A stretch of DNA of 64,000 nucleotides from Trematomus loennbergii (Eukaryota; Chordata; Actinopteri; Perciformes; Nototheniidae), in NCBI GenBank assembly GCA_012861695.1, contig JAAOOA010000178.1, positions 93,501 through 157,500 on the forward strand, in the 5' to 3' direction. The stretch's first letter is position 1. Each line of letters begins with the position of its first letter. The position numbers and the translations under genes were made by a program. Shown here in pieces: positions 1 through 64,000 of the stretch. The notes beneath the pieces were generated by a model. The model saw nothing but the letters and a program-made list of their open reading frames with translations. It did not search any database and had not been told where the DNA came from.

Positions 1-136
1 AGCTGTTTCTACATAGTTACTGTACCAAACTCCTGTATGCAGCCTTAATTGAAAGTAAAAATAAATTACATTCATATGCAGGTACATATTTACATAAATT
101 AACACATGCTCGCATATAACGCTCTGCAAGAACGTG

Positions 137-137
<1 letters not shown>

Positions 138-182
<45 letters not shown>

Positions 183-190
183 TGTGTGTG
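138..190. repeat. GT microsatellite
   Basis: Near-perfect (GT)n with one interruption. It lies downstream (minus-strand sense) of the csgalnact1 exon at 521-601. Its copy B counterpart at 50384-50588 is about four times longer. Confidence 0.95.
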
Positions 191-520
191 ACATAATCCC
201 CTCTGAATTTCACTACACTCCTTCAATTGCTGTGACTTTTGAGGGAAACTAAATTGATTGAAATGTCTTCTGAGAGCCAATATCTCTCAACAAACACTCA
301 GATATAGAGCAGAGCTGTGAGATATGCTAATCCAAGCAGCGGCTGCTTCTCTTCTGCAGAGTCATTTCATCAAATCTCCTCCCAGGTGAGAGAAGTAAAG
401 CAATATTGAACCATTTGTGTTGTCATCCATTAAGCTCTCTGCCACTATTAGCTCAGCAGAGGAAGTCCAGAGTCTCACTGTTTATGAATTCCTGCACGCT
501 AAGACGTTGCAAATATTTAC
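191..520. other. csgalnact1 intron, no feature seen
   Basis: Unique-looking sequence between the GT repeat and the penultimate csgalnact1 exon. I see no coding or repeat signal. This whole stretch is absent from copy B. Confidence 0.6.
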
Positions 521-601
521 CGATGTTGATGAAGTCGGATCTGTACTGGCAAGTCATCCCGAATCCAAATCCCTCCAGAAGCCATTGTCTTTCTTTATCG
601 C
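521..601 (-). pseudogene. csgalnact1: csgalnact1 penultimate coding exon, copy A (1-bp deletion)
   Basis: On the minus strand an acceptor ending TGCAG precedes an exon that reads AIKKDNGFWRD, and after a one-base shift GFGMTCQYRSDFINI, then the donor GTAAAT. This matches the segment of chondroitin sulfate N-acetylgalactosaminyltransferase 1 lying between the EQQL exon and the final GGFD exon. Expected length is 82 nt (phase 0 to phase 1); here it is 81 nt, with one T missing in a short T run near 570, which breaks the frame. The exon sits between two GT microsatellites. Copy B has no equivalent. The deletion may be real or a homopolymer sequencing error. Confidence 0.88.
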
Positions 602-639
602 CTGCACAGAAGAGAAGGGTTAGAAAGCAGAACAGAAAT

Positions 640-642
640 ACG

Positions 643-682
<40 letters not shown>

Positions 683-685
683 GTG

Positions 686-716
<31 letters not shown>

Positions 717-763
717 TGTGTGTGTGTGTGTGTGTGTTGGTGTGTGTGTGTGTGTGCGTGCGT
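640..763. repeat. GT microsatellite
   Basis: Long (GT)n with a few TT and GG interruptions, immediately upstream (minus-strand sense) of the csgalnact1 exon at 521-601. The cysteine/valine-rich ORFs over it are translation artefacts. Confidence 0.95.
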
Positions 764-1785
764 GCGATCTAGCATCACTATCCTTGTGGGGACCTAAATA
801 TGTTTACACAGTCACATGTGGGGACTCGCCTCCCTTATGGGGATATACAGATGGAGCATCTTATTTCAGAAAGTTTGAAACGCGAGGGTCGTGATTGGTC
901 CGTGATCGGCCCGTGATCGGTTCGTGATGAAGAGCCGGCCCCCATTCTGACTTGATACCGCCCCCGTGATAAATAAATGTAATTATTGTGAAGCCAGCTG
1001 CAATGGATCATTGATCCACCAGGGGGTGCAGTGGGGTTCCACACTGGAGCTCATGTGAAATCAACTTCGATACAGTAAGCTGGATGTACAGTATGTCTGG
1101 TACTAATGTATAGCGGATCTTTGTTAAGATCCATGTCACGGATAGGATCATAGTCTGTGCTAAATAAGACATGTAATCATTTACAAAAAACGAACGAGAG
1201 GAAATGCAGCCGGCTCTCCCGATTTTTAATCCTAATTTAATCATCATCTTCACCACGATCATTTATGTTTATGTTCGCCGAATTGACATGAAATCACTGA
1301 CAAATATGAATATTCTGTATTCAACTTCATTGAAACGATCAGGATGGGTGTTATTTTTCCCCACAATGACCAAGTCGCTGCAAATTATCCCGTTTATTAC
1401 ATGGCCACATTCTCAACAAAGTACGACATGACTCCCAATCTTAATTGAAATGCTTTTATGGATTTAGAAAATGTTTTTATTGATTTAAAAAATAGTTGTA
1501 TGTATTGATTTAAATTGACATGCATCCGCTAAGAGAAATAGTCACTAGACACTTGACACAGTGGCTTTAGGCAAAGCAGAAAAAGAACACTCAAACCGAG
1601 AGATGTTATTATTACAACGTGACTTCACTATTATTTAACAACTGTTTTTATTGGGTTCTTTTATTTGGGGTTAAGTATAGGTGAATTGCACTAATGTGGG
1701 AAGATCGTGATGTCTCCTCCGATCTGCTTTATGATATTCTTTCTCCCGCTGTGTAGATTGGGGGACCGCCGTCCGCTGTCTTCAA

Positions 1786-2368
1786 TGTTCGGCATCGCGT
1801 GAAACAGAGGATTTCGACATTCTGTATTCCTTGCTTACTTCCTTAAACCTTTTCTCTCCTTATCTCTTTCATGACTTTTTATTTAATGCTTTATAACAGC
1901 TGTAATAGTTCGTTTAGAACAGGCACCTCACTCGCAATCTGCTCCTCCGCAGCGCCGCCCACCTCCCTCCGGCTGAAATTATGAATGTACAGTAAGGCAT
2001 AGTAATCATAGATAACACGGCAGGGTCCGTTACAGTTTGTTTTCATCTGATTTCAAATAAACAAAGTCTTGGCTTTCAGAATATTAAACTTGTTTCGGCA
2101 AATTTAGATGATAAATACAACTATGAAGCTTGTAACGGCATAATTACAAGCGGAGAACGGAGTAATTTAACGTTACAGCAGGCATAACAACAGCCGGTGT
2201 TTATTATATTATTATATATAGTCGTTATTCATTTGTTTTAAAGCTCAAAAAGGAAGATTTAAACTTTCACACACGTTGACCGGCGAAAAACTCTGCCCGG
2301 TTCCCTCGGCCCCACCACGTTGAATGGGTGGCATTTAGTACCTACCCCCCTCTGAGTGAATACCTGTT
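1786..2368. repeat. Mosaic block repeated at 3020-3580
   Basis: Three sub-blocks recur later in the same element: 1786-1890 at about 3030-3140, 2190-2325 at about 3137-3270, and 2325-2368 at about 3536-3580. The segment 1974-2165 also recurs at about 36714-36900. Within the element, about 2470-2510 recurs at about 2720-2762. This suggests internal duplications and a nested hAT fragment. Confidence 0.8.
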
Positions 2369-4159
2369 AACTTCACATCTTGTCACAAACTTTTTGGAAG
2401 AAAAGACTGACCCAAGATATCTTGGTTTGATTTGGAGAAGGCTTTTAAAGCCTATTGTATACTAACTCTTCCCGTCAAGAATATGAATAGAACTTAGATA
2501 GATCACTTTACATTTCTGCGAATGAATAGCTTAGCTACTTGGCACTAAGAGTACAGATATGTCTACCCTTTCTTTTCAGAGTGTAATATCTGCATTTTCT
2601 CTTTTGGTTTGAATAGGAGAAGGGCAATGGTTATCGATGGTGCTTTTAAAGCCTATTGTATACTAACTGTGTGATTATATTGCTTTTCAAATGCATATAA
2701 GCCCCCATTTACACTGCACTTCCCGTCAAGAATATGAATAGCACTTAGTTAGATCACTTTACAGATCAGGTTGGACCAGCCCTTCTCTGTCGCTACTCTC
2801 TGCAGGTCCGCTCCATTTCCTACTTACTGCAGATCAAAAAAAGCTAAAAATATGTATTTCTTAATAAACTAAATAGGCCACCATTGGTAGCAGTTCTCAT
2901 TATATACTTCTCTGTAACTGCTCCACTTAAATTAAATGTATTCTGTAGATTTTGGGGATTCATTAATGCATTTATTGCCATCACCATGCTTTTTCAAGAC
3001 TCTTTTAAATTCTATCATTTTATAAGGACTTTTCAATGTTCGACATCGCGTGAAACAGAGGATTTCGACATTCTATTCCTTGCTTACTTCCTTAAACCTT
3101 TTCTCCTCCTTATCTCTTTCATGACTTTTTATTTAATGCCGGTGTTTATTTGATTATTATATATAGTCGTTATTCATTTGTTTTAAAGCTCAATAAGGAA
3201 GATTTAAACTTTCACACACGTTGACCGGCAAAAAACTCTGCCCGGTTCCCTCGGCCCCCACCACGTTGAATAAACAGAAGGCTGCTTTTGTGGAGGAAGT
3301 TACAGCGCTACGTACGCACATTTAGCTTTCAGTGTTACTGACCTGAGATGTTTTTATTACATGAATTAAGGTCACTGAGGCTTTTTAACATAGACTTTTC
3401 CAATGTCTGAGTGTAATATCTGCATTTTCTATTTTGGTTTGATCAGGACACATCCTGGGGATTGTGTTTACAAACATTGACCATACCGTTCACCATCCCC
3501 CACCCCCTACTGTATGTTGATTTTTGACATGTAAATGGGTGGCATTTAGTACCTACCCCCCTCTGAGTGAATACCTGTGTACCTGTACGGGGCTAAGCCC
3601 ATAGGACGATGCTCTGATGTCATCACCCTCGCACATTTGTCATATGTTTACAAAAAATGTTAACACTTTCTCGTTCTTAATATATGCTATATTTAGGGTC
3701 GATATGTGTTGAATTTACTTTAAATAGCAGATCACTGTGACCGGATGTAGTTTTTTCGGCTTAGTGAACGTGTGTCTCTTCCTCCGCGGCTCCTCCGTGC
3801 AGAGAGGCCCCCCCCCCGTTGACAATTCACGAGCGTCTAACTCTCTCCCCCCCCCCCCCGTCGCACCTTCTAAATCCCAATTTAACCCCTGGCCTCTGGA
3901 GCAGAAATGAAAGAGTTTTAAAAATGTTTACGTTTTGGTAAGTTTTTAGGGAAATGTTGTAATATTGCAACGTTGGCCTTAGGTGGGAGCAGAATTTCTG
4001 TATTTCTACTCACATTGTCTGAATAAATATATTGAACAACTAAGGGTTAATTTGCAGGATTGATTGCTTACTTAGCCCTATATCAGTATATAGCATGAAT
4101 AATAATCACACATCACTCATATTTGTTATGAATAATCATTTATCATTTATTAAATAGTA

Positions 4160-4197
4160 AGTCGCTTTGGATAAAAGCGTCAGCTAAATGCAATTTA
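4160..4197 (+). repeat. SINE 3' tail fragment
   Basis: Contains AAGTCGCTTTGGATAAAAGC followed by GTCAGCTAAATGC, the characteristic 3' end of teleost tRNA-derived SINEs. The head is missing. The same tail ends the SINE near 45.4 kb. Confidence 0.75.
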
Positions 4198-4623
4198 TGA
4201 AAGCCTCACTCAGGATTTTTTAACAAGTGTTTTTATTGCTCTTGGGGCATTAAAAACAAGATTTTAACTTCAGTTTTTATATAATATCTGCATTTTCTCT
4301 TGTGAAAAACGAAGTCTTAGTTTGGCCATAGTTATTTAATATATAAAGACTATATATTATTGAATTACAAGATTAGATATACTTTATTTGATCTAAAATA
4401 TTGATGTGTTCAAATGCTCTTCTAAACAAAACTGAAAGTCCATGAAAAGCTCTTCCTGTTTCTGTGAAGGAAGCGCCATCTCCTGGTTAAATCCTGAAAT
4501 TGAAAATCTGGCAACGCCCTCTTGGAAAATAGTGGGAGGGCTTAACATTCCCAGATACTGGTCTTTGGCAGGTAGTAGGCAGGAAGCAGTAAGCTGGAGT
4601 CTGAAATAAGATGCTCCATCTGT

Positions 4624-4796
4624 AATGGAGGTCCCCATGAGGGGAATCATTAATTTTAGGGTGAAGACTTGGTTAGGGTTAGGGTAAGGGTAAGGCATGT
4701 GTTGGTTAGGGTTAAGGTTAGGATAAGTCTCCAGGAAATGCATGTAAGTCAATGTAATGTCCCCTGAAGTGATGTATACATGGTATGTGTGTATGT

Positions 4797-4843
<47 letters not shown>

Positions 4844-5221
4844 TGTGGTGCGTGCGTGGTGTGTGTGTGTGCGTGTGTGGTGTGTGCGTGTGTGGTGTTT
4901 GCACTCTAACTGCATCTCTGTGTAACCCAATTAAGTGTTTGACCTTCAGATTGAGGAGATTTTGTCCGACTTTCCACTTTTCTTGCAGGTTTTTAGTTAG
5001 TTTTTTTTATGGTTTAAGTTCTTATTAAGATTATTTTAGGATTCACATGCGTGTGTGTAATACTCCTGAGACAATCGGGCAACAATTAAAGAGGACTAGT
5101 TGCTCGATAAATGACAACTGTGATCATTGACTCTGTAATCAGGGGATATTTACGTGTCTTTTTGCGTGCGTGCGTGCGTGCGTGCGTGTGTGTGTGTGCG
5201 TGGTGCGTGCGTGCGTGTTAC
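4624..5221. other. csgalnact1 intron with teleost GGGGAC repeat, degenerate TTAGGG-like run and GT arrays
   Basis: Matches copy B 50973-51472. About 4625-4650 continues a GGGGACC-type dispersed repeat that starts near 785. Bases 4671-4730 hold degenerate GGTTAGGG/GGTAAGGG repeats. GT/GTGC arrays lie at about 4785-4900 and 5160-5219. No coding sequence is seen. Confidence 0.75.
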
Positions 5222-5316
5222 CAGCTGCTGCTCCACAGGAGGGATGTGTTCAGGGCTTCCGTAGATCAGAGTTGGGTTGTACTGGCTGAATAACACCGGG
5301 TAGAAAACCTTTTTAC
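5222..5316 (-). CDS. csgalnact1: csgalnact1 internal coding exon, copy A
   Basis: Minus-strand exon of 95 nt with acceptor TTTTAG and donor GTAACA. It starts in phase 1 and reads [14 protein letters not shown], then [18 protein letters not shown], ending on a whole codon. This is part of the glycosyltransferase-7 (GT7) catalytic domain of chondroitin sulfate N-acetylgalactosaminyltransferase 1, a Golgi type II enzyme that adds GalNAc to the linkage region or growing chondroitin chain. Unlike its two copy A neighbours this exon has no frameshift. It is the same length and reads the same as the copy B exon at 51473-51567. Confidence 0.9.
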
Positions 5317-6000
5317 CTAAAAGAGAGGAGATGATTAGAACAAGTACCCGTAGAAAATGAACAGAAAATTAATCACACAACTATTTGATAATCCTAAAGT
5401 TATGTTTCCATAGCATAATGTGTCGTTATAGTCTCAAATATTAAGTTTAGCTGTTTTATATCTCATAAAGTGAACAAAACTACACAACTATATTTGCTGA
5501 CATTTGAAAACAAGGATTAATTGCTTAATCCATCAAAAATCAACAGATTTATTGAACAGGAAAATACTTGTTAGTAGCAGCTTTAGATCAAGACAGTGGT
5601 GTTGATATACAGTGATTTAACAAATATTAGGTTTCACTTTACCATCTCTAAATACTCTCCAAATGATGATGTAAATATTTAGTTCAGTGCATCTCTTTGT
5701 TTATTGCACAGTACGACATTCAAAGTCATTGTAGATATCTGCAAACTACAGTTTTGTATCCAACTAGTGAAATAAATGGAGATTGAATGTGTGTTGTTAC
5801 TAGGCAGAAATCATTTTTAGATATCTACCTATATAGATTATATCTTAGAGGTATGGACATCCTAAAGAAAAGAGATTTGCTGCAGCAGTTTCATCATGAA
5901 AAGCTTTATTTAACGATATATATTAACTGCATATTGACTAGTCAGAACTATAATCCAACACATGCACTGCAATGTAAAGATATCTGACACGTTAATGCTG
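5317..6000. other. csgalnact1 intron, no feature seen
   Basis: AT-rich unique sequence shared with copy B, where a LINE interrupts it at the position equivalent to about 5663. No ORF with recognisable similarity. Confidence 0.7.
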
Positions 6001-6120
6001 TGACCAGAGGTGGGAAGTAGTGGAGTACAAATACTTTGTTACTGTACTTAAGTACATGTTTCTGGTATCAGTACTTTACTCCACTACTTATTTTTCTGAC
6101 GACTTTTTACTTTGACTTCT

Positions 6121-6474
6121 AACATTTTGAACACAAATACCTGTACTTTCTACTTCTTACATGTTGAACACAAATACCTGTACTTTTACTTCTTACATGT
6201 TGAACACAAATACCTGTACTTTTACTCTTACACTTTGAACTCAAATACCTGTACTTTCTACTTCTTACATGTTGAACACAAATACCTGTACTTTCTACTT
6301 CTTACACTTTGAACCAAATACCTGTACTTTCTACTTCTTACATGTTGAACACAAATACCTGTACTTTCTACTTCTTACACTTTGAACCCAAATACCTGTA
6401 CTTTCTACTTCTTACACTTTGAACCCAAATACCTGTACTTTCTACTTCTTACATGTTGAACACAAATACCTGTA
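6121..6474 (+). repeat. 37-bp tandem array, part 1
   Basis: Imperfect tandem copies of a 37-bp unit with core AACACAAATACCTGTACTTT followed by CTACTTCTTACATGTTG. Variant units have CACTTTGAACCC in place of CATGTTGAACAC, and some have lost a few bases. The array grew from a 'wild-type' fish repeat (5995-6120) rich in GTACTT/AAGTAC. It is interrupted by LTR insertions and resumes at 7334 and 13811. Confidence 0.92.
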
Positions 6475-7333
6475 TGTATAAAACTCCCCCATTACTTGGA
6501 CTATTCCTTGCACCCCCTAACATAGGCCCGAATGGTTTCAACCATATTGCAGTACTAACGTGCACTTGTTGACGTAACAGGATTGCACGGACAATAGTAG
6601 CATCGGACAATTGAGAGTGTTGTTAACTTTGTGTTGTGGACATGCGTGTGCGTGCATGAAAATGTAAGTGCATATATTCTTGCCTAGTTCTGTTATTTGT
6701 GGGTTAATGTTCATAATACAGAGCTTACTCTGCAATAGAAGGCAGTTAGCAATAGCCGCTAACTTTGCCATGCTGACTATGGGACAGCACGAGGTGCGGC
6801 CGCACCAGGCACGCTCCCTCACACTGCATAATGAACAATGTAACGCCAAGTTGATGCAGGGGCCAATGTATGCAGTGTTCTTTATATTGTAGTCATTATA
6901 GAGACTTCATTGTGTGCATTCCTGTATGTTGTTCATGCGTGATTGTTTATAATAGTTCATAACTTTATGTAATAACGTGTCACTTCTATCGCCATTCTGT
7001 TGCAGCCTTTGGCCAATAGAGGGCAGCATAGGCCAGCTAATTGTGCCATTTCTTTATCCACCTAATTTACTGTGTAACAATGTCACTGGTCATTATCCCT
7101 CTATAATACATGTTTATTCATACCTGTTTATCTTTATATTACAGATACCACACCCATCCAATTACCATTGCATGTACCATTCACTACCCTGGACAATTAA
7201 TAAAGTAGTTCAATTGGAACAGCCTGTAGAAAGCCGTTCTTCCTCGCACGTCTGTCGCCGACACCTTCTAACAGAGGACAGGAAAATCTAGCTGCAGCAC
7301 GACCCGTATATTTTGCACGCCGTGTTCTCAACA
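6475..7333 (+). mobile_element. BEL/Pao solo LTR
   Basis: 859-bp sequence starting TGTATAAAACTCCCCC and ending TTCTCAACA, almost identical to the LTRs at 7581-8436 and 12956-13810. No internal element sequence adjoins it; 37-bp array lies on both sides. It contains TATA-like and AATAAA-like sequence (for example near 7200). Its junctions with the array are the same as the outer junctions of the full element next door, so both appear to come from one insertion followed by array rearrangement. Confidence 0.92.
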
Positions 7334-7580
7334 CACACGTTGAACACAAATACCTGTACTTTCTACTTCTTACAAATTGAACACAAATACCTGTACTTTC
7401 TACTTCTTACATGTTGAACCCAAATACCTGTACTTTCTACTTCTTACATGTTGAACACAAATACCTGTACTTTCTACTTCTTACACTTTGAACCCAAATA
7501 CCTGTACTTTCTACTTCTTACACTTTGAACCCAAATACCTGTACTTTCTACTTCTTACATGTTGAACACAAATACCTGTA
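7334..7580 (+). repeat. 37-bp tandem array, part 2
   Basis: About six and a half units of the 37-bp repeat between the solo LTR and the complete BEL element. Confidence 0.92.
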
Positions 7581-8436
7581 TGTATAAAACTCCCCCATTA
7601 CTTGGACTTCCTTGCACCCCCTAACATAGGCCCGAATGGTTTCAACCATATTGCAGTACTAACGTGCACTTGTTGACGTAACAGGATTGCACGGACAATA
7701 GTAGCATCGGACAATTGAGAGTGTTGTTAACTTTGTGTTGTGGACATGCGTGTGCGTGCATGAAAATGTAAGTGCATATATTCTTGCCTAGTTCTGTTAT
7801 TTGTGGGTTAATGTTCATAATACAGAGCTTACTCTGCAATAGAAGGCAGTTAGCAATAGCCGCTAACTTTGCCATGCTGACTATGGGACAGCACGAGGTG
7901 CGGCCGCACCAGGCACGCTCCCTCACACTGCATAATGAACAATGTAACGCCAAGTTGATGCAGGGGCCAATGTATGCAGTGTTCTTTATATTGTAGTCAT
8001 TATAGAGACTTCATTGTGTGCATTCCTGTATGTTGTTCATGCGTGATTGTTTATAATAGTTAATTACTTTATGTAATAACGTGTCACTTCTATCGCCATT
8101 CTGTTGCGGCCTTTGGCCAATAGAGGGCAGCATAGGCCAGCTAATTGTGCCATTTCTTTATCCACCTAATTTACTGTGTAACAATGTCACTGGTCATTAT
8201 CCCTCTATAATACATGTTTATTCATACCTGTTTATCTTATATTACAGATACCACACCCATCCAATTACCATTGCATGTACCATTCACTACCCTGGACAAT
8301 TAATAAAGTAGTTAAATTGGAACAGCCTGTGGAAAGCCGTTCTTCCTCGCACGTCTGTCGCCGACACCTTCTAACAGAGGACAGGAAAATCTAGCTGCAG
8401 CACGACCCGTATATTTTGCACGCCGTGTTCTCAACA
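7581..8436 (+). repeat. 5' LTR of BEL element
   Basis: TG...CA-bounded 856-bp repeat. Start and end were fixed by comparison with the 3' LTR (internal flank of the 3' LTR ends GGGGGCGGC; internal flank of the 5' LTR begins AATGGTCC). It holds polyadenylation-like TTAATAAAG near 8300. Confidence 0.92.
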
Positions 8437-8438
8437 AA

Positions 8439-8455
8439 TGGTCCTTCGAGCCGGA
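8439..8455 (+). promoter_or_regulatory. Primer-binding site, tRNA-Tyr type
   Basis: TGGTCCTTCGAGCCGGA lies two bases after the 5' LTR and is complementary to the 3' end (including CCA) of vertebrate tRNA-Tyr, which from memory ends TCCGGCTCGAAGGA. All 17 bases match, then the match stops. Confidence 0.8.
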
Positions 8456-8476
8456 TTGTGTTGACAGCTTTTCCTA

Positions 8477-10330
8477 ATGGCGACATCACGACATCATGAT
8501 GAGGAAGAGGAGCAAGGTGCTCGTCCTAGACGGACCCACGGGTCCCAGGACATCTAGAGGACTATGTTCTGGCTCATCCACCCCGACGGCTTGTTCCCCT
8601 ACGTCAGAGTACATACAAAGCAGCTACGTTGACTATCAACCAGGGTTGAACTATCAAACATCCTCACCAGAACGACGCTGGACTGAAATGAGAGAAGACC
8701 ATGAAACGGACAGATTACGCAGAATGGAACAGTGTGTATGGGATGTACAGCAGCAGGTCAGGATGTTACAGAGCACACTACAGATGTCGATGGAGCCCGG
8801 TAGGGGTACGCCACATGCTCACCAGCTTACGCCTGGACGTGCTGTTGGTCCGCCTCTCCTCTATTCAGACATCAGACGACCTGCAATCACACTGATGAAG
8901 GCCGTGTGGATATGCCTCCACCTACATCACCTACCTCGATGCAGTCATTACCTGCTGTGTTCCACACATTGCCTCCAAATGTACATTCCTTCTCTTTCCA
9001 GCCACCTCGTCAGCATCAAGCATCCCTCCTCAGTCCATCACAAGCTCCAGTCCAACTGCCTCCTGGGTTTGTTTCCCCAGGACATCAAGTCCCCTCTCCT
9101 CAAATGCCTGTCTCAGCTATGCATCCCCCTCTGGTGCCACGGCCTGGATCTGCTCCAGCTGGCCTACCATATCCACCTTGCTACAGCAACAGCAGTACAG
9201 GGAGCAGCAGCCTCCAGCACATTCAACTGCATGGCCATCACCTCCGTCTCCTGTTGTTTGGCAACCTGCTCCTCCTCAGGCACATCCAAATCCTATACAG
9301 GACCCACGGCACGGGCCTGCTATGATTCCCAGCATAAACTCACTTCCTTTGGGGCAGCCTCCTGTTCTCCAATCACAGCATCCCAGTCAGGCGGCTGGCC
9401 AACAGTATGCGTTTTCGCACTCAGCTCTCCATACGCATCTGCCTGACTCTACTAGCTATCCAAACTCTTTTCTCCAGCCAGTTCATAATAATGTGCCTAT
9501 GCACACTCAGTCCCAGCCAGCGGCACATATGCCAAACTTGATGGAGATGGCCATATCTTCCTCATATGGTATTCCGGCCCAAGCTAATCAGTTTCACGAC
9601 TGGGAAAGAGAGATGATTTCCTGCTGCTGAAGAAAGGGCTAGATGGGGTATTAGGTCCACACTATCACCTGTCTGAAGACTATAAATTCCAAGTGCTGTT
9701 AGATCATCTCAAATTCCCCAGCGCTTTCCAAATAGCCAAGAGGTATGTCCATGACCCCATGCCATACACCAAGGCCATGCAGGCGCTGCAGCAGCGCTAT
9801 GGACAGCCCAGACAATTAGTGCAAGGTGAAATAAACACCATCCTTAATGCCTGCTGTGAAATATGGAGATGCAGGGAGCTTTGAGGACTTTGCTCTGTCA
9901 GTAAATAGCCTTGTTGGTCTGCTTAACAGCCTGGATGGAGCAGCTAAAAGTGAACTCTTGTGCGGCTCTCATGTGGATAGACTGCTTGCTAAACTCCCAT
10001 CCTCATACAGGGACAGCTTTGCAGAGTATTGTTAACAAAAGGCATTCTGCAGAGTGGCACTACTAACACCTACACACTCCCTGATCTTGCTGTGTGGTTA
10101 GAGAGGAAATCACAAGCAATCCAGATATCCAGGCGAGCTACAGAGAGCTACACTGCGGACAAGGAGCAAGGAGCAGAAACCATTCAAGCCCTCAAAACCT
10201 CAATCTTCAGTTTATTATGGCACTGATCGAGTCCCTGATAAGCGCTTTACTGACTCTAACACATCTTCTTCTGGGAAGAAAGAGACAACTAAAGACAAGA
10301 AAAGGGAAAGTTTCAAGCCCTTTTGTCCCT
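8477..10330 (+). pseudogene. BEL Gag region, frameshifted
   Basis: The likely start is the ATG at 8477 (acidic N-terminus), just after the primer-binding site. Coding signal then moves between frames: a helical segment about 8640-8800, a proline/glutamine-rich stretch about 8906-9600, and a folded capsid-like part at 9690-10030 with phrases such as YGQPRQLVQGE and GSHVDRLLAKLP, typical of the BEL/Pao DUF1759-type Gag region. At least four frame changes and several stops are seen. The product would be the structural polyprotein that packages element RNA. I did not attempt to restore the frame. Confidence 0.8.
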
Positions 10331-10545
10331 TCTGCAGTAGTACAGAGCACTATCTGAGCTCATGCCCGGACTTCAGCAAGCTGACAACCACACACATAAC
10401 AGCATGGATAAAAGACAATAAAAGATGCTGGAAGTGTGGCAGGGGGCATCAACCTGACAACTGCACTCTGAAGAAACCTTGTGCCACCTGTGGTGATCAG
10501 CATCTGCAGATTCTGCACGAGTCTATATCCAGCACAAATAAAAGT
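10330..10545 (+). pseudogene. BEL nucleocapsid-like zinc knuckles
   Basis: In frame with the downstream protease the sequence reads CWKCGRGHQPDNC and then KPCATCGDQHLQILHE, two Cys/His zinc-binding modules characteristic of the Gag-Pol junction in BEL/Pao elements (nucleic-acid binding). Confidence 0.8.
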
Positions 10546-11290
10546 GTCCTTGCAGTGAGTACAGTATCCAGCGCCATCTACTTGGATCAAGTCACACACT
10601 CTGGCCGAGTGATGTTAAAGGTGGTGCCAGTGAAACTCCACAGTAAAGGCAAAACACTATCCACACATGCTATCCTGGATGATGGGTCCGAAAGAACCAT
10701 CATTCTCCAATCTGCAGTGCACTACCTGCAACTGGACGGGGCAGAGGAGTCCCTCAAACTTCGCACTATCAGGCAGGAAGTGTCTGAGCTGCAGGGAGCC
10801 TCTGTGTCATTTGATGTGTCAGCACCAGGATGCCCTCAGGTGAGACATTACATCAGCCATGCCTTCACTGCTAAAGAGCTAGACCTTGGTAAGCAATCCT
10901 GCCCAATGGATCTTCTACAGCAGAAGTATGCCCACCTTGGAAACATTCCAGTTAAAGCATTCAAAGGTGTACAACCTATGCTTCTGATAGGCTCAGACAA
11001 CCCACAGCTTATCACTCCAACATCGCCTATCAGGATGGGGCCCCTAGGCAGCCCTGTCGCTGTAAAAACAAAGCTTGGTTGGGCTATACAGGGACCAGCT
11101 ACTTTCCTCCATCAGCCCGCTGAAGCCACCTGTCTTCACACCTCATCATTCCCTCTTCCCTCTCAAGACCTGCGACACAGCGTCGAAAGACTATGGCAGC
11201 TAGATGTACTGCCATTTCGGCCTGAAAGAGAAGTCACTCGATCTAAGCAAGACAAAGAGGCCTTGGAGACACTGGGGGAAAAGACACTCC
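10546..11290 (+). pseudogene. BEL aspartic protease domain and start of Pol
   Basis: Part of an open stretch that continues to 11550. It contains the retropepsin-like active site ILDDGSERTI and ends with LGWAIQGP and LWQLD, which in BEL elements sit just before the reverse transcriptase. No RT palm motifs follow. At about 11285-11330 the sequence passes directly to NQGPDFLKQAPECWP, which belongs to the RNase H-integrase linker. An in-frame internal deletion of RT and RNase H therefore explains the length. Confidence 0.82.
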
Positions 11291-11299
11291 TGGATCTCT

Positions 11300-12904
11300 C
11301 TGCACCGAGTCAGGGGAACCAAGGCCCTGACTTCCTCAAACAGGCACCGGAATGTTGGCCTATTCAGCCTTCACAGAGAACAAGTGAGGAAAGTGAGTTA
11401 AAGAAGTCTGCATGCTGCGCTCACGTTGCCGTCAACCTTTCCCCTCTGCCTATCACTGCACAACCCCAGACGTGGGCAGAATTGGTGCAGACCACATCCA
11501 GTCTGAACACGGAGCCAACGGCCCATCCATGTCAGCCTCACAGCGCTTAGACACTGAAGTTCAACTCCTGAGACAAGCACAGCTTGACAGCTTTCCTAAA
11601 GAGGTCAATTCTCTACAAACCGGGAAGGAAGTGAGGACAAGCAGCAAGCTGAGTAACCTGTCACCAGAATATGACGCCAGTCTGAGTCTCATCAGAGTAG
11701 GCGGACGTCTTCGCAGGGCAGAGAATCTAGCAGCTGACACTCTCCACCCCATCTTGCTGTCACCTGATCATCCTACCACCCAGCTCATCATAAAGGATTA
11801 TGACCACCGCCTACTGCATCCGGGCCCAGAGCGCGTCTTTGCAGAGCTGCGACGGATGTACTGGATACTGAAAGGCAGACAGGCAGTTCGTAAACATCAA
11901 CGTCAGTGCCTGGAATGCAGAAAATGGCGTGGAAACCCTGTCGTCCCTAAAATGGCTGACCTTCCAGCCGCCAGGCTGCGTCTGCACCAGCCGCCATTCT
12001 GGTCTACGGGTGTCGACTGTTTCGGGCCCTTTAGCATCAAAATAGGCAGACGACAGGAAAAACGCTGGGGCATTATCTTCAAATGCCTCACTACCAGATG
12101 TGTTCACCTGGACCTGCTGGCCAGCATGGACACAGACTCTTTCCTTATGGCCCTGCGTCGCTTCATTTCACGACGAGGAAAGCCCTTTGAAATAATAAGT
12201 GACCAGGTACAAACTTCAGAGGTGGAAACCGGGAGCTGCAAGAGGCTTTTGCTGCTCTGGAACCGTCTCTGCAAGAACAACTGAGTGAACAAAGTATCAC
12301 TTTCCGCTTCAATCCCCCACTATCTCCACACTTCGGTGGCACCTGGGAGCGTGAGATTCGATCCGTCAAAGCTGCACTCCAGGTGATCCTAAAGGGTCAG
12401 ATCGTGTCAGAGGAAGTGCTCCTCACCGTCCTCATCGAGGTGGAGGGAATCCTTAATTCAAAGCCACTCGGCTACGTATCATCTGACATCGCAGACGAGG
12501 ATCCCATTACTCCAAATCTGCTGCTCATGGGGCGGCGAGATGCCTCTCTCCCTCAGGCAACATATGGCCCAGGAGAGCTTCTCGGCCGACGTAAATGGAG
12601 ACACAGCCAAGTCATCGCAGACCAGTTTTGGACTCAGTTCACACAGCGTTACCTCCCAAGCCTGCAGCAGCGTCAGAAATGGCAGCAGTCCACTCCGGAT
12701 TTAACTGTGGGGCAAGTGGTAATGGTTGTAGACGCACAACTTCCACGTGCTCTTTGGCCTGTAGGCAGGGTTAAACAGGTGATGCCGAGCCCTGATGGAA
12801 GGATCAGGGTGGCAGACGTGTCTATAGGAAAGCACACCTATCGTCGTTCGGTCGCTAAGCTCATCATACTGCCGGAGATGCCTGCTGAGGATAATACATC
12901 ATAG
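11300..12904 (+). pseudogene. BEL integrase
   Basis: An H2C2 zinc-binding module (HLLHPGPERV-like region then CLECRKW, about 11770-11930) precedes the catalytic core. First Asp is in TGVDCFGPF (about 12010) and second in IISDQ (about 12195), immediately after which the frame breaks. The third catalytic residue lies in GGTWEREIRSVK (about 12340-12370) in another frame. The C-terminal part continues to the stop at 12902-12904. Another frame change occurs at about 11500. It would insert element DNA, but is inactive as written. Confidence 0.87.
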
Positions 12905-12944
12905 TCACAGGGATTTTTACTGGATCCTAATGTGCTGCACACAT

Positions 12945-12955
12945 TAGGGGGCGGC
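12945..12955 (+). promoter_or_regulatory. Polypurine tract of BEL element
   Basis: AGGGGGCGGC-type purine-rich stretch immediately before the 3' LTR, the expected plus-strand primer. Confidence 0.7.
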
Positions 12956-13810
12956 TGTATAAAACTCCCCCATTACTTGGACTATTCCTTGCACCCCCTA
13001 ACATAGGCCCGAATGGTTTCAACCATATTGCAGTACTTGCACTTGTTGACGTAACAGGATTGCACGGACAATAGTAGCATCGGACAATTGAGAGTGTTGT
13101 TAACTTTGTGTTGTGGACATGCGTGTGCGTGCATGAAAATGTAAGTGCATATATTCTTGCCTAGTTCTGTTATTTGTGGGTTAATGTTCATAATACAGAG
13201 CTTACTCTGCAATAGAAGGCAGTTAGCAATAGCCGCTAACTTTGCCATGCTGACTATGGGACAGCACGAGGTGCGCCGCACCAGGCACGCTCCCTCACAC
13301 TGCATAATGAACAATGTAACGCCAAGTTGATGCAGGGGCCAATGTATGCAGTGTTCTTTATATTGTAGTCATTATAGAGACTTCATTGTGTGCATTCCTG
13401 TATGTTGTTCATGCGTGATTGTTTATAATAGTTAATTACTTTATGTAATAACGTGTCACTTCTATCGCCATTCTGTTGCGGCCTTTGGCCAATAGAGGGC
13501 AGCATAGGCCAGCTAATTGTGCCATTTCTTTATCCACCTAATTTACTGTGTAACAATGTCACTGGTCATTATCCCTCTATAATACATGTTTATTCATACC
13601 TGTTTATCTTTATATTACAGATACCACACCCATCCAATTACCATTGCATGTACCATTCACTACCCTGGACAATTAATAAAGTAGTTAAATTGGAACAGCC
13701 TGTAGAAAGCCGTTCTTCCTCGCACGTCTGTCGCCGACACCTTCTAACAGAGGACAGGAAAATCTAGCTGCAGCACGACCCGTATACTTTTGCACGCCGT
13801 GTTCTCAACA
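12956..13810 (+). repeat. 3' LTR of BEL element
   Basis: 855 bp, nearly identical to the 5' LTR; differences include a 5-bp loss near 13035 and a missing G near 13274. It is followed by CACATGTTGAAC of the 37-bp array. Confidence 0.92.
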
Positions 13811-14290
13811 CACATGTTGAACACAAATACCTGTACTTTCTACTTCTACATTGAACACAAATACCTGTACTTTCTACTTCTTACATGTTGAACCAAATAC
13901 CTGTACTTTCTACTTCTTACATGTTGAACTCAAATACCTGTACTTTCTACTTCTTACACTTTGAACACAAATACCTGTACTTTCTACTTCTTACATGTTG
14001 AACACAAATACCTGTACTTTCTACTTCTTACATGTTGAACACAAATACCTGTACTTTCTACTTCTTACATGTTGAACACAAATACCTGTACTTTCTACTT
14101 CTTACATGTTGAACACAAATACCTGTACTTTCTACTTCTTACATGTTGAACACAAATACCTGTACTTTCTACTTCTTACATGTTGAACACAAATACCTGT
14201 ACTTTCTACTTCTTACATGTTGAACCAAATACCTGTACTTTCTACTTCTTACATGTTGAACACAAATACCTGTACTTTCTACTTCTTACA
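13811..14290 (+). repeat. 37-bp tandem array, part 3
   Basis: About 13 units, the central ones (about 13960-14210) identical to each other, which indicates recent local expansion. Confidence 0.93.
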
Positions 14291-14749
14291 TTTCCCAAAC
14301 AGGCTGGTTCCTTTAGTTTGAATGTGTGTTTGGTGGCGTGATCATTATTATTTAGAGTCATTGCGTGCCTATTGATTTGAACACGATCCGTGTATCCATC
14401 ATTTCCTGGTCTTCTCTAAAGAAGAGGGACCAATGAAAACGTTGTCATGTTGCCGTTGTTCAGCATGGAAACATTCATTAGCTAACAATGACATTATTGT
14501 TCTATTAATATAAAGGGAGGTCAGGTACTCTTTAAAACAGCTGCTAGTTATGGGTACTTTTTACTGAAGTACATTTCAAAGCCCTCTTTACTTTTACTTG
14601 AGTTAAGAAGTTTAGTCAGTACTTCTACTTTCACTAGAGTATTTTTAAACACGAGTATCTGTACTTCTACTTGAGTAAAGGATGTGTGTACTGTTGCCCT
14701 CTCTGCCTGTGAGTCTTTTAAATGTCTAAAGTGTTATAGTTAGTCTCAC
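14291..14749. other. csgalnact1 intron with AGTACTT-rich fish repeat
   Basis: Right-hand part of the repeat in which the 37-bp array arose. About 14550-14690 is rich in TTTACTTNAGTA motifs. It matches copy B 54510-54966. No gene is seen. Confidence 0.7.
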
Positions 14750-14927
14750 CAGGCTGCGTGTTGAGTCTGCAGGAGTTCAGGAAGTCGGCGGTGAAGTAGA
14801 TGTCGACGTCGCAGAAGAAGAGCAGAACGTTTCCTCCTTTCCAGGCTCGAGCCCCGACGTCTAGGCCCCGTCCGCGAGAAAACTCCTGTCCAGCTGCAGG
14901 AGGGTGAAGTTCTTAAAGTTCGCCTCC
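14750..14927 (-). pseudogene. csgalnact1: csgalnact1 internal coding exon, copy A (1-bp deletion)
   Basis: Acceptor TGTGCAG and donor GTGAGA bracket a 178-nt exon. The copy B equivalent is 179 nt and open; copy A lacks one C at about 14887 (CTCCTGTCC here, CTCCTCGTCC in copy B), which shifts the frame after the EEFSRG part. It encodes the start of the GT7 catalytic core, [31 protein letters not shown] and the DxD-containing [13 protein letters not shown]. Either copy A is decaying or the base is a sequencing error. Confidence 0.9.
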
Positions 14928-15300
14928 CTGCACAGAGGAAGAGGGGAGGAGAGGAAGAGAGAGGGGTTACAAAAGAGTACATTCAAACACTCTCTTTGGT
15001 GAGGTAACGTGACTGGAGGATTTTCAAAGATATTGTCAACTTATTTTGAAATATTAAAGATTATTTCCCATGTTTTCAATATTTCCTAGTTCATGATAAG
15101 TGTTATTAAGGTACACATATTCACCATCAACCAGCTGTTAACTAACATGCATATTAGAGCCAGACTACTAGCTTATTAGTGAACATATTCTGAGTTAGAA
15201 ATACCTGATTTTAAGTTATTTTGACACAATTACCACTTGTAGTTTCATGTCTTGTTACATAAGAATAGACGACATTTGTTAGGTGTTATTATGGGAGAAT
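14928..15300. other. csgalnact1 upstream intron, purine-rich then AT-rich
   Basis: GGAAGAGGGGAGGAGAGGAAG (minus-strand polypyrimidine tract of the acceptor) and then unique AT-rich sequence. No gene is seen. Confidence 0.65.
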
Positions 15301-15314
15301 TACTATTCTTGTGG

Positions 15315-15860
15315 TACTGCATATTGAACCTCGATTTTGGAGGGCCAGAAAAAAAGGGAAAAAGTAGCCCTGAGCCGGAACGAGCCCTAGTGGAAAAGCA
15401 AAGAAAACGGGCCGGGTTTGGCACGGCACGCTTAAACCGTGCTGCAGTGGAAATGCGCCATTAAAATGACTGTAGAGTGACTCAAACTGACTATAATGTG
15501 ATTTAAAAAGATTATAAAGCGACTTAAAGTGACCACGAAGAGACTCAAACTGACTATAATGTGACTCAGAATTGCTATTAAGAGACTCAAACTGACTAAG
15601 AGGACTCACAAAATGACCACAGAAAAACTAAACAACTATGAAAATGGGGAAAACTACCATTAAGAAAACACAAAAAGACTAATAAAGCTACGCTGCATGT
15701 AATGAGAACTAAAAAGCGACACATTTCCGCTTCCTTGCTGGGATCATTCGGCCCTAGTAATCCTCTTTTGCATAGCCGTGGGAACATGTTTCAAATGGGG
15801 GGTGCTGTGGGGATGACACCAGGGCCGGTTCTGACCAGTTTGCTGCCCTAGGCAAGATTT
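15315..15860. repeat. Dispersed DNA-transposon-like repeat (copy A, internally shortened)
   Basis: Contains GGCCGGGTTTGGCACGGCAC, a run of degenerate units around GAGACTCAAACTGACTATAA, and ends near CCAGGGCCGGTTCTGACCAG / GCCCTAGGCAAGA, sequence typical of fish non-autonomous DNA transposons. The copy B version (55560-56420) has about 330 bp more at its left side, so copy A appears deleted there. Confidence 0.55.
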
Positions 15861-17904
15861 TTGCTGGTTCATTTATATCTTATTTTACCAGTTAACATTT
15901 ATTTATTTATTTATCCATATTTTTTAATCTCTCCAGTTTTAAAGGATATTGTTGGTTTACTGTCCTATAGTATACATTGGAATGATTCAAACCGTTTTTA
16001 TTTATCCTAATAATTATAAAGGTGTGCCTTGGAAATATGTGTTTACATAAATTGTGATCAAACCGTTTGAGACCCACTGAGATAACTTAGACTAAAGTGA
16101 ACTATCTAAACACTCAGAGTCCTTTACCTCACTGAGCCTCTCAGGGCACATGGAAAATGTAACCGGGGTGAAAAGGGTGTTATCTTTACTTAATTATGAA
16201 TGTGAACATCAAGGCCGAACATTAGTTTTTTTTGTATTATATTTGTATTATATTTCCATGTAATCTTGTGGACGTGCAGATTCCCTGTCCTCCAGCAGGG
16301 GGCGCTGCAGCACCATCAGCACCCCTACTTACCACGGCCCTGCTCTTTGTATTTTTGTAATCTGAATATATCAACATCCTCATAAATCTCTCACATTGAC
16401 CTTTAATGAGGATTACATTAAGGAATAAACATGTTTTTAAGAAGTGAAATCCAGGAAAATCTGCAAGGATTTCATTTCATCTGCAGAAAATCCAGACAGA
16501 GAGAATCTCTCCTCCTTCATGTTGTTCACAACTCACAGAACCATCAGTTTATATTCAGTTCAAATCAGAGGTGTAAAGTAACTAAGTGCATTTACAAAGT
16601 ACTGTACTTAAGAATGCAGGACTTTTACTGTAACAGAGTATTCCTACACTCAGGTACTTTTACTCAAGTACAAGATCTGACACACAGAAGAGAGAACGAG
16701 CTTCTGTGCGTCAGAGGGTCAAAGTTGAGATACTTATCGAGGAGAATTGACTCAAATACACTTCATTTTTGCATTTAATTCTGTCACGAAGCAGTGTTTG
16801 GACCACCTTAGTCATGGGTTTGTTTTAAATACAAACATTTCAATATTAACTGTCACAAAAAATAGGCACATTTTTATTAAATGATGACAAATATCTCCAA
16901 TGTGCCCTTTTATGCATTTGAGCCCCTTCCCCTCTAACGTACTCTAATGTGTGCAGAGTAGTTACTGAGCATATAACAAACATCTCTCCATGGGGGGCAA
17001 CAATCTGACTTTAATCATGTAGAAAGATATCTGTGTTTATCTCAGCTTACATAACAATTACTTAAATAAAAGCACAGAGAAAATGAATAAGAATAATACA
17101 TTATAATCATAATGGGCTGAAGTGTGGCCTCGTTACAAAGAGAAGCATCTGATAGGAGGGAAAGGATTCATCATTTCATCGACTTTGTGGACGTTACTTT
17201 AGAATAAGAGTTAGTCATTTGAAAAGCTCTGTTGTAAATAATAATATTATAATGATCACAAAACAGCAAGAAGGGTCTTCCAGGTTTGATTGGTTATTTG
17301 TAATCTTTATTATACAGACACTTGATAACTGATAGATATATATACCAAGGTGTGAGAACACATGATATAACACTGACACCATGACAGGTACAGGAGTTAT
17401 GAAATGCATCAAACATAAATCACATTCTTTCACATCGAATTCAAAGAAAATCACAATTATTTGATTTGAAATAAAACATCAGAATAAAAACACAGGATTA
17501 AAAATAAGGGGATTAAAATCATTGAATGTGAAAGCGATGTTTAAAAGGTTGATAAGTGAACATTTAACAATATCTATGAAAACAACACGGAGCAGAGCGG
17601 AGCAGGGATCCTAACATCACAAGTCTTTACAAGAAGAGCAAAACACACATATATTTACAATATACAAGAATATATTCATACAAAACTAAATATATGTTTA
17701 TATTAATAACAATATCTTTATTTACTTTCAACATTTAAAACCCTCTTTTCTCTGTTGTTATTATGGGATATTTATATTTTGGGTGTTTATATATTTATTT
17801 ACTTTCTGAAGTTTCACTTTTCTATCTTTAAAACTGTCAAATCATTTATCAACCGAAATAATATTAATAATAATAATGATGTTACATGTTGCCGTCTCTG
17901 TAAC

Positions 17905-17906
<2 letters not shown>
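15861..17906. other. Intergenic, AT-rich; possible 3' region of the Ig-receptor gene
   Basis: No coding signal on either strand. About 16330-16780 (including an AGTACTT-rich repeat at 16570-16690) is absent from copy B, so it is an insertion here or a deletion there. Bases 16780-17906 match copy B closely and could be 3' untranslated sequence of the minus-strand gene that follows. Confidence 0.55.
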
Positions 17907-18152
<246 letters not shown>

Positions 18153-18197
18153 TCAGACTCAGATGTTGTGTTTGCATGAATTTCTAACATCCAGTGT

Positions 18198-19585
18198 TTA
18201 AATCCTGTTTCTGAGCCGCTGTATGAAAGAGGACGAGGACAGAGGGAAGTGAAATGAACAGATGCATATTAAGTGTCCCGTGTTCTGGTCCTCAGGGTCA
18301 CAGTGACTACAGCAACACAGAGCATCAGCAGCAGAACACTGAGCGCTGAGCATCTCACTGCGTAGAAGGTGGAGTGAACCCCAAAGGGGTCTCTGCAGGA
18401 GGGTCTTGGTTGAAGACAACACTGACCATTCTGTCATAACTGCACACCAATACTCTCCTGTGTCTTGCAGAGAGACATCAGAAATACCAATCTCCCATCA
18501 GGGTAGCGCGCACATTGCTGATCTGATATAAGCATAACAATGGTTCTTCCTTTGGTTCGGTTCGACTTAAAGAACCAAACGTGACTGACCCTTTTCCCTA
18601 TCTTTGCATCTGAGAGTGACTTCTTCTCCCCCTGAGAAGAGCTCTACAGCAGGGGGGGGGAATTTGGGGCACACAACAGATGATATTTTCACAGCATTTA
18701 AGGTTTTACAATAGTACTGACCTGCGTGATTTAACGTTACCGATGTTAACACCAGAGAGTAGTTCTGGTCCACTAAAGACCCAGAGTGGTTATGTTGTCC
18801 TTGGTCAATGTTGTTGAGTCTATCGTCCAATCTGGAGGCTTCTCTTTATTGAAACCAGAGTCAGGGCACTGCAACACAACCGTGTCTTCCACTGAGAGAT
18901 AGATCACTCATTGTTCAGTAATACTCTACAGGCTGACTGCTAACACACTGCTGTTGGTTCATCAGCAGGCAGGTGTATTCTCCGAGGTCAGCTGGTGAGA
19001 TGTTGGATATACGTAGAGCTGATGTGTTCTTCACCACTTGGTATCTTCCTCTATCATTGTCCATCACTGATGCCGTATCGTCCCCAAAAACTCTGGTCCA
19101 TGTTTTTGTTCAGGTCGATAATCCCGTTGAGCCACTGGACATCCAGGTGGTCAGCTGCTCCATCACAAGGCAGGTCTTTTGTTCTTCATCTTTCATGGAT
19201 TCACCTCTGGTCATCTATGAACCACAAACAGTAACTGTGAAGTGTTTCTCATGAGTCACTTGGCCCTCAGTCCAGCACTCCTCTTGGTACAGGCCGGAGT
19301 CTGAATGGGTCAGGTTCTGGATCTTGTAGGAAGAAGTATTGGCCACGCTGACGAGTCGTTGCTTCAGGTCTTCAGGTACTGAGGAGTTCTGGGGCCAGAG
19401 GTCAGAGGTGTTCCACAGGACCAGCTTCTCCTCACCAACAGATCTGGAGATCAGGCAGGAGCCGGCCTCCTCTGGGAGCTCGAAGGTGAAAGAGTCGCTT
19501 TCCTTTGGATGACGATGAGTTCTTCAGAGTGAATGTTGCTGATGAGAGCGAACAGCAGCACGGAGAGCTGGGAGACTGCAGCCAT
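18198..19585 (-). CDS. Multi-Ig-domain receptor-like gene, copy A (frames broken)
   Basis: The minus-strand start ATG at 19585 opens a signal peptide ([20 protein letters not shown]) followed by an Ig-V-like domain whose end reads [19 protein letters not shown]. Further Ig-like segments follow: [18 protein letters not shown] (about 19000), [18 protein letters not shown] (about 18720-18760) and a last one near 18450. A hydrophobic stretch ([17 protein letters not shown]) and a short Arg/Thr tail end near 18260. This is a type I surface-receptor layout, resembling teleost immunoglobulin-superfamily innate receptors; I cannot name the gene. Several 1-2 bp indels relative to copy B break it (for example two extra bases near 19487). 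An intron-containing, decayed or unpolished gene are all possible. Confidence 0.6.
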
Positions 19586-20010
19586 TCTGCTCGGAGGTTT
19601 CCTCGCGAGTGTTGTGCAAACACTGACACCGCTCACTATAAGATCTGTATCAACCCTCAGCAACAGCGTCTCATTGGTGGACTGAAAACATGACATCTTT
19701 ATCTCATCTTCAGTGGAAACTTTGAAGGGTTAGAGTTATCAAGTGATCTCTGGGTTTGGATTTACGTCACAGCCACGCTCTTCGTGTCTGAGTAATGAAT
19801 ATGCTTTATAGAGATCTGCAGATACATTTTTAGTCTTCTCAAGCACCAACTATCAAATATCTCTCCTGATTGTTGGCACTTGACAATCACCTTCACTGAA
19901 TTGTACTCAGGTGTAACTAAAGTCTGATTTAAGGGTTGTTTATATTTCACATCATTAATCCAAATCTGTAAAGTAACTAAAATAAATGTAGTAAAAATAC
20001 CAGGTTAACC
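19586..20010. other. Upstream region of Ig-receptor gene, copy A
   Basis: A TATA-like element (minus strand CTTATAG, about 19637-19642) lies about 55 bp above the start codon. One base is missing relative to copy B. The rest is AT-rich, with no gene. Confidence 0.55.
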
Positions 20011-20043
20011 TTAAAGAAAGCCCTCAGGATTATCAAAGACCCC
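20010..20043 (+). mobile_element. LINE 3' ORF fragment, left part
   Basis: In copy B the uninterrupted sequence (60085 onward) reads LRIIKDPHHPSHK then LLPSGRRYRSIRTETSR, the C-terminal motif found in fish non-LTR retrotransposons. Here it is split by the 13.2-kb element and resumes at 33275. Confidence 0.75.
20038..20043. repeat. Target-site duplication GACCCC, left
   Basis: Identical to 33275-33280; the empty site in copy B has a single copy (plus one extra C). Confidence 0.85.
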
Positions 20044-20159
20044 AGTAGTAATACAAATCCTGTTTCAATCACATTAGTATGCATAAAAAGTGACAGGTCA
20101 CACCTGCCCTATCAGTACTACTACTTATGCTAAGTCCCGCCCCCTAATTATGCTAATGA

Positions 20160-20690
20160 GCCCCTTTGATATGCTAATGAGCCCCTTTGTTCGAGGTGTT
20201 ATCACATGTAGGTGTGACATTCCCCATTGTAGTAGATCCTTTGTTGTGTAATCTAATTAGCCTTTGATGTCTGATCCCTTTGTTGTCTATCCTTTGATGT
20301 GAGGGGTGAGGTGTTTGTGACATGTAGGTGTGATATCCCTGTTGTAGTAGATCCTTTGTTGTATAATCTAATTAGCCTTTGATGTCTGCCCCCTTTGTTG
20401 TCTAATTACCCTTTGATGTCTATCCTTTGATGTGAGGGATGGGGTGTTTGTGACATGTAGGTGTGAACTCCCCCTTGTAGTAGATCCTTTGTTGTATAAT
20501 CTAATTAGCCATTGATGTCTGACCCCTTGTTGTCTAATCTAATTAGACCCTTTGATGTCTGTCCTTTGATGTAAGGTGGGAGGTGTTATAACATGTAGGT
20601 GTGATATTCTCCCTTGTAGTAGATCTTTGATGTCAATCTAATTAGCCCTTTGATGTATGTCCTTTGATCAGTGTTTGTAATTAGTGTTAA
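20160..20690. repeat. Subterminal tandem repeats with dense CTTTGAT/CTTTGTT motifs, left arm
   Basis: Four to five degenerate copies of a roughly 110-130 bp unit containing TAGTAGATCCTTTGTTGT, TAATCTAATTAG, CCTTTGATGT and ACATGTAGGTGTGA. By eye, CTTTGAT occurs eleven times between 20164 and 20668, and CTTTGTT several more. The core (ATCAAAG/AACAAAG) matches the WWCAAAG consensus of TCF/LEF and SOX HMG-box proteins. The mirrored array is at about 32628-33158. Confidence 0.8.
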
Positions 20691-20702
20691 GGTAGTCTCT
20701 TT

Positions 20703-21175
20703 GAAGTTGTGTGAGACTGTCTCGCACCCCGTCCTCCTCTCACCTCTTCCCCCTCTCACCCCTCCCCCCTTCCTTTTGCTGTGATGTCAGAAGATAGAGG
20801 GTGGAGTTAGATGGAAAATAAAATCCGTGCAAACTAGATAAAAAGCCAGTCATTTCCACTCACCAAGTCACCTAAACTTTCAAAAACGAAAATGGCAAAG
20901 AGACGCATCGATATGGGGTTTAATCAGCGAGACGCCTGTGACAACTTACCGCCATCCGTCGGGAGCTCCAGTCAAGAAACGGATGCAGTATCTGTGCCGG
21001 GTTCAGACCCTCCGTCGGAGGCTCTTCATGAAAAATGGAGTCTGGATGTGTGAGACTGTCTCCCCTCACACCCCCTAACACCCCCTCCCCTCCCCCCTGC
21101 CTGTCACCTCCTGATTTTCCTATCAGCCGTTAATTCTCATTCACTAAGTCACCTAAAACTTTTATTGTCCTCTCT
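20703..21175. repeat. Short direct repeats flanking the basic ORF
   Basis: GTGTGAGACTGTCTC followed by a C/T-rich run, and TCACNAAGTCACCTAAA, occur both upstream (20710-20880) and downstream (21048-21165) of the small ORF at 20892. This suggests a local duplication bracketing the gene. The mirror is in the right arm. Confidence 0.65.
20892..21053 (+). pseudogene. Small basic protein ORF, left arm (1-bp insertion)
   Basis: Starts MAKRRID like its partner at 32240-32425, but one extra T after codon 7 (GATATGGGG versus GATAGGGG) moves it into another frame that stops after 53 codons. A TATA-like AGATAAAAAGCC lies about 45 bp upstream. The right-arm version is the more basic product, so the left copy looks like the mutated one. 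Function unknown. Confidence 0.5.
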
Positions 21176-21404
21176 AAATTAGATTAGTTTTTTAATATGA
21201 TTTGTGTTAACTAGGATGTTCTCTTAAGTTGTATGGCTTGTGAACTAATGTTTAATTACTTTATTAACTATAACAAAGTCTCTCTGAGAGGAAAATAATA
21301 ATTTAAAATATGTTAATGACCCCCTGATATTGTATTTTGTAATGTTTAATTACTTCGCACAACTATTAATGAATCCCTATATGAAGTTACATGAGGCTAC
21401 ATTT

Positions 21405-21605
21405 ACTTGGGTTGAGCCCTGGATGATGAAAATAATCTAAGTGTCATGTTAGGGGGGCATTACGGAACTCAGGAGTCCGCCCTTGGAGGCCTGGAGAGCG
21501 GATAAAGAGAGTGTATTTACTGGTGTTGAGCCCTGGATGATGTAAATAGTCCAAGTGCCATGGTAGGGGGGCATTACGGAACTCAGGAGTCCGCCCTTTG
21601 AGGCG
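21405..21605. repeat. 108-bp tandem duplication, left arm
   Basis: Two copies of a unit reading GTTGAGCCCTGGATGATG ... GGGGGGCATTACGGAACTC ... AGGAGTCCGCCCTT. The mirror in the right arm is at about 31715-31915. No stable ORF. Confidence 0.85.
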
Positions 21606-21779
21606 TTGTTAACATTAATGCTTTTGTTTTTGTTACTAAGATACTTTTTTAGATACACTTTTGAAGTGAGCAACACTTTACAACTGGTAGAAAGTTAAGT
21701 ACTTTGTATGGAATGGGGTTTTCTTTAGAGCTGTTTTCAGTGAGACAATGCAGTTTCTGATCATTTTAAGTTTTCAAGT

Positions 21780-21890
21780 TTCAAGGCTTTATGGCATATG
21801 CCCATTAGCTACAGTGTAGATATGTCAATGAAAAACATAGGTCACAGGCTCCTCCAACAGTGCACATAAAACAGATAAAATACTGCAATA
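21780..21890 (-). mobile_element. LINE 3' tail fragment, left arm
   Basis: Reverse complement of the LINE tail seen at 33525-33590 (CTCCAACAG, GGTCACAGGCTCC, TAGCTACAGTGTAG). The mirror is at about 31430-31540. Confidence 0.65.
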
Positions 21891-21954
21891 GAATGTTTTG
21901 ATATGACAGATTTGTGCGTAATTCTCTCACAAAGGAACTGTAAGATACACGTTT

Positions 21955-24015
21955 ATGTATGGAAAACTTCATAACTTGGTAAAATATTCATTCATTTGTA
22001 ACGAATTGAGTTTTCTTCAAGAATCAAACTCTAATGGAGAGTTTATGATTTTTAACACTGTTTCGATGAAACAATGCAGTTTTTGATAACTTGACTTGAC
22101 TAACATTACTTTTTTTAAATATATGTTTTTAGATGCTTTACTTTTGATTTCTTTCATGTTATTTTAACACATTACTTTTTTCATATTTTTCAACATACTG
22201 TGATATTTTTTTTTTCTCTCCTTTTTCCATTATATTTTGAATATACAGACATTCAACGCAATAAGTCCCACCCCAATTAGCAAATCATCCAAAACTAAGG
22301 ACCCCCACTAAGACGAACAGATTTTCTTTAAGACTGTGACTCTTAAAGGCACTTTGGGATTTTAGTAAAACAATCCAGTTTTCTGGAAATAACTTAAATG
22401 ATTTTCGTTTTTTCTCCTACAAAGATACTTATAGTTACACTTTAATGGATGCAAAACTTTATAACTTGGTAAAATATTCATTAATTTGTAATGAATTGAG
22501 ATTCTTAAAGAATCAAACTCTAAATGGAGAGTTTGTGATTTTAACACTGTTTCGATGAAACAATACAGTTTTTGATAACTTGACTTGACTAACATTACTT
22601 TTTTAAATATATGTTTTTGTTAGATGACTTTACTGATTTTTGCTTTTTTCTTCCTTGCTTTTGTTTGTGTTACTAGGATACTTTTAGATACACTTTGAAG
22701 TGTGCAACACTTTACAACTGATAGAATAGTACTTTTGTAAGGAATTGGGTTTCTTAACAATCCTGCTCCATCATTAAATCACTTAATCTGCTACTTCCAG
22801 GCAAAAAGCTTTTAAAACTCGCATCGTGTATTAAGTCATGTCTTGGCAAAAATGAGAGTCCTGGGTGCTTTAAAACATTTCTTAGAACATTTTGATATAT
22901 TCAAACACATAATGAACTGCAATGACTCACTGCTACATCAAATTTATTTTACACTGCTGGGAGGACAAAACTATGAGACTCTCAGACCCTTTTGTTGTCA
23001 ATCTAATTAGCCTGTCCTCATTCCAACTAAAGTAATTTAACCTAAGTGGAGCCAACCTAAGGAGTGGGCCCTACAGTCTGGGACTAGCTTACTTTTTAAC
23101 ATTCTAATCAAAGGGGCCCGTAAATATTATCTCCGCCAATATGCTATATTCAAATATCAGTTAAAAAAAAATAAAATAAAAAATAAAACTCATTTCATGT
23201 TGAAATGATCAAGGAAAAGCCAGTCAATGTTATGCTAACACAAACAAAAGTTCTGTTTTATATGTTGAAATATAATTTAAAAAACAACGATATAGTATTT
23301 TCAAGTCTTACTTTAGTATGGTAAAATTAAGAATAAGTCACATTAAAGTTTGTCATGATTTTCCGTAAAATAGTCAAGTATAGTTTGTCAAAAGAATATG
23401 AAAAAATCATTTTGTAGAGTAGTATGTTGAAAATCTCAGTGTTTAACTGAACACACCTACACAACACCTCGAACAAAGGGGTAATTAGCATACAAAGGGG
23501 GGTCACTAGCATCAGTGGGGGAAAGGTGCTACGGAAATGAACTTTGAGGAGAACAGAGTTATACCGACTAATTATTTACGGCGTTCGAACGCATACCTCG
23601 TCAACCATCTGTTTACAAACTCAAAGATTATGATGGAGAAGAGATCAAGGGGACTTTTTTATGAGAAAGAGTTGAAAAAGTGAAGGTAGTACTTTTTTTA
23701 TGAACAGATTTTCTTTAAGACTGTGACTCTTAAAGGCATTTTCTAGTAAGACAATCCAGTTTTCTGGAAATAACTTGAATGATTTTTGTTTTTTCTCCTA
23801 CAAAGATACTTATAGTTACACTTTAATGGATGCAAAACTTTATAACTTGGTAAAATATTCATTAATTTGTAATGAAATTAGTTTCTTAAAGAATCAAACT
23901 CTAAATGGAGAGTTTGTGATTTTAACACTGTTTTAGATGAAACAATGCGGTTTTGATAACTTGACTTGACTAACATAACTTTTTTTTTTTTTTAAATATA
24001 TGTTTTTTAGATGCT
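21955..24015. repeat. Three internal dispersed copies of an AT-rich 150-300 bp repeat, left arm
   Basis: A block with TAACTTGGTAAAATATTCAT, AATCAAACTCTAAATGGAGA, TTTTAACACTGTTTCGATGA and TAACTTGACTTGACTAACAT occurs at about 21960-22140, 22435-22620 and 23815-24005. AGATTTTCTTTAAGACTGTG precedes two of them (about 22319 and 23705). No protein is evident. The mirror is in the right arm. Confidence 0.85.
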
Positions 24016-24828
24016 TTACTTTGATTTCTTTCATGTTATTTTAACACAACATTACTTTTTTCATATTTTTCAACATACTGTGATATTTTGTTTTTTCTCT
24101 CCTTTTTCCATTATATTTTTGAAAAACTACACAGTGATTTTTATCAAAATACAACATGCAACTAATACATTATACAATATTACGACTTTTTGCGATATTT
24201 TCAACACAATATACTTGTACCTTTTTCTGTAGGGCTTCAGGATATTTGGCATGTCATGCATAAAAACCGGTGTCATCTTTCCTGAAACTGACGTGCTGTC
24301 CGTTTTACAAACAAGTTATCTTTCTGCTTCTTCACCCTCTGAATTTTCCTCCCCCGTCCCTATTCCTTCAGCCATCACAACAACAATCAAGTCAGATCTG
24401 TGAAATTAAACACCTCTCCCCAAAGCGTGACTTCCCTATTGATGGAGTGGGGCCGTAGGGCCTAACCCGATTGGCCTAATATACTAACATGCAGAATGTA
24501 TGGTATGTTTGAAAAAAGACTAACCATCTATCCAGTTCAAGCTGTCTTTAAGATGCGACATCGTGCTCTGACTTTTTCCGTAAAATCGTGACAAACTATT
24601 ACTTATTCTTACATTTGACCTCTTGCTGCTTGGTTGGAAATGATAGATGAAAAAGCTACAAAGCTTAAAGAACTTTTCTAAAAAACTCTCAATTCTACAG
24701 ATGAATCCCCCCACTCAACGCAATAAGTCCGCCCCCCACTCAGCAAATCATCTAAAACGAAGGACCCCACTAAGACGACCGTTGAAAACTAGCCAGGGAT
24801 CTGAGAAAAACCAAGTCTCCCCCGCGAG

Positions 24829-25188
24829 TTGCAGCCAGGAACAAACTCCTGTCTCCTATCATCACCACCATTGTGGACACCCACATATTGCAGTACTACT
24901 GCTGCTGATGTTACTCCTGAGGCCAAGACGTCTCTGTTTATGAACATAGTCAAATCGGAGTTGGTTGATATTCTGGAGAGGGTGCTGCATCGGTACAGAG
25001 AAAAAATCTGCAATGGATGCCGAGTCAGTCACCCCGGCCAGAGGCAACACGATTGTCTGAATGACACTCCAGAATATTTCTTCAGAAACAATTACAACGC
25101 GTTAATGAAAAGTCTTTGGCTCGCCGACTTCATTACAGTGAATGACCAGAGTCTTAATGATAAAAAAACAAAACATTTACACGGCTGA
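24829..25188 (+). CDS. Cys/His-motif protein ORF, left arm
   Basis: 119-codon ORF. A helical, acidic segment (SLFMNIVKSELVDILERVLH, about residues 36-54) leads into CNGCRVSHPGQRQHDC (residues 61-76), a C-x2-C-x3-H-x5-H-x-C pattern that could bind zinc. It then continues FFRNNYNALMKSLWLADFI. The right-arm copy has one more A in an A-run and so stays open to 182 codons. I have a faint recollection of similar Cys/His motifs in fish DNA-virus-like elements, unverified. Codon structure and conservation between arms suggest a once-real protein. Confidence 0.55.
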   Translation: MQPGTNSCLLSSPPLWTPTYCSTTAADVTPEAKTSLFMNIVKSELVDILERVLHRYREKICNGCRVSHPGQRQHDCLNDTPEYFFRNNYNALMKSLWLADFITVNDQSLNDKKTKHLHG

Positions 25189-25380
25189 ATGGAGGATCCA
25201 AGGCGCTTCGGAGGCTTTTCTGTACAATCTCAAAAACTGCAGACGCCTCAAGGAGAGACTTGAAAAGATCCATGCCGAGCTGGATGGATAGGAAGAAGAC
25301 TAATAACCAGCGGTTGATTGAAGCCGGGGATTTTTTTTTTTTTTTTCGATACTTTTACTTTTCTTTAAAGTAAAATAAAA

Positions 25381-25845
25381 ATGGGTAACTACTATGGAAA
25401 ACAATCTGTATATATCTATCAGAATGCAGTCAATACCTGTTTAATAAGTGTGTTGTTGATGACGATTGAAAACAGAATGAATAGTGATCCCCGTGTAAAC
25501 AGAACGGCTGAAGTTTGTAAACTAGAAGACATTTTGGATATCGTTCATTCTGGCAGTACTATTCCGGGTCATTGGGAAACGATTGTAAACGAAACTTTAA
25601 AAGTGGTACTGGAATCTTAATTTTCCAAAACATTCTGTAACATTACCGAAGAAATGAAACAAACACCAAAAGTGTATCATGTGCTCGCATTGTATGCTCT
25701 GTTTGTAGATGTAATGCATCTTTGTGTCAAAAACAGCATACACATGAATACTTTGGCCGAAGTGCAAAAACTCCATTATAATATTTCCCTTCATCTAGGG
25801 GATTCTGTGCTGGAGAAGATCATGGGGATGTTGCAATCAGTATAA
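25381..25845 (+). pseudogene. 155-codon ORF split by one in-frame TAA, left arm
   Basis: A 79-codon ORF starts MGNYYGKQSVYIY and ends KVVLES at TAA 25618-25620. The same frame then continues through 11 codons into MKQTPKVYHVLALYALFVDV and closes at 25845, so the two short ORFs are one frame with one stop. The predicted product is largely helical with hydrophobic faces. An identical arrangement, including the stop, is in the right arm. I do not recognise the family. Confidence 0.6.
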
Positions 25846-26084
25846 ATGTATTACTGCTTCCTATGGGGTGAAAACAATAAATTGTAAATATGAAATTCTG
25901 CAAATAATAAAAAGTGTTTTTACATTTTTTAAAAACTGTTGTCTTCAAATCATAGTATAGTATTTCCTACATATCATTTTTTTAAAAGAGTCACAGTATA
26001 GAATGTCTGAACATTTTATTTTTAAAAGTACTAGTATAGTATGTTAAAAGTATCGTGAAAAAAGTCCAAGTATAGTATGTAGTT

Positions 26085-27241
26085 AAGAATTATATTATAT
26101 ATTTTGTCTGCAATGTCAGTATAGGATCTCTAAAAAAAAAAATGAGAGAAAGTCATAGTATAGTTTGACAAAAAGATCTTGAAAAAGTCATGACATTATG
26201 TGTTGAAATGGTTTTGAATAAACACATCAGTATTTTTAAAAAGTAAAATGGTATCAAGTGCATCAGACAACTCAAATTACTCAATTTGAACCATATTATA
26301 AATAAGTAAAGAATGGTCATAGTATATAACAGGGCTGTTTAATAGTTTTCGGCGTTTCAGTGTTTTAGTGTTTTCAGTGTTTCAGGGTTTGTTGTCAGTG
26401 TCAGTGTTTCAGTGTTTTGTGTGTCAGTGTGTCAGTGTGCAGTGTTTCAGTGTTTTGTGTGTCAGTGTTTCAGTGGTTCAGTGTGTGTCAGTGTTTCAGT
26501 GTGTCAGTGTTTTGTGTTTTTGTGTTTCAGTGTTTTTGTGTGTCAAAGTTTTCAGTGTTTCAGTATTTCAGTGTTTCGGTTTTTCAGTGTTTCAGTGTTT
26601 TGTGTGTCAATGTGTCAGTGTTTCAGTTTTCAGTGTTTCAGTGTTTTGTGTTTCAGTGTTTCAGTGTGTCAGTGTTTTGTGTGTCAGTGTTTCAATGTTT
26701 CAGTGTTTCAGTGTTTTGTGCTTCTGTGTTTTTTTGTGTGTCAGTGTTTTCAGTGTTTTCAGTATTTCAGTGTTTCAGTGTTTGTGTGTCAATGTGTCAG
26801 TGTGGCAGTGTTTTGTGTTTCAGTGTTTCAGTGTTTTGTGTGTCAGTGTTTTCAGTGTTTCAGTATTTCAGTGTTTCAGTGTTTTGTGTGTCAATGTGTC
26901 AGTGTGTAAGTGTTCTGTGTTAAGTGTGTCAGTGTTTTCAGTGTTTCAGTATTTCAGTGTTTTGTGTTTCAGTGTTTCAGTGTTTTGTGTGTCAATGTGT
27001 CAGTGTGTCAGTGTTTCAGTGTTTCAGTTTTCAGTGTGTCAGTGTTTACAGCCTTGCTTTGCTCTGATCAATCCCCAGGGATCCTCCCCTGGAAGGAATA
27101 TAGCAGGACGAGAGAAAAACATTTAAAAAAAAAACGTATCTTAGAGGTGGCTATAGCATCTGATGCAATTCTAAAAGATAGTCAGATTCCTAAAAAGTTA
27201 CAAACGGATGCTGGAAACATTTGTTTCTTCATCATACATAC
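26085..27241. other. Asymmetric centre of the palindrome
   Basis: Unpaired 1157 bp between the arms. The left third is AT-rich; the middle is the octamer minisatellite; 27050-27241 holds a short non-repetitive piece (for example frame reading ASDAILKDSQIPKKLQTDAG) that is not recognised. Confidence 0.8.
26357..27048 (+). repeat. Octamer minisatellite TCAGTGTT/TCAGTGTG
   Basis: About 690 bp of 8-bp units TCAGTGTT with variants TCAGTGTG, TCAGTATT and TTGTGTGT. Since 8 is not a multiple of 3, all three forward frames read similar Phe/Val/Cys/Gln-rich nonsense (VSVFQCF), which explains the overlapping ORFs of up to 252 codons. It sits at the apex of the palindrome. Confidence 0.95.
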
Positions 27242-27479
27242 AACTACATACTATACTTGGACTTTTTTCACGATACTTTTAACATACTATACTAGTACTT
27301 TTAAAAATAAAATGTTCAGACATTCTATACTGTGACTCTTTAAAAAAATGATATGTAGGAAATACTATACTATGATTTGAAGACAACAGTTTTAAAAAAA
27401 TGTAAAAACACTTTTTATTATTTGCAGAATTTCATATTTACAATTTATTGTTTTCACCCCATAGGAAGCAGTAATACAT

Positions 27480-27944
27480 TTATACTGATTGCAACATCCC
27501 CATGATCTTCTCCAGCACAGAATCCCCTAGATGAAGGGAAATATTATAATGGAGTTTTTGCACTTCGGCCAAAGTATTCATGTGTATGCTGTTTTTGACA
27601 CAAAGATGCATTACATCTACAAACAGAGCATACAATGCGAGCACATGATACACTTTTGGTGTTTGTTTCATTTCTTCGGTAATGTTACAGAATGTTTTGG
27701 AAAATTAAGATTCCAGTACCACTTTTAAAGTTTCGTTTACAATCGTTTCCCAATGACCCGGAATAGTACTGCCAGAATGAACGATATCCAAAATGTCTTC
27801 TAGTTTACAAACTTCAGCCGTTCTGTTTACACGGGGATCACTATTCATTCTGTTTTCAATCGTCATCAACAACACACTTATTAAACAGGTATTGACTGCA
27901 TTCTGATAGATATATACAGATTGTTTTCCATAGTAGTTACCCAT
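27480..27944 (-). pseudogene. 155-codon ORF split by one in-frame TAA, right arm
   Basis: Mirror of 25381-25845. The 79-codon part is 27944-27705, the stop is at 27705-27707 and the 63-codon part is 27671-27480. It reads the same as the left arm, so the stop predates the formation or last homogenisation of the palindrome. Confidence 0.6.
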
Positions 27945-27951
27945 TTTTATT

Positions 27952-28500
27952 TTACTTTAAAGAAAAGTAAAAGTATCGAAAAAAAAAAAAAAAAAAATCC
28001 CCGGCTTCAATCAACCGCTGGTTATTAGTCTTCTTCCTATCCATCCAGCTCGGCATGGATCTTTTCAAGTCTCTCCTTGAGGCGTCTGCAGTTTTTGAGA
28101 TTGTACAGAAAAGCCTCCGAAGCGCCTTGGATCCTCCATTCAGCCGTGTAAATGTTTTGTTTTTTTTATCATTAAGACTCTGGTCATTCACTGTAATGAA
28201 GTCGGCGAGCCAAAGACTTTTCATTAACGCGTTGTAATTGTTTCTGAAGAAATATTCTGGAGTGTCATTCAGACAATCGTGTTGCCTCTGGCCGGGGTGA
28301 CTGACTCGGCATCCATTGCAGATTTTTTCTCTGTAACGATGCAGCACCCTCTCCAGAATATCAACCAACTCCGATTTGACTATGTTCATAAACAGAGACG
28401 TCTTGGCCTCAGGAGTAACATCAGCAGCAGTAGTACTGCAATATGTGGGTGTCCACAATGGTGGTGATGGTAGGAGACAGGAGTTTGTTCCTGGCTGCAA
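27952..28500 (-). CDS. Cys/His-motif protein ORF, right arm (longer frame)
   Basis: 182 codons, same start and CNGCRVSHPGQRQHDC motif as the left arm. An 8-A run (7 in the left arm) keeps it open into a Lys/Arg-rich tail (SRRDLKRSMPSWMDRKKTN), ending in a poly-Phe artefact over a T-run. This longer form is the better candidate for the original protein. Function unknown. Confidence 0.55.
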   Translation of the reverse strand: MQPGTNSCLLPSPPLWTPTYCSTTAADVTPEAKTSLFMNIVKSELVDILERVLHRYREKICNGCRVSHPGQRQHDCLNDTPEYFFRNNYNALMKSLWLADFITVNDQSLNDKKNKTFTRLNGGSKALRRLFCTISKTADASRRDLKRSMPSWMDRKKTNNQRLIEAGDFFFFFFRYFYFSLK

Positions 28501-31500
28501 CTCGCGGGGGAGACTTGGTTTTTCTCAGATCCCTGGCTAGTTTTCAACGGTCGTCTTAGTGGGGTCCTTCGTTTTAGATGATTTGCTGAGTGGGGGCGGA
28601 CTTATTGCGTTGAGTGGGGGGATTCATCTGTAGAATTGAGAGTTTTTTAGAAAAGTTCTTTAAGCTTTGTAGCTTTTTCATCTATCATTTCCAACCAAGC
28701 AGCAAGAGGTCAAATGTAAGAATAAGTAATAGTTTGTCACGATTTTACGGAAAAAGTCAGAGCACGATGTCGCATCTTAAAGACAGCTTGAACTGGATAG
28801 ATGGTTAGTCTTTTTCAAACATACCATACATTCTGCATGTTAGTATATTAGGCCAATCGGGTTAGGCCCTACGGCCCCACTCCATCAATAGGGAAGTCAC
28901 GCTTTGGGGAGAGGTGTTTAATTTCACAGATCTGACTTGATTGTTGTGATGGCTGAAGGAATAGGGACGGGGGAGGAAAATTCAGAGGGTGAAGAAGCAG
29001 AAAGATAACTTGTTTGTAAAACGGACAGCACGTCAGTTTCAGGAAAGATGACACCGGTTTTTATGCATGACATGCCAAATATCCTGAAACCCTACAGAAA
29101 AAGGTACAAGTATATTGTGTTGAAAATATCGCAAAAAGTCGTAATATTGTATAATGTATTAGTTGCATGTTGTATTTTGATAAAATCACTGTGTAGTTTT
29201 TTCAAAAATATAATGGAAAAAGGAGAGAAAAAACAAAATATCACAGTATGTGAAAAATATGAAAAAAGTAATGTTGTGTTAAAATAACATGAAAGAAATC
29301 AAAGTAAAGCATCTAAAAAACATATATTTAAAAAAAAAAAAAAGTATGTTAGTCAAGTCAAGTTATCAAAACCGCATTGTTTCATCTAAAACAGTGTTAA
29401 AATCACAAACTCTCCATTTAGAGTTTGATTCTTTAAGAAACTAATTTCATTACAAATTAATGAATATTTTACCAAGTTATAAAGTTTTGCATCCATTAAA
29501 GTGTAACTATAAGTATCTTTGTAGGAGAAAAAACAAAATCATTCAAGTTATTTCCAGAAAACTGGATTGTCTTACTAGAAAATGCCTTTAAGAGTCACAG
29601 TCTTAAAGAAAATCTGTTAATAAAAAAAGTACTACCTTCACTTTTTCAACTCTTTCTCATAAAAAAGTCCCCTTGATCTCTTCTCCATCATAATCTTTGA
29701 GTTTGTAAACAGATGGTTGACGAGGTATGCGTTCGAACGCCGTAAATAATTAGTCGGTATAACTCTGTTCTCCTCAAAGTTCATTTCCGTAGCACCTTTC
29801 CCCACTGATGCTAGTGACCCCCTTTGTATGCTAATTACCCCTTTGTTCGAGGTGTTGTGTAGGTGTGTTCAGTTAAACACTGAGATTTTCAACATACTAC
29901 TCTACAAAATGATTTTTTCATATTCTTTTGACAAACTATACTTGACTATTTTACGGAAAATCATGACAAACTTTAATGTGACTTATTCTTAATTTTACCA
30001 TACTAAAGTAAGACTTGAAATACTATATCGTTGTTTTTTAAATTATATTTCAACATATAAAACAGAACTTTTGTTTGTGTTAGCATAACATTGACTGGCT
30101 TTTCCTTGATCATTTCAACATGAATGAGTTTTATTTTTTATTTTATTTTTTTTAACTGATATTTGAATATAGCATATTGGCGGAGATAATATTTACGGGC
30201 CCCTTTGATTAGAATGTTAAAAAGTAAGCTAGTCCCAGACTGTAGGGCCCACTCCTTAGGTTGGCTCCACTTAGGTTAAATTACTTTAGTTGGAATGAGG
30301 ACAGGCTAATTAGATTGACAACAAAAGGGTCTGAGAGTCTCATAGTTTTGTCCTCCCAGCAGTGTAAAATAAATTTGATGTAGCAGTGAGTCATTGCAGT
30401 TCATTATGTGTTTGAATATATCAAAATGTTCTAAGAAATGTTTTAAAGCACCCAGGACTCTCATTTTTGCCAAGACATGACTTAATACACGATGCGAGTT
30501 TTAAAAGCTTTTTGCCTGGAAGTAGCAGATTAAGTGATTTAATGATGGAGCAGGATTGTTAAGAAACCCAATTCCTTACAAAAGTACTATTCTATCAGTT
30601 GTAAAGTGTTGCACACTTCAAAGTGTATCTAAAAGTATCCTAGTAACACAAACAAAAGCAAGGAAGAAAAAAGCAAAAATCAGTAAAGTCATCTAACAAA
30701 AACATATATTTAAAAAAGTAATGTTAGTCAAGTCAAGTTATCAAAAACTGTATTGTTTCATCGAAACAGTGTTAAAATCACAAACTCTCCATTTAGAGTT
30801 TGATTCTTTAAGAATCTCAATTCATTACAAATTAATGAATATTTTACCAAGTTATAAAGTTTTGCATCCATTAAAGTGTAACTATAAGTATCTTTGTAGG
30901 AGAAAAAACGAAAATCATTTAAGTTATTTCCAGAAAACTGGATTGTTTTACTAAAATCCCAAAGTGCCTTTAAGAGTCACAGTCTTAAAGAAAATCTGTT
31001 CGTCTTAGTGGGGGTCCTTAGTTTTGGATGATTTGCTAATTGGGGTGGGACTTATTGCGTTGAATGTCTGTATATTCAAAATATAATGGAAAAAGGAGAG
31101 AAAAAAAAAATATCACAGTATGTTGAAAAATATGAAAAAAGTAATGTGTTAAAATAACATGAAAGAAATCAAAAGTAAAGCATCTAAAAACATATATTTA
31201 AAAAAAGTAATGTTAGTCAAGTCAAGTTATCAAAAACTGCATTGTTTCATCGAAACAGTGTTAAAAATCATAAACTCTCCATTAGAGTTTGATTCTTGAA
31301 GAAAACTCAATTCGTTACAAATGAATGAATATTTTACCAAGTTATGAAGTTTTCCATACATAAACGTGTATCTTACAGTTCCTTTGTGAGAGAATTACGC
31401 ACAAATCTGTCATATCAAAACATTCTATTGCAGTATTTTATCTGTTTTATGTGCACTGTTGGAGGAGCCTGTGACCTATGTTTTTCATTGACATATCTAC

Positions 31501-31714
31501 ACTGTAGCTAATGGGCATATGCCATAAAGCCTTGAAACTTGAAAACTTAAAATGATCAGAAACTGCATTGTCTCACTGAAAACAGCTCTAAAGAAAACCC
31601 CATTCCATACAAAGTACTTAACTTTCTACCAGTTGTAAAGTGTTGCTCACTTCAAAAGTGTATCTAAAAAAGTATCTTAGTAACAAAAACAAAAGCATTA
31701 ATGTTAACAACGCC
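28501..31714. repeat. Right arm, inverted copy of the non-coding middle of the left arm
   Basis: Mirrors 21605-24828, including the three AT-rich dispersed repeats (about 29330-29530, 30715-30900, 31195-31360). No protein-coding signal is seen. Confidence 0.85.
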
Positions 31715-32239
31715 TCAAAGGGCGGACTCCTGAGTTCCGTAATGCCCCCCTACCATGGCACTTGGACTATTTACATCATCCAGGGCTCAACACCAGTAAA
31801 TACACCTCTCTTTATCCGCTCTCCAGGCCTCCAAGGGCGGACTCCTGAGTTCCGTAATGCCCCCCTAACATGACACTTAGATTATTTTCATCATCCAGGG
31901 CTCAACCCAAGTAAATGTAGCCTCATGTAACTTCATATAGGGATTCATTAATAGTTGTGCGAAGTAATTAAACATTACAAAATACAATATCAGGGGGTCA
32001 TTAACATATTTTAAATTATTATTTTCCTCTCAGAGAGACTTTGTTATAGTTAATAAAGTAATTAAACATTAGTTCACAAGCCATACAACTTAAGAGAACA
32101 TCCTTAGTTAACACAAATCATATTAAAAAACTAATCTAATTTAGAGAGGACAATAAAAGTTTTAGGTGACTTAGTGAATGAGAATTAACGGCTGATAGGA
32201 AAATCAGGAGGTGACAGGCAGGGGGGAGGGGAGGGGGTG

Positions 32240-32425
32240 TTAGGGGGTGTGAGGGGAGACAGTCTCACACATCCAGACTCCATTTTTCATGAAGAGCCTC
32301 CGACGGAGGGTCTGAACCCGGCACAGATACTGCATCCGTTTCTTGACTGGAGCTCCCGACGGATGGCGGTAAGTTGTCACAGGCGTCTCGCTGATTAAAC
32401 CCCTATCGATGCGTCTCTTTGCCAT
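32240..32425 (-). CDS. Small basic protein ORF, right arm
   Basis: 61-codon ORF starting MAKRRIDRG, with many Arg/Lys and a central APVKKRMQYLCRVQTLRRRL segment. Charge and size would suit a DNA-packaging or core-like peptide of a Polinton/adenovirus-like replicon, but this is only a guess from composition. Flanked by the short repeats described for the left arm and preceded by a TATA-like sequence. Confidence 0.5.
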   Translation of the reverse strand: MAKRRIDRGLISETPVTTYRHPSGAPVKKRMQYLCRVQTLRRRLFMKNGVWMCETVSPHTP

Positions 32426-32627
32426 TTTCGTTTTTGAAAGTTTAGGTGACTTGGTGAGTGGAAATGACTGGCTTTTTATCTAGTTTGCACGGATTTTATT
32501 TTCCATCTAACTCCACCCTCTATCTTCTGACATCACAGCAAAAGGAAGGGGGGAGGGGTGAGAGGGGGAAGAGGTGAGAGGAGGACGGGGTGCGAGACAG
32601 TCTCACACAACTTCAAAGAGACTACCT

Positions 32628-33158
32628 TAACACTAATTACAAACACTGATCAAAGGACATACATCAAAGGGCTAATTAGATTGACATCAAAGGATCTACT
32701 ACAAGGGAGAATATCACACCTACATGTTATAACACCTCCCACCTTACATCAAAGGACAGACATCAAAGGGTCTAATTAGATTAGACAACAAGGGGTCAGA
32801 CATCAATGGCTAATTAGATTATACAACAAAGGATCTACTACAAGGGGAGTTCACACCTACATGTCACAAACACCCCATCCCTCACATCAAAGGATAGACA
32901 TCAAAGGGTAATTAGACAACAAAGGGGGCAGACATCAAAGGCTAATTAGATTATACAACAAAGGATCTACTACAACAGGGGATATCACACCTACATGTCA
33001 CAAACACCTCACCCCTCACATCAAAGGATAGACAACAAAGGGATCAGACATCAAAGGCTAATTAGATTACACAACAAAGGATCTACTACAATGGGGAATG
33101 TCACACCTACATGTGATAACACCTCGAACAAAGGGGCTCATTAGCATATCAAAGGGGC
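32628..33158. repeat. Subterminal tandem repeats with dense ATCAAAG/AACAAAG motifs, right arm
   Basis: Inverted copy of 20160-20690 with the same unit order. Confidence 0.8.
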
Positions 33159-33274
33159 TCATTAGCATAATTAGGGGGCGGGACTTAGCATAAGTAGTAG
33201 TACTGATAGGGCAGGTGTGACCTGTCACTTTTTATGCATACTAATGTGATTGAAACAGGATTTGTATTACTACT

Positions 33275-33280
33275 GACCCC
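33275..33280. repeat. Target-site duplication GACCCC, right
   Basis: Partner of 20038-20043; the LINE reading frame resumes immediately after. Confidence 0.85.
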
Positions 33281-33600
33281 ATCACCCCAGCCACAAACTG
33301 TTCTGTCTGCTGCCGTCTGGCAGGCGGTACCGCAGCATCCGGACTGAAACCTCCAGACTCAGGGACAGCTTCATCCCACAGGCCAGAAGACACTTTACAA
33401 ATGATGTATCTAATATATCATATTCCAATCACTCTTATTGCACTATTTCACTATTTCACTATTTTACTATTTTCTTTTTGTATTTACTTGCACTATTTGT
33501 CCTGTGTATCTGTTTCATTGTGTTGCTCTGTTGGAGGAGCCTGTGACCTAAGATTTTCATTGACATAACTACACTGTAGCTATGTACGCATGAACAAAGT
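33281..33600 (+). mobile_element. LINE 3' ORF fragment and tail, right part (copy A)
   Basis: Continues the C-terminal LPSGRRYRSIRTETSRLRD motif, then a 3' untranslated tail with TTGCTCTGTTGGAGGAGCCT and CATAACTACACTGTAGCTAT. It matches copy B 60126-60490. Confidence 0.78.
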
Positions 33601-33819
33601 TCAAGCATACTTTAAGCACAAAACAATAAATAAGGGCACTTTGTGATTTGATTTCCTCAAACTCCTCCAGCTCCTCGTGTTCTCCCAGATTTTAATCCTA
33701 ATACAAAGGAGCTTTTTGACTAAAACCAAAACTAATTGCGCGACGGGACAACAAGCTTCCTGCTGGGGTTTTCTAAGGATGTGGTGAGAGTAAAAGAGAA
33801 AACAGCTGCATCCAGATGT

Positions 33820-33905
<86 letters not shown>

Positions 33906-34780
33906 GTAAGACTTAACATCACTTGTAGACTTGAACACTCTTCTATGCAGAATTCTCTCCAGACAGAACACCATAAGAAATGAGTGTTCTTCAGAGGAAG
34001 CACCACAGTGTGTCGCACACAGAGTCTTGTCCTGTCAGTGAGGTGTGTGGCATGTGGGGCAGAAGTTACAGTGTTTCTGTGGTTCTGGGTGCAGGGCTTC
34101 ATTCTGCAGGATTATATATAGGTGACCTTTGGGTCTGTGGTTTGAGAATTGTGTTTAGTGTTTTGAGAAAATGAGCCCTGTTGTTAAAACATGTGTTTTA
34201 GCAATTGATAAAAACTGTAATATAGAGTCAATGTGACGTGTTGTTGCCTTTAGCTGAAGTCTCAGGGAACCTTGTTTTGGACCAATCTCCCCCGGTGTGT
34301 GAAGGCCTCTACAGAGAGTCTCTGTCACATGATCAGGGTTCTCTGTCACATGATCAGGGTTTTCTGTCGGCCAGGTCTTCAGTTTGCTCAGTGGTTCAGT
34401 TCTATAGAAGCAGAAAGAGTTAGAGGACATTCTGAGTCTCTGTCCCTGCCTGTGTTGAACGCATCCATTAAAGATGATATTAAAGTATATATAATACTGT
34501 CTTTAACTTCTCTGACCTGCTTTTCTGAGGAACTGATGACGAAGATGCTGATGGTTTACAGATTACAGAAACTGTTGGTTTCCTGTTTCCATGACACCAG
34601 GCTGTCCTATCAGATGCTGTCAGAGTAGATTCAACTTTAACACGAAGAAGAGCTGGACTCAAAATATATCACCGTCTTTGAACTCAGGGTTCATACGAGT
34701 TCATGTTGAAGATCACTCCGTACATTTAGATTCTGAAATGTGCCATCATGAAAAATTTGTTTTTTTACTTCTAATAGTTT
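33601..34780. other. Intergenic, shared with copy B; CA microsatellite and 20-bp tandem
   Basis: A (CA)n microsatellite lies at about 33819-33905. A 20-bp unit, TCTGTCACATGATCAGGGTT, is tandem at about 34319-34365 (two copies here, more in copy B). Unique sequence otherwise, with no gene recognised. Confidence 0.7.
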
Positions 34781-34784
34781 AAGT

Positions 34785-36425
34785 ATGGGTGTACGGCCTC
34801 TTATGAGGGGCCGTACAGGCCGTAATTCATACTGGTCCTCTCATGCACATATATTCTCCTTTTACATACATACATTTTCACTCTTACACACATATATTCT
34901 CCTTTTACATACATACATGTTCACTCTTACATACATACATTCTCCTTTTACATGCAAAAAAGGGCATATATATAACCTGGCCGGCTTAACCAGTCTGTAT
35001 TTCTTCAAGCACCACAAGAATCAGAGTTTATAAAGTAACTACACAGTAAAAGTACTTCATAGTACTTGTGGGGTTTCACTAGTACTGAGTCCAACAGGAT
35101 CAATCTCACGAAGAACTAATGACAACAAAAAATAATTCCCTCATCAAACTTAGCAGAAGTGGCTTGCTTTTGTTCTCAGGAGGGGACTTTGACAGGGTAT
35201 TTCTCAAAAATACACAGTAAAACAAAAGTACTTCAATGTATTGTTAGTAGAAGGCAAACTAATACAGAGTCCAACAGTGTCAGTTTTATTAAGAACTTGT
35301 GGTAAAAATATTTGTAAAAAAAAAAATGAAGAGCAGCTGATTTGAAAAACAACGTGGAGAGACGGCTGAGTGACCGCAGTGCAGAATCGCTGTATAGTTT
35401 AAATCTCCTAACAATGTTGTCCATTTTAGACATAACTTATTATATTTACAGCCCTTAATAACATTCATTTTCTGGCTCAATGTGTGTCTTGGCCGTTTTC
35501 GTTCTGATCGCTAAATTCACCTTGTTTCCCCTCGTTTATAATATTATCAACGTTCCAAGCAAACGAGTGCTTTTTGTTTTGAAATCACTTCCGCGAGTTT
35601 CGCGGCCCCCCCTCCCCCTCCCCCTCCCCCCTCGCCACAATGACCATTAGACCATTTAGTAAGGTAAAAAACAAAAAGCAAAAACGCCTCGCAGACACTC
35701 TTCCGTTTACTTGTTTAATAAAGAAAACAAATGGTCCGTAGATACACGGATTAATCTCCCTCCATCATGTTGATTTGAATCAGAAGTTCTGAACATGAGC
35801 CCGCCCCGCTCGACCTTCTGAGCCAATCACAGCGCGATAATGACCTGCCTTCCGTTTCCACTATACTTTCTCTCACACATACATGTATTCTTCTCTTGCA
35901 TACATATATTGTCTTCATACATGCATATATTATTTATAATATTAAATGTAAACATTGAATGAATGTGCATGAGAGCAAAATGTATAAAATATGAGCATTA
36001 AAATATATGAATATGAGAACAAAATGTAAAAATGTGTGAGTGAAAAAACGTATAAATGTGTGAGTGACAATGTATGAATGTGTGCATTGAAATATGATAA
36101 TATGAGAGCAGAATGTATGAATGTGTGAGTGTAAATATATACGTGTGTGAGAGTGAAAATGTATGTATGTAAAAGGAGAATATATGTGTGTAAGAATAAA
36201 AATATGTATGTGCGTGAGAGGACCAGTATGAATTACGGCCTGTACGGCCCTCATATCTTGTGTGTGTGTGTGTGTGTGTGTGTGTATCATATTTCACTCA
36301 CACATTTTTACATTTTGTTCTCATATTCATATATTTTAATGCTCATATTTATACATTTTGCTCTCATGCACAATTCTTTTTTGTTGTCATTAGTTCTTCG
36401 TGAGATTGATCCTGTTGGACTCAGT
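34785..36425. repeat. Nested inverted repeats (fold-back type)
   Basis: Two inverted pairs: about 34800-34850 with 36207-36256 (GGCCGTACAGGCCGTAATTC region) and 35084-35132 with 36377-36425 (ACTGAGTCCAACAGGATCAA, 49 bp). The interior is rich in TATGAATGTGTGAGTG-like and ACATACATAC repeats, plus a C-rich run (35603-35636). The order makes the pairs overlap rather than nest perfectly, so more than one element may be involved. No transposase is seen. Confidence 0.65.
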
Positions 36426-36429
36426 AGGG

Positions 36430-38842
36430 CAAGGGCGCCGGAAGCGGGGGGGCCAGGGGGCCATTGGCCCCCCCGCTTTTCAGCCCTGCCCCACATTTTC
36501 GCAGCACGGATGCCGTGGAACACTGTACAAATCCCGTTTCAATAATTCTACTCTACTCTAAAGTCGCATCTAAAACGCGATCTGATATAGCTGTGTATAT
36601 TTTGTTATGTTTGATTGTTATATTCAATCTCATTAGCTTCAGGCATTTTTTAAGCTTGTAAAGCTCTCACTCGCCACTCTGCTGTTCCACAGCGCCGCTT
36701 CCCCTCCCTCTGCTGAAATTATGAATGTAAGGCGTATAGTAATCATAGATAACACGGCAGGGTCCGTTACAGTTTGTTTTGATCTGATTTCAAATAAACA
36801 AAGTCTTGGCTTTCAGAATATTAAACTTGTTTCGGCAAATTCAGATGATAAATACAACTTTGAAGCTTGTAACGGCATAATTACAAGCAACGGAGTAACT
36901 TTACGTCACTGCAGGGATAACAGCAGCCGGTGTTTCTCGTGAGTGTTTTCCCGGGAAACAAACACAATACACACAAACGCAAAAATACACAAAACACACG
37001 TACATTATACACACTCACACTCGCGGGCTTCCCCTATCTTCCCTTCGTACTATTTTGATCATTTGCTCCACTAATAATCAATCAGATCGATCCAGAGAAG
37101 AGGAAACTTTAAAGGCCTTTTTCTCAAAATGATGACTCTGTAACAGTCATTATATAATGTGACATATTTTGCTTAATATTTGGAGTAGCCTACAACAACA
37201 ATCCTGATATCATTAGAAAGCTATGAATCTCCTCTTTCCAACAGTGTATACAACTCAAAATGTGTCTTCGGGTCAATGCGACTGATTTCGATGGAGCAGG
37301 TCACTTTGCATTAGGTAAAATAAAGCAGGCAGACATAACAGGAAGAATATGTACATTTTAACCCAATCAAATAGGACATTGTCACACCATTCAAATGTAT
37401 CCATGTAAATTACAACCATAAAAAAGCTTAGATTTGTTTATTCGTTACGTTGTTTACTTTATTTGTTACGTTGTTCTGTGTGTGTCAGTCAGCCGTTAAC
37501 CTAGATAGAAAACATATATACACTTGCAAACACGTCAGAAGAACCAGCGCAGAAGAAAACTAAATACAGTCAATCTAAACTTAAATTAACAACTGGAAGG
37601 TCACATCCCTGACATCCACGTCTCCGGAGCCTGGACCTTCATCAATCATAGAAACAGCGAAGCCAGATGAACCCAAAAGCAGCAGCTCTGCGGCCGCAGA
37701 GACTGTCAAAACCGCCGCCACCGCCGTCGTTGAACCGAAACAGGCTGGTTCCGACTGCATGGAGGTTTGTTGTCGGGACATTGAGGTAAAGCTGCAGCTA
37801 ACTGACCGCTAGATTATTTGGGCAAAGAGAAAGGTACTTCAACGCAGAATGGTACAAAAACAGAGAGTGGTTAATTCTTTGCAAACCACTAAACGGGCCT
37901 TCTGTGAAATATGCAGATTTGCTGTCAAACGGCTTGTAACTTTCTCAAAATGTGGAGATGATAGCTTTGTTAATATCGGAGTTAATAACTGGAAAAAGTG
38001 CCCAGCCTCCTGGACAGCCACGAAAAGTCTAATTTCCACAGAGAGTGTATTTAAAAAAAGTGCGCTTTCTTCAGTCAAACACCAGTCAACATACAGCTTG
38101 TCAAACAACAGCGTATTGAGCAGGACAAAGAAGAGATGGAATGATGGAGCAACTGCGCAATTTCCAAAAGAACTCGTAGCTGAGAAAAACCCCACTCTGA
38201 AGAGCTTCATGCTCACCGGGAAATATGCATCATGAGACAATTAAAACTTATAAATCTAATGTATCGGGAGTCTCTCACCACTATATTAACTGACATTTAA
38301 AAGCAATGCAAAACATGCAGTTATTGTGCTTCCAGCAAACATCCACTGATAAACTGCGATGTTAACAACCTCATGATAACCTCATATGTTTTTAACTTAG
38401 GATCATACCTGTGTTTAGTCTAGAAAAAGGTAAATGTGTGCATTTTATTATAAAGTTGTGTATATTTACAGACTGTTGCAAAACTTAAAACATCAGGTTT
38501 AAAACTAAAGAGCTTTACAAAAAAGTAACACAATTAGAGATGTTTGGAGTTTTATTTTAGTTATTCATTTACATTTTTTGTCAAAGAGATGCTGATTTGA
38601 TACCGTTGATACAGTTACGGCATTTCCTGTTTCTACCGGAGAGAGGGGAGTTTGTCCCAAAGCTTGCCGCTGTATCTACTCCCTCCATCTGACAGGAGGG
38701 AGCCTCACGTGTCACTCCACGGAGTTCACTTCGTCACGGAGGGGGAGTGTGTAGGGGTAGGGTGTAGGGCGTGGTTTGGGATTGGGCCATACACACGCAC
38801 TTTTTTGCCCCCCCCACTTCTAAAATGAATCCGGCGCGCCTG
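36430..38842 (+). mobile_element. hAT-type element remnant
   Basis: The left end CAAGGGCGCCGGA and right end TCCGGCGCGCCTG are near-perfect inverted repeats (11 of 13), each followed inward by G/C runs of the GGGGGGGCCAG / TTGCCCCCCC type common in fish hAT elements. No matching 8-bp target duplication is found (CAGTAGGG versus CTTTGGAG). The interior holds a transposase N-terminal fragment. About 36714-36900 recurs in the element at 848-4622. Confidence 0.6.
37520..38235 (+). pseudogene. hAT transposase fragment with TTF-type zinc finger (ZMYM1-like)
   Basis: A disordered lead (EEPAQKKTKYSQSKLKL, then SPEPGPSSIIETAKPDEPK in a shifted frame, stop near 37812) precedes an open frame at 37849-38235. 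That frame contains KRAFCEICRF and SFVNIGVNNWKK, the C-x2-C and G-x-x-NWK signature of the TTF zinc finger at the N-terminus of hAT transposases and ZMYM1/5-like proteins. The expected histidines after NWKK are not obvious, and the RNase H-like catalytic domain is missing. The element is inactive. Confidence 0.65.
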
Positions 38843-39345
38843 CTTTGGAGCCGCACTCATTTGAATAGAAAGGAAACAACGCACAGGTAATAATTAACAG
38901 TAATGAAGGGAAACACTTCAAAAACACACCACACACTATCACAAATAAAACACACATTATATTAGATTAGTGGTTCAATTAGAGGTTAAAGTAAACTCCC
39001 ATTCTCCACCACTATCCAAACAGTAGGATTAAATATCAACCCTTTAAATCGGATTACAGCTGCGGCACACAGTGAGTAAATAATACAGAATATAAATGAA
39101 AGAACATACCCAGGATGAGACATGTTATGTCGAGCAGCACGAAGGGGATTCCTCTCGCCTCGAACATTTTGGGTCCTTCTCAGGTCGACTATTTTCATTT
39201 CCTCGGTCCTCGGTATCACCGGAAGTTGATTTGTCTGCGCCATTTTGAGTAGCGTCCCATGGCTCTTATTTCTGCCGGAGGACCGAGGATCGAGGATCGA
39301 GGAGCGATAATGGAGGAGCGATAACCGAGGAACCACCAGACCAGA
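38843..39345. repeat. Dispersed repeat R, copy 1
   Basis: Starts CTTTGGAGCCGCACTCATTT and ends GATAACCGAGGAACCACCAG. About 90% or better match to 43243-43665 in the same orientation. The minus-strand ORFs within it are conserved only because the DNA is duplicated; no domain is recognised. Confidence 0.88.
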
Positions 39346-39640
39346 GCCGTATAATAGAAGAGTTACGACATCTCCGTTCACTCCAATGGACCAGTTTTTT
39401 TACAGCAATGGCGGATGGTGGAGCCGTCAATAGTTCCCCGGAAGTTAGCTTGCCGCTGACTTCCGGGGGACTATTGACTCGAGAGGCTCCACGATCTGTG
39501 GCTGGCAGCGCAGTAGAGTTGCAGCGTTCTTGATGGACTATTAAAGGTAAGAAGACGTTTAAAGATTTATATTGCAGATATTATCAGCACATCTGAGTCA
39601 AATGAACATGTGTATTAAACAACCTGGTCTCACCAGAATG

Positions 39641-39689
39641 CGTGACTCCACCACGACTCCTTAACACCGCAGTGCGTGGTGGAGTCACG
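39641..39689. repeat. Perfect 15-bp stem-loop
   Basis: CGTGACTCCACCACG and CGTGGTGGAGTCACG separated by 19 bases, inside a GTGGTG/CACCAC-rich stretch (39636-39790) that looks like a small fish MITE. Confidence 0.75.
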
Positions 39690-40344
39690 AACTTTGCTAC
39701 ATTTACGTGTCGGCACCACGCAAACAACCCCAATGTAAAGTGAATGAGGCTCCTTTGTCGTGGTGCACACACGCATTTCTACAACGTCCCGCAGTGAGCT
39801 TTTATTCTATAAAACGTTTTTAAAATCTACTTTATAGCTTGTAGTAACTCACGGGAGGCTTCTTTTATTTTATTTGTATTCATAATCATTTTTATTTTTC
39901 GTCAGAATGTATTATGGTGCATTAGTTACGAATTTTTGTTCTAAAAAAACAGTGCATTGTGTGTAATACAACTGTGATTTTTATTAATTAGTTAGTTTTT
40001 AAGGAAGGCCAGAGCTTCAGCTGTGTCAAATAGATTGTTCCCTTTAGTTAACGTTATTTAAAAGATAATTATATTCCTATTTGATCATGTCCCCTTTATT
40101 GTATTACGGACACAGAAAGCAATGTGAGCGTCCATTCCCATTCATTTTACACCCGGAAGTAAGTATTCTCCTTACTGTCGATTGATTTGACAGTGATATC
40201 TGCACTACTCATCAACTCAAAAACACCAGATTATCCTTGTTAATTACACAACATTGATTGGTTTAAATTGTGTAATGCTTTTGTAATTTTCCCCTTTGAT
40301 TCGGAGAAACAAATATGTGTTCAGAGTTTAGGATGGCCGAAGAC

Positions 40345-40400
40345 ACTACACTACCCAGAATCCTCAGCTATTGTTCCGCTTTGCCTCAAGCTCTGTGATT
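40345..40400 (+). promoter_or_regulatory. ZNF143/Staf-like site with inverted CCAAT box
   Basis: ACTACACTACCCAGAATCC resembles the vertebrate ZNF143/Staf (SBS) consensus ACTACAATTCCCAGAATGC. About 30 bases further is TGATTGG, an inverted CCAAT. Such pairs mark TATA-less promoters. No transcript can be assigned. Confidence 0.4.
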
Positions 40401-41349
40401 GGTTGACCTCCAACTGCATGCCATATGGAAAAAAACGTTTCGTAAAAGATAAAATCATACTTTATTCAGCAGTGCTTGCTTTACTCTTTGAAAGTCATCA
40501 CATGAATGCATTGTAATGAATGGTTTGGCTGCATTAAACATTACACATCTGTCGTAGTTCTTTATTTATCTACAGAGATCGGGCCTCAGAATAGACCGGA
40601 AACTATTCTTTTACCGTTCGGTTTTAATTTCACAATAAAGTTAGTAGTAATCATTTGTTTTGATATTATTGTTTTTATTAACTACTAGACCGCTGGGTCA
40701 TGTTAAGACCATCTTTTCTGTGTTGCTGTGGGTTTTTTACATCGCTTTGTGTTACAAATATCAAAACAATAACAGAATATATCCGTCGTAAACTAAACCA
40801 GAAACAGCAGTATATTTTATTTTGTTAACACTGTAAACTTGACAGCTTTTTAACCCGCACTTCCTACTGGTTAAAGCACGTTATTACACATTTAGAGTAA
40901 TGCAATGCAGGTAGATTGGGTTGCTTTTTAATGACTGTTTTAAAATGCCTTTTTCTTAATGTCTTTCATTTTTGTAAAGCACTTTTGAATGTGTTATATT
41001 TGATGAAAACATTTAAATATTAAGAGTACATACTCTTAATATAGTGGGAAAGTGGAAGGTCAATGATAAAATAATATAGAATAGAAAATATCAAGAAGAT
41101 ACTGTAAGTAATCTCTACAATAAAACAGTTTAGTGCCGGATAGGAGGATGTGCAAAACAGAAAACTAATAAGGCTTATTTATTAGCCTGAATACCTGCAC
41201 TGAGACCCTCACCCTGCACCCTGAGTCTCAACTCTCAGAGTTCTTCAAGCCTTTCCCTGTTATTTGTATTAAACCAAACATTAAGCTTCCCAATGGTGTG
41301 GTCTTCGTTTTGTGGAAAAAGTGCAAATGCAGTGTTTGAATATGATTAC

Positions 41350-41514
41350 CTCACATATTTTGTTGCGGCTGTCTGTTTTGATTGTTAAATTGCTCCTGCT
41401 GACTTGAGCTAGCCATTTTCCCCTCCTCTCTGTGTCAGTGGGGAAGCCGTACATTCTGATTCTTACTCCTTTCTCTGAGCGATTGGAGCATCCCCAGGCA
41501 GCACAGCAAACCAT
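41350..41514 (-). CDS. THAP zinc-finger exon
   Basis: Starts at an ATG in a strong context (TCCACCATGG) and runs 55 codons to a GAG|GTAATC splice donor. It reads MVCCAAWGCSNRSEKGVRIR, then MYGFPTDTERRGKWLAQVSR, and ends RNKICE. THAP domains are C2CH zinc-dependent DNA-binding modules; the first two Cys (C4, C9) and third (C53) are here, and the His would be the second residue encoded in the next exon. Exact splitting between C and H is common for THAP genes. I found no following exon at lower coordinates. It could be the transposase of the surrounding candidate element or a host THAP gene fragment. Confidence 0.75.
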
Positions 41515-42248
41515 GGTGGAGACGATATGCCAGGACAACACGGAGGAAAAGGCACAGACAAACTGCATGACATGCTATTCAATGTTTATTGAATTCCATG
41601 TATTTACAATGGATGTTCCTAAAACAACACTTTTAACGTCATAATCATGTTGCTGCTAGTCCATTGATTGTCCTTCTGAAAGTCATAAAGAGTACATTAG
41701 TCATTTAGATTACTTATGTCCTCAAGTACCATGGGATTACTGAAACCACATGAATTAAAAAAATGGTAGAAATTAATCTAATCTAAATTTTGAAGCATTC
41801 CTTGCCATCCCCTCCCTCTAAATATATCAATACACATTAGGAAGTGATGCTCCTGACTACCATACCTGTTTAAGAAGATAATATTTGTTTTAAATAATTC
41901 AAAGCAATACACAACAGCAACAGGCTCTTTAACCAAGGCAACAGCCTAACATGTATATGTTAACAAGTAAACTAGCTGTTCACACTATTCCTAATATTAT
42001 CCATAAATATTAGCAGATTCTATTTATTTTTAAAACATATTGATGTAAATACATACACATATCGTATGTTGTATAAATATTGCAAATCAAGACCTTTATT
42101 CACTACTTATTACCAAAAATCGTAGTTCTATCTCCGGTAATCATGCATTCATATGTCCCGCCACGAACTTCCGGGGAACTATTGACTCTCCCTGAACCAC
42201 GCATCAAGCATTTTGGACTTCCGCTGTCGTAACTCTTCTATCTATATG

Positions 42249-42256
42249 GCGCTGGG
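42249..42256. repeat. hAT target-site duplication GCGCTGGG, left
   Basis: Perfect 8-bp match to 42992-42999. Confidence 0.88.
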
Positions 42257-42991
42257 CACTGTTCAAATGGGGGGAGCCAGGGGGAGCTTGGCTCCCCCGA
42301 AGAGGGAGGGAGCTCCCCTGAAGGCCGACTTTGAGATAAATAGGGGGAGCCCAAAACAATCGTGCATATTTGTGTCACACAGATTAGAAATGTTGAGTTT
42401 CTGTAAATAACAGTTCTGTAAATAAATAATAGTTATTGTTCATTACAGTTTCTGAATATTTGTTTTATATTTGTGAATATTTCTGGGTGTTGCCATCTGT
42501 ACGTGGCGGCGCTGCATTCTTTACGCTACTTACGTTGCTATGGTTACGGTGGCGATGCCGGCGCGGTATTTGAAATGTTCATATTGATATTTTTTTAACT
42601 CTGGCTTTGTAATAAAAAATATGGCAAAACTAAAACAGCCAAGCGTCGCAGCTTTTGGATTCACAAGCAAAGAAGCGAAGGAGTCTAAAAATGACAACGT
42701 GAACGGAACAACTTTTAGTTGGCCGGCTGTAAGCGGCGTTTAGGGTCGAGTTTGACAGCTCCACACCGAGGGAGAGGCCTGCCGATGCAGAGCCTGAAGA
42801 GGCTTCAACAACGGCCACAGCCGCCGGCGTAGTGACACCGTCTGTAGTAGCAGAGTGATTTTATAGCAATTGAACGAATCCGCGCTGCTGCACCAGTCAA
42901 CAGAGCGTGCGTGTGAGTGTGACATATTTAGTAGCAGGATGTGCACTGAAAAATAGGGCTCCCCGAAAGTAAATGGGTAATTCGAACACTG
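42257..42991. mobile_element. 735-bp non-autonomous hAT element
   Basis: Ends CACTGTTCAAAT and, reading inward from the right, CAGTGTTCGAAT (10 of 12 paired), followed inward by GGGGGGAGCC / CGGGGAGCC. Flanked by perfect 8-bp duplications GCGCTGGG. Length, TIR and duplication are diagnostic of hAT. It carries only short fragments reminiscent of a hAT N-terminus (for example near 42620-42720) and no catalytic domain. It interrupts the right inverted repeat of the THAP-containing candidate element. Confidence 0.88.
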
Positions 42992-42999
42992 GCGCTGGG
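42992..42999. repeat. hAT target-site duplication GCGCTGGG, right
   Basis: Perfect 8-bp match to 42249-42256. Confidence 0.88.
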
Positions 43000-43242
43000 T
43001 ATAACTATCAATGTAATTAACAATAGATATACTATAAAAGAGAAGACAGATTCCATATAAAAGCTTGTTTTATGTCAAATAAATGAGCATTAAGATATAC
43101 CTTCAATAAAAATGAATATATTGTGGATGATAGGAACTCACAGTGCTCTATACTGCATTATCACGTTCAGTTGCACTCAAAAAAAGCTTAATTTTTAACC
43201 CTTAAGTGCCTCTAAACATCTGACAGTGCTGAACTCCAACAG
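43000..43242. other. AT-rich spacer, no feature seen
   Basis: No gene or recognisable repeat. Confidence 0.6.
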
Positions 43243-43665
43243 ACTTTGGAGCCGCACTCATTTGAATAGAAAGGAACGCACAGGTAATAAACAGTAATGA
43301 AGGGGAAACACTTCAAACACACACCACACACTATCACAAATAAAACACACATTATATTAGATTAGTGGTTCAATTAGAGGTTAAAATAAACTCCCATTCT
43401 CCACCACTATCCAAACAGTAGGATTAAATATCAACCCTTTAAATCGGATTACAGCTGCGGCACACAGTGAGTAAATAATACAGAATATAAATGAAAGAAC
43501 ATACCCAGGATGAGACATGTTATGTCGAGCAGCACGAAGGGGATTCCTCTCGCCTCGAACATTTTGGGTCCTTCTCAGGTCGACTATTTTCATTTCCTCG
43601 GTCCTCGGTCCTCCGCAGCGAGGAGCGATAATGGAGGAGCGATAACCGAGGAACCACCAGACCAT
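43243..43665. repeat. Dispersed repeat R, copy 2
   Basis: Direct repeat of 38843-39345, lacking about 70 bp near the right end (the stretch with AGTTGATTTGTCTGCGCC). Confidence 0.88.
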
Positions 43666-44265
43666 CCTCCGGGGAAATCCTCAGATACTCGCCCCGCCCC
43701 CTTACTGTGTATCACTCACTGATTGGACGATGCAGCGCATGCACTGATCTGATGCTTCTTGACATGAGAGCAGAGTTTCCCAGCGGAGTGAAGAAAACAC
43801 ATGAAACTCACGGGACTCACTCCTCAGTTTATACCGTGTTTTGTTTCAATGAATGCATAATTCAGTTACAAATATGTGATATATCTGAACAACAAAGTGG
43901 TCAAAAATTATTTTATTCATTTATTGGAAACATTTTCATGATCGCTTTTTCGTTTTACATTTTCATTCATTGTCATTTCCATTCAGTCAGTCATTAAGTG
44001 CTATTTAAAATGTTCATTTGCTACATATCCACACAAACAAAGTGTGCAATGATCAATGTTAATCTAACTGGGTTTTGATAGATAACATATCTCTTTTTCT
44101 CTCTGAATTATTTTATTTCTATTATGCACTCTAATCAATATTAATCCAACTATTGTTCGTTTATACATTTTAAGAAGCGTTTATCTTTTTTGAGAATGAG
44201 TTCTTATTTTATTTAATGTATTTGGGTCTACAACAGATGATACAAATGTTTGTGTCAGTAAATGC
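43666..44265. other. Intergenic, no feature seen
   Basis: AT-rich with no coding or repeat signal beyond short homopolymers. Confidence 0.6.
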
Positions 44266-44990
44266 GTACTAACAGAGGCGGGGGTGTTTGTGAAAATAAC
44301 GGGGACAGAGCTGCTGTCAGACGAACAGCTGTGCGGCGTCATCACAAACGGACGTCGCTTCACGTGACGCTCCGGAGGAAAGTACGTCCCATTGCTCTTA
44401 AAACTCATTTCCCTGCTTCTCGTGGTTTCCTTGCGTCTCTCCATGCTTCCTGGTGGGAGGGACTAAACGCAGGGAAACGACGCAAGTGAGGGACGCAAGG
44501 ATTCCATTTAATCGACCTGAGAAGGACCCGTTGCCTCCTGTCTGTCTCTGCCGCAAATGAAGCCTCTTCTCCGGGTACGAACAGCGGCAGTAAGGTGGGT
44601 GGGGTGGAGTTTATTTCCGATCAGAAAAATGTCAGCAAATGGTGCAAAAACACAATAACCCGTCCGCACCCTGGAGAAGAAGCAACGGAACTGCAGGACA
44701 CATCAAGAGGAGCATTTGTTGTTGTTTTTTTTAAATTGTGTTTCAAGGCGGGGATTGGCAGAACAGCTGATAACTCCGCACGACGCGCCGCATGGCAGAG
44801 TAAAACAAACGAACCCACACCGGAAGATTGTCGTGAAAAACACACACTGTTCCCGGTTCGGTGTGTGTGTGTGTAGCCGGTGTCTGAGGGTGCACGCGGA
44901 ACTAACCCGAAAAAATCCGGTGTCGATGGAAGCTGCGCGGCCCTGGTGGTGCGTTCAGGGGCCAGTGGGAAAATTGGGTAGTATCCTGGT
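44266..44990. promoter_or_regulatory. CpG-rich block, possible promoter
   Basis: CpG density is clearly higher than in the flanks (GACGTCGCTTCACGTGACGC, CGCACGACGCGCCG, CACGCGGAACTAACCCG). It contains an E-box-like CACGTG at about 44361. A short ATG frame at 44928 (MEAARPWWCVQGP) runs to a possible GTAGTA donor, but nothing supports it as a real exon. No gene can be named. Confidence 0.35.
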
Positions 44991-45301
44991 TTGTGAACTA
45001 ATCTTTATTTAATTTTTTGAATTTTGACACTCTTATTTCATTTTTTTTAAAGAAGATAACACAAAACATTATTAATTATTATTATTTATTTATAGTTCAT
45101 TATTTACTTCTTTTGTTTTAACAGTAAATAAGGAAATATTCTTTCAAATTATTTAAATTCATATTTGTTTTTTGTGGAGTGTCAGATAAAATAAATCCAA
45201 TTGAAGCTAGAAGACAGAATTGTTCCCAGCTTAAAACTGCTTTAAAAATACAATATATTCATATTATTTTCCACTTAAGCGGAGTTCATTCACTATCAGT
45301 G

Positions 45302-45490
45302 AGGAGGCGTGTGGCCCAGTGGATATAGAGCGTTGGTGTTCGGATCACAGGTTCAAACCCCACTGCAGTCAGCATGTCGTTGTGTCCCTGAGACAATTGC
45401 TCCTGTGGGGATTGCCCACAGTATTGAGTATGTAAGTCGCTTTGGATAAAGCGTCTAACAAGTAACATGTAATGTAATGTAATGTAATCA
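45302..45490 (+). mobile_element. tRNA-derived SINE
   Basis: Head with box A-like TGGCCCAGTGGATATAGAGC and box B-like GGTTCAAACCCC, a core with TTGTGTCCCTGAGACAATTGC, and tail GTAAGTCGCTTTGGATAAAGC plus TGTAATG repeats. This is the usual structure of teleost tRNA SINEs (V-SINE/Deu-like group). Confidence 0.88.
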
Positions 45491-46560
45491 GTCCCCATAC
45501 CTACTTAATATTAATTTAGTTTAGGTATTGAATTCCCCTAATTACTAGTTAGTCTACATAATTCATTGTATTTAAGAATTCTTATTTATCTTTCACATTG
45601 TTTGATAGGTCAATGATTAGCAACAACGTTGATTTTGATTCGGATTTTTCCTTTTATGCAGGAAACGAGCATTTAAAAACTCAATATTACCCTATTTGTT
45701 AGAATCTTTTATACATTTATTAAATAAACGTTACTGTAAAGACTTACCTCAGTAAATGTACACTAATTGCAGTATTTTAATATATTAATTAACAGACGTG
45801 CACACCTCAGGAACAAACAGGAAGATATAGGAACATTATTATCACAACACTGACCCCATCTAGTGGTTTGAAGGTTAAACTACACTAAGAAAACGGATAT
45901 AATTCTCTATTTTGTGAAAATCAACAACAATTAGCTCCAAACCTTCACTCATTTTGAAAGAACACGTATTTAGAACCCATAAGCTGTGTTCTAAGTTAAT
46001 TAAATACACTAAAACAAACACAAATACAACCGTCCTGCAAGAGATGGGTATATTAAAAAGGCCCTATTATGCTTTTTAGGATGTTCCCTTTCCTTTGGTG
46101 TGTTATTTAGGTTTTAGTGCATGTAAATGGTCTGCAGAGGCTAAAATTCCCTGTGATCCCCTGCCTGAAACGCATCCATTGGCTGCCTTTGTTTAAATGG
46201 TAAATGGACATATGGCCCTCTATCAACGATATCTTCTGTCTTACATCGTCCTTAAAGCTGGATAAAACACACATTAATAATAACACACTTAATGCACAAA
46301 TGTGTTTTTATTCAACTCGAAAATTACATTTCAAAGTCATTCAAATGAACAAAAGAGGCAGATATATTTTTAAAACATCTCCAGTTTCTGCGACTGCAAA
46401 ACACGTTTAATTGACAAAAGATCAATTCTGACTTTTTAAGCCATCGTCAGCGTCGTTACCCTGCCAGTCAATAACCCTTTACCTTAATATATCCATTATG
46501 CAACCAGAAAATGTGACAAAAAGCACAAATAAGTCACTTTTTTTTTAATTAAACCTTTTA
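45491..46560. other. Intergenic, no feature seen
   Basis: AT-rich with no ORF of interest. Confidence 0.6.
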
Positions 46561-48399
46561 AAAATAAACCTATTTTACATATTTATTGGGCTTTAAAACA
46601 TACGTGTGATATTTCAAAGGCTTATTGAGAAAATGTTGATTTTACTGACAAATGCATGTTTTTAGACCCACACAGAATACTGCCTGCATCCAATAATACT
46701 CCTAATACATGGTGGCATTTACAAATAAGAACAAACATAAATAAAAAGGAATGAATAATTTATAAAAATATGTTTTACAAAGCCATTAAAGGCAAGTCCT
46801 TCATTGTTTTGAATGCAGACGTGTTGCTCATTTTCAGTCCACTAGGTGGCACTGTTTCCCTACAAGTAAAAAAATGCAGGTTTCTTTCACACAAGGCACA
46901 TAGTTCAGAGTCAGACAGAAAACAGCATGTACATGTGTTGGAGCCACAGAGGAAATCAAACATTAAATTACAGAGGTTTTCAGACAGGAAATTAACAATG
47001 TCCGACTCCAGTTGCGTCGACGAATTCCTCAAGTCTTTTTTTTTATTCATCTGAATGTTTTTGTTGTCCTTTCAAGTGCTCCGAGTCTTTGAAAAGTAAA
47101 AAGAAAGTCTTCACATTTTACGATAAAGGAATCGTTTGACATTTTGGGAAAGATTTGCTTTCTTGTGGAGAGTTAGATGACCTAGATATGAAGCTAAAGC
47201 GAGAGTTAGTTAGCTTAGCTTAGCATAAAGACTGGAATCAGAGGGGAAACAACTAACTGTGTGTTCCACAAAGAAAACTAAATATATTTTTCTATTGCGG
47301 ACTATTAACAGCAATAAATTCCCAAGCACAAAACCCCATATTTTTTACTTCGGATGTGAAATGTATGCAGCTTTTTCAGGCTAGCTATTTCCCTTTTTTA
47401 GTCTTTATGCTAAGCTAAGCTAAATACTAGCTCGCTCTAGCTCTAGATTTAGCGTACAGACATCATACTAGTGTTAATCCTATCCACTCTCAAAATGTGT
47501 GATATTTACACTTCGCTTTTACCTAGCGCTGACCGCATGTTTCCTGCCTTTATGCTAAGCTAAGCTAATTACCTGCTAACTCTAGGTCTATATTTAGCAT
47601 CCAGAAATTAGAATAGTGTCAATCTTTCTCTCGGAGATCTTCCAGCACACAACTACAGAAAAGAATACAAACATTTTGATTTGAAATTTGACTTCCAGTT
47701 TTTTTGCTAAGCTATGCTAATAACCTGCTAGCAATAGGTCTAACAATAACTATAGGTACCCAGCAAACAACCACAGAAAAATAAGAAAGTGTTATTTCTA
47801 CACTTCAATTTGTGTGTGTAGCTTTTTGCAAGCTAGCTGGTTCCCGTTGTCTTTATGCTAAGCTAAGCTAACTCTAGCTCAATGTGTAGAGTTCGGACAT
47901 TAGAGTGAATCTTATCTTACAGAGAGATGTAACATTATTTATGCTAAGCTAATGACCTGCTAACTCTAGCTCAATAGGTAGAGTTCGGACATTAGAGTGA
48001 ATCTTATCTTACAGAGAGATGTAACATTATTTATGCTAAGCTAATGACCTGCTAACTCTAGCTCACTTTTTAGCATACAAACATAAGAGTGAACCTTATC
48101 TCATTCTCAGAAATTGTCCAACAACTATTTGCCATTTTTACCCTTTTGTTTTCGGATTAGAGATGTGAAAGTCTTTATGCTAAGCTAATTGCATGCTAGC
48201 TGTAGCTCAATATGTAGCCTTCAGACACAAGAGAGTTATCTTATTAGCTAACTCTCAGCAAGAAGCTATATTTTCCAATATGTCAATTAACCATTCCTTT
48301 TAAAAACCTGATACCGTTCAGATCAGTTGAATTCATCTGCGTTATTTCAACGTTTTGCAGTCATTTCGGTGATCAATAATCCAGCCATTTTCTCCATCC
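46561..48399 (-). other. csgalnact1: Probable csgalnact1 3' untranslated region
   Basis: Lies directly downstream (minus strand) of the csgalnact1 stop codon. The exact 3' end is not determined; several minus-strand AATAAA-type signals are possible in the AT-rich stretch near 46.55-46.76 kb. Contains the GCTAAGCTAAGC repeat family. Confidence 0.4.
47200..48200. repeat. Dispersed TATGCTAAGCTAAGCTAA repeat cluster
   Basis: TATGCTAAGCTAA-type motifs with nearby ACCTGCTAACTCTAGCTC recur at about 47215 (inverted), 47405, 47550, 47705, 47855, 47940, 48030 and 48175, roughly every 90-160 bp. Two successive units (about 47880-47970 and 47970-48060) are nearly identical, indicating recent tandem duplication. 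Confidence 0.85.
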
Positions 48400-48680
48400 T
48401 CATGTCTTTTTGGGGTTTTTCTGTTTACGGAGGTGCGCTTCGATCTCCTGCCTGAAGAAGAGCATCCCCAATTGGCCGTGCGACGCCTCGTTCATGGCTT
48501 TGGACTGCATGCACATGCGATATTGATCCGGCGGCAGTTCGTCGGCGCAGTGTTTCTCGTGCCACAGGTGGAAAAGCCCTCGGGACGGGGCTCGAACCAC
48601 CAGAAGGTTACTGTGCAGGTACTTCCTGTACAGGTGCACGTCTTCACCCCCCCAGCCTTTGATGTCGATGTCAAAACCGC
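48400..48680 (-). CDS. csgalnact1: csgalnact1 last coding exon
   Basis: 281 nt from a CTGCAG acceptor to TGA at 48400-48402. It starts in phase 1 and reads [49 protein letters not shown] and, near the end, [26 protein letters not shown] is the GT7 catalytic-loop motif. The tail ([16 protein letters not shown]) matches vertebrate chondroitin sulfate N-acetylgalactosaminyltransferase 1 better than CSGALNACT2. The enzyme is a Golgi type II membrane protein that starts and extends chondroitin sulfate using UDP-GalNAc. This exon is intact. Confidence 0.94.
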
Positions 48681-49228
48681 CTGCAGGGGAAAGAGCAGAG
48701 GGGGAATAATGTAGAAGTTTTGTATGAGAATCAGAATTATTTGTATTTAAAATCGGGGTTTTTGACAGTTGCTAAAATAAGATAATATCAAAGATTAATT
48801 AATTAAAAAGAATCCATGAAATCATAAGAGTAAGAAGGTGCAATAAACTAATTTAAATAAATAAAGATATGAAGTTAAAATAAAAATGGAAAATAAAATA
48901 AAGGTATTTGTGTGAAAAGTACAGGCTAACGTAAAAGCCCAATAAAATATAATATACATTTAAATAGAATAAAATGTAATTATTAATTTATTAACATTTA
49001 ATATATAACCCTAAAAGTTAAACTAAGAATAAAAAAAAAAAGTTATAATAAAAGAAATTACTAATATTTATACAAACATTATATGTTACATCAAATTAAA
49101 TTAAATATTTTATACAAACAAAAGAAATTCAGTTAAAAATGTGCACAGTTTACAGCATGTGAATTACAACGGTGGTGATGACATGATGCAAAATAAAGAA
49201 GAAACCTAACAGGAAGTAGTGTGTTTAT

Positions 49229-49303
<75 letters not shown>

Positions 49304-50244
49304 GCAGGCTTTATGTGGAATGAGGGTTTTTTCTCAGCGTTGGAAGAGCAGGTTTTTCTGAACAGTAAAAACTGATGACAGACATTTTCTCCTTCGAAGC
49401 GCAACGACTAATAAATACCAAGGAACTCTGATCCCGTTTCTAAGGAAGAGACAAGGATTTATTTTTGTTTAAGTAAAATACAACCCCTCATATGTGTGTA
49501 TAATATATATTTATTTTCACTTTTTGTTTCATTCGTTTGTGTCCATATTTCATTTCCCCCAATTTGTTTAAGCCTTTTTGTCATTTATCCACTGCTGACA
49601 GTTTTTGTGCACTTTTCTTATATCAGTCTGTTTTCTTATCTATTTTCACCTTATTATGATTATCATCTTACGTCACTATTATTTAAAGTGGGTTTAATCT
49701 TATATCCCATTAATTAAAACATTGTTTTTAATGTTCATTTAGTCTGTTTTTCCGTTAGAAGTTCAAACCTGCATCTCTACACGTCTGAAATACTCTGTTC
49801 CTCACACGTTGTTTTATTTTCATTATTCTGTCCGTCTCTCCGTCTTCATTTTTAACCCCGAGGCCAAACAGATAAAGCAGGAATTTGAGCTGAAAATGAT
49901 GTTGTTTATTTTTGTATGTGAATGCACTCAAAGCCTCAAAGATATGTTGCAACAGAATTTAAGGAATTTTCCATTTATTTATTATTTTTTAATTGTTAAA
50001 CATTTATTGAAAAAATAAAATCAATTAAAATTAAATACTAAAATAATACGTAAGAATTAGCTTTAAAAATGTAAAAAATAAATGTTTACATATTGATGTT
50101 GACATATTCAAACAAGTAGAATTTGCAATAAAATACAATACATTTGAAAAAGAATATTTAAAAACATAAATGTGCAATAAAAGTTAAAATAAAATAAATA
50201 CATGAAGATATTATTTGTATTTATTTAAATAGGTTAATTGGCAC
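48681..50244. other. csgalnact1 intron, AT-rich with CA microsatellite
   Basis: A (CA)n of about 73 bp at 49230-49302. The rest is AT-rich. No exon equivalent to 521-601 is present here or up to 51472. Confidence 0.75.
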
Positions 50245-50380
50245 AGCTGTTTCTACATAGTTACTGTACCAAACTCCTGTAAGTATGCAGCCTTAATTGA
50301 AAGTAAAAATGACATTCATATGCAGGTACATATTTACATAAATTAACACATGCTCACATATAACGCTCTGCAAGAACGTG

Positions 50381-50588
<208 letters not shown>

Positions 50589-50847
50589 TTCAAGGCTTCT
50601 ATTGTCATTCGTACATAGCTACAGTGTAGTTATGACAATGAACATTTTAGGTAACATGCTCCTCCAACAGAGCAACACATAAAACAGATAAAATACTACA
50701 AGTAAATAAAATAATATAATATAAACAGTGCAGAATAGTCTATATACAGTAATTGGAATATTGAAATATATAAGTTGCAAACAGATGAATGTTATGGATG
50801 TTCTTTCAAAAGTTCAGGTGTTTAACATTCTTATGGCCTGTGGGATG

Positions 50848-50862
<15 letters not shown>
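50589..50862 (-). mobile_element. LINE 3' tail replacing the csgalnact1 penultimate exon in copy B
   Basis: Reverse complement of the LINE tail at 33370-33600 / 60230-60490: GGCCTGTGGGATGAAACTGT at one end, GCTCCTCCAACAGAGCAACA and TAGCTACAGTGTAG near the other. It lies exactly between two GT microsatellites, where copy A has the exon at 521-601. Confidence 0.8.
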
Positions 50863-50884
<22 letters not shown>

Positions 50885-51472
50885 TGTCCTCGCATTACTA
50901 TCCTTGTGGGGACCTAAATCTGTTTATACAGTCACGTGTGGGGACTCGCCTCCCTTATGGGGACAAAATGGAGGTCCCCATGAGGGGAATCATTAATTTT
51001 AGGGTGAAGACTTGGTTAGGGCTAAGGTTAGGATAAGTCTCAGGAAATACATGTAAGTCAATGTAATGTCCCCTGAAGTGATGTATACATGGTATGTGTG
51101 CGTGTGTGTGAGTGTGCGTGCGTGCGTGCGTGTGCATCTCTGTGAACCCAATTTAAGTGTTTGACCTTCAGATTGAGGAGATTTTGTCCGACTTTCCACT
51201 TTTCTTGCAGATTTTTCGGTTAGTTTTTTTATGGTTTAAGTTCTTATTAAGATTATTTTAGGATTCACATGCGTGTGTGTAATACTCCTGAGACAATCGG
51301 GCAACAACTAAAGAGGACTAGTTGCTCGATAAAAGACAACTGTGATCATTGACTCTGTGATCAGGGGATATTTACGTGTCTTCTTGCGTGCGTGCGTGTG
51401 TGTGTGCGTGTGTGCGTGCGTGTGTGCGTGCGTGCGTGCGTGCGTGCGTGCGTGTGTGCGTGCGTGTGTTAC

Positions 51473-51567
51473 CAGCTGCTGCTCCACAGGAGGGATGTGT
51501 TCAGGGCTTCCGTAGATCAGAGTTGGGTTGTACTGGCTGAATAACACCGGGTAGAAAACCTTTTTAC
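51473..51567 (-). CDS. csgalnact1: csgalnact1 internal coding exon, copy B
   Basis: 95-nt exon, acceptor TTTTAG, donor GTAACA, reading [14 protein letters not shown] then [18 protein letters not shown], identical in frame and length to 5222-5316. The GTGC-rich microsatellite beside the donor creates Thr/His/Ala/Arg artefact ORFs. It should join 54967-55145 upstream; the exon that should follow it is missing. Confidence 0.93.
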
Positions 51568-51916
51568 CTAAAAGAGAGGAGATGATTAGAACAAGTACCC
51601 GTAGAAAATGAACAGAAAATTAATCACACAACTATTTAGATAATCCTAAAGTTATGTTTCCATAGCATAATGTGTCGTTACAGGGTCTCAAATATTAAGT
51701 TTAGCTGTTTTATATCTCATAAAGTGAACAAAAATACACAACTATATTTGCTGACATTTGAAAACAAGGATTAATTGCTTAATCCATCAAAAATCAACAG
51801 ATTAATTGAACAGGAAAATACTTGTTAGTAGCAGCTTTAGATCAAGACAGTGGTGTTGATATACAGTGATTTAACAATATTAGGTTTCACTTTACCATCT
51901 CTAACTACTCTCCAAA

Positions 51917-53316
51917 TTATGATTAGTTTTAGTTTAGTTAGTTTTTTTTTTTTTTTCGAGCGTGTAAAACCAAAGAAAATACAAATGAAACAAAAGGTGA
52001 TACAGACATGATACAGTACTATACAAATGAATGCAATAACAAAACGAAACATTTAAATAATAATTGAATAATCTGCAGTATCATTGTCTGATATCAATAA
52101 ACAATAAACAACAAAGCTTTAGCTAATTACACGTCCGAAAAGGGGTCGGAAGATTTACACTTATTTAATCCGACCCCTTCTCCCTTTTTTATTTTTTACA
52201 TTAACATACAATATAAACGTATACTTATAATCTTGAATAATTGATATAATATATAATAAACAATATATAATATATACAGGCAAGTTAGGACATGGTCTCT
52301 ATATATTTATATATATATATATATAATATAATATATATATATATATACAGTTTTAATAATTTTAGCTCTAAAAATAATGGGTTTGTATGATCCCTATAGC
52401 CGACATTTTTAATAATTCTTATTGCTCTTTTTTGTAGAATAAATAGGGATTGTGTTGTAGTTTTATAATTACTGCCCCAAACCTCTGCACAGTAACTTAA
52501 ATAAGGTAAAACCAATGAACAGTAAAGAATGTAGAGGGAATTTTGATCAAGAATCTATTTTGCCTTGTTTAATATTGCAATACTTCTTGAGACTTTGGAA
52601 TGAATATGTTTTATGTGGTTTCCAGCTCAGTTTCTCATCAATTGTGATTCCAAGGAATTGATGTTCTTTAACTCTCTCAATGAAAATCCCATCTATCTTA
52701 ATGGATGCTTGTGTATTGCTATTTCCAAATATGATTAATGTTGTTTATTCAAGTTTAATGATAACTTATTACCGTTTAGCCATGACTTTAGTTTGCATAT
52801 TTCAGCTGTGATCTCTTCCAATAGTAGCTGTACATTGTCCCCAGAACAAAATATATTAGTGTCATCAGCAAACAAAACAAACTTGAGTACTGTCGATACA
52901 TTGCATATTTCATTAATATACATAATAAATAGTTTTGGCCCCAATACTGACCCCTGGGGGACACCGCATGTAATGTCCAAATATGAAGAACAACACTCTC
53001 CCAGCTTCACAAACTGTTGCCTGTTGGTTAAATAACTCCTTACCCATTCCAAAACTACCCCTGATTCCATAACGTTCAAGTTTTTTTATTAATATGTCAT
53101 TAATCGTGTCAAATGCCTTTTTTAGGTCAATGAATATTCCAATTGCATGTTTTTTTGGTCAATTGAGCTAGTAATTTCTTCAAGTGAGTCTACTAAAGCC
53201 ATCGATGTTGATCTATTGGCTCTGAATCCATATTGACTTTCGGTGAGAAGTTTGTGTTTTCTATGAAATTGTCCAGTCTGTTATTGAAAAGCTTTTCAAG
53301 AATTTTTGAGAATTGT
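51917..53316 (-). mobile_element. LINE fragment with reverse transcriptase, copy B only
   Basis: Minus strand. The RT palm region at 53079-52735 contains CGVPQGSVLGP and FADDTNIF, and a C-terminal segment near 52515-52340 reads LPYLSYCAEVWGSNYKT and LQKRAIRIIKNVGYRDHTNP, typical of fish CR1/L2/Rex-like non-LTR elements. Frameshifts separate the parts and an AT microsatellite (about 52300-52345) interrupts the end. A T-run at 51945-51957 is the poly(A) end. Copy A has the empty site at about 5663. Confidence 0.85.
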
Positions 53317-53761
53317 TGATGTAAATATTTAGTTCAGTGCATCTCTTTGTTTATTGCACAGTACGACATTCAAAGTCATTGTAGATATCTGCAAACTACA
53401 GTTTTGTATCCAACTAGTGAAATAAATGGAGATTGAATGTGTGTTGTTACTAGGCAGAAATCCTTTTAGATATCTACCTATATAGATTATATCTTAGAGG
53501 TATGGACATCCTAAAGAAAAGAGATTTGCTGCAGCAGTTTCATCATGAAAAGCTTTATTTAACGATATATATTAACTGCATATTGACTAGTCAGAACTAT
53601 AATCCAACACATGCACTGCAATGTAAAGATATCTGAAACGTTAATGCTGTGACCAGAGGTGGGAAGTAGTGGAGTACAAATACTTTGTTACTGTACTTAA
53701 GTACATGTTTCTGGTATCAGTACTTTACTCCACTACTTATTTTCTGACGACTTTTTACTTT
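53317..53761. other. csgalnact1 intron, copy B
   Basis: Matches copy A 5665-6120; no gene. Confidence 0.75.
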
Positions 53762-54508
53762 GACTTCTTACATTTTGAACACAAATACCTGTACTTTTCT
53801 ACTTCTTACATGTTGAACACAAATACCTGTACTTTCTACTTCTTACATGTTGAACACAAATACCTGTACTTTCTACTTCTTACATGTTGAACACAAATAC
53901 CTGTACTTTCTACTTCTTACATGTTGAACACAAATACCTGTACTTTCTACTTCTTACATGTTGAACCCAAATACCTGTACTTTCTACTTCTTACATGTTG
54001 AACACAAATACCTGTACTTTCTACTTCTACATGTTGAACACAAATACCTGTACTTTCTACTTCTTACATGTTGAACACAAATACCTGTACTTTCTACTTC
54101 TTACATTTTGAACACAAATACCTGTACTTTCTACTTCTTACATGTTGAACACAAATACCTGTACTTTCTACTTCTTACATTTTGAACACAAATACCTGTA
54201 CTTTCTACTTCTTATATTTTGAACACAAATACCTGTACTTTCTACTTCTTACATTTTGAACACAAATACCTGTACTTTCTACTTCTTACATTTTGAACAC
54301 TAATACCTGTACTTTCTACTTCTTACATTTTGAACACTAATACCTGTACTTTCTACTTCTTACATTTTGAACACAAATACCTGTACTTTCTACTTCTTAC
54401 ATGTTGAACACAAATACCTGTACTTTCTACTTCTTACATGTTGAACACAAATACCTGTACTTTCTACTTCTTACATGTTGAACAAATACCTGTACTTTCT
54501 ACTTCTCA
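53762..54508 (+). repeat. 37-bp tandem array, copy B (no LTR insertion)
   Basis: About 20 units of the same 37-bp repeat as copy A, uninterrupted. Units with ATTTTGAAC predominate in the middle (about 54100-54380), a variant rare in copy A, so the two arrays have homogenised separately. Confidence 0.94.
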
Positions 54509-54966
54509 CATTTCCCAAACAGGCTGGTTCCTTTAGTTTGAATGTGTGTTTGGTGGCGTGATCATTATTATTTAGAGTCATTGCGTGCCTATTGATTTGA
54601 ACACGATCCGTGTATCCATCATTTCCTGGTCTTCTCTAAAGAAGAGGGACCAATGAAAACGTTGTCATGTTGCCGTTGTTCAGCATGGAAACATTCATTA
54701 GCTAACAAGACATTATGTTCTATTCATATAAAGGGAGGTCAGTACTCTTTAAAACAGCTGCTAGTTATGGGTACTTTTTACTGAAGTACATTTCAAAGCC
54801 CTCTTTACTTTGACTTGAGTAAAGAAGTTTAGTCAGTACTTCTACTTTCACCAGAGTATTTTTAAACACGAGTATCTGTACTTCTACTTGAGGAAAGGAT
54901 GTGTGTACTGTTGCCCTCTCTGCCTGTGAGTCTTTTAAATGTCTAAAGTGTTATAGTTAGTCTCAC
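54509..54966. other. csgalnact1 intron, copy B
   Basis: Matches 14291-14749; AGTACTT-rich repeat, no gene. Confidence 0.75.
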
Positions 54967-55145
54967 CAGGCTGAGTGTTGAGTCTGCAGGAGTTCAGGAA
55001 GTCGGCGGTGAAGTAGATGTCGACGTCGCAGAAGAAGAGCAGAACGTTTCCTCCTTTCCAGGCTCGAGCCCCGACGTCTAGGCCCCGTCCGCGAGAAAAC
55101 TCCTCGTCCAGCTGCAGGAGGGTGAAGTTCTTAAAGTTCGCCTCC
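54967..55145 (-). CDS. csgalnact1: csgalnact1 internal coding exon, copy B (intact)
   Basis: 179-nt exon between acceptor TGTGCAG and donor GTGAGA, open throughout. It reads [54 protein letters not shown] and RLNTQP, part of the GT7 catalytic domain including the DxD (DVD) metal-binding motif. Phase 1 at its end fits the GKKVFYP exon at 51473-51567. The upstream exons (stem, membrane anchor) are not in this window before 64000, or lie in sequence I could not recognise. Confidence 0.94.
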
Positions 55146-55559
55146 CTGCACAGAGGAAGAGGGGAGGAGAGGAAGAGAGGGGTTACAAAAGAGTACATTC
55201 AAAAACTCTCTTTGGTGAGGTAACGTCACTGGAGGATTTTCAAAGATATTGTCAATTTATTTTGAAATATTAAAGATTATTTCCCATGTTTTCCCCTCAT
55301 TTTCAATATTTCCTAGTTCATGATAAGTGTTATTAAGGTACACATATTCACCATCAACCAGCTGTTAACTAACATGCATATTAGAGCCAGACTACTAGCT
55401 TATTAGTGAACATATTCTGAGTTAGAAATACCTGATTTTAAGTTATCTTGACACAATTACCACTTGTAGTTTCATGTCTTGTTACATAAGAGTAGACCAC
55501 ATTTGTTAGGTGTTAATATGGGAGAATTACTATTCTTGTGGTACTTCTACTGCATATTG
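55146..55559. other. csgalnact1 intron, copy B, no feature seen
   Basis: Matches 14928-15320. Confidence 0.7.
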
Positions 55560-56420
55560 AGCATATTAAGACCAAAACTCATGTCCAACAACTTCCTTAC
55601 GTAGCTCAGCCGATCTCCATTCAGAAAACACGCATTTTAAAGGTGTTTCTCCTGCCGTCTGTCTGCAGACTTGTCAAAGCATTAATTCATGGTTTTTACT
55701 AACCGGTATCAGTATGTTGTTACTTCGGCATCATTTTGAAACGTGTATTACAATTAAATCACGGTCAAATATGTTCATTGTGTTGTCGTTGTAGCCCCCT
55801 TGCCAGCGATTGTCTCTGACCAATTAGCAGTCGAGTGTTTACGTCACTAGTTTAGCAAATTCAGCCCGGTTGTTGGCCCGGTAAGAACCTCGATTTTGGA
55901 GGGCCAGAAAAAGGTGAAAAGTAGCCCTGAGCCGGAACGAGCCCTAGTGGAAAAGCAAAGAAAACGGGCCGGGTTTGGCACGGCACGCTTAAACCGTGCT
56001 GCAGTGGAAATGCGCCATTAAAATGACTGTAGAGTGACTCAAACTGACTATAATGTGATTTAAAAAGACTATAAAGCGACTTAAAATGACCACGAAGAGA
56101 CTCAAACTGACTATAATGTGACTCAGAATTGCTATTAAGAGACTCAAACTGACTAAGAGGACTCACAAAATGACCACAGAAAAACTAAACAACTATGAAA
56201 ATGGGAAAACTACCATTAAGAAAACACAAAAAGACTAATAAAGCTACGCTGCATGTAATGAGAACTAAAAAGCGACACATTTCGGCTTCCTTGCTGGGAT
56301 CATTCGGCCCTAGTAATCCTCTTTTGCATAGCCGTGGGAACATGTTTCAAATGGGGGGTGCTGTGGGGATGACACCAGGGCCGGTTCTGACCAGTTTGCT
56401 GCCCTAGGCAAGATTTTTGC
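55560..56420. repeat. Dispersed DNA-transposon-like repeat (copy B, longer form)
   Basis: As 15315-15860, with about 330 extra bases at the left containing AACTTCCTTACGTAGCTCAG and TTGACCAATTAGCAG-like sequence. Degenerate GAGACTCAAACTGACTATAA units occupy about 56030-56160. Confidence 0.55.
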
Positions 56421-58026
56421 TGGTTCATTTATATCTTATTTTACCAGTTAACATTTATTTATTTATTTATCCATATTTTTTAATCTCTCCAGTTTTAAAG
56501 GATATTGTTGGTTTACTGTCATATAGTATACATTGGAATGATTTCAAACCTGTTTTTATTTATCCTAATAATTATAAAGGTGTGCCTTGGAAATATTTGT
56601 TTACATAAATTGTGATCAAACCGTTTGAGACCCACTGAGATAACTTAGACTAAAGTGAACTATCTAAACACTCAGAGTCCTTTACCTCACTGAGCCTCTC
56701 AGGGCACATGGAAAATGTAACCGGGGTGAAAAGGGTGTTATCTTTACTAATTATGAATGTGAACATCAAGGCCGAACATTAGTTTTTTTTGTATTATATT
56801 TGTATTATATTTCCATGTAATCTTGTGGACGTGCAGATTCCCTGTCCTCCAGCAGGGGGCGCTGCAGCACCCTCAGCACCCCTACTTACCACGGCCCTGC
56901 TCTTTTGTATTTTCCACCTAAACATTTCATTCTGTCACGAAGCAGTGTTTGGACCCACCTTAGTCATGGGTTTGTTTTAAATACAAACATTTCAATATTA
57001 ACTGTCACAAAAAATAGGCACATTTTTATTAAATGATGAACAAATATCTCCAATGTGCCCTTTTATGCATTTGAGCCCCTTCCCCTCTAACGTACTCTAA
57101 TGTGTGCAGAGTAGTTACTGAGCATATAACAAACATCTCTCCATGGGGGGCAACAATCTGACTTTAATCATGTAGAAAGATATCTGTGTTTATCTCAGCT
57201 TACATAACAATTACTTAAATAAAAGCACAGAGAGAAAATGAATAAGAATAATACATTATAATCATAATGGGCTGAAGTGTGGCCTCGTTACAAAGAGAAG
57301 CATCTGATAGGAGGGAAAGGATTCATCATTTCATCGACTTTGTGGACGTTACTTTAGAATAAGAGTTAGTCATTTGAAAAGCTCTGTTGTAAATAATAAT
57401 ATTATAATGATCACAAAACAGCAAGAAGGGTCTTCCAGGTTTGATTGGTTATTTGTAATCTTTATTATACAGACACTTGATAACTGATAGATATATATAC
57501 CAAGGTGTGAGAACACATGATATAACACTGACACCATGACAGGTACAGGAGTTATGAAATGCATCAAACATAAATCACATTCTTTCACATCGAATTCAAA
57601 GAAAATCACAATTATTTGATTTGAAATAAAACATCAGAATAAAAACACAGGATTAAAAATAAGGGGATTAAAATCATTGAATGTGAAAGCGATGTTTAAA
57701 AGGTTGATAAGTGAACATTTAACAATATCTATGAAAACAACACGGAGCAGAGCGGAGCAGGGATCCTAACATCACAAGTCTTTACAAGAAGAGCAAAACA
57801 CACATATATTTACAATATACAAGAATATATTCATACAAAACTAAATATATGTTTATATTAATAACAATATCTTTATTTACTTTCAACATTTAAAACCCTT
57901 TTTCTCTGTTGTTATTATGGGATATTTATATTTTGGGTGTTTATATATTTATTTACTTTCTGAAGTTTCACTTTTCTATCTTTAAAACTGTCAAATCATT
58001 TATCAACCGAAATAATGTTAATAATG
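56421..58026. other. Intergenic, copy B
   Basis: Matches copy A without its 16330-16780 insert. No gene; possible 3' region of the Ig-receptor gene. Confidence 0.6.
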
Positions 58027-58036
58027 ATCTCTCTTC

Positions 58037-58103
<67 letters not shown>

Positions 58104-58110
58104 GTCTCTC

Positions 58111-58202
<92 letters not shown>

Positions 58203-58247
58203 TCTCTGTCTCTCTCTCTCTCTGTCTCTCTCTCTGTCTCTCTCTCT
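58027..58247. repeat. CT microsatellite, copy B
   Basis: About 220 bp (CT)n with CTGT interruptions, counterpart of 17907-18146. Confidence 0.96.
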
Positions 58248-58297
58248 TGTGATCAGACTCAGATGTTGTGTTTGCATGAATTTCTAACATCCAGTGT

Positions 58298-59699
58298 TTA
58301 AATCCTGTTTCTGAGCCGCTGTATGAAAGAGGACGAGGACAGAGGGAAGTGAAATGAACAGATGCATATTAAGTGTCCCGTGTTCTGGTCCTCAGGGTCA
58401 CAGTGACTACAGCAACACAGAGCATCAGCAGCAGAACACTGAGCGCTGAGCATCTCACTGCGTAGAAGGTGGAGTGAACCCCAAAGGGGTCTCTGTACAG
58501 GAGGGTCTTGGTTGAAGACAAACATGACGATTTCTGTCACGAACTGCACACCAATACTCTCCTGTGTCTTGCAGAGAGACATCAGAAATAGCCAATCTCC
58601 CATCATGGTACTGCGCACATTGCTATGATCTCATTATAAGCTATAACAATGGTTCTTCCTTTGGTTCGGTTCGACTTAAAGAACCAATAGTGATACTGAC
58701 CCTTTTCCCATCTTTGCATCTGAGAGTGACTTCTTCTCCCCCTGAGAAGAGCTCTACAGCAGGGGGGGGGAATTTGGGGCACACAAACAGCTGATATCTT
58801 TTCACAGCATTTAAGGTTTTACAAGTACTGACCTGCGTGATTTAACGTTACCGATGTTAACACCAGAGAGTAGTTCTGGTCCACTAAAGACCCAGAGTGG
58901 TTATGTTGTCCTTGGTCAATGTTGATAAGTCTAATCGTCCAATCTGGAGGCTTCTCTTCATTGAAACCAGAGTCAGGGCACTGCAGCACAACCGTGTCTT
59001 CCACTGAGCGATAGATCCACTCTGACTTCAGCTATACTCTACAGTCTGACTGCGAACACACTGCTGTTGGTTCATCAGCAGGCAGGTGTATTCTCCGAGG
59101 TCAGCTGGTGAGATGTTGGATATACGTAGAGCTGATGTGTTCTTCACCACTTGGTATCTTCCTCTATCATTGTCCATCACTGATGCCGTATCGTCCCCAA
59201 AAACTCTGGTCCATGTTTTCTGTTCAGGTCGATAATCCCGTCTGAGCCACTGGACATCCGGTGGTCAGCTGCTCCACGACAAGGCAGGTCTTTGTTTCTT
59301 CATCTTCCATGTATTCAAGCCTGGTCCTATCTATGTAACCACAAACAGTAACTGTGAAGTGTTTCTCATGAGTCACTTGGCCCTCAGTCCAGCACTCCTC
59401 TTGGTACAGGCCGGAGTCTGAATGGGTCAGGTCGTGATCTTGTAGGAAGAAGTATTGGCCACGCTGACGAGTCGTTGCTTCAGGTCTTCAGGTACTGAGG
59501 AGTTCTGGGGCCAGAGGTCAGAGGTGTTCCACAGGACCAGCTTCTCCTCACCAACAGATCTGGAGATCAGGCAGGAGCCGGCCTCCTCTGGGAGCTCGAA
59601 GGTGAGAGTCGCTTTCCTTCGGATGACGATGAGTTCTTCAGAGTGAATGTTGCTGATGAGAGCGAACAGCAGCACGGAGAGCTGGGAGACTGCAGCCAT
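58298..59699 (-). CDS. Multi-Ig-domain receptor-like gene, copy B (frames broken)
   Basis: ATG at 59699, signal peptide [20 protein letters not shown], then an Ig-V-like domain open to about 59430 ([20 protein letters not shown] ... [15 protein letters not shown]). A short deletion near 59432 (GTCGTGATC versus GTTCTGGATC in copy A) breaks the frame. Downstream pieces include [18 protein letters not shown] (about 59110), [20 protein letters not shown] and [16 protein letters not shown] (59004-58819), and [19 protein letters not shown] near 58580-58610. A hydrophobic stretch and Arg/Thr tail follow at about 58440-58360. The first domain is better preserved here, later parts better in copy A. 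Likely a teleost Ig-superfamily surface receptor of unknown name. Confidence 0.62.
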
Positions 59700-59749
59700 T
59701 CTGCTCGGAGGTTTCCTCGCGAGTGTTGTGCAAACACTGACACCGCTCA

Positions 59750-59757
59750 CTTATAAG
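59750..59757 (-). promoter_or_regulatory. TATA box of the Ig-receptor gene, copy B
   Basis: Minus-strand CTTATAAG about 50 bp upstream of the ATG at 59699, consistent with a short 5' untranslated region. The copy A equivalent has lost a base. Confidence 0.6.
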
Positions 59758-60084
59758 ATCTGTATCAACCCTCAGCAACAGCGTCTCATTGGTGGACTGA
59801 AAACATGACATCTTTATCTCATCTTCAGTGGAAACTTTGAAGGGTTAGAGTTATCAAGTGATCTCTGGGTTTGGATTTACGTCACAGCCACGCTCTTCGT
59901 GTCTGAGTAATGAATATGCTTTATAGAGATCTGCAGATACATTTTTAGTCTTCTCAAGCACCAACTACCAAATATCTCTCCTGATTGTACTCAGGTGTAA
60001 CTAAAGTCTGATTTAAGGGTTGTTTATATTTCACATCATTAATCCAAATCTGTAACTAAATAAATGTAGTAAAAATACCAGGTT
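59758..60084. other. Upstream region of Ig-receptor gene, copy B
   Basis: Matches 19640-20010; AT-rich, no gene. Confidence 0.65.
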
Positions 60085-60490
60085 AACCTTAAAGAAAGCC
60101 CTCAGGATTATCAAAGACCCCCATCACCCCAGCCACAAACTGTTCTGTCTGCTGCCGTCTGGCAGGCGGTACCGCAGCATCCGGACTGAAACCTCCAGAC
60201 TCAGGGACAGCTTCATCCCACAGCCAGAAGACTATTAAACACCTGGACTTAGAAACAACATCCATAACATTCATCTGGCTGCTACTTAGAAATTATTTAT
60301 CTAATATATCATATTCCAATCACTTGTATATAGACTCTTATTGACTATTTCACTATTTTACTATTTACTATTTTTCTTTTTGTATTTACTTGCACTATTT
60401 TTCCTGTGTATCTGTTTCATTGTGTTGCTCTGTTGGAGGAGCCTGTGACCTAAGATTTTCATTGACATAACTACACTGTAGCTATGTACG
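60085..60490 (+). mobile_element. LINE 3' ORF fragment and tail, copy B (empty site of palindromic element)
   Basis: An open frame reads ALRIIKDPHHPSHKLFCLLP and continues SGRRYRSIRTETSRLRDSFI, the C-terminal motif of fish LINE ORF2 proteins, then the tail. GACCCC at about 60115-60120 is the single-copy target used by the 13.2-kb element in copy A. Confidence 0.8.
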
Positions 60491-60649
60491 CCGTACATAT
60501 GGCCTGTGGGATGAAGCTGTTCCTGAGTCTGGAGGTTTCAGTCCAGATGCTGCCGTACGCCGTACATAGCTACACTTCGTTGTGTCCTTTGGCAAGACAC
60601 TTCACCCGAATTTGCTCCTGTGGGTATTGTCCACAGTACATGTATGATA

Positions 60650-60830
60650 TTAATGTGTACTTGTAAAGCGCCTTGATGACTTTGAGGTGTGAAGATGGGC
60701 GGTGTGGCGCAGTGGGCTGTGCATTGATCATCAGATCAAGGGGGCGAAACCCGCCTCCGCCGCTGCTGCGTCTGTAAAGCCGTTGTGTCCTTGGGCAAGA
60801 CACTTCACCTGAATTTGCTCCTGTTAGGGG
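60650..60830 (+). mobile_element. SINE copy 1 flanking insertion
   Basis: Contains GGCGGTGTGGCGCAGTGGGC (box A-like), GGGGGCGAAACCCGCC (box B-like) and TTGGGCAAGACACTTCACCT. Truncated at CTCCTGT where a G-run begins. It repeats 62908-63085 in the same orientation. Confidence 0.75.
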
Positions 60831-61376
60831 GGGGGGATAATCATCAAGTTCAACATTTCAACACACCCATTTGGGACTTGATTAACACTATCAATACAAG
60901 AACTTTGACACCAAAAGTAACTCTGTATCTTGAAAATAACCCCCACCCTTGAAAATGAAAAAAAGAACCCAAAAAGTGGCATTTTCTGCACATTCCGCCT
61001 GGTATGCATAAGCTATTCTTACTGTTTGCCTATATACTGTTGAATGAATGCTTTCAAACCCATTTGAGAATTAATAAACACTATTAATAGAAGAACTGTT
61101 ACACCTCAAAGTAACTCTGTATCTTGAAAATAATCCCCCATCCCTCTTTAAAATTAAAAAAAGAACACAAAAAGAGCGTTTTTTTGGCTGTTCCGCCCTT
61201 TGAAATTCACTATTCTTACAGTCTGCTAAGACTAAAAGACTAAACTCATTTGGAAAACTTGATTAGATTTTTATTCCAAATACAAAACAGTTAAATCATT
61301 TTTATTCAGTCACATTGACATAGAAAGAACTTGAACTTGTCAGTCTTAAGTAGCACCTCATATTTTTCTTAGCCTT
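60831..61376. other. Non-coding left part of the insertion with about 200-bp tandem duplication
   Basis: AAGTAACTCTGTATCTTGAA followed by AATAA/ACCCCC and AAAGAACNCAAAAAG occurs at about 60915-60990 and 61105-61180; a degenerate tandem repeat. No gene. Confidence 0.65.
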
Positions 61377-62635
61377 TCAAGACTTTCTTGGAATTTTGCA
61401 TATTCCAGTGTCACTCCTCTTGCCTAGGTACGCCATGAGAGCATCTCCAAACTCCTGTGCCGTTTTCATCCTCCTCTTCCCACTGGGCAGTGTCACCTGG
61501 ATTCTGAAGATAGGATCGACTTTAGGCAGAAGCGTGGTACTTTCTCTGGCAAACTGAACCTCAAGCTTCATCCTCTGCAGCTTTGCGTTGTTGTTCAGAC
61601 TTTCATCCACAAGGAACTTCTCAACTTCCCCACTGTCAGTGAAGGGGCCACCTCTAGATTTCAGTGTGTCCAGCATGTCTAGTCTCTTCCTCTCCTTTCT
61701 TTGAGCCATCTCCTGTTTCTGAGATTGGCTATAGTTGTATAGAACTCATCCCGGACTTTTCTCTCGGACAATCGTATGTGTTGAAACTCTTGTGGTAGTA
61801 AATCTTCATCCATGTCTAGTTCAGCAACATCTGTGAAGATTTTTTCCTTCCTTTGGGTTCTGCTCGCGCCTCACTCTCTTCACCCTCCTTTTGAAGCTGT
61901 GTGTCAGTCTCAGACATCTGTCTCAGTCGCTTTTGGGGGTGTGCCCTCTTTCTCTTCATCGCTGCTGCAGCTGGATATCTCACCAGTTTCAATCAAGATA
62001 TCTGTGATATGGTCCAGAGTTTGATATGAGAACTGCTGGTCTCTCTTCCTCTGGTACTCTTCGCTCCTCTCCCTCAACCTTTGGGTTCGCATCATGCTAT
62101 GGTACCAGACAGGGTCCACACCTTTGGAACAGAACATCCTTCGCTCTGTCTTCTGGTCTTCATAGTATTTGTGCTCCATCTCACTCATGCTTACACACCA
62201 CTCTTTCTCCAGTGATTGCCGCCGTATAGGGTCATGGGCAAATACATCAAAGAGCTCAGACTTTGTATGAAATAACTCTTTGTATTGTTGGACAGCCAGT
62301 GAGTCTTCTTTCCCTGTCTGTCCATACCTCTTTCTGCCCTCACTGAACTGTTTCCAGATCCTTTCTACCTTCCTCTGGATGGTGCTCAAGGAAACACAAA
62401 ACACAGTGTCGTGGTAGTACTTGGCGTAGACCTGTTTTGCCACTTCCCGTGCTGCCATGGTTGTAGTCACTCTCCCATTGCCCATCTCCAGGTGGTACCG
62501 TCTCATGCTTATGACACTCTGCAGTGTGGGGAGTTTTGTGGGTGGTTGGAAGTTCTTGGAGGGAGGAAAGTCGGTATCTGCATTATAAATGTTTCCGGTA
62601 GATCTAGTTTTGGACATGTGTCTGGGCTCTGCCAT
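61377..62635 (-). CDS. Unrecognised repeat-associated protein gene (frameshifted)
   Basis: The minus-strand ORF from ATG 62635 runs 241 codons to 61910. It starts MAEPRHMSKTRSTGNIYNAD, has a helical middle (REVAKQVYAKYYHDTVFCVS, IQRKVERIWKQFSEGRKRYG) and contains EHKYYEDQKTERRMFCSKGV then DPVWYHSMMRTQRLRERSEE. Signal continues in other frames across 61909-61710 and then 61709-61377 (MAQRKERKRLDMLDTLKSRG, VQFARESTTLLPKVDPIFRI), ending at 61377. Together this is about 420 residues with at least two frame changes. I recall similar uncharacterised proteins repeated in fish and cnidarian genomes, but cannot name a family. It lies in a SINE-flanked block absent from copy A. Confidence 0.55.
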
Positions 62636-62907
62636 GCTTGATGATGTATGTCATCAGACTGATGTGACTTCTCTGAAAAATATTAATATTCTAAATTCAG
62701 TGGCGAGCCGTCAGGGCCCTCTATGCCCTCTGTGAGGGCCTAAGATATTCCAAAAATAATATTTAAAAACATTAAAAAAAATTATATTTTTTTTAAATAT
62801 ATTTTTTTTAATATTATTTTTGTTATATTTTTCATTAGTTTTACCGAAAAAAAACTTGATTTAATTGTATTTAAAATAACATTTCCAAAGAAATAATAAA
62901 TCCTTAT
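62636..62907. other. Right non-coding part of the insertion
   Basis: Contains CAGTGGCGAGCCGTCAGGGC (a fish DNA-transposon-like terminus) at about 62699 and then long A/T runs. Confidence 0.6.
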
Positions 62908-63200
62908 TAATGTGTACTTGTAAAGCGCCTTGATGACTTTGAGGTGTGAAGATGGGCGGTGTGGCGCAGTGGGCTGTGCATTGATCATCAGATCAAGGGG
63001 GCGAAACCCGCCTCTGCCGCCGCTGCGTCTGTAAAGCCGTTGTGTCCTTGGGCAAGACACTTCACCTGAATTTGCTCCTGTGGGTATTGTCCACAGTACA
63101 TGACCGTTACATGTATGTATGTGTAATGTGTATCTGTAAAGCGCTTTGGGTCATGGAAAAAGCGCTATAATAAATATAAGGAATTATTATTATTATTATT
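62908..63200 (+). mobile_element. SINE copy 2 with complete tail
   Basis: Same head as 60650-60830, continuing GGGTATTGTCCACAGTACAT and the tail CTGTAAAGCGCTTTGGGTCA, AAAGCGCTATAATAAATA and (ATT)n, the classic SINE 3' end. Confidence 0.85.
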
Positions 63201-63422
63201 ACGCAAGCATACATTAAGCACAAAACAATAAATAAGGGCACTTTGTGATTTGATTTCCTCAAACTCCTCCCAGCTCCTATGTTCTCCCAGATTTTAATCC
63301 TAATACAAAGGAGCTTTTTGACTAAAACCAAAACTAATTGCGCGACGGGACAACAAAGCTTCCTGCTGGGGTTTTCTAAGGATGTGGTGAGAGTAAAAGA
63401 GAAAACAGCTGCATCCAGATGT

Positions 63423-63504
<82 letters not shown>

Positions 63505-64000
63505 ACACACACACACACGGTAAGACTTAACATCACTTGTAGACTTGAACACTCTTTCTATGCAGAATTCTCTCCAGACAGAACACCATAAGAAATGAGT
63601 GTTCTTCAGAGGAAGCACCACAGTGTGTCGCACACAGAGTCTTGTCCTGTCAGTGAGGTGTGTGGCATGTGGGGCAGAAGTTACAGTGTTTCTGTGGTTC
63701 TGGGTGCAGGGCTTCATTCTGCAGGATTATATATGAGGTGACCTTTGGGTCTGTGGTTTGAGAATTGTGTTTAGTGTTTTGAGAAAATGAGCCCTGTTGT
63801 TAAAACATGTGTTTTAGCAATTGATAAAAACTGTAATATAGAGTCAATGTGACGTGTTGTTGCCTTTAGCTGAAGTCTCAGGGAACCTTGTTTTGGACCA
63901 ATCTCTCTGTGTGAAGGCCTCTACAGAGAGTCTCTGTCACATGATCAGGGTTCTCTGTCACTTGATCAGGGTTCTGTGCCACATGATCAGGGTTCTCTGT
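63201..64000. other. Intergenic, matches copy A 33593-34368; CA microsatellite
   Basis: (CA)n with CC interruptions at about 63422-63518. The 20-bp tandem TCTGTCACATGATCAGGGTT occurs at the very end with at least three copies. No gene. Confidence 0.8.

What the first reader, a model, noticed from the sequence alone, without database searches (positions are those of the whole stretch)
20038..33280. 13.2-kb near-perfect palindrome inserted with a 6-bp target duplication: a fold-back Polinton-like or viral integrant
Seen: two arms of about 6.04 kb in inverted orientation, AG...CT ends, GACCCC on both sides, and the intact target in copy B. Known: Maverick/Polinton elements make 6-bp duplications and have long inverted termini beginning AG, but their termini are normally hundreds of bases and enclose about 10 core genes. 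Inferred: one end of such an element (or a linear protein-primed viral genome) was copied as an inverted dimer and then integrated as a unit, because symmetry and duplication stop at the same base. A palindrome of this size mobilised as a single unit would be unusual.
Basis: partly seen in the sequence, partly recalled or inferred. Interest (0 to 1): 0.88.

Follow-up and report, generated by a model that had tools for sequence, protein, structure and literature searches.

The report
Mirror-image satellite of fish Mavericks
This 13-kb mirror-image stretch of fish DNA is one copy of a jumping element that seems to have arisen when one end of a virus-like Maverick folded back and copied itself, and that has since spread as a palindrome, probably with Maverick enzymes.

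Summary
Confirmed and extended. The window holds a 13.2-kb palindrome (arms 99.5% identical) with 6-bp target duplications and an empty site in a duplicate copy. It is not a one-off: the host genome carries many near-identical palindromes, mostly 12-16 kb, and 9 of 10 fetched ones have perfect 6-bp duplications. The termini are Maverick/Polinton termini (AGTAGT//ACTACT), homologous to both ends of a polB- and integrase-bearing Maverick in the same genome; a second palindrome family has ends 98-99% identical to that Maverick's. The palindromes' axis lies inside the Maverick integrase gene: in family 2 integrase homology runs into a loop and then reverses, the footprint of a strand that snapped back. 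This junction occurs at 32 + 153 sites (controls 0). Best reading: non-autonomous, self-complementary 'snap-back' Maverick genomes, copied and integrated in trans. Protein-primed replication and trans-mobilisation are inferred; no polB element with exactly family-1 ends was found. The searches made showed no report of such elements; snap-back viral genomes are known elsewhere.

The parts
20038..20043 (.). left 6-bp target duplication GACCCC
20044..33274 (.). palindromic element, 13,231 bp, ends AGTAGT...ACTACT
20044..26084 (+). left arm (the part that still has a counterpart)
27242..33274 (-). right arm, inverted, 99.49% identical
20044..20220 (+). Maverick-type terminus, about 78% identical (gaps counted) to both ends of the polB Maverick on C687
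33098..33274 (-). same terminus at the right end
21276..21395 (+). 120-bp segment 74% identical to the polB-side interior of the C687 Maverick
23463..23521 (-). inverted piece of the Maverick terminus inside the arm (85% over 61 columns)
24619..24882 (+). pieces 78-88% identical to the integrase-side interior of the C687 Maverick
24835..25185 (+). interrupted accessory ORF, 42% identical over 84 aa to the ORF next to the C687 integrase gene
27952..28500 (-). right-arm counterpart of the accessory region, open for 182 aa; no Pfam match
   Evidence: the pairing with 24835-25185 follows from symmetry
26354..27047 (+). GTTTCAGT-type minisatellite of the inner arm; its counterpart is missing from the right arm of this copy
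27123..27227 (+). fragment of a Maverick integrase gene (22 of 35 residues identical) running into the axis
27214..27227 (.). axis hairpin GAAACA-TT-TGTTTC; beyond it about 1.1 kb of right arm is missing
33275..33280 (.). right 6-bp target duplication GACCCC
60116..60122 (.). uninterrupted target site in copy B (GACCCCC)

Best explanation
A non-autonomous, self-complementary satellite of Maverick (Polinton) elements. Inferred origin: during protein-primed copying of a Maverick, a new strand started at the integrase-side terminus, ran through the accessory region into the integrase gene, left its template, folded back on a few bases, and copied itself back to its own start. The result is an inverted dimer with a replication and integration terminus at each end and no working polymerase, integrase or capsid gene. 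A displaced strand of such a dimer folds into a hairpin whose stem end is a complete origin, so a helper's polymerase could recopy it; the helper's integrase would insert the whole palindrome with a 6-bp duplication. Shown: the palindromic unit, its duplications, Maverick termini, the axis inside the integrase gene with a fold-back loop, many copies, two families. Inferred: protein-primed replication, enzymes in trans, and snap-back copying as one way in which arms are made alike.
For: Perfect 6-bp duplications at 9 of 10 fetched family-1 copies plus the window's, at 2 of 4 other elements (C630, C753; C229 and C460 have one mismatch), at 4 of 5 family-2 elements (C1 and C2625 share flanks) and at the polB Maverick C687. 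End motif as in vertebrate Mavericks. Terminus homologous to both ends of C687, which has a 1,203-aa polB frame, an rve integrase (E 1.6e-13) and inverted termini 14.36 kb apart. Family-2 termini 98-99% identical to C687's; C2625 mirror slices 99.86% over 695 bp. Integrase fragment at the axis: 22 of 35 residues in family 1, 28 of 44 and 18 of 23 on the two sides in family 2; 67 bp at 82% ending where the sequence turns back. Junction patterns at 32 and 153 sites, controls 0, within 6% of the midpoint in 17 of 19 and 12 of 15 pairs that carry one. Private deletions present in both arms: 376 bp in C27, 25 bp in C120. C28 and C115 have two inverted axis hairpins 69 bp apart, suggesting a second fold-back (the C28 sequence is, that of C115 was not read).
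Against: No polB element with exactly family-1 termini: of the 59 contigs holding the 100 listed of 142 terminus sites, 6 also hold listed polB matches, the nearest 42.9 kb away. A 120-bp arm segment matches the other (polB-side) end of C687, and several kb of arm match none of the C687 pieces held. Arms within a copy are not closer than arms of different copies (0.03-0.79% against mean 0.27%). No private substitution is shared by both arms in any of 11 copies; a long variant haplotype sits in one arm only in C209 and C56; C311 has a 1.3-kb insertion and a 140-bp deletion in one arm only. So arms are not equalised at every cycle. Only 19 of 34 family-1-type pairs and 15 of 37 polB-less family-2-type pairs carry a listed axis junction, and the window's own trimmed axis is not among the matches. 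No extrachromosomal form, read-level check or mobilisation was seen.
Confidence: 0.8

Rival explanations
1. The inverted dimer arose by a chromosomal event (inverted duplication, or two Mavericks in opposite orientation with loss between them) and was then moved as a unit by Maverick integrase; the arms are kept alike by ordinary arm-to-arm gene conversion in the chromosome, not by snap-back copying.
For: Symmetric deletions and matching terminal variants fit gene conversion too; one-arm haplotypes in C209 and C56 suggest incomplete conversion or recombination rather than wholesale copying.
Against: A loop of about 31 nt of integrase sequence at the turn (read by eye) is what snap-back of a growing strand leaves, though chromosomal breaks can also fold back; the strand polarity fits a strand started at the integrase-side end; a second fold-back is suggested in two copies.
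Confidence: 0.13
2. An independent long-TIR or foldback-type DNA transposon with its own transposase, only resembling Mavericks.
For: Long inverted arms with tandem repeats recall foldback elements (recalled, no call).
Against: Terminal homology to polB+integrase Mavericks, the 6-bp duplication, (AGT)2 ends, the shared accessory ORF and the integrase fragment at the axis.
Confidence: 0.03
3. Assembly artefact: inverted copies made by chimaeric reads.
For: No reads could be checked. Between the window's arms there are 22 gap events, 15 of them in runs of one base, against 5 mismatches, as expected of long-read errors.
Against: Different flanks with matching 6-bp duplications on both sides of many copies, one-arm insertions, deletions and private substitutions, and a junction sequence at 185 sites.
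Confidence: 0.03

Closest known systems
Maverick/Polinton elements of vertebrates (PMC8097293; section 7 and passages read, not the whole text)
   Same: (AGT)2//(ACT)2 ends, 6-bp duplications, most copies within the 12.7-24.6 kb size range, homologous termini and accessory ORF
   Different: inverted termini of about 7.2 kb instead of 46-1,447 bp; no core gene; one end represented twice
Snap-back defective genomes of adeno-associated virus (PMC8235507; abstract and passages read)
   Same: one genome end duplicated as a self-complementary molecule, symmetric or asymmetric about the fold; replicates when Rep and helper functions are supplied
   Different: parvovirus; described as virus particles' genomes, not as a repeat family of a host genome
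Yeast killer linear plasmid hairpin derivative (Kikuchi et al. 1985: only its title seen, in the reference list of PMC4443254; content recalled; paper not held)
   Same: recalled: a protein-primed linear element giving a hairpin and its inverted dimer from one end
   Different: recalled: cytoplasmic plasmid, no integration
MITEs and internal-deletion derivatives of DNA transposons (recalled)
   Same: non-autonomous copies that use a relative's enzymes
   Different: they keep both different ends of the parent; here the inner arm of one end is present twice with a fold-back junction

Membership tests
Maverick/Polinton | 6-bp target duplication | tested here: met
   imperfect in C56, C229 and C460, shifted by one base in C500
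Maverick/Polinton | (AGT)2//(ACT)2 or (AG)3//(CT)3 ends | tested here: met
Maverick/Polinton | termini homologous to an element with polB and rve integrase | tested here: met
Maverick/Polinton | protein-primed polB gene | tested here: not met
   no polB match on the window's contig C178 (91 of 116 candidates scored); no ORF of 200 aa or more in the element apart from minisatellite frames
Maverick/Polinton | integrase gene | tested here: not met
   only a fragment of about 35 codons at the axis
Maverick/Polinton | capsid, protease and ATPase genes | tested here: not met
   judged from ORF lengths only: nothing over 182 aa outside the minisatellite; the C687 partner was not examined for these genes
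Snap-back (defective) viral genome | one end duplicated as inverted dimer with a fold-back junction inside a gene | tested here: met
   but a 120-bp arm segment matches the other end
Snap-back (defective) viral genome | replicates only with a helper | not testable with these tools
   no core genes in it; polB Mavericks are in the same genome
Snap-back (defective) viral genome | interferes with the helper, or is packaged | not testable with these tools
   none
MITE / internal deletion derivative | retains both different ends of the parent | tested here: inconclusive
   the inner arm is integrase-side on both sides, but a 120-bp segment matches the polB side

The most novel reading that the evidence does not exclude
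Mavericks in this fish lineage carry a persistent parasite (or host-useful guard) of their own: a self-complementary satellite genome, founded by one snap-back inside the integrase gene, now in at least two families and apparently more numerous than its helper (185 axis junctions against 122 polB matches, several per gene). Because each copy is a long inverted repeat containing pieces of Maverick accessory and integrase sequence, its transcripts would be double-stranded and could feed small-RNA silencing of Mavericks, a heritable antiviral device. No RNA data were available.
Probability: 0.15. Interest if true: 0.9.

Novelty: new variant of a known kind. Interest (0 to 1): 0.75.

Why it matters
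Maverick particles have not been observed (PMC8097293, abstract), and I know of no direct demonstration of their replication mode (recalled). A snap-back junction inside the integrase gene, with the polarity expected of a strand started at a terminus, is a footprint of end-initiated copying. It points to satellite or defective-genome biology in vertebrate Mavericks, shows one way in which 14-kb palindromes can be made and spread in a vertebrate genome, and gives markers (two terminus patterns, two axis patterns) to test this in other fish.

Tried and rejected
Pfam scans of the element's ORF pieces found nothing useful. The accessory ORF has 3 relatives in the protein search, on short unnamed contigs, and none in viral contigs. 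The idea that arms are more alike within a copy than between copies was tested and not supported; private substitutions shared by both arms were sought and not found. In one search, 33 of 34 pairs have the same terminal variant at both ends (10.3 expected by random pairing), but this null is weak, because copies of one family share their ends by descent; I use it only as agreement. A first figure of 84-86% identity between families near the axis includes minisatellite; the unique 160 bp beside the axis differ at 6 sites (3.8%), so I dropped the claim of a very old lineage. C2161 mirror slices did not match; its axis is off-centre, and its right slice matches C2625. A helper with family-1 termini was looked for and not found. 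Literature: searches listed no title on palindromic, non-autonomous or defective Polintons or Mavericks; only capped listings were seen, the phrases 'non-autonomous/nonautonomous/defective Polinton' and 'non-autonomous/nonautonomous Maverick' occurred in no held paper, and the three papers with 'Polinton-derived' were not opened. Repbase and Dfam could not be searched.
Full report
WHAT IS THERE. The palindrome is real at the stated place: arms 20043-26084 and 33275-27242 align inverted at 99.49% over 6,051 columns, GACCCC flanks AGTAGT...ACTACT on both sides, and copy B of a local tandem duplication has the uninterrupted target with one extra C. The simplest reading is that the insertion is younger than the A/B duplication.

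IT IS A FAMILY. The outermost 200 bp was searched in the host genome (1.21 Gb, 3,566 contigs). Of the 40 candidates scored (of 1,599 first-look candidates), 28 form 14 inverted pairs 13.0-15.6 kb apart, the window's included; 12 were unpaired in that list. A 24-base terminus pattern with up to 2 mismatches has 142 sites (71 + 71; backward control 0), 100 of them listed. Among these 100 there are 34 inverted pairs under 20 kb: 25 are 12-16 kb and nine lie outside, three of those being 1.13-kb mini elements (for C753 that script paired the inner site, whereas the matching duplication belongs to the outer site, 9.3 kb). Ten further copies were fetched in halves: nine have perfect 6-bp duplications (C741 and C209 share the same flanks), and C56 has TATTAT against ATTATT in a microsatellite. 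All ten are palindromic along most of their length.

THE FULLER UNIT. In C28, C761 and C120 the arms are about 7.2 kb and the aligned parts stop 13-22 bases apart, at a conserved imperfect hairpin of about 50 bp. The window copy lacks about 1.1 kb of its right arm beside the axis, so its 'spacer' 26085-27241 is left-arm sequence without a partner. C311 has a 1.3-kb insertion and a 140-bp deletion in one arm only. Such one-sided changes argue against an assembly artefact; reads could not be checked.

THE TERMINI ARE MAVERICK TERMINI. Vertebrate Mavericks most often end (AGT)2//(ACT)2, make 6-bp duplications, have inverted termini of 46-1,447 bp and, when intact, are 12.7-24.6 kb long (PMC8097293: section 7 read; passages). 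The genome holds polB genes (122 matches to PF03175, 91 of 116 candidates scored). The element on C687 has a 1,203-aa polB frame, termini at 247954 and 262317, TACAAT on both sides and an integrase (PF00665, 1.6e-13). Its two ends are 78.2% and 77.7% identical, gaps counted, to the palindrome's outer 177 bp; in another alignment the left end differs by 11 substitutions in 153 columns plus 27 gap columns. The palindrome's interrupted ORF at 24835-25185 is 42% identical over 84 aa to the ORF between terminus and integrase of C687. Other pieces of the arm also match that end, but a 120-bp segment matches the polB-side end (74%), and an inverted piece of terminus lies inside the arm; I have no good account of these two.

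A SECOND FAMILY WITH MATCHING POLB MAVERICKS. Elements such as C2625, C831, C1, C399 and C500 have termini 98-99% identical to C687's. Of these five, four have perfect 6-bp duplications (C1 and C2625 share flanks) and C500 is shifted by one base. C2625 mirror slices 3 kb from the ends are 99.86% identical inverted; in C2161 the mirrored slices did not match, its axis being off-centre; the others were not tested for symmetry. A pattern of this terminus has 276 sites (141 + 135, control 0). From the 100 listed sites and seven pairs, 46 pairs were made by hand, without a length limit: 9 contain a polB match (14.4-16.3 kb) and 37 do not (27 of the 37 are 12.5-15.2 kb). The listed axis junctions fall in 15 of the 37 and 0 of the 9. 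The lists are cut, so these are lower bounds.

THE AXIS LIES INSIDE THE INTEGRASE GENE. A translated search with the C687 integrase matches the innermost arm of family 1 (22 of 35 residues) and both sides of the family-2 axis (28 of 44 and 18 of 23 residues). In C2625 the coding strand reads through 67 bp of integrase (82% identical to C687), ending at GAAGAAAC, and then continues as the reverse complement of sequence just passed, leaving a loop of about 31 nt with about 3 nt of possible pairing at the turn (loop and pairing read by eye). Family 1 has the same turn with a shorter loop, consistent with a deletion between CTG repeats (inference). The turn is what remains when a growing strand folds back and primes on itself, and its polarity is that of a strand begun at the integrase-side terminus (inference). 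The chimaeric junction patterns, up to 3 mismatches, occur at 32 and 153 sites, controls 0. A junction was listed in 19 of the 34 pairs and lies within 6% of the midpoint in 17 of them; for it is 12 of 15. The window's own trimmed axis is not among the matches. C28 and C115 carry two axis hairpins 69 bp apart in inverted order, suggesting a second fold-back.

HOW LONG, AND HOW ARE ARMS KEPT ALIKE. In the unique 160 bp beside the axis the window copy and C2625 differ at 6 sites; the two sides of C2625 do not differ over 99 bases, though its right side lacks about 61. Arms within a family-1 copy are 97.7-99.7% identical including gaps. So the palindromic state seems to have lasted while the families diverged by a few per cent and by much of their arm content. 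Two private deletions, 376 bp in C27 and 25 bp in C120, are in both arms, and a 10-bp deletion is in both arms of four copies. Against steady equalisation: within-copy differences (0.03-0.79%, substitutions only) are not smaller than between-copy ones (mean 0.27%), no private substitution is shared by both arms in any of 11 copies, and in C209 and C56 a long variant haplotype sits in one arm only. Exchange between arms happens, but not at every cycle; whether by snap-back copying or by gene conversion is open.

MECHANISM. Most likely a helper Maverick supplies polymerase and integrase. Protein-primed strand displacement releases a self-complementary strand that folds into a hairpin whose stem end is a complete origin; it is copied again to a full palindrome and integrated with a 6-bp duplication. 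These steps are inferred from anatomy and from knowledge of protein-primed systems; that repeated end motifs allow jumping-back in protein-primed replication is stated in PMC8097293 (passage). Snap-back molecules of one genome end are known as defective genomes of adeno-associated virus (PMC8235507, passages) and, from recall only, in a yeast linear plasmid and in adenovirus incomplete particles.

NOVELTY. The searches listed no title on palindromic or non-autonomous Mavericks; apart from the three papers named, only listings were seen. Repeat libraries could not be searched. I file it as a new variant of a known kind: a non-autonomous Maverick derivative in the form of a snap-back genome.

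HOST. A family-2 ORF has a 95%-identical relative, covering 40% of the query, in the icefish Chaenocephalus aceratus, so a notothenioid host is plausible but not shown.

CHANGES AFTER CHECKING.

Noticed in passing
window 4911-19873 / 51133-59988 and 33602-34361 / 63204-63973: Tandem segmental duplication (copies A and B); A alone carries the palindrome and a retroelement.
   Followed up: partly
window 7581-13810: BEL/Pao-type LTR retrotransposon by its DUF5641 and H2C2 zinc-finger matches (the name BEL/Pao is recalled), with LTR-like direct repeats of about 855 bp and an extra copy at 6475-7333.
   Followed up: partly
L064 (C630), C784 twice: 1.13-kb mini elements with the same class of terminus; C630 is palindromic and has a perfect CATACG duplication; the two on C784 were not read.
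   Followed up: partly
L067/L068 (C2625): Family-2 palindromes carry an open frame of at least 108 aa with internal repeats; no Pfam match; 3 relatives, one of them named (an icefish), two unnamed.
   Followed up: partly
C741/C209, C1/C2625, C229/C460: Pairs of elements with identical flanks: haplotype copies or segmental duplications in the assembly.
   Followed up: no
C27:18625145-18625819: A family-2-type terminus begins 674 bp beyond the end of a family-1 palindrome.
   Followed up: no
C1944:59699-60242 and C652:198202-198589: Two axis junctions close together, in opposite orientation on C1944 and the same orientation on C652; perhaps further rearranged palindromes.
   Followed up: no
window 6108-6474, 7335-7580, 13812-14291, 53756-54511: 37-bp minisatellite arrays next to or within the LTR-like repeats.
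   Followed up: no
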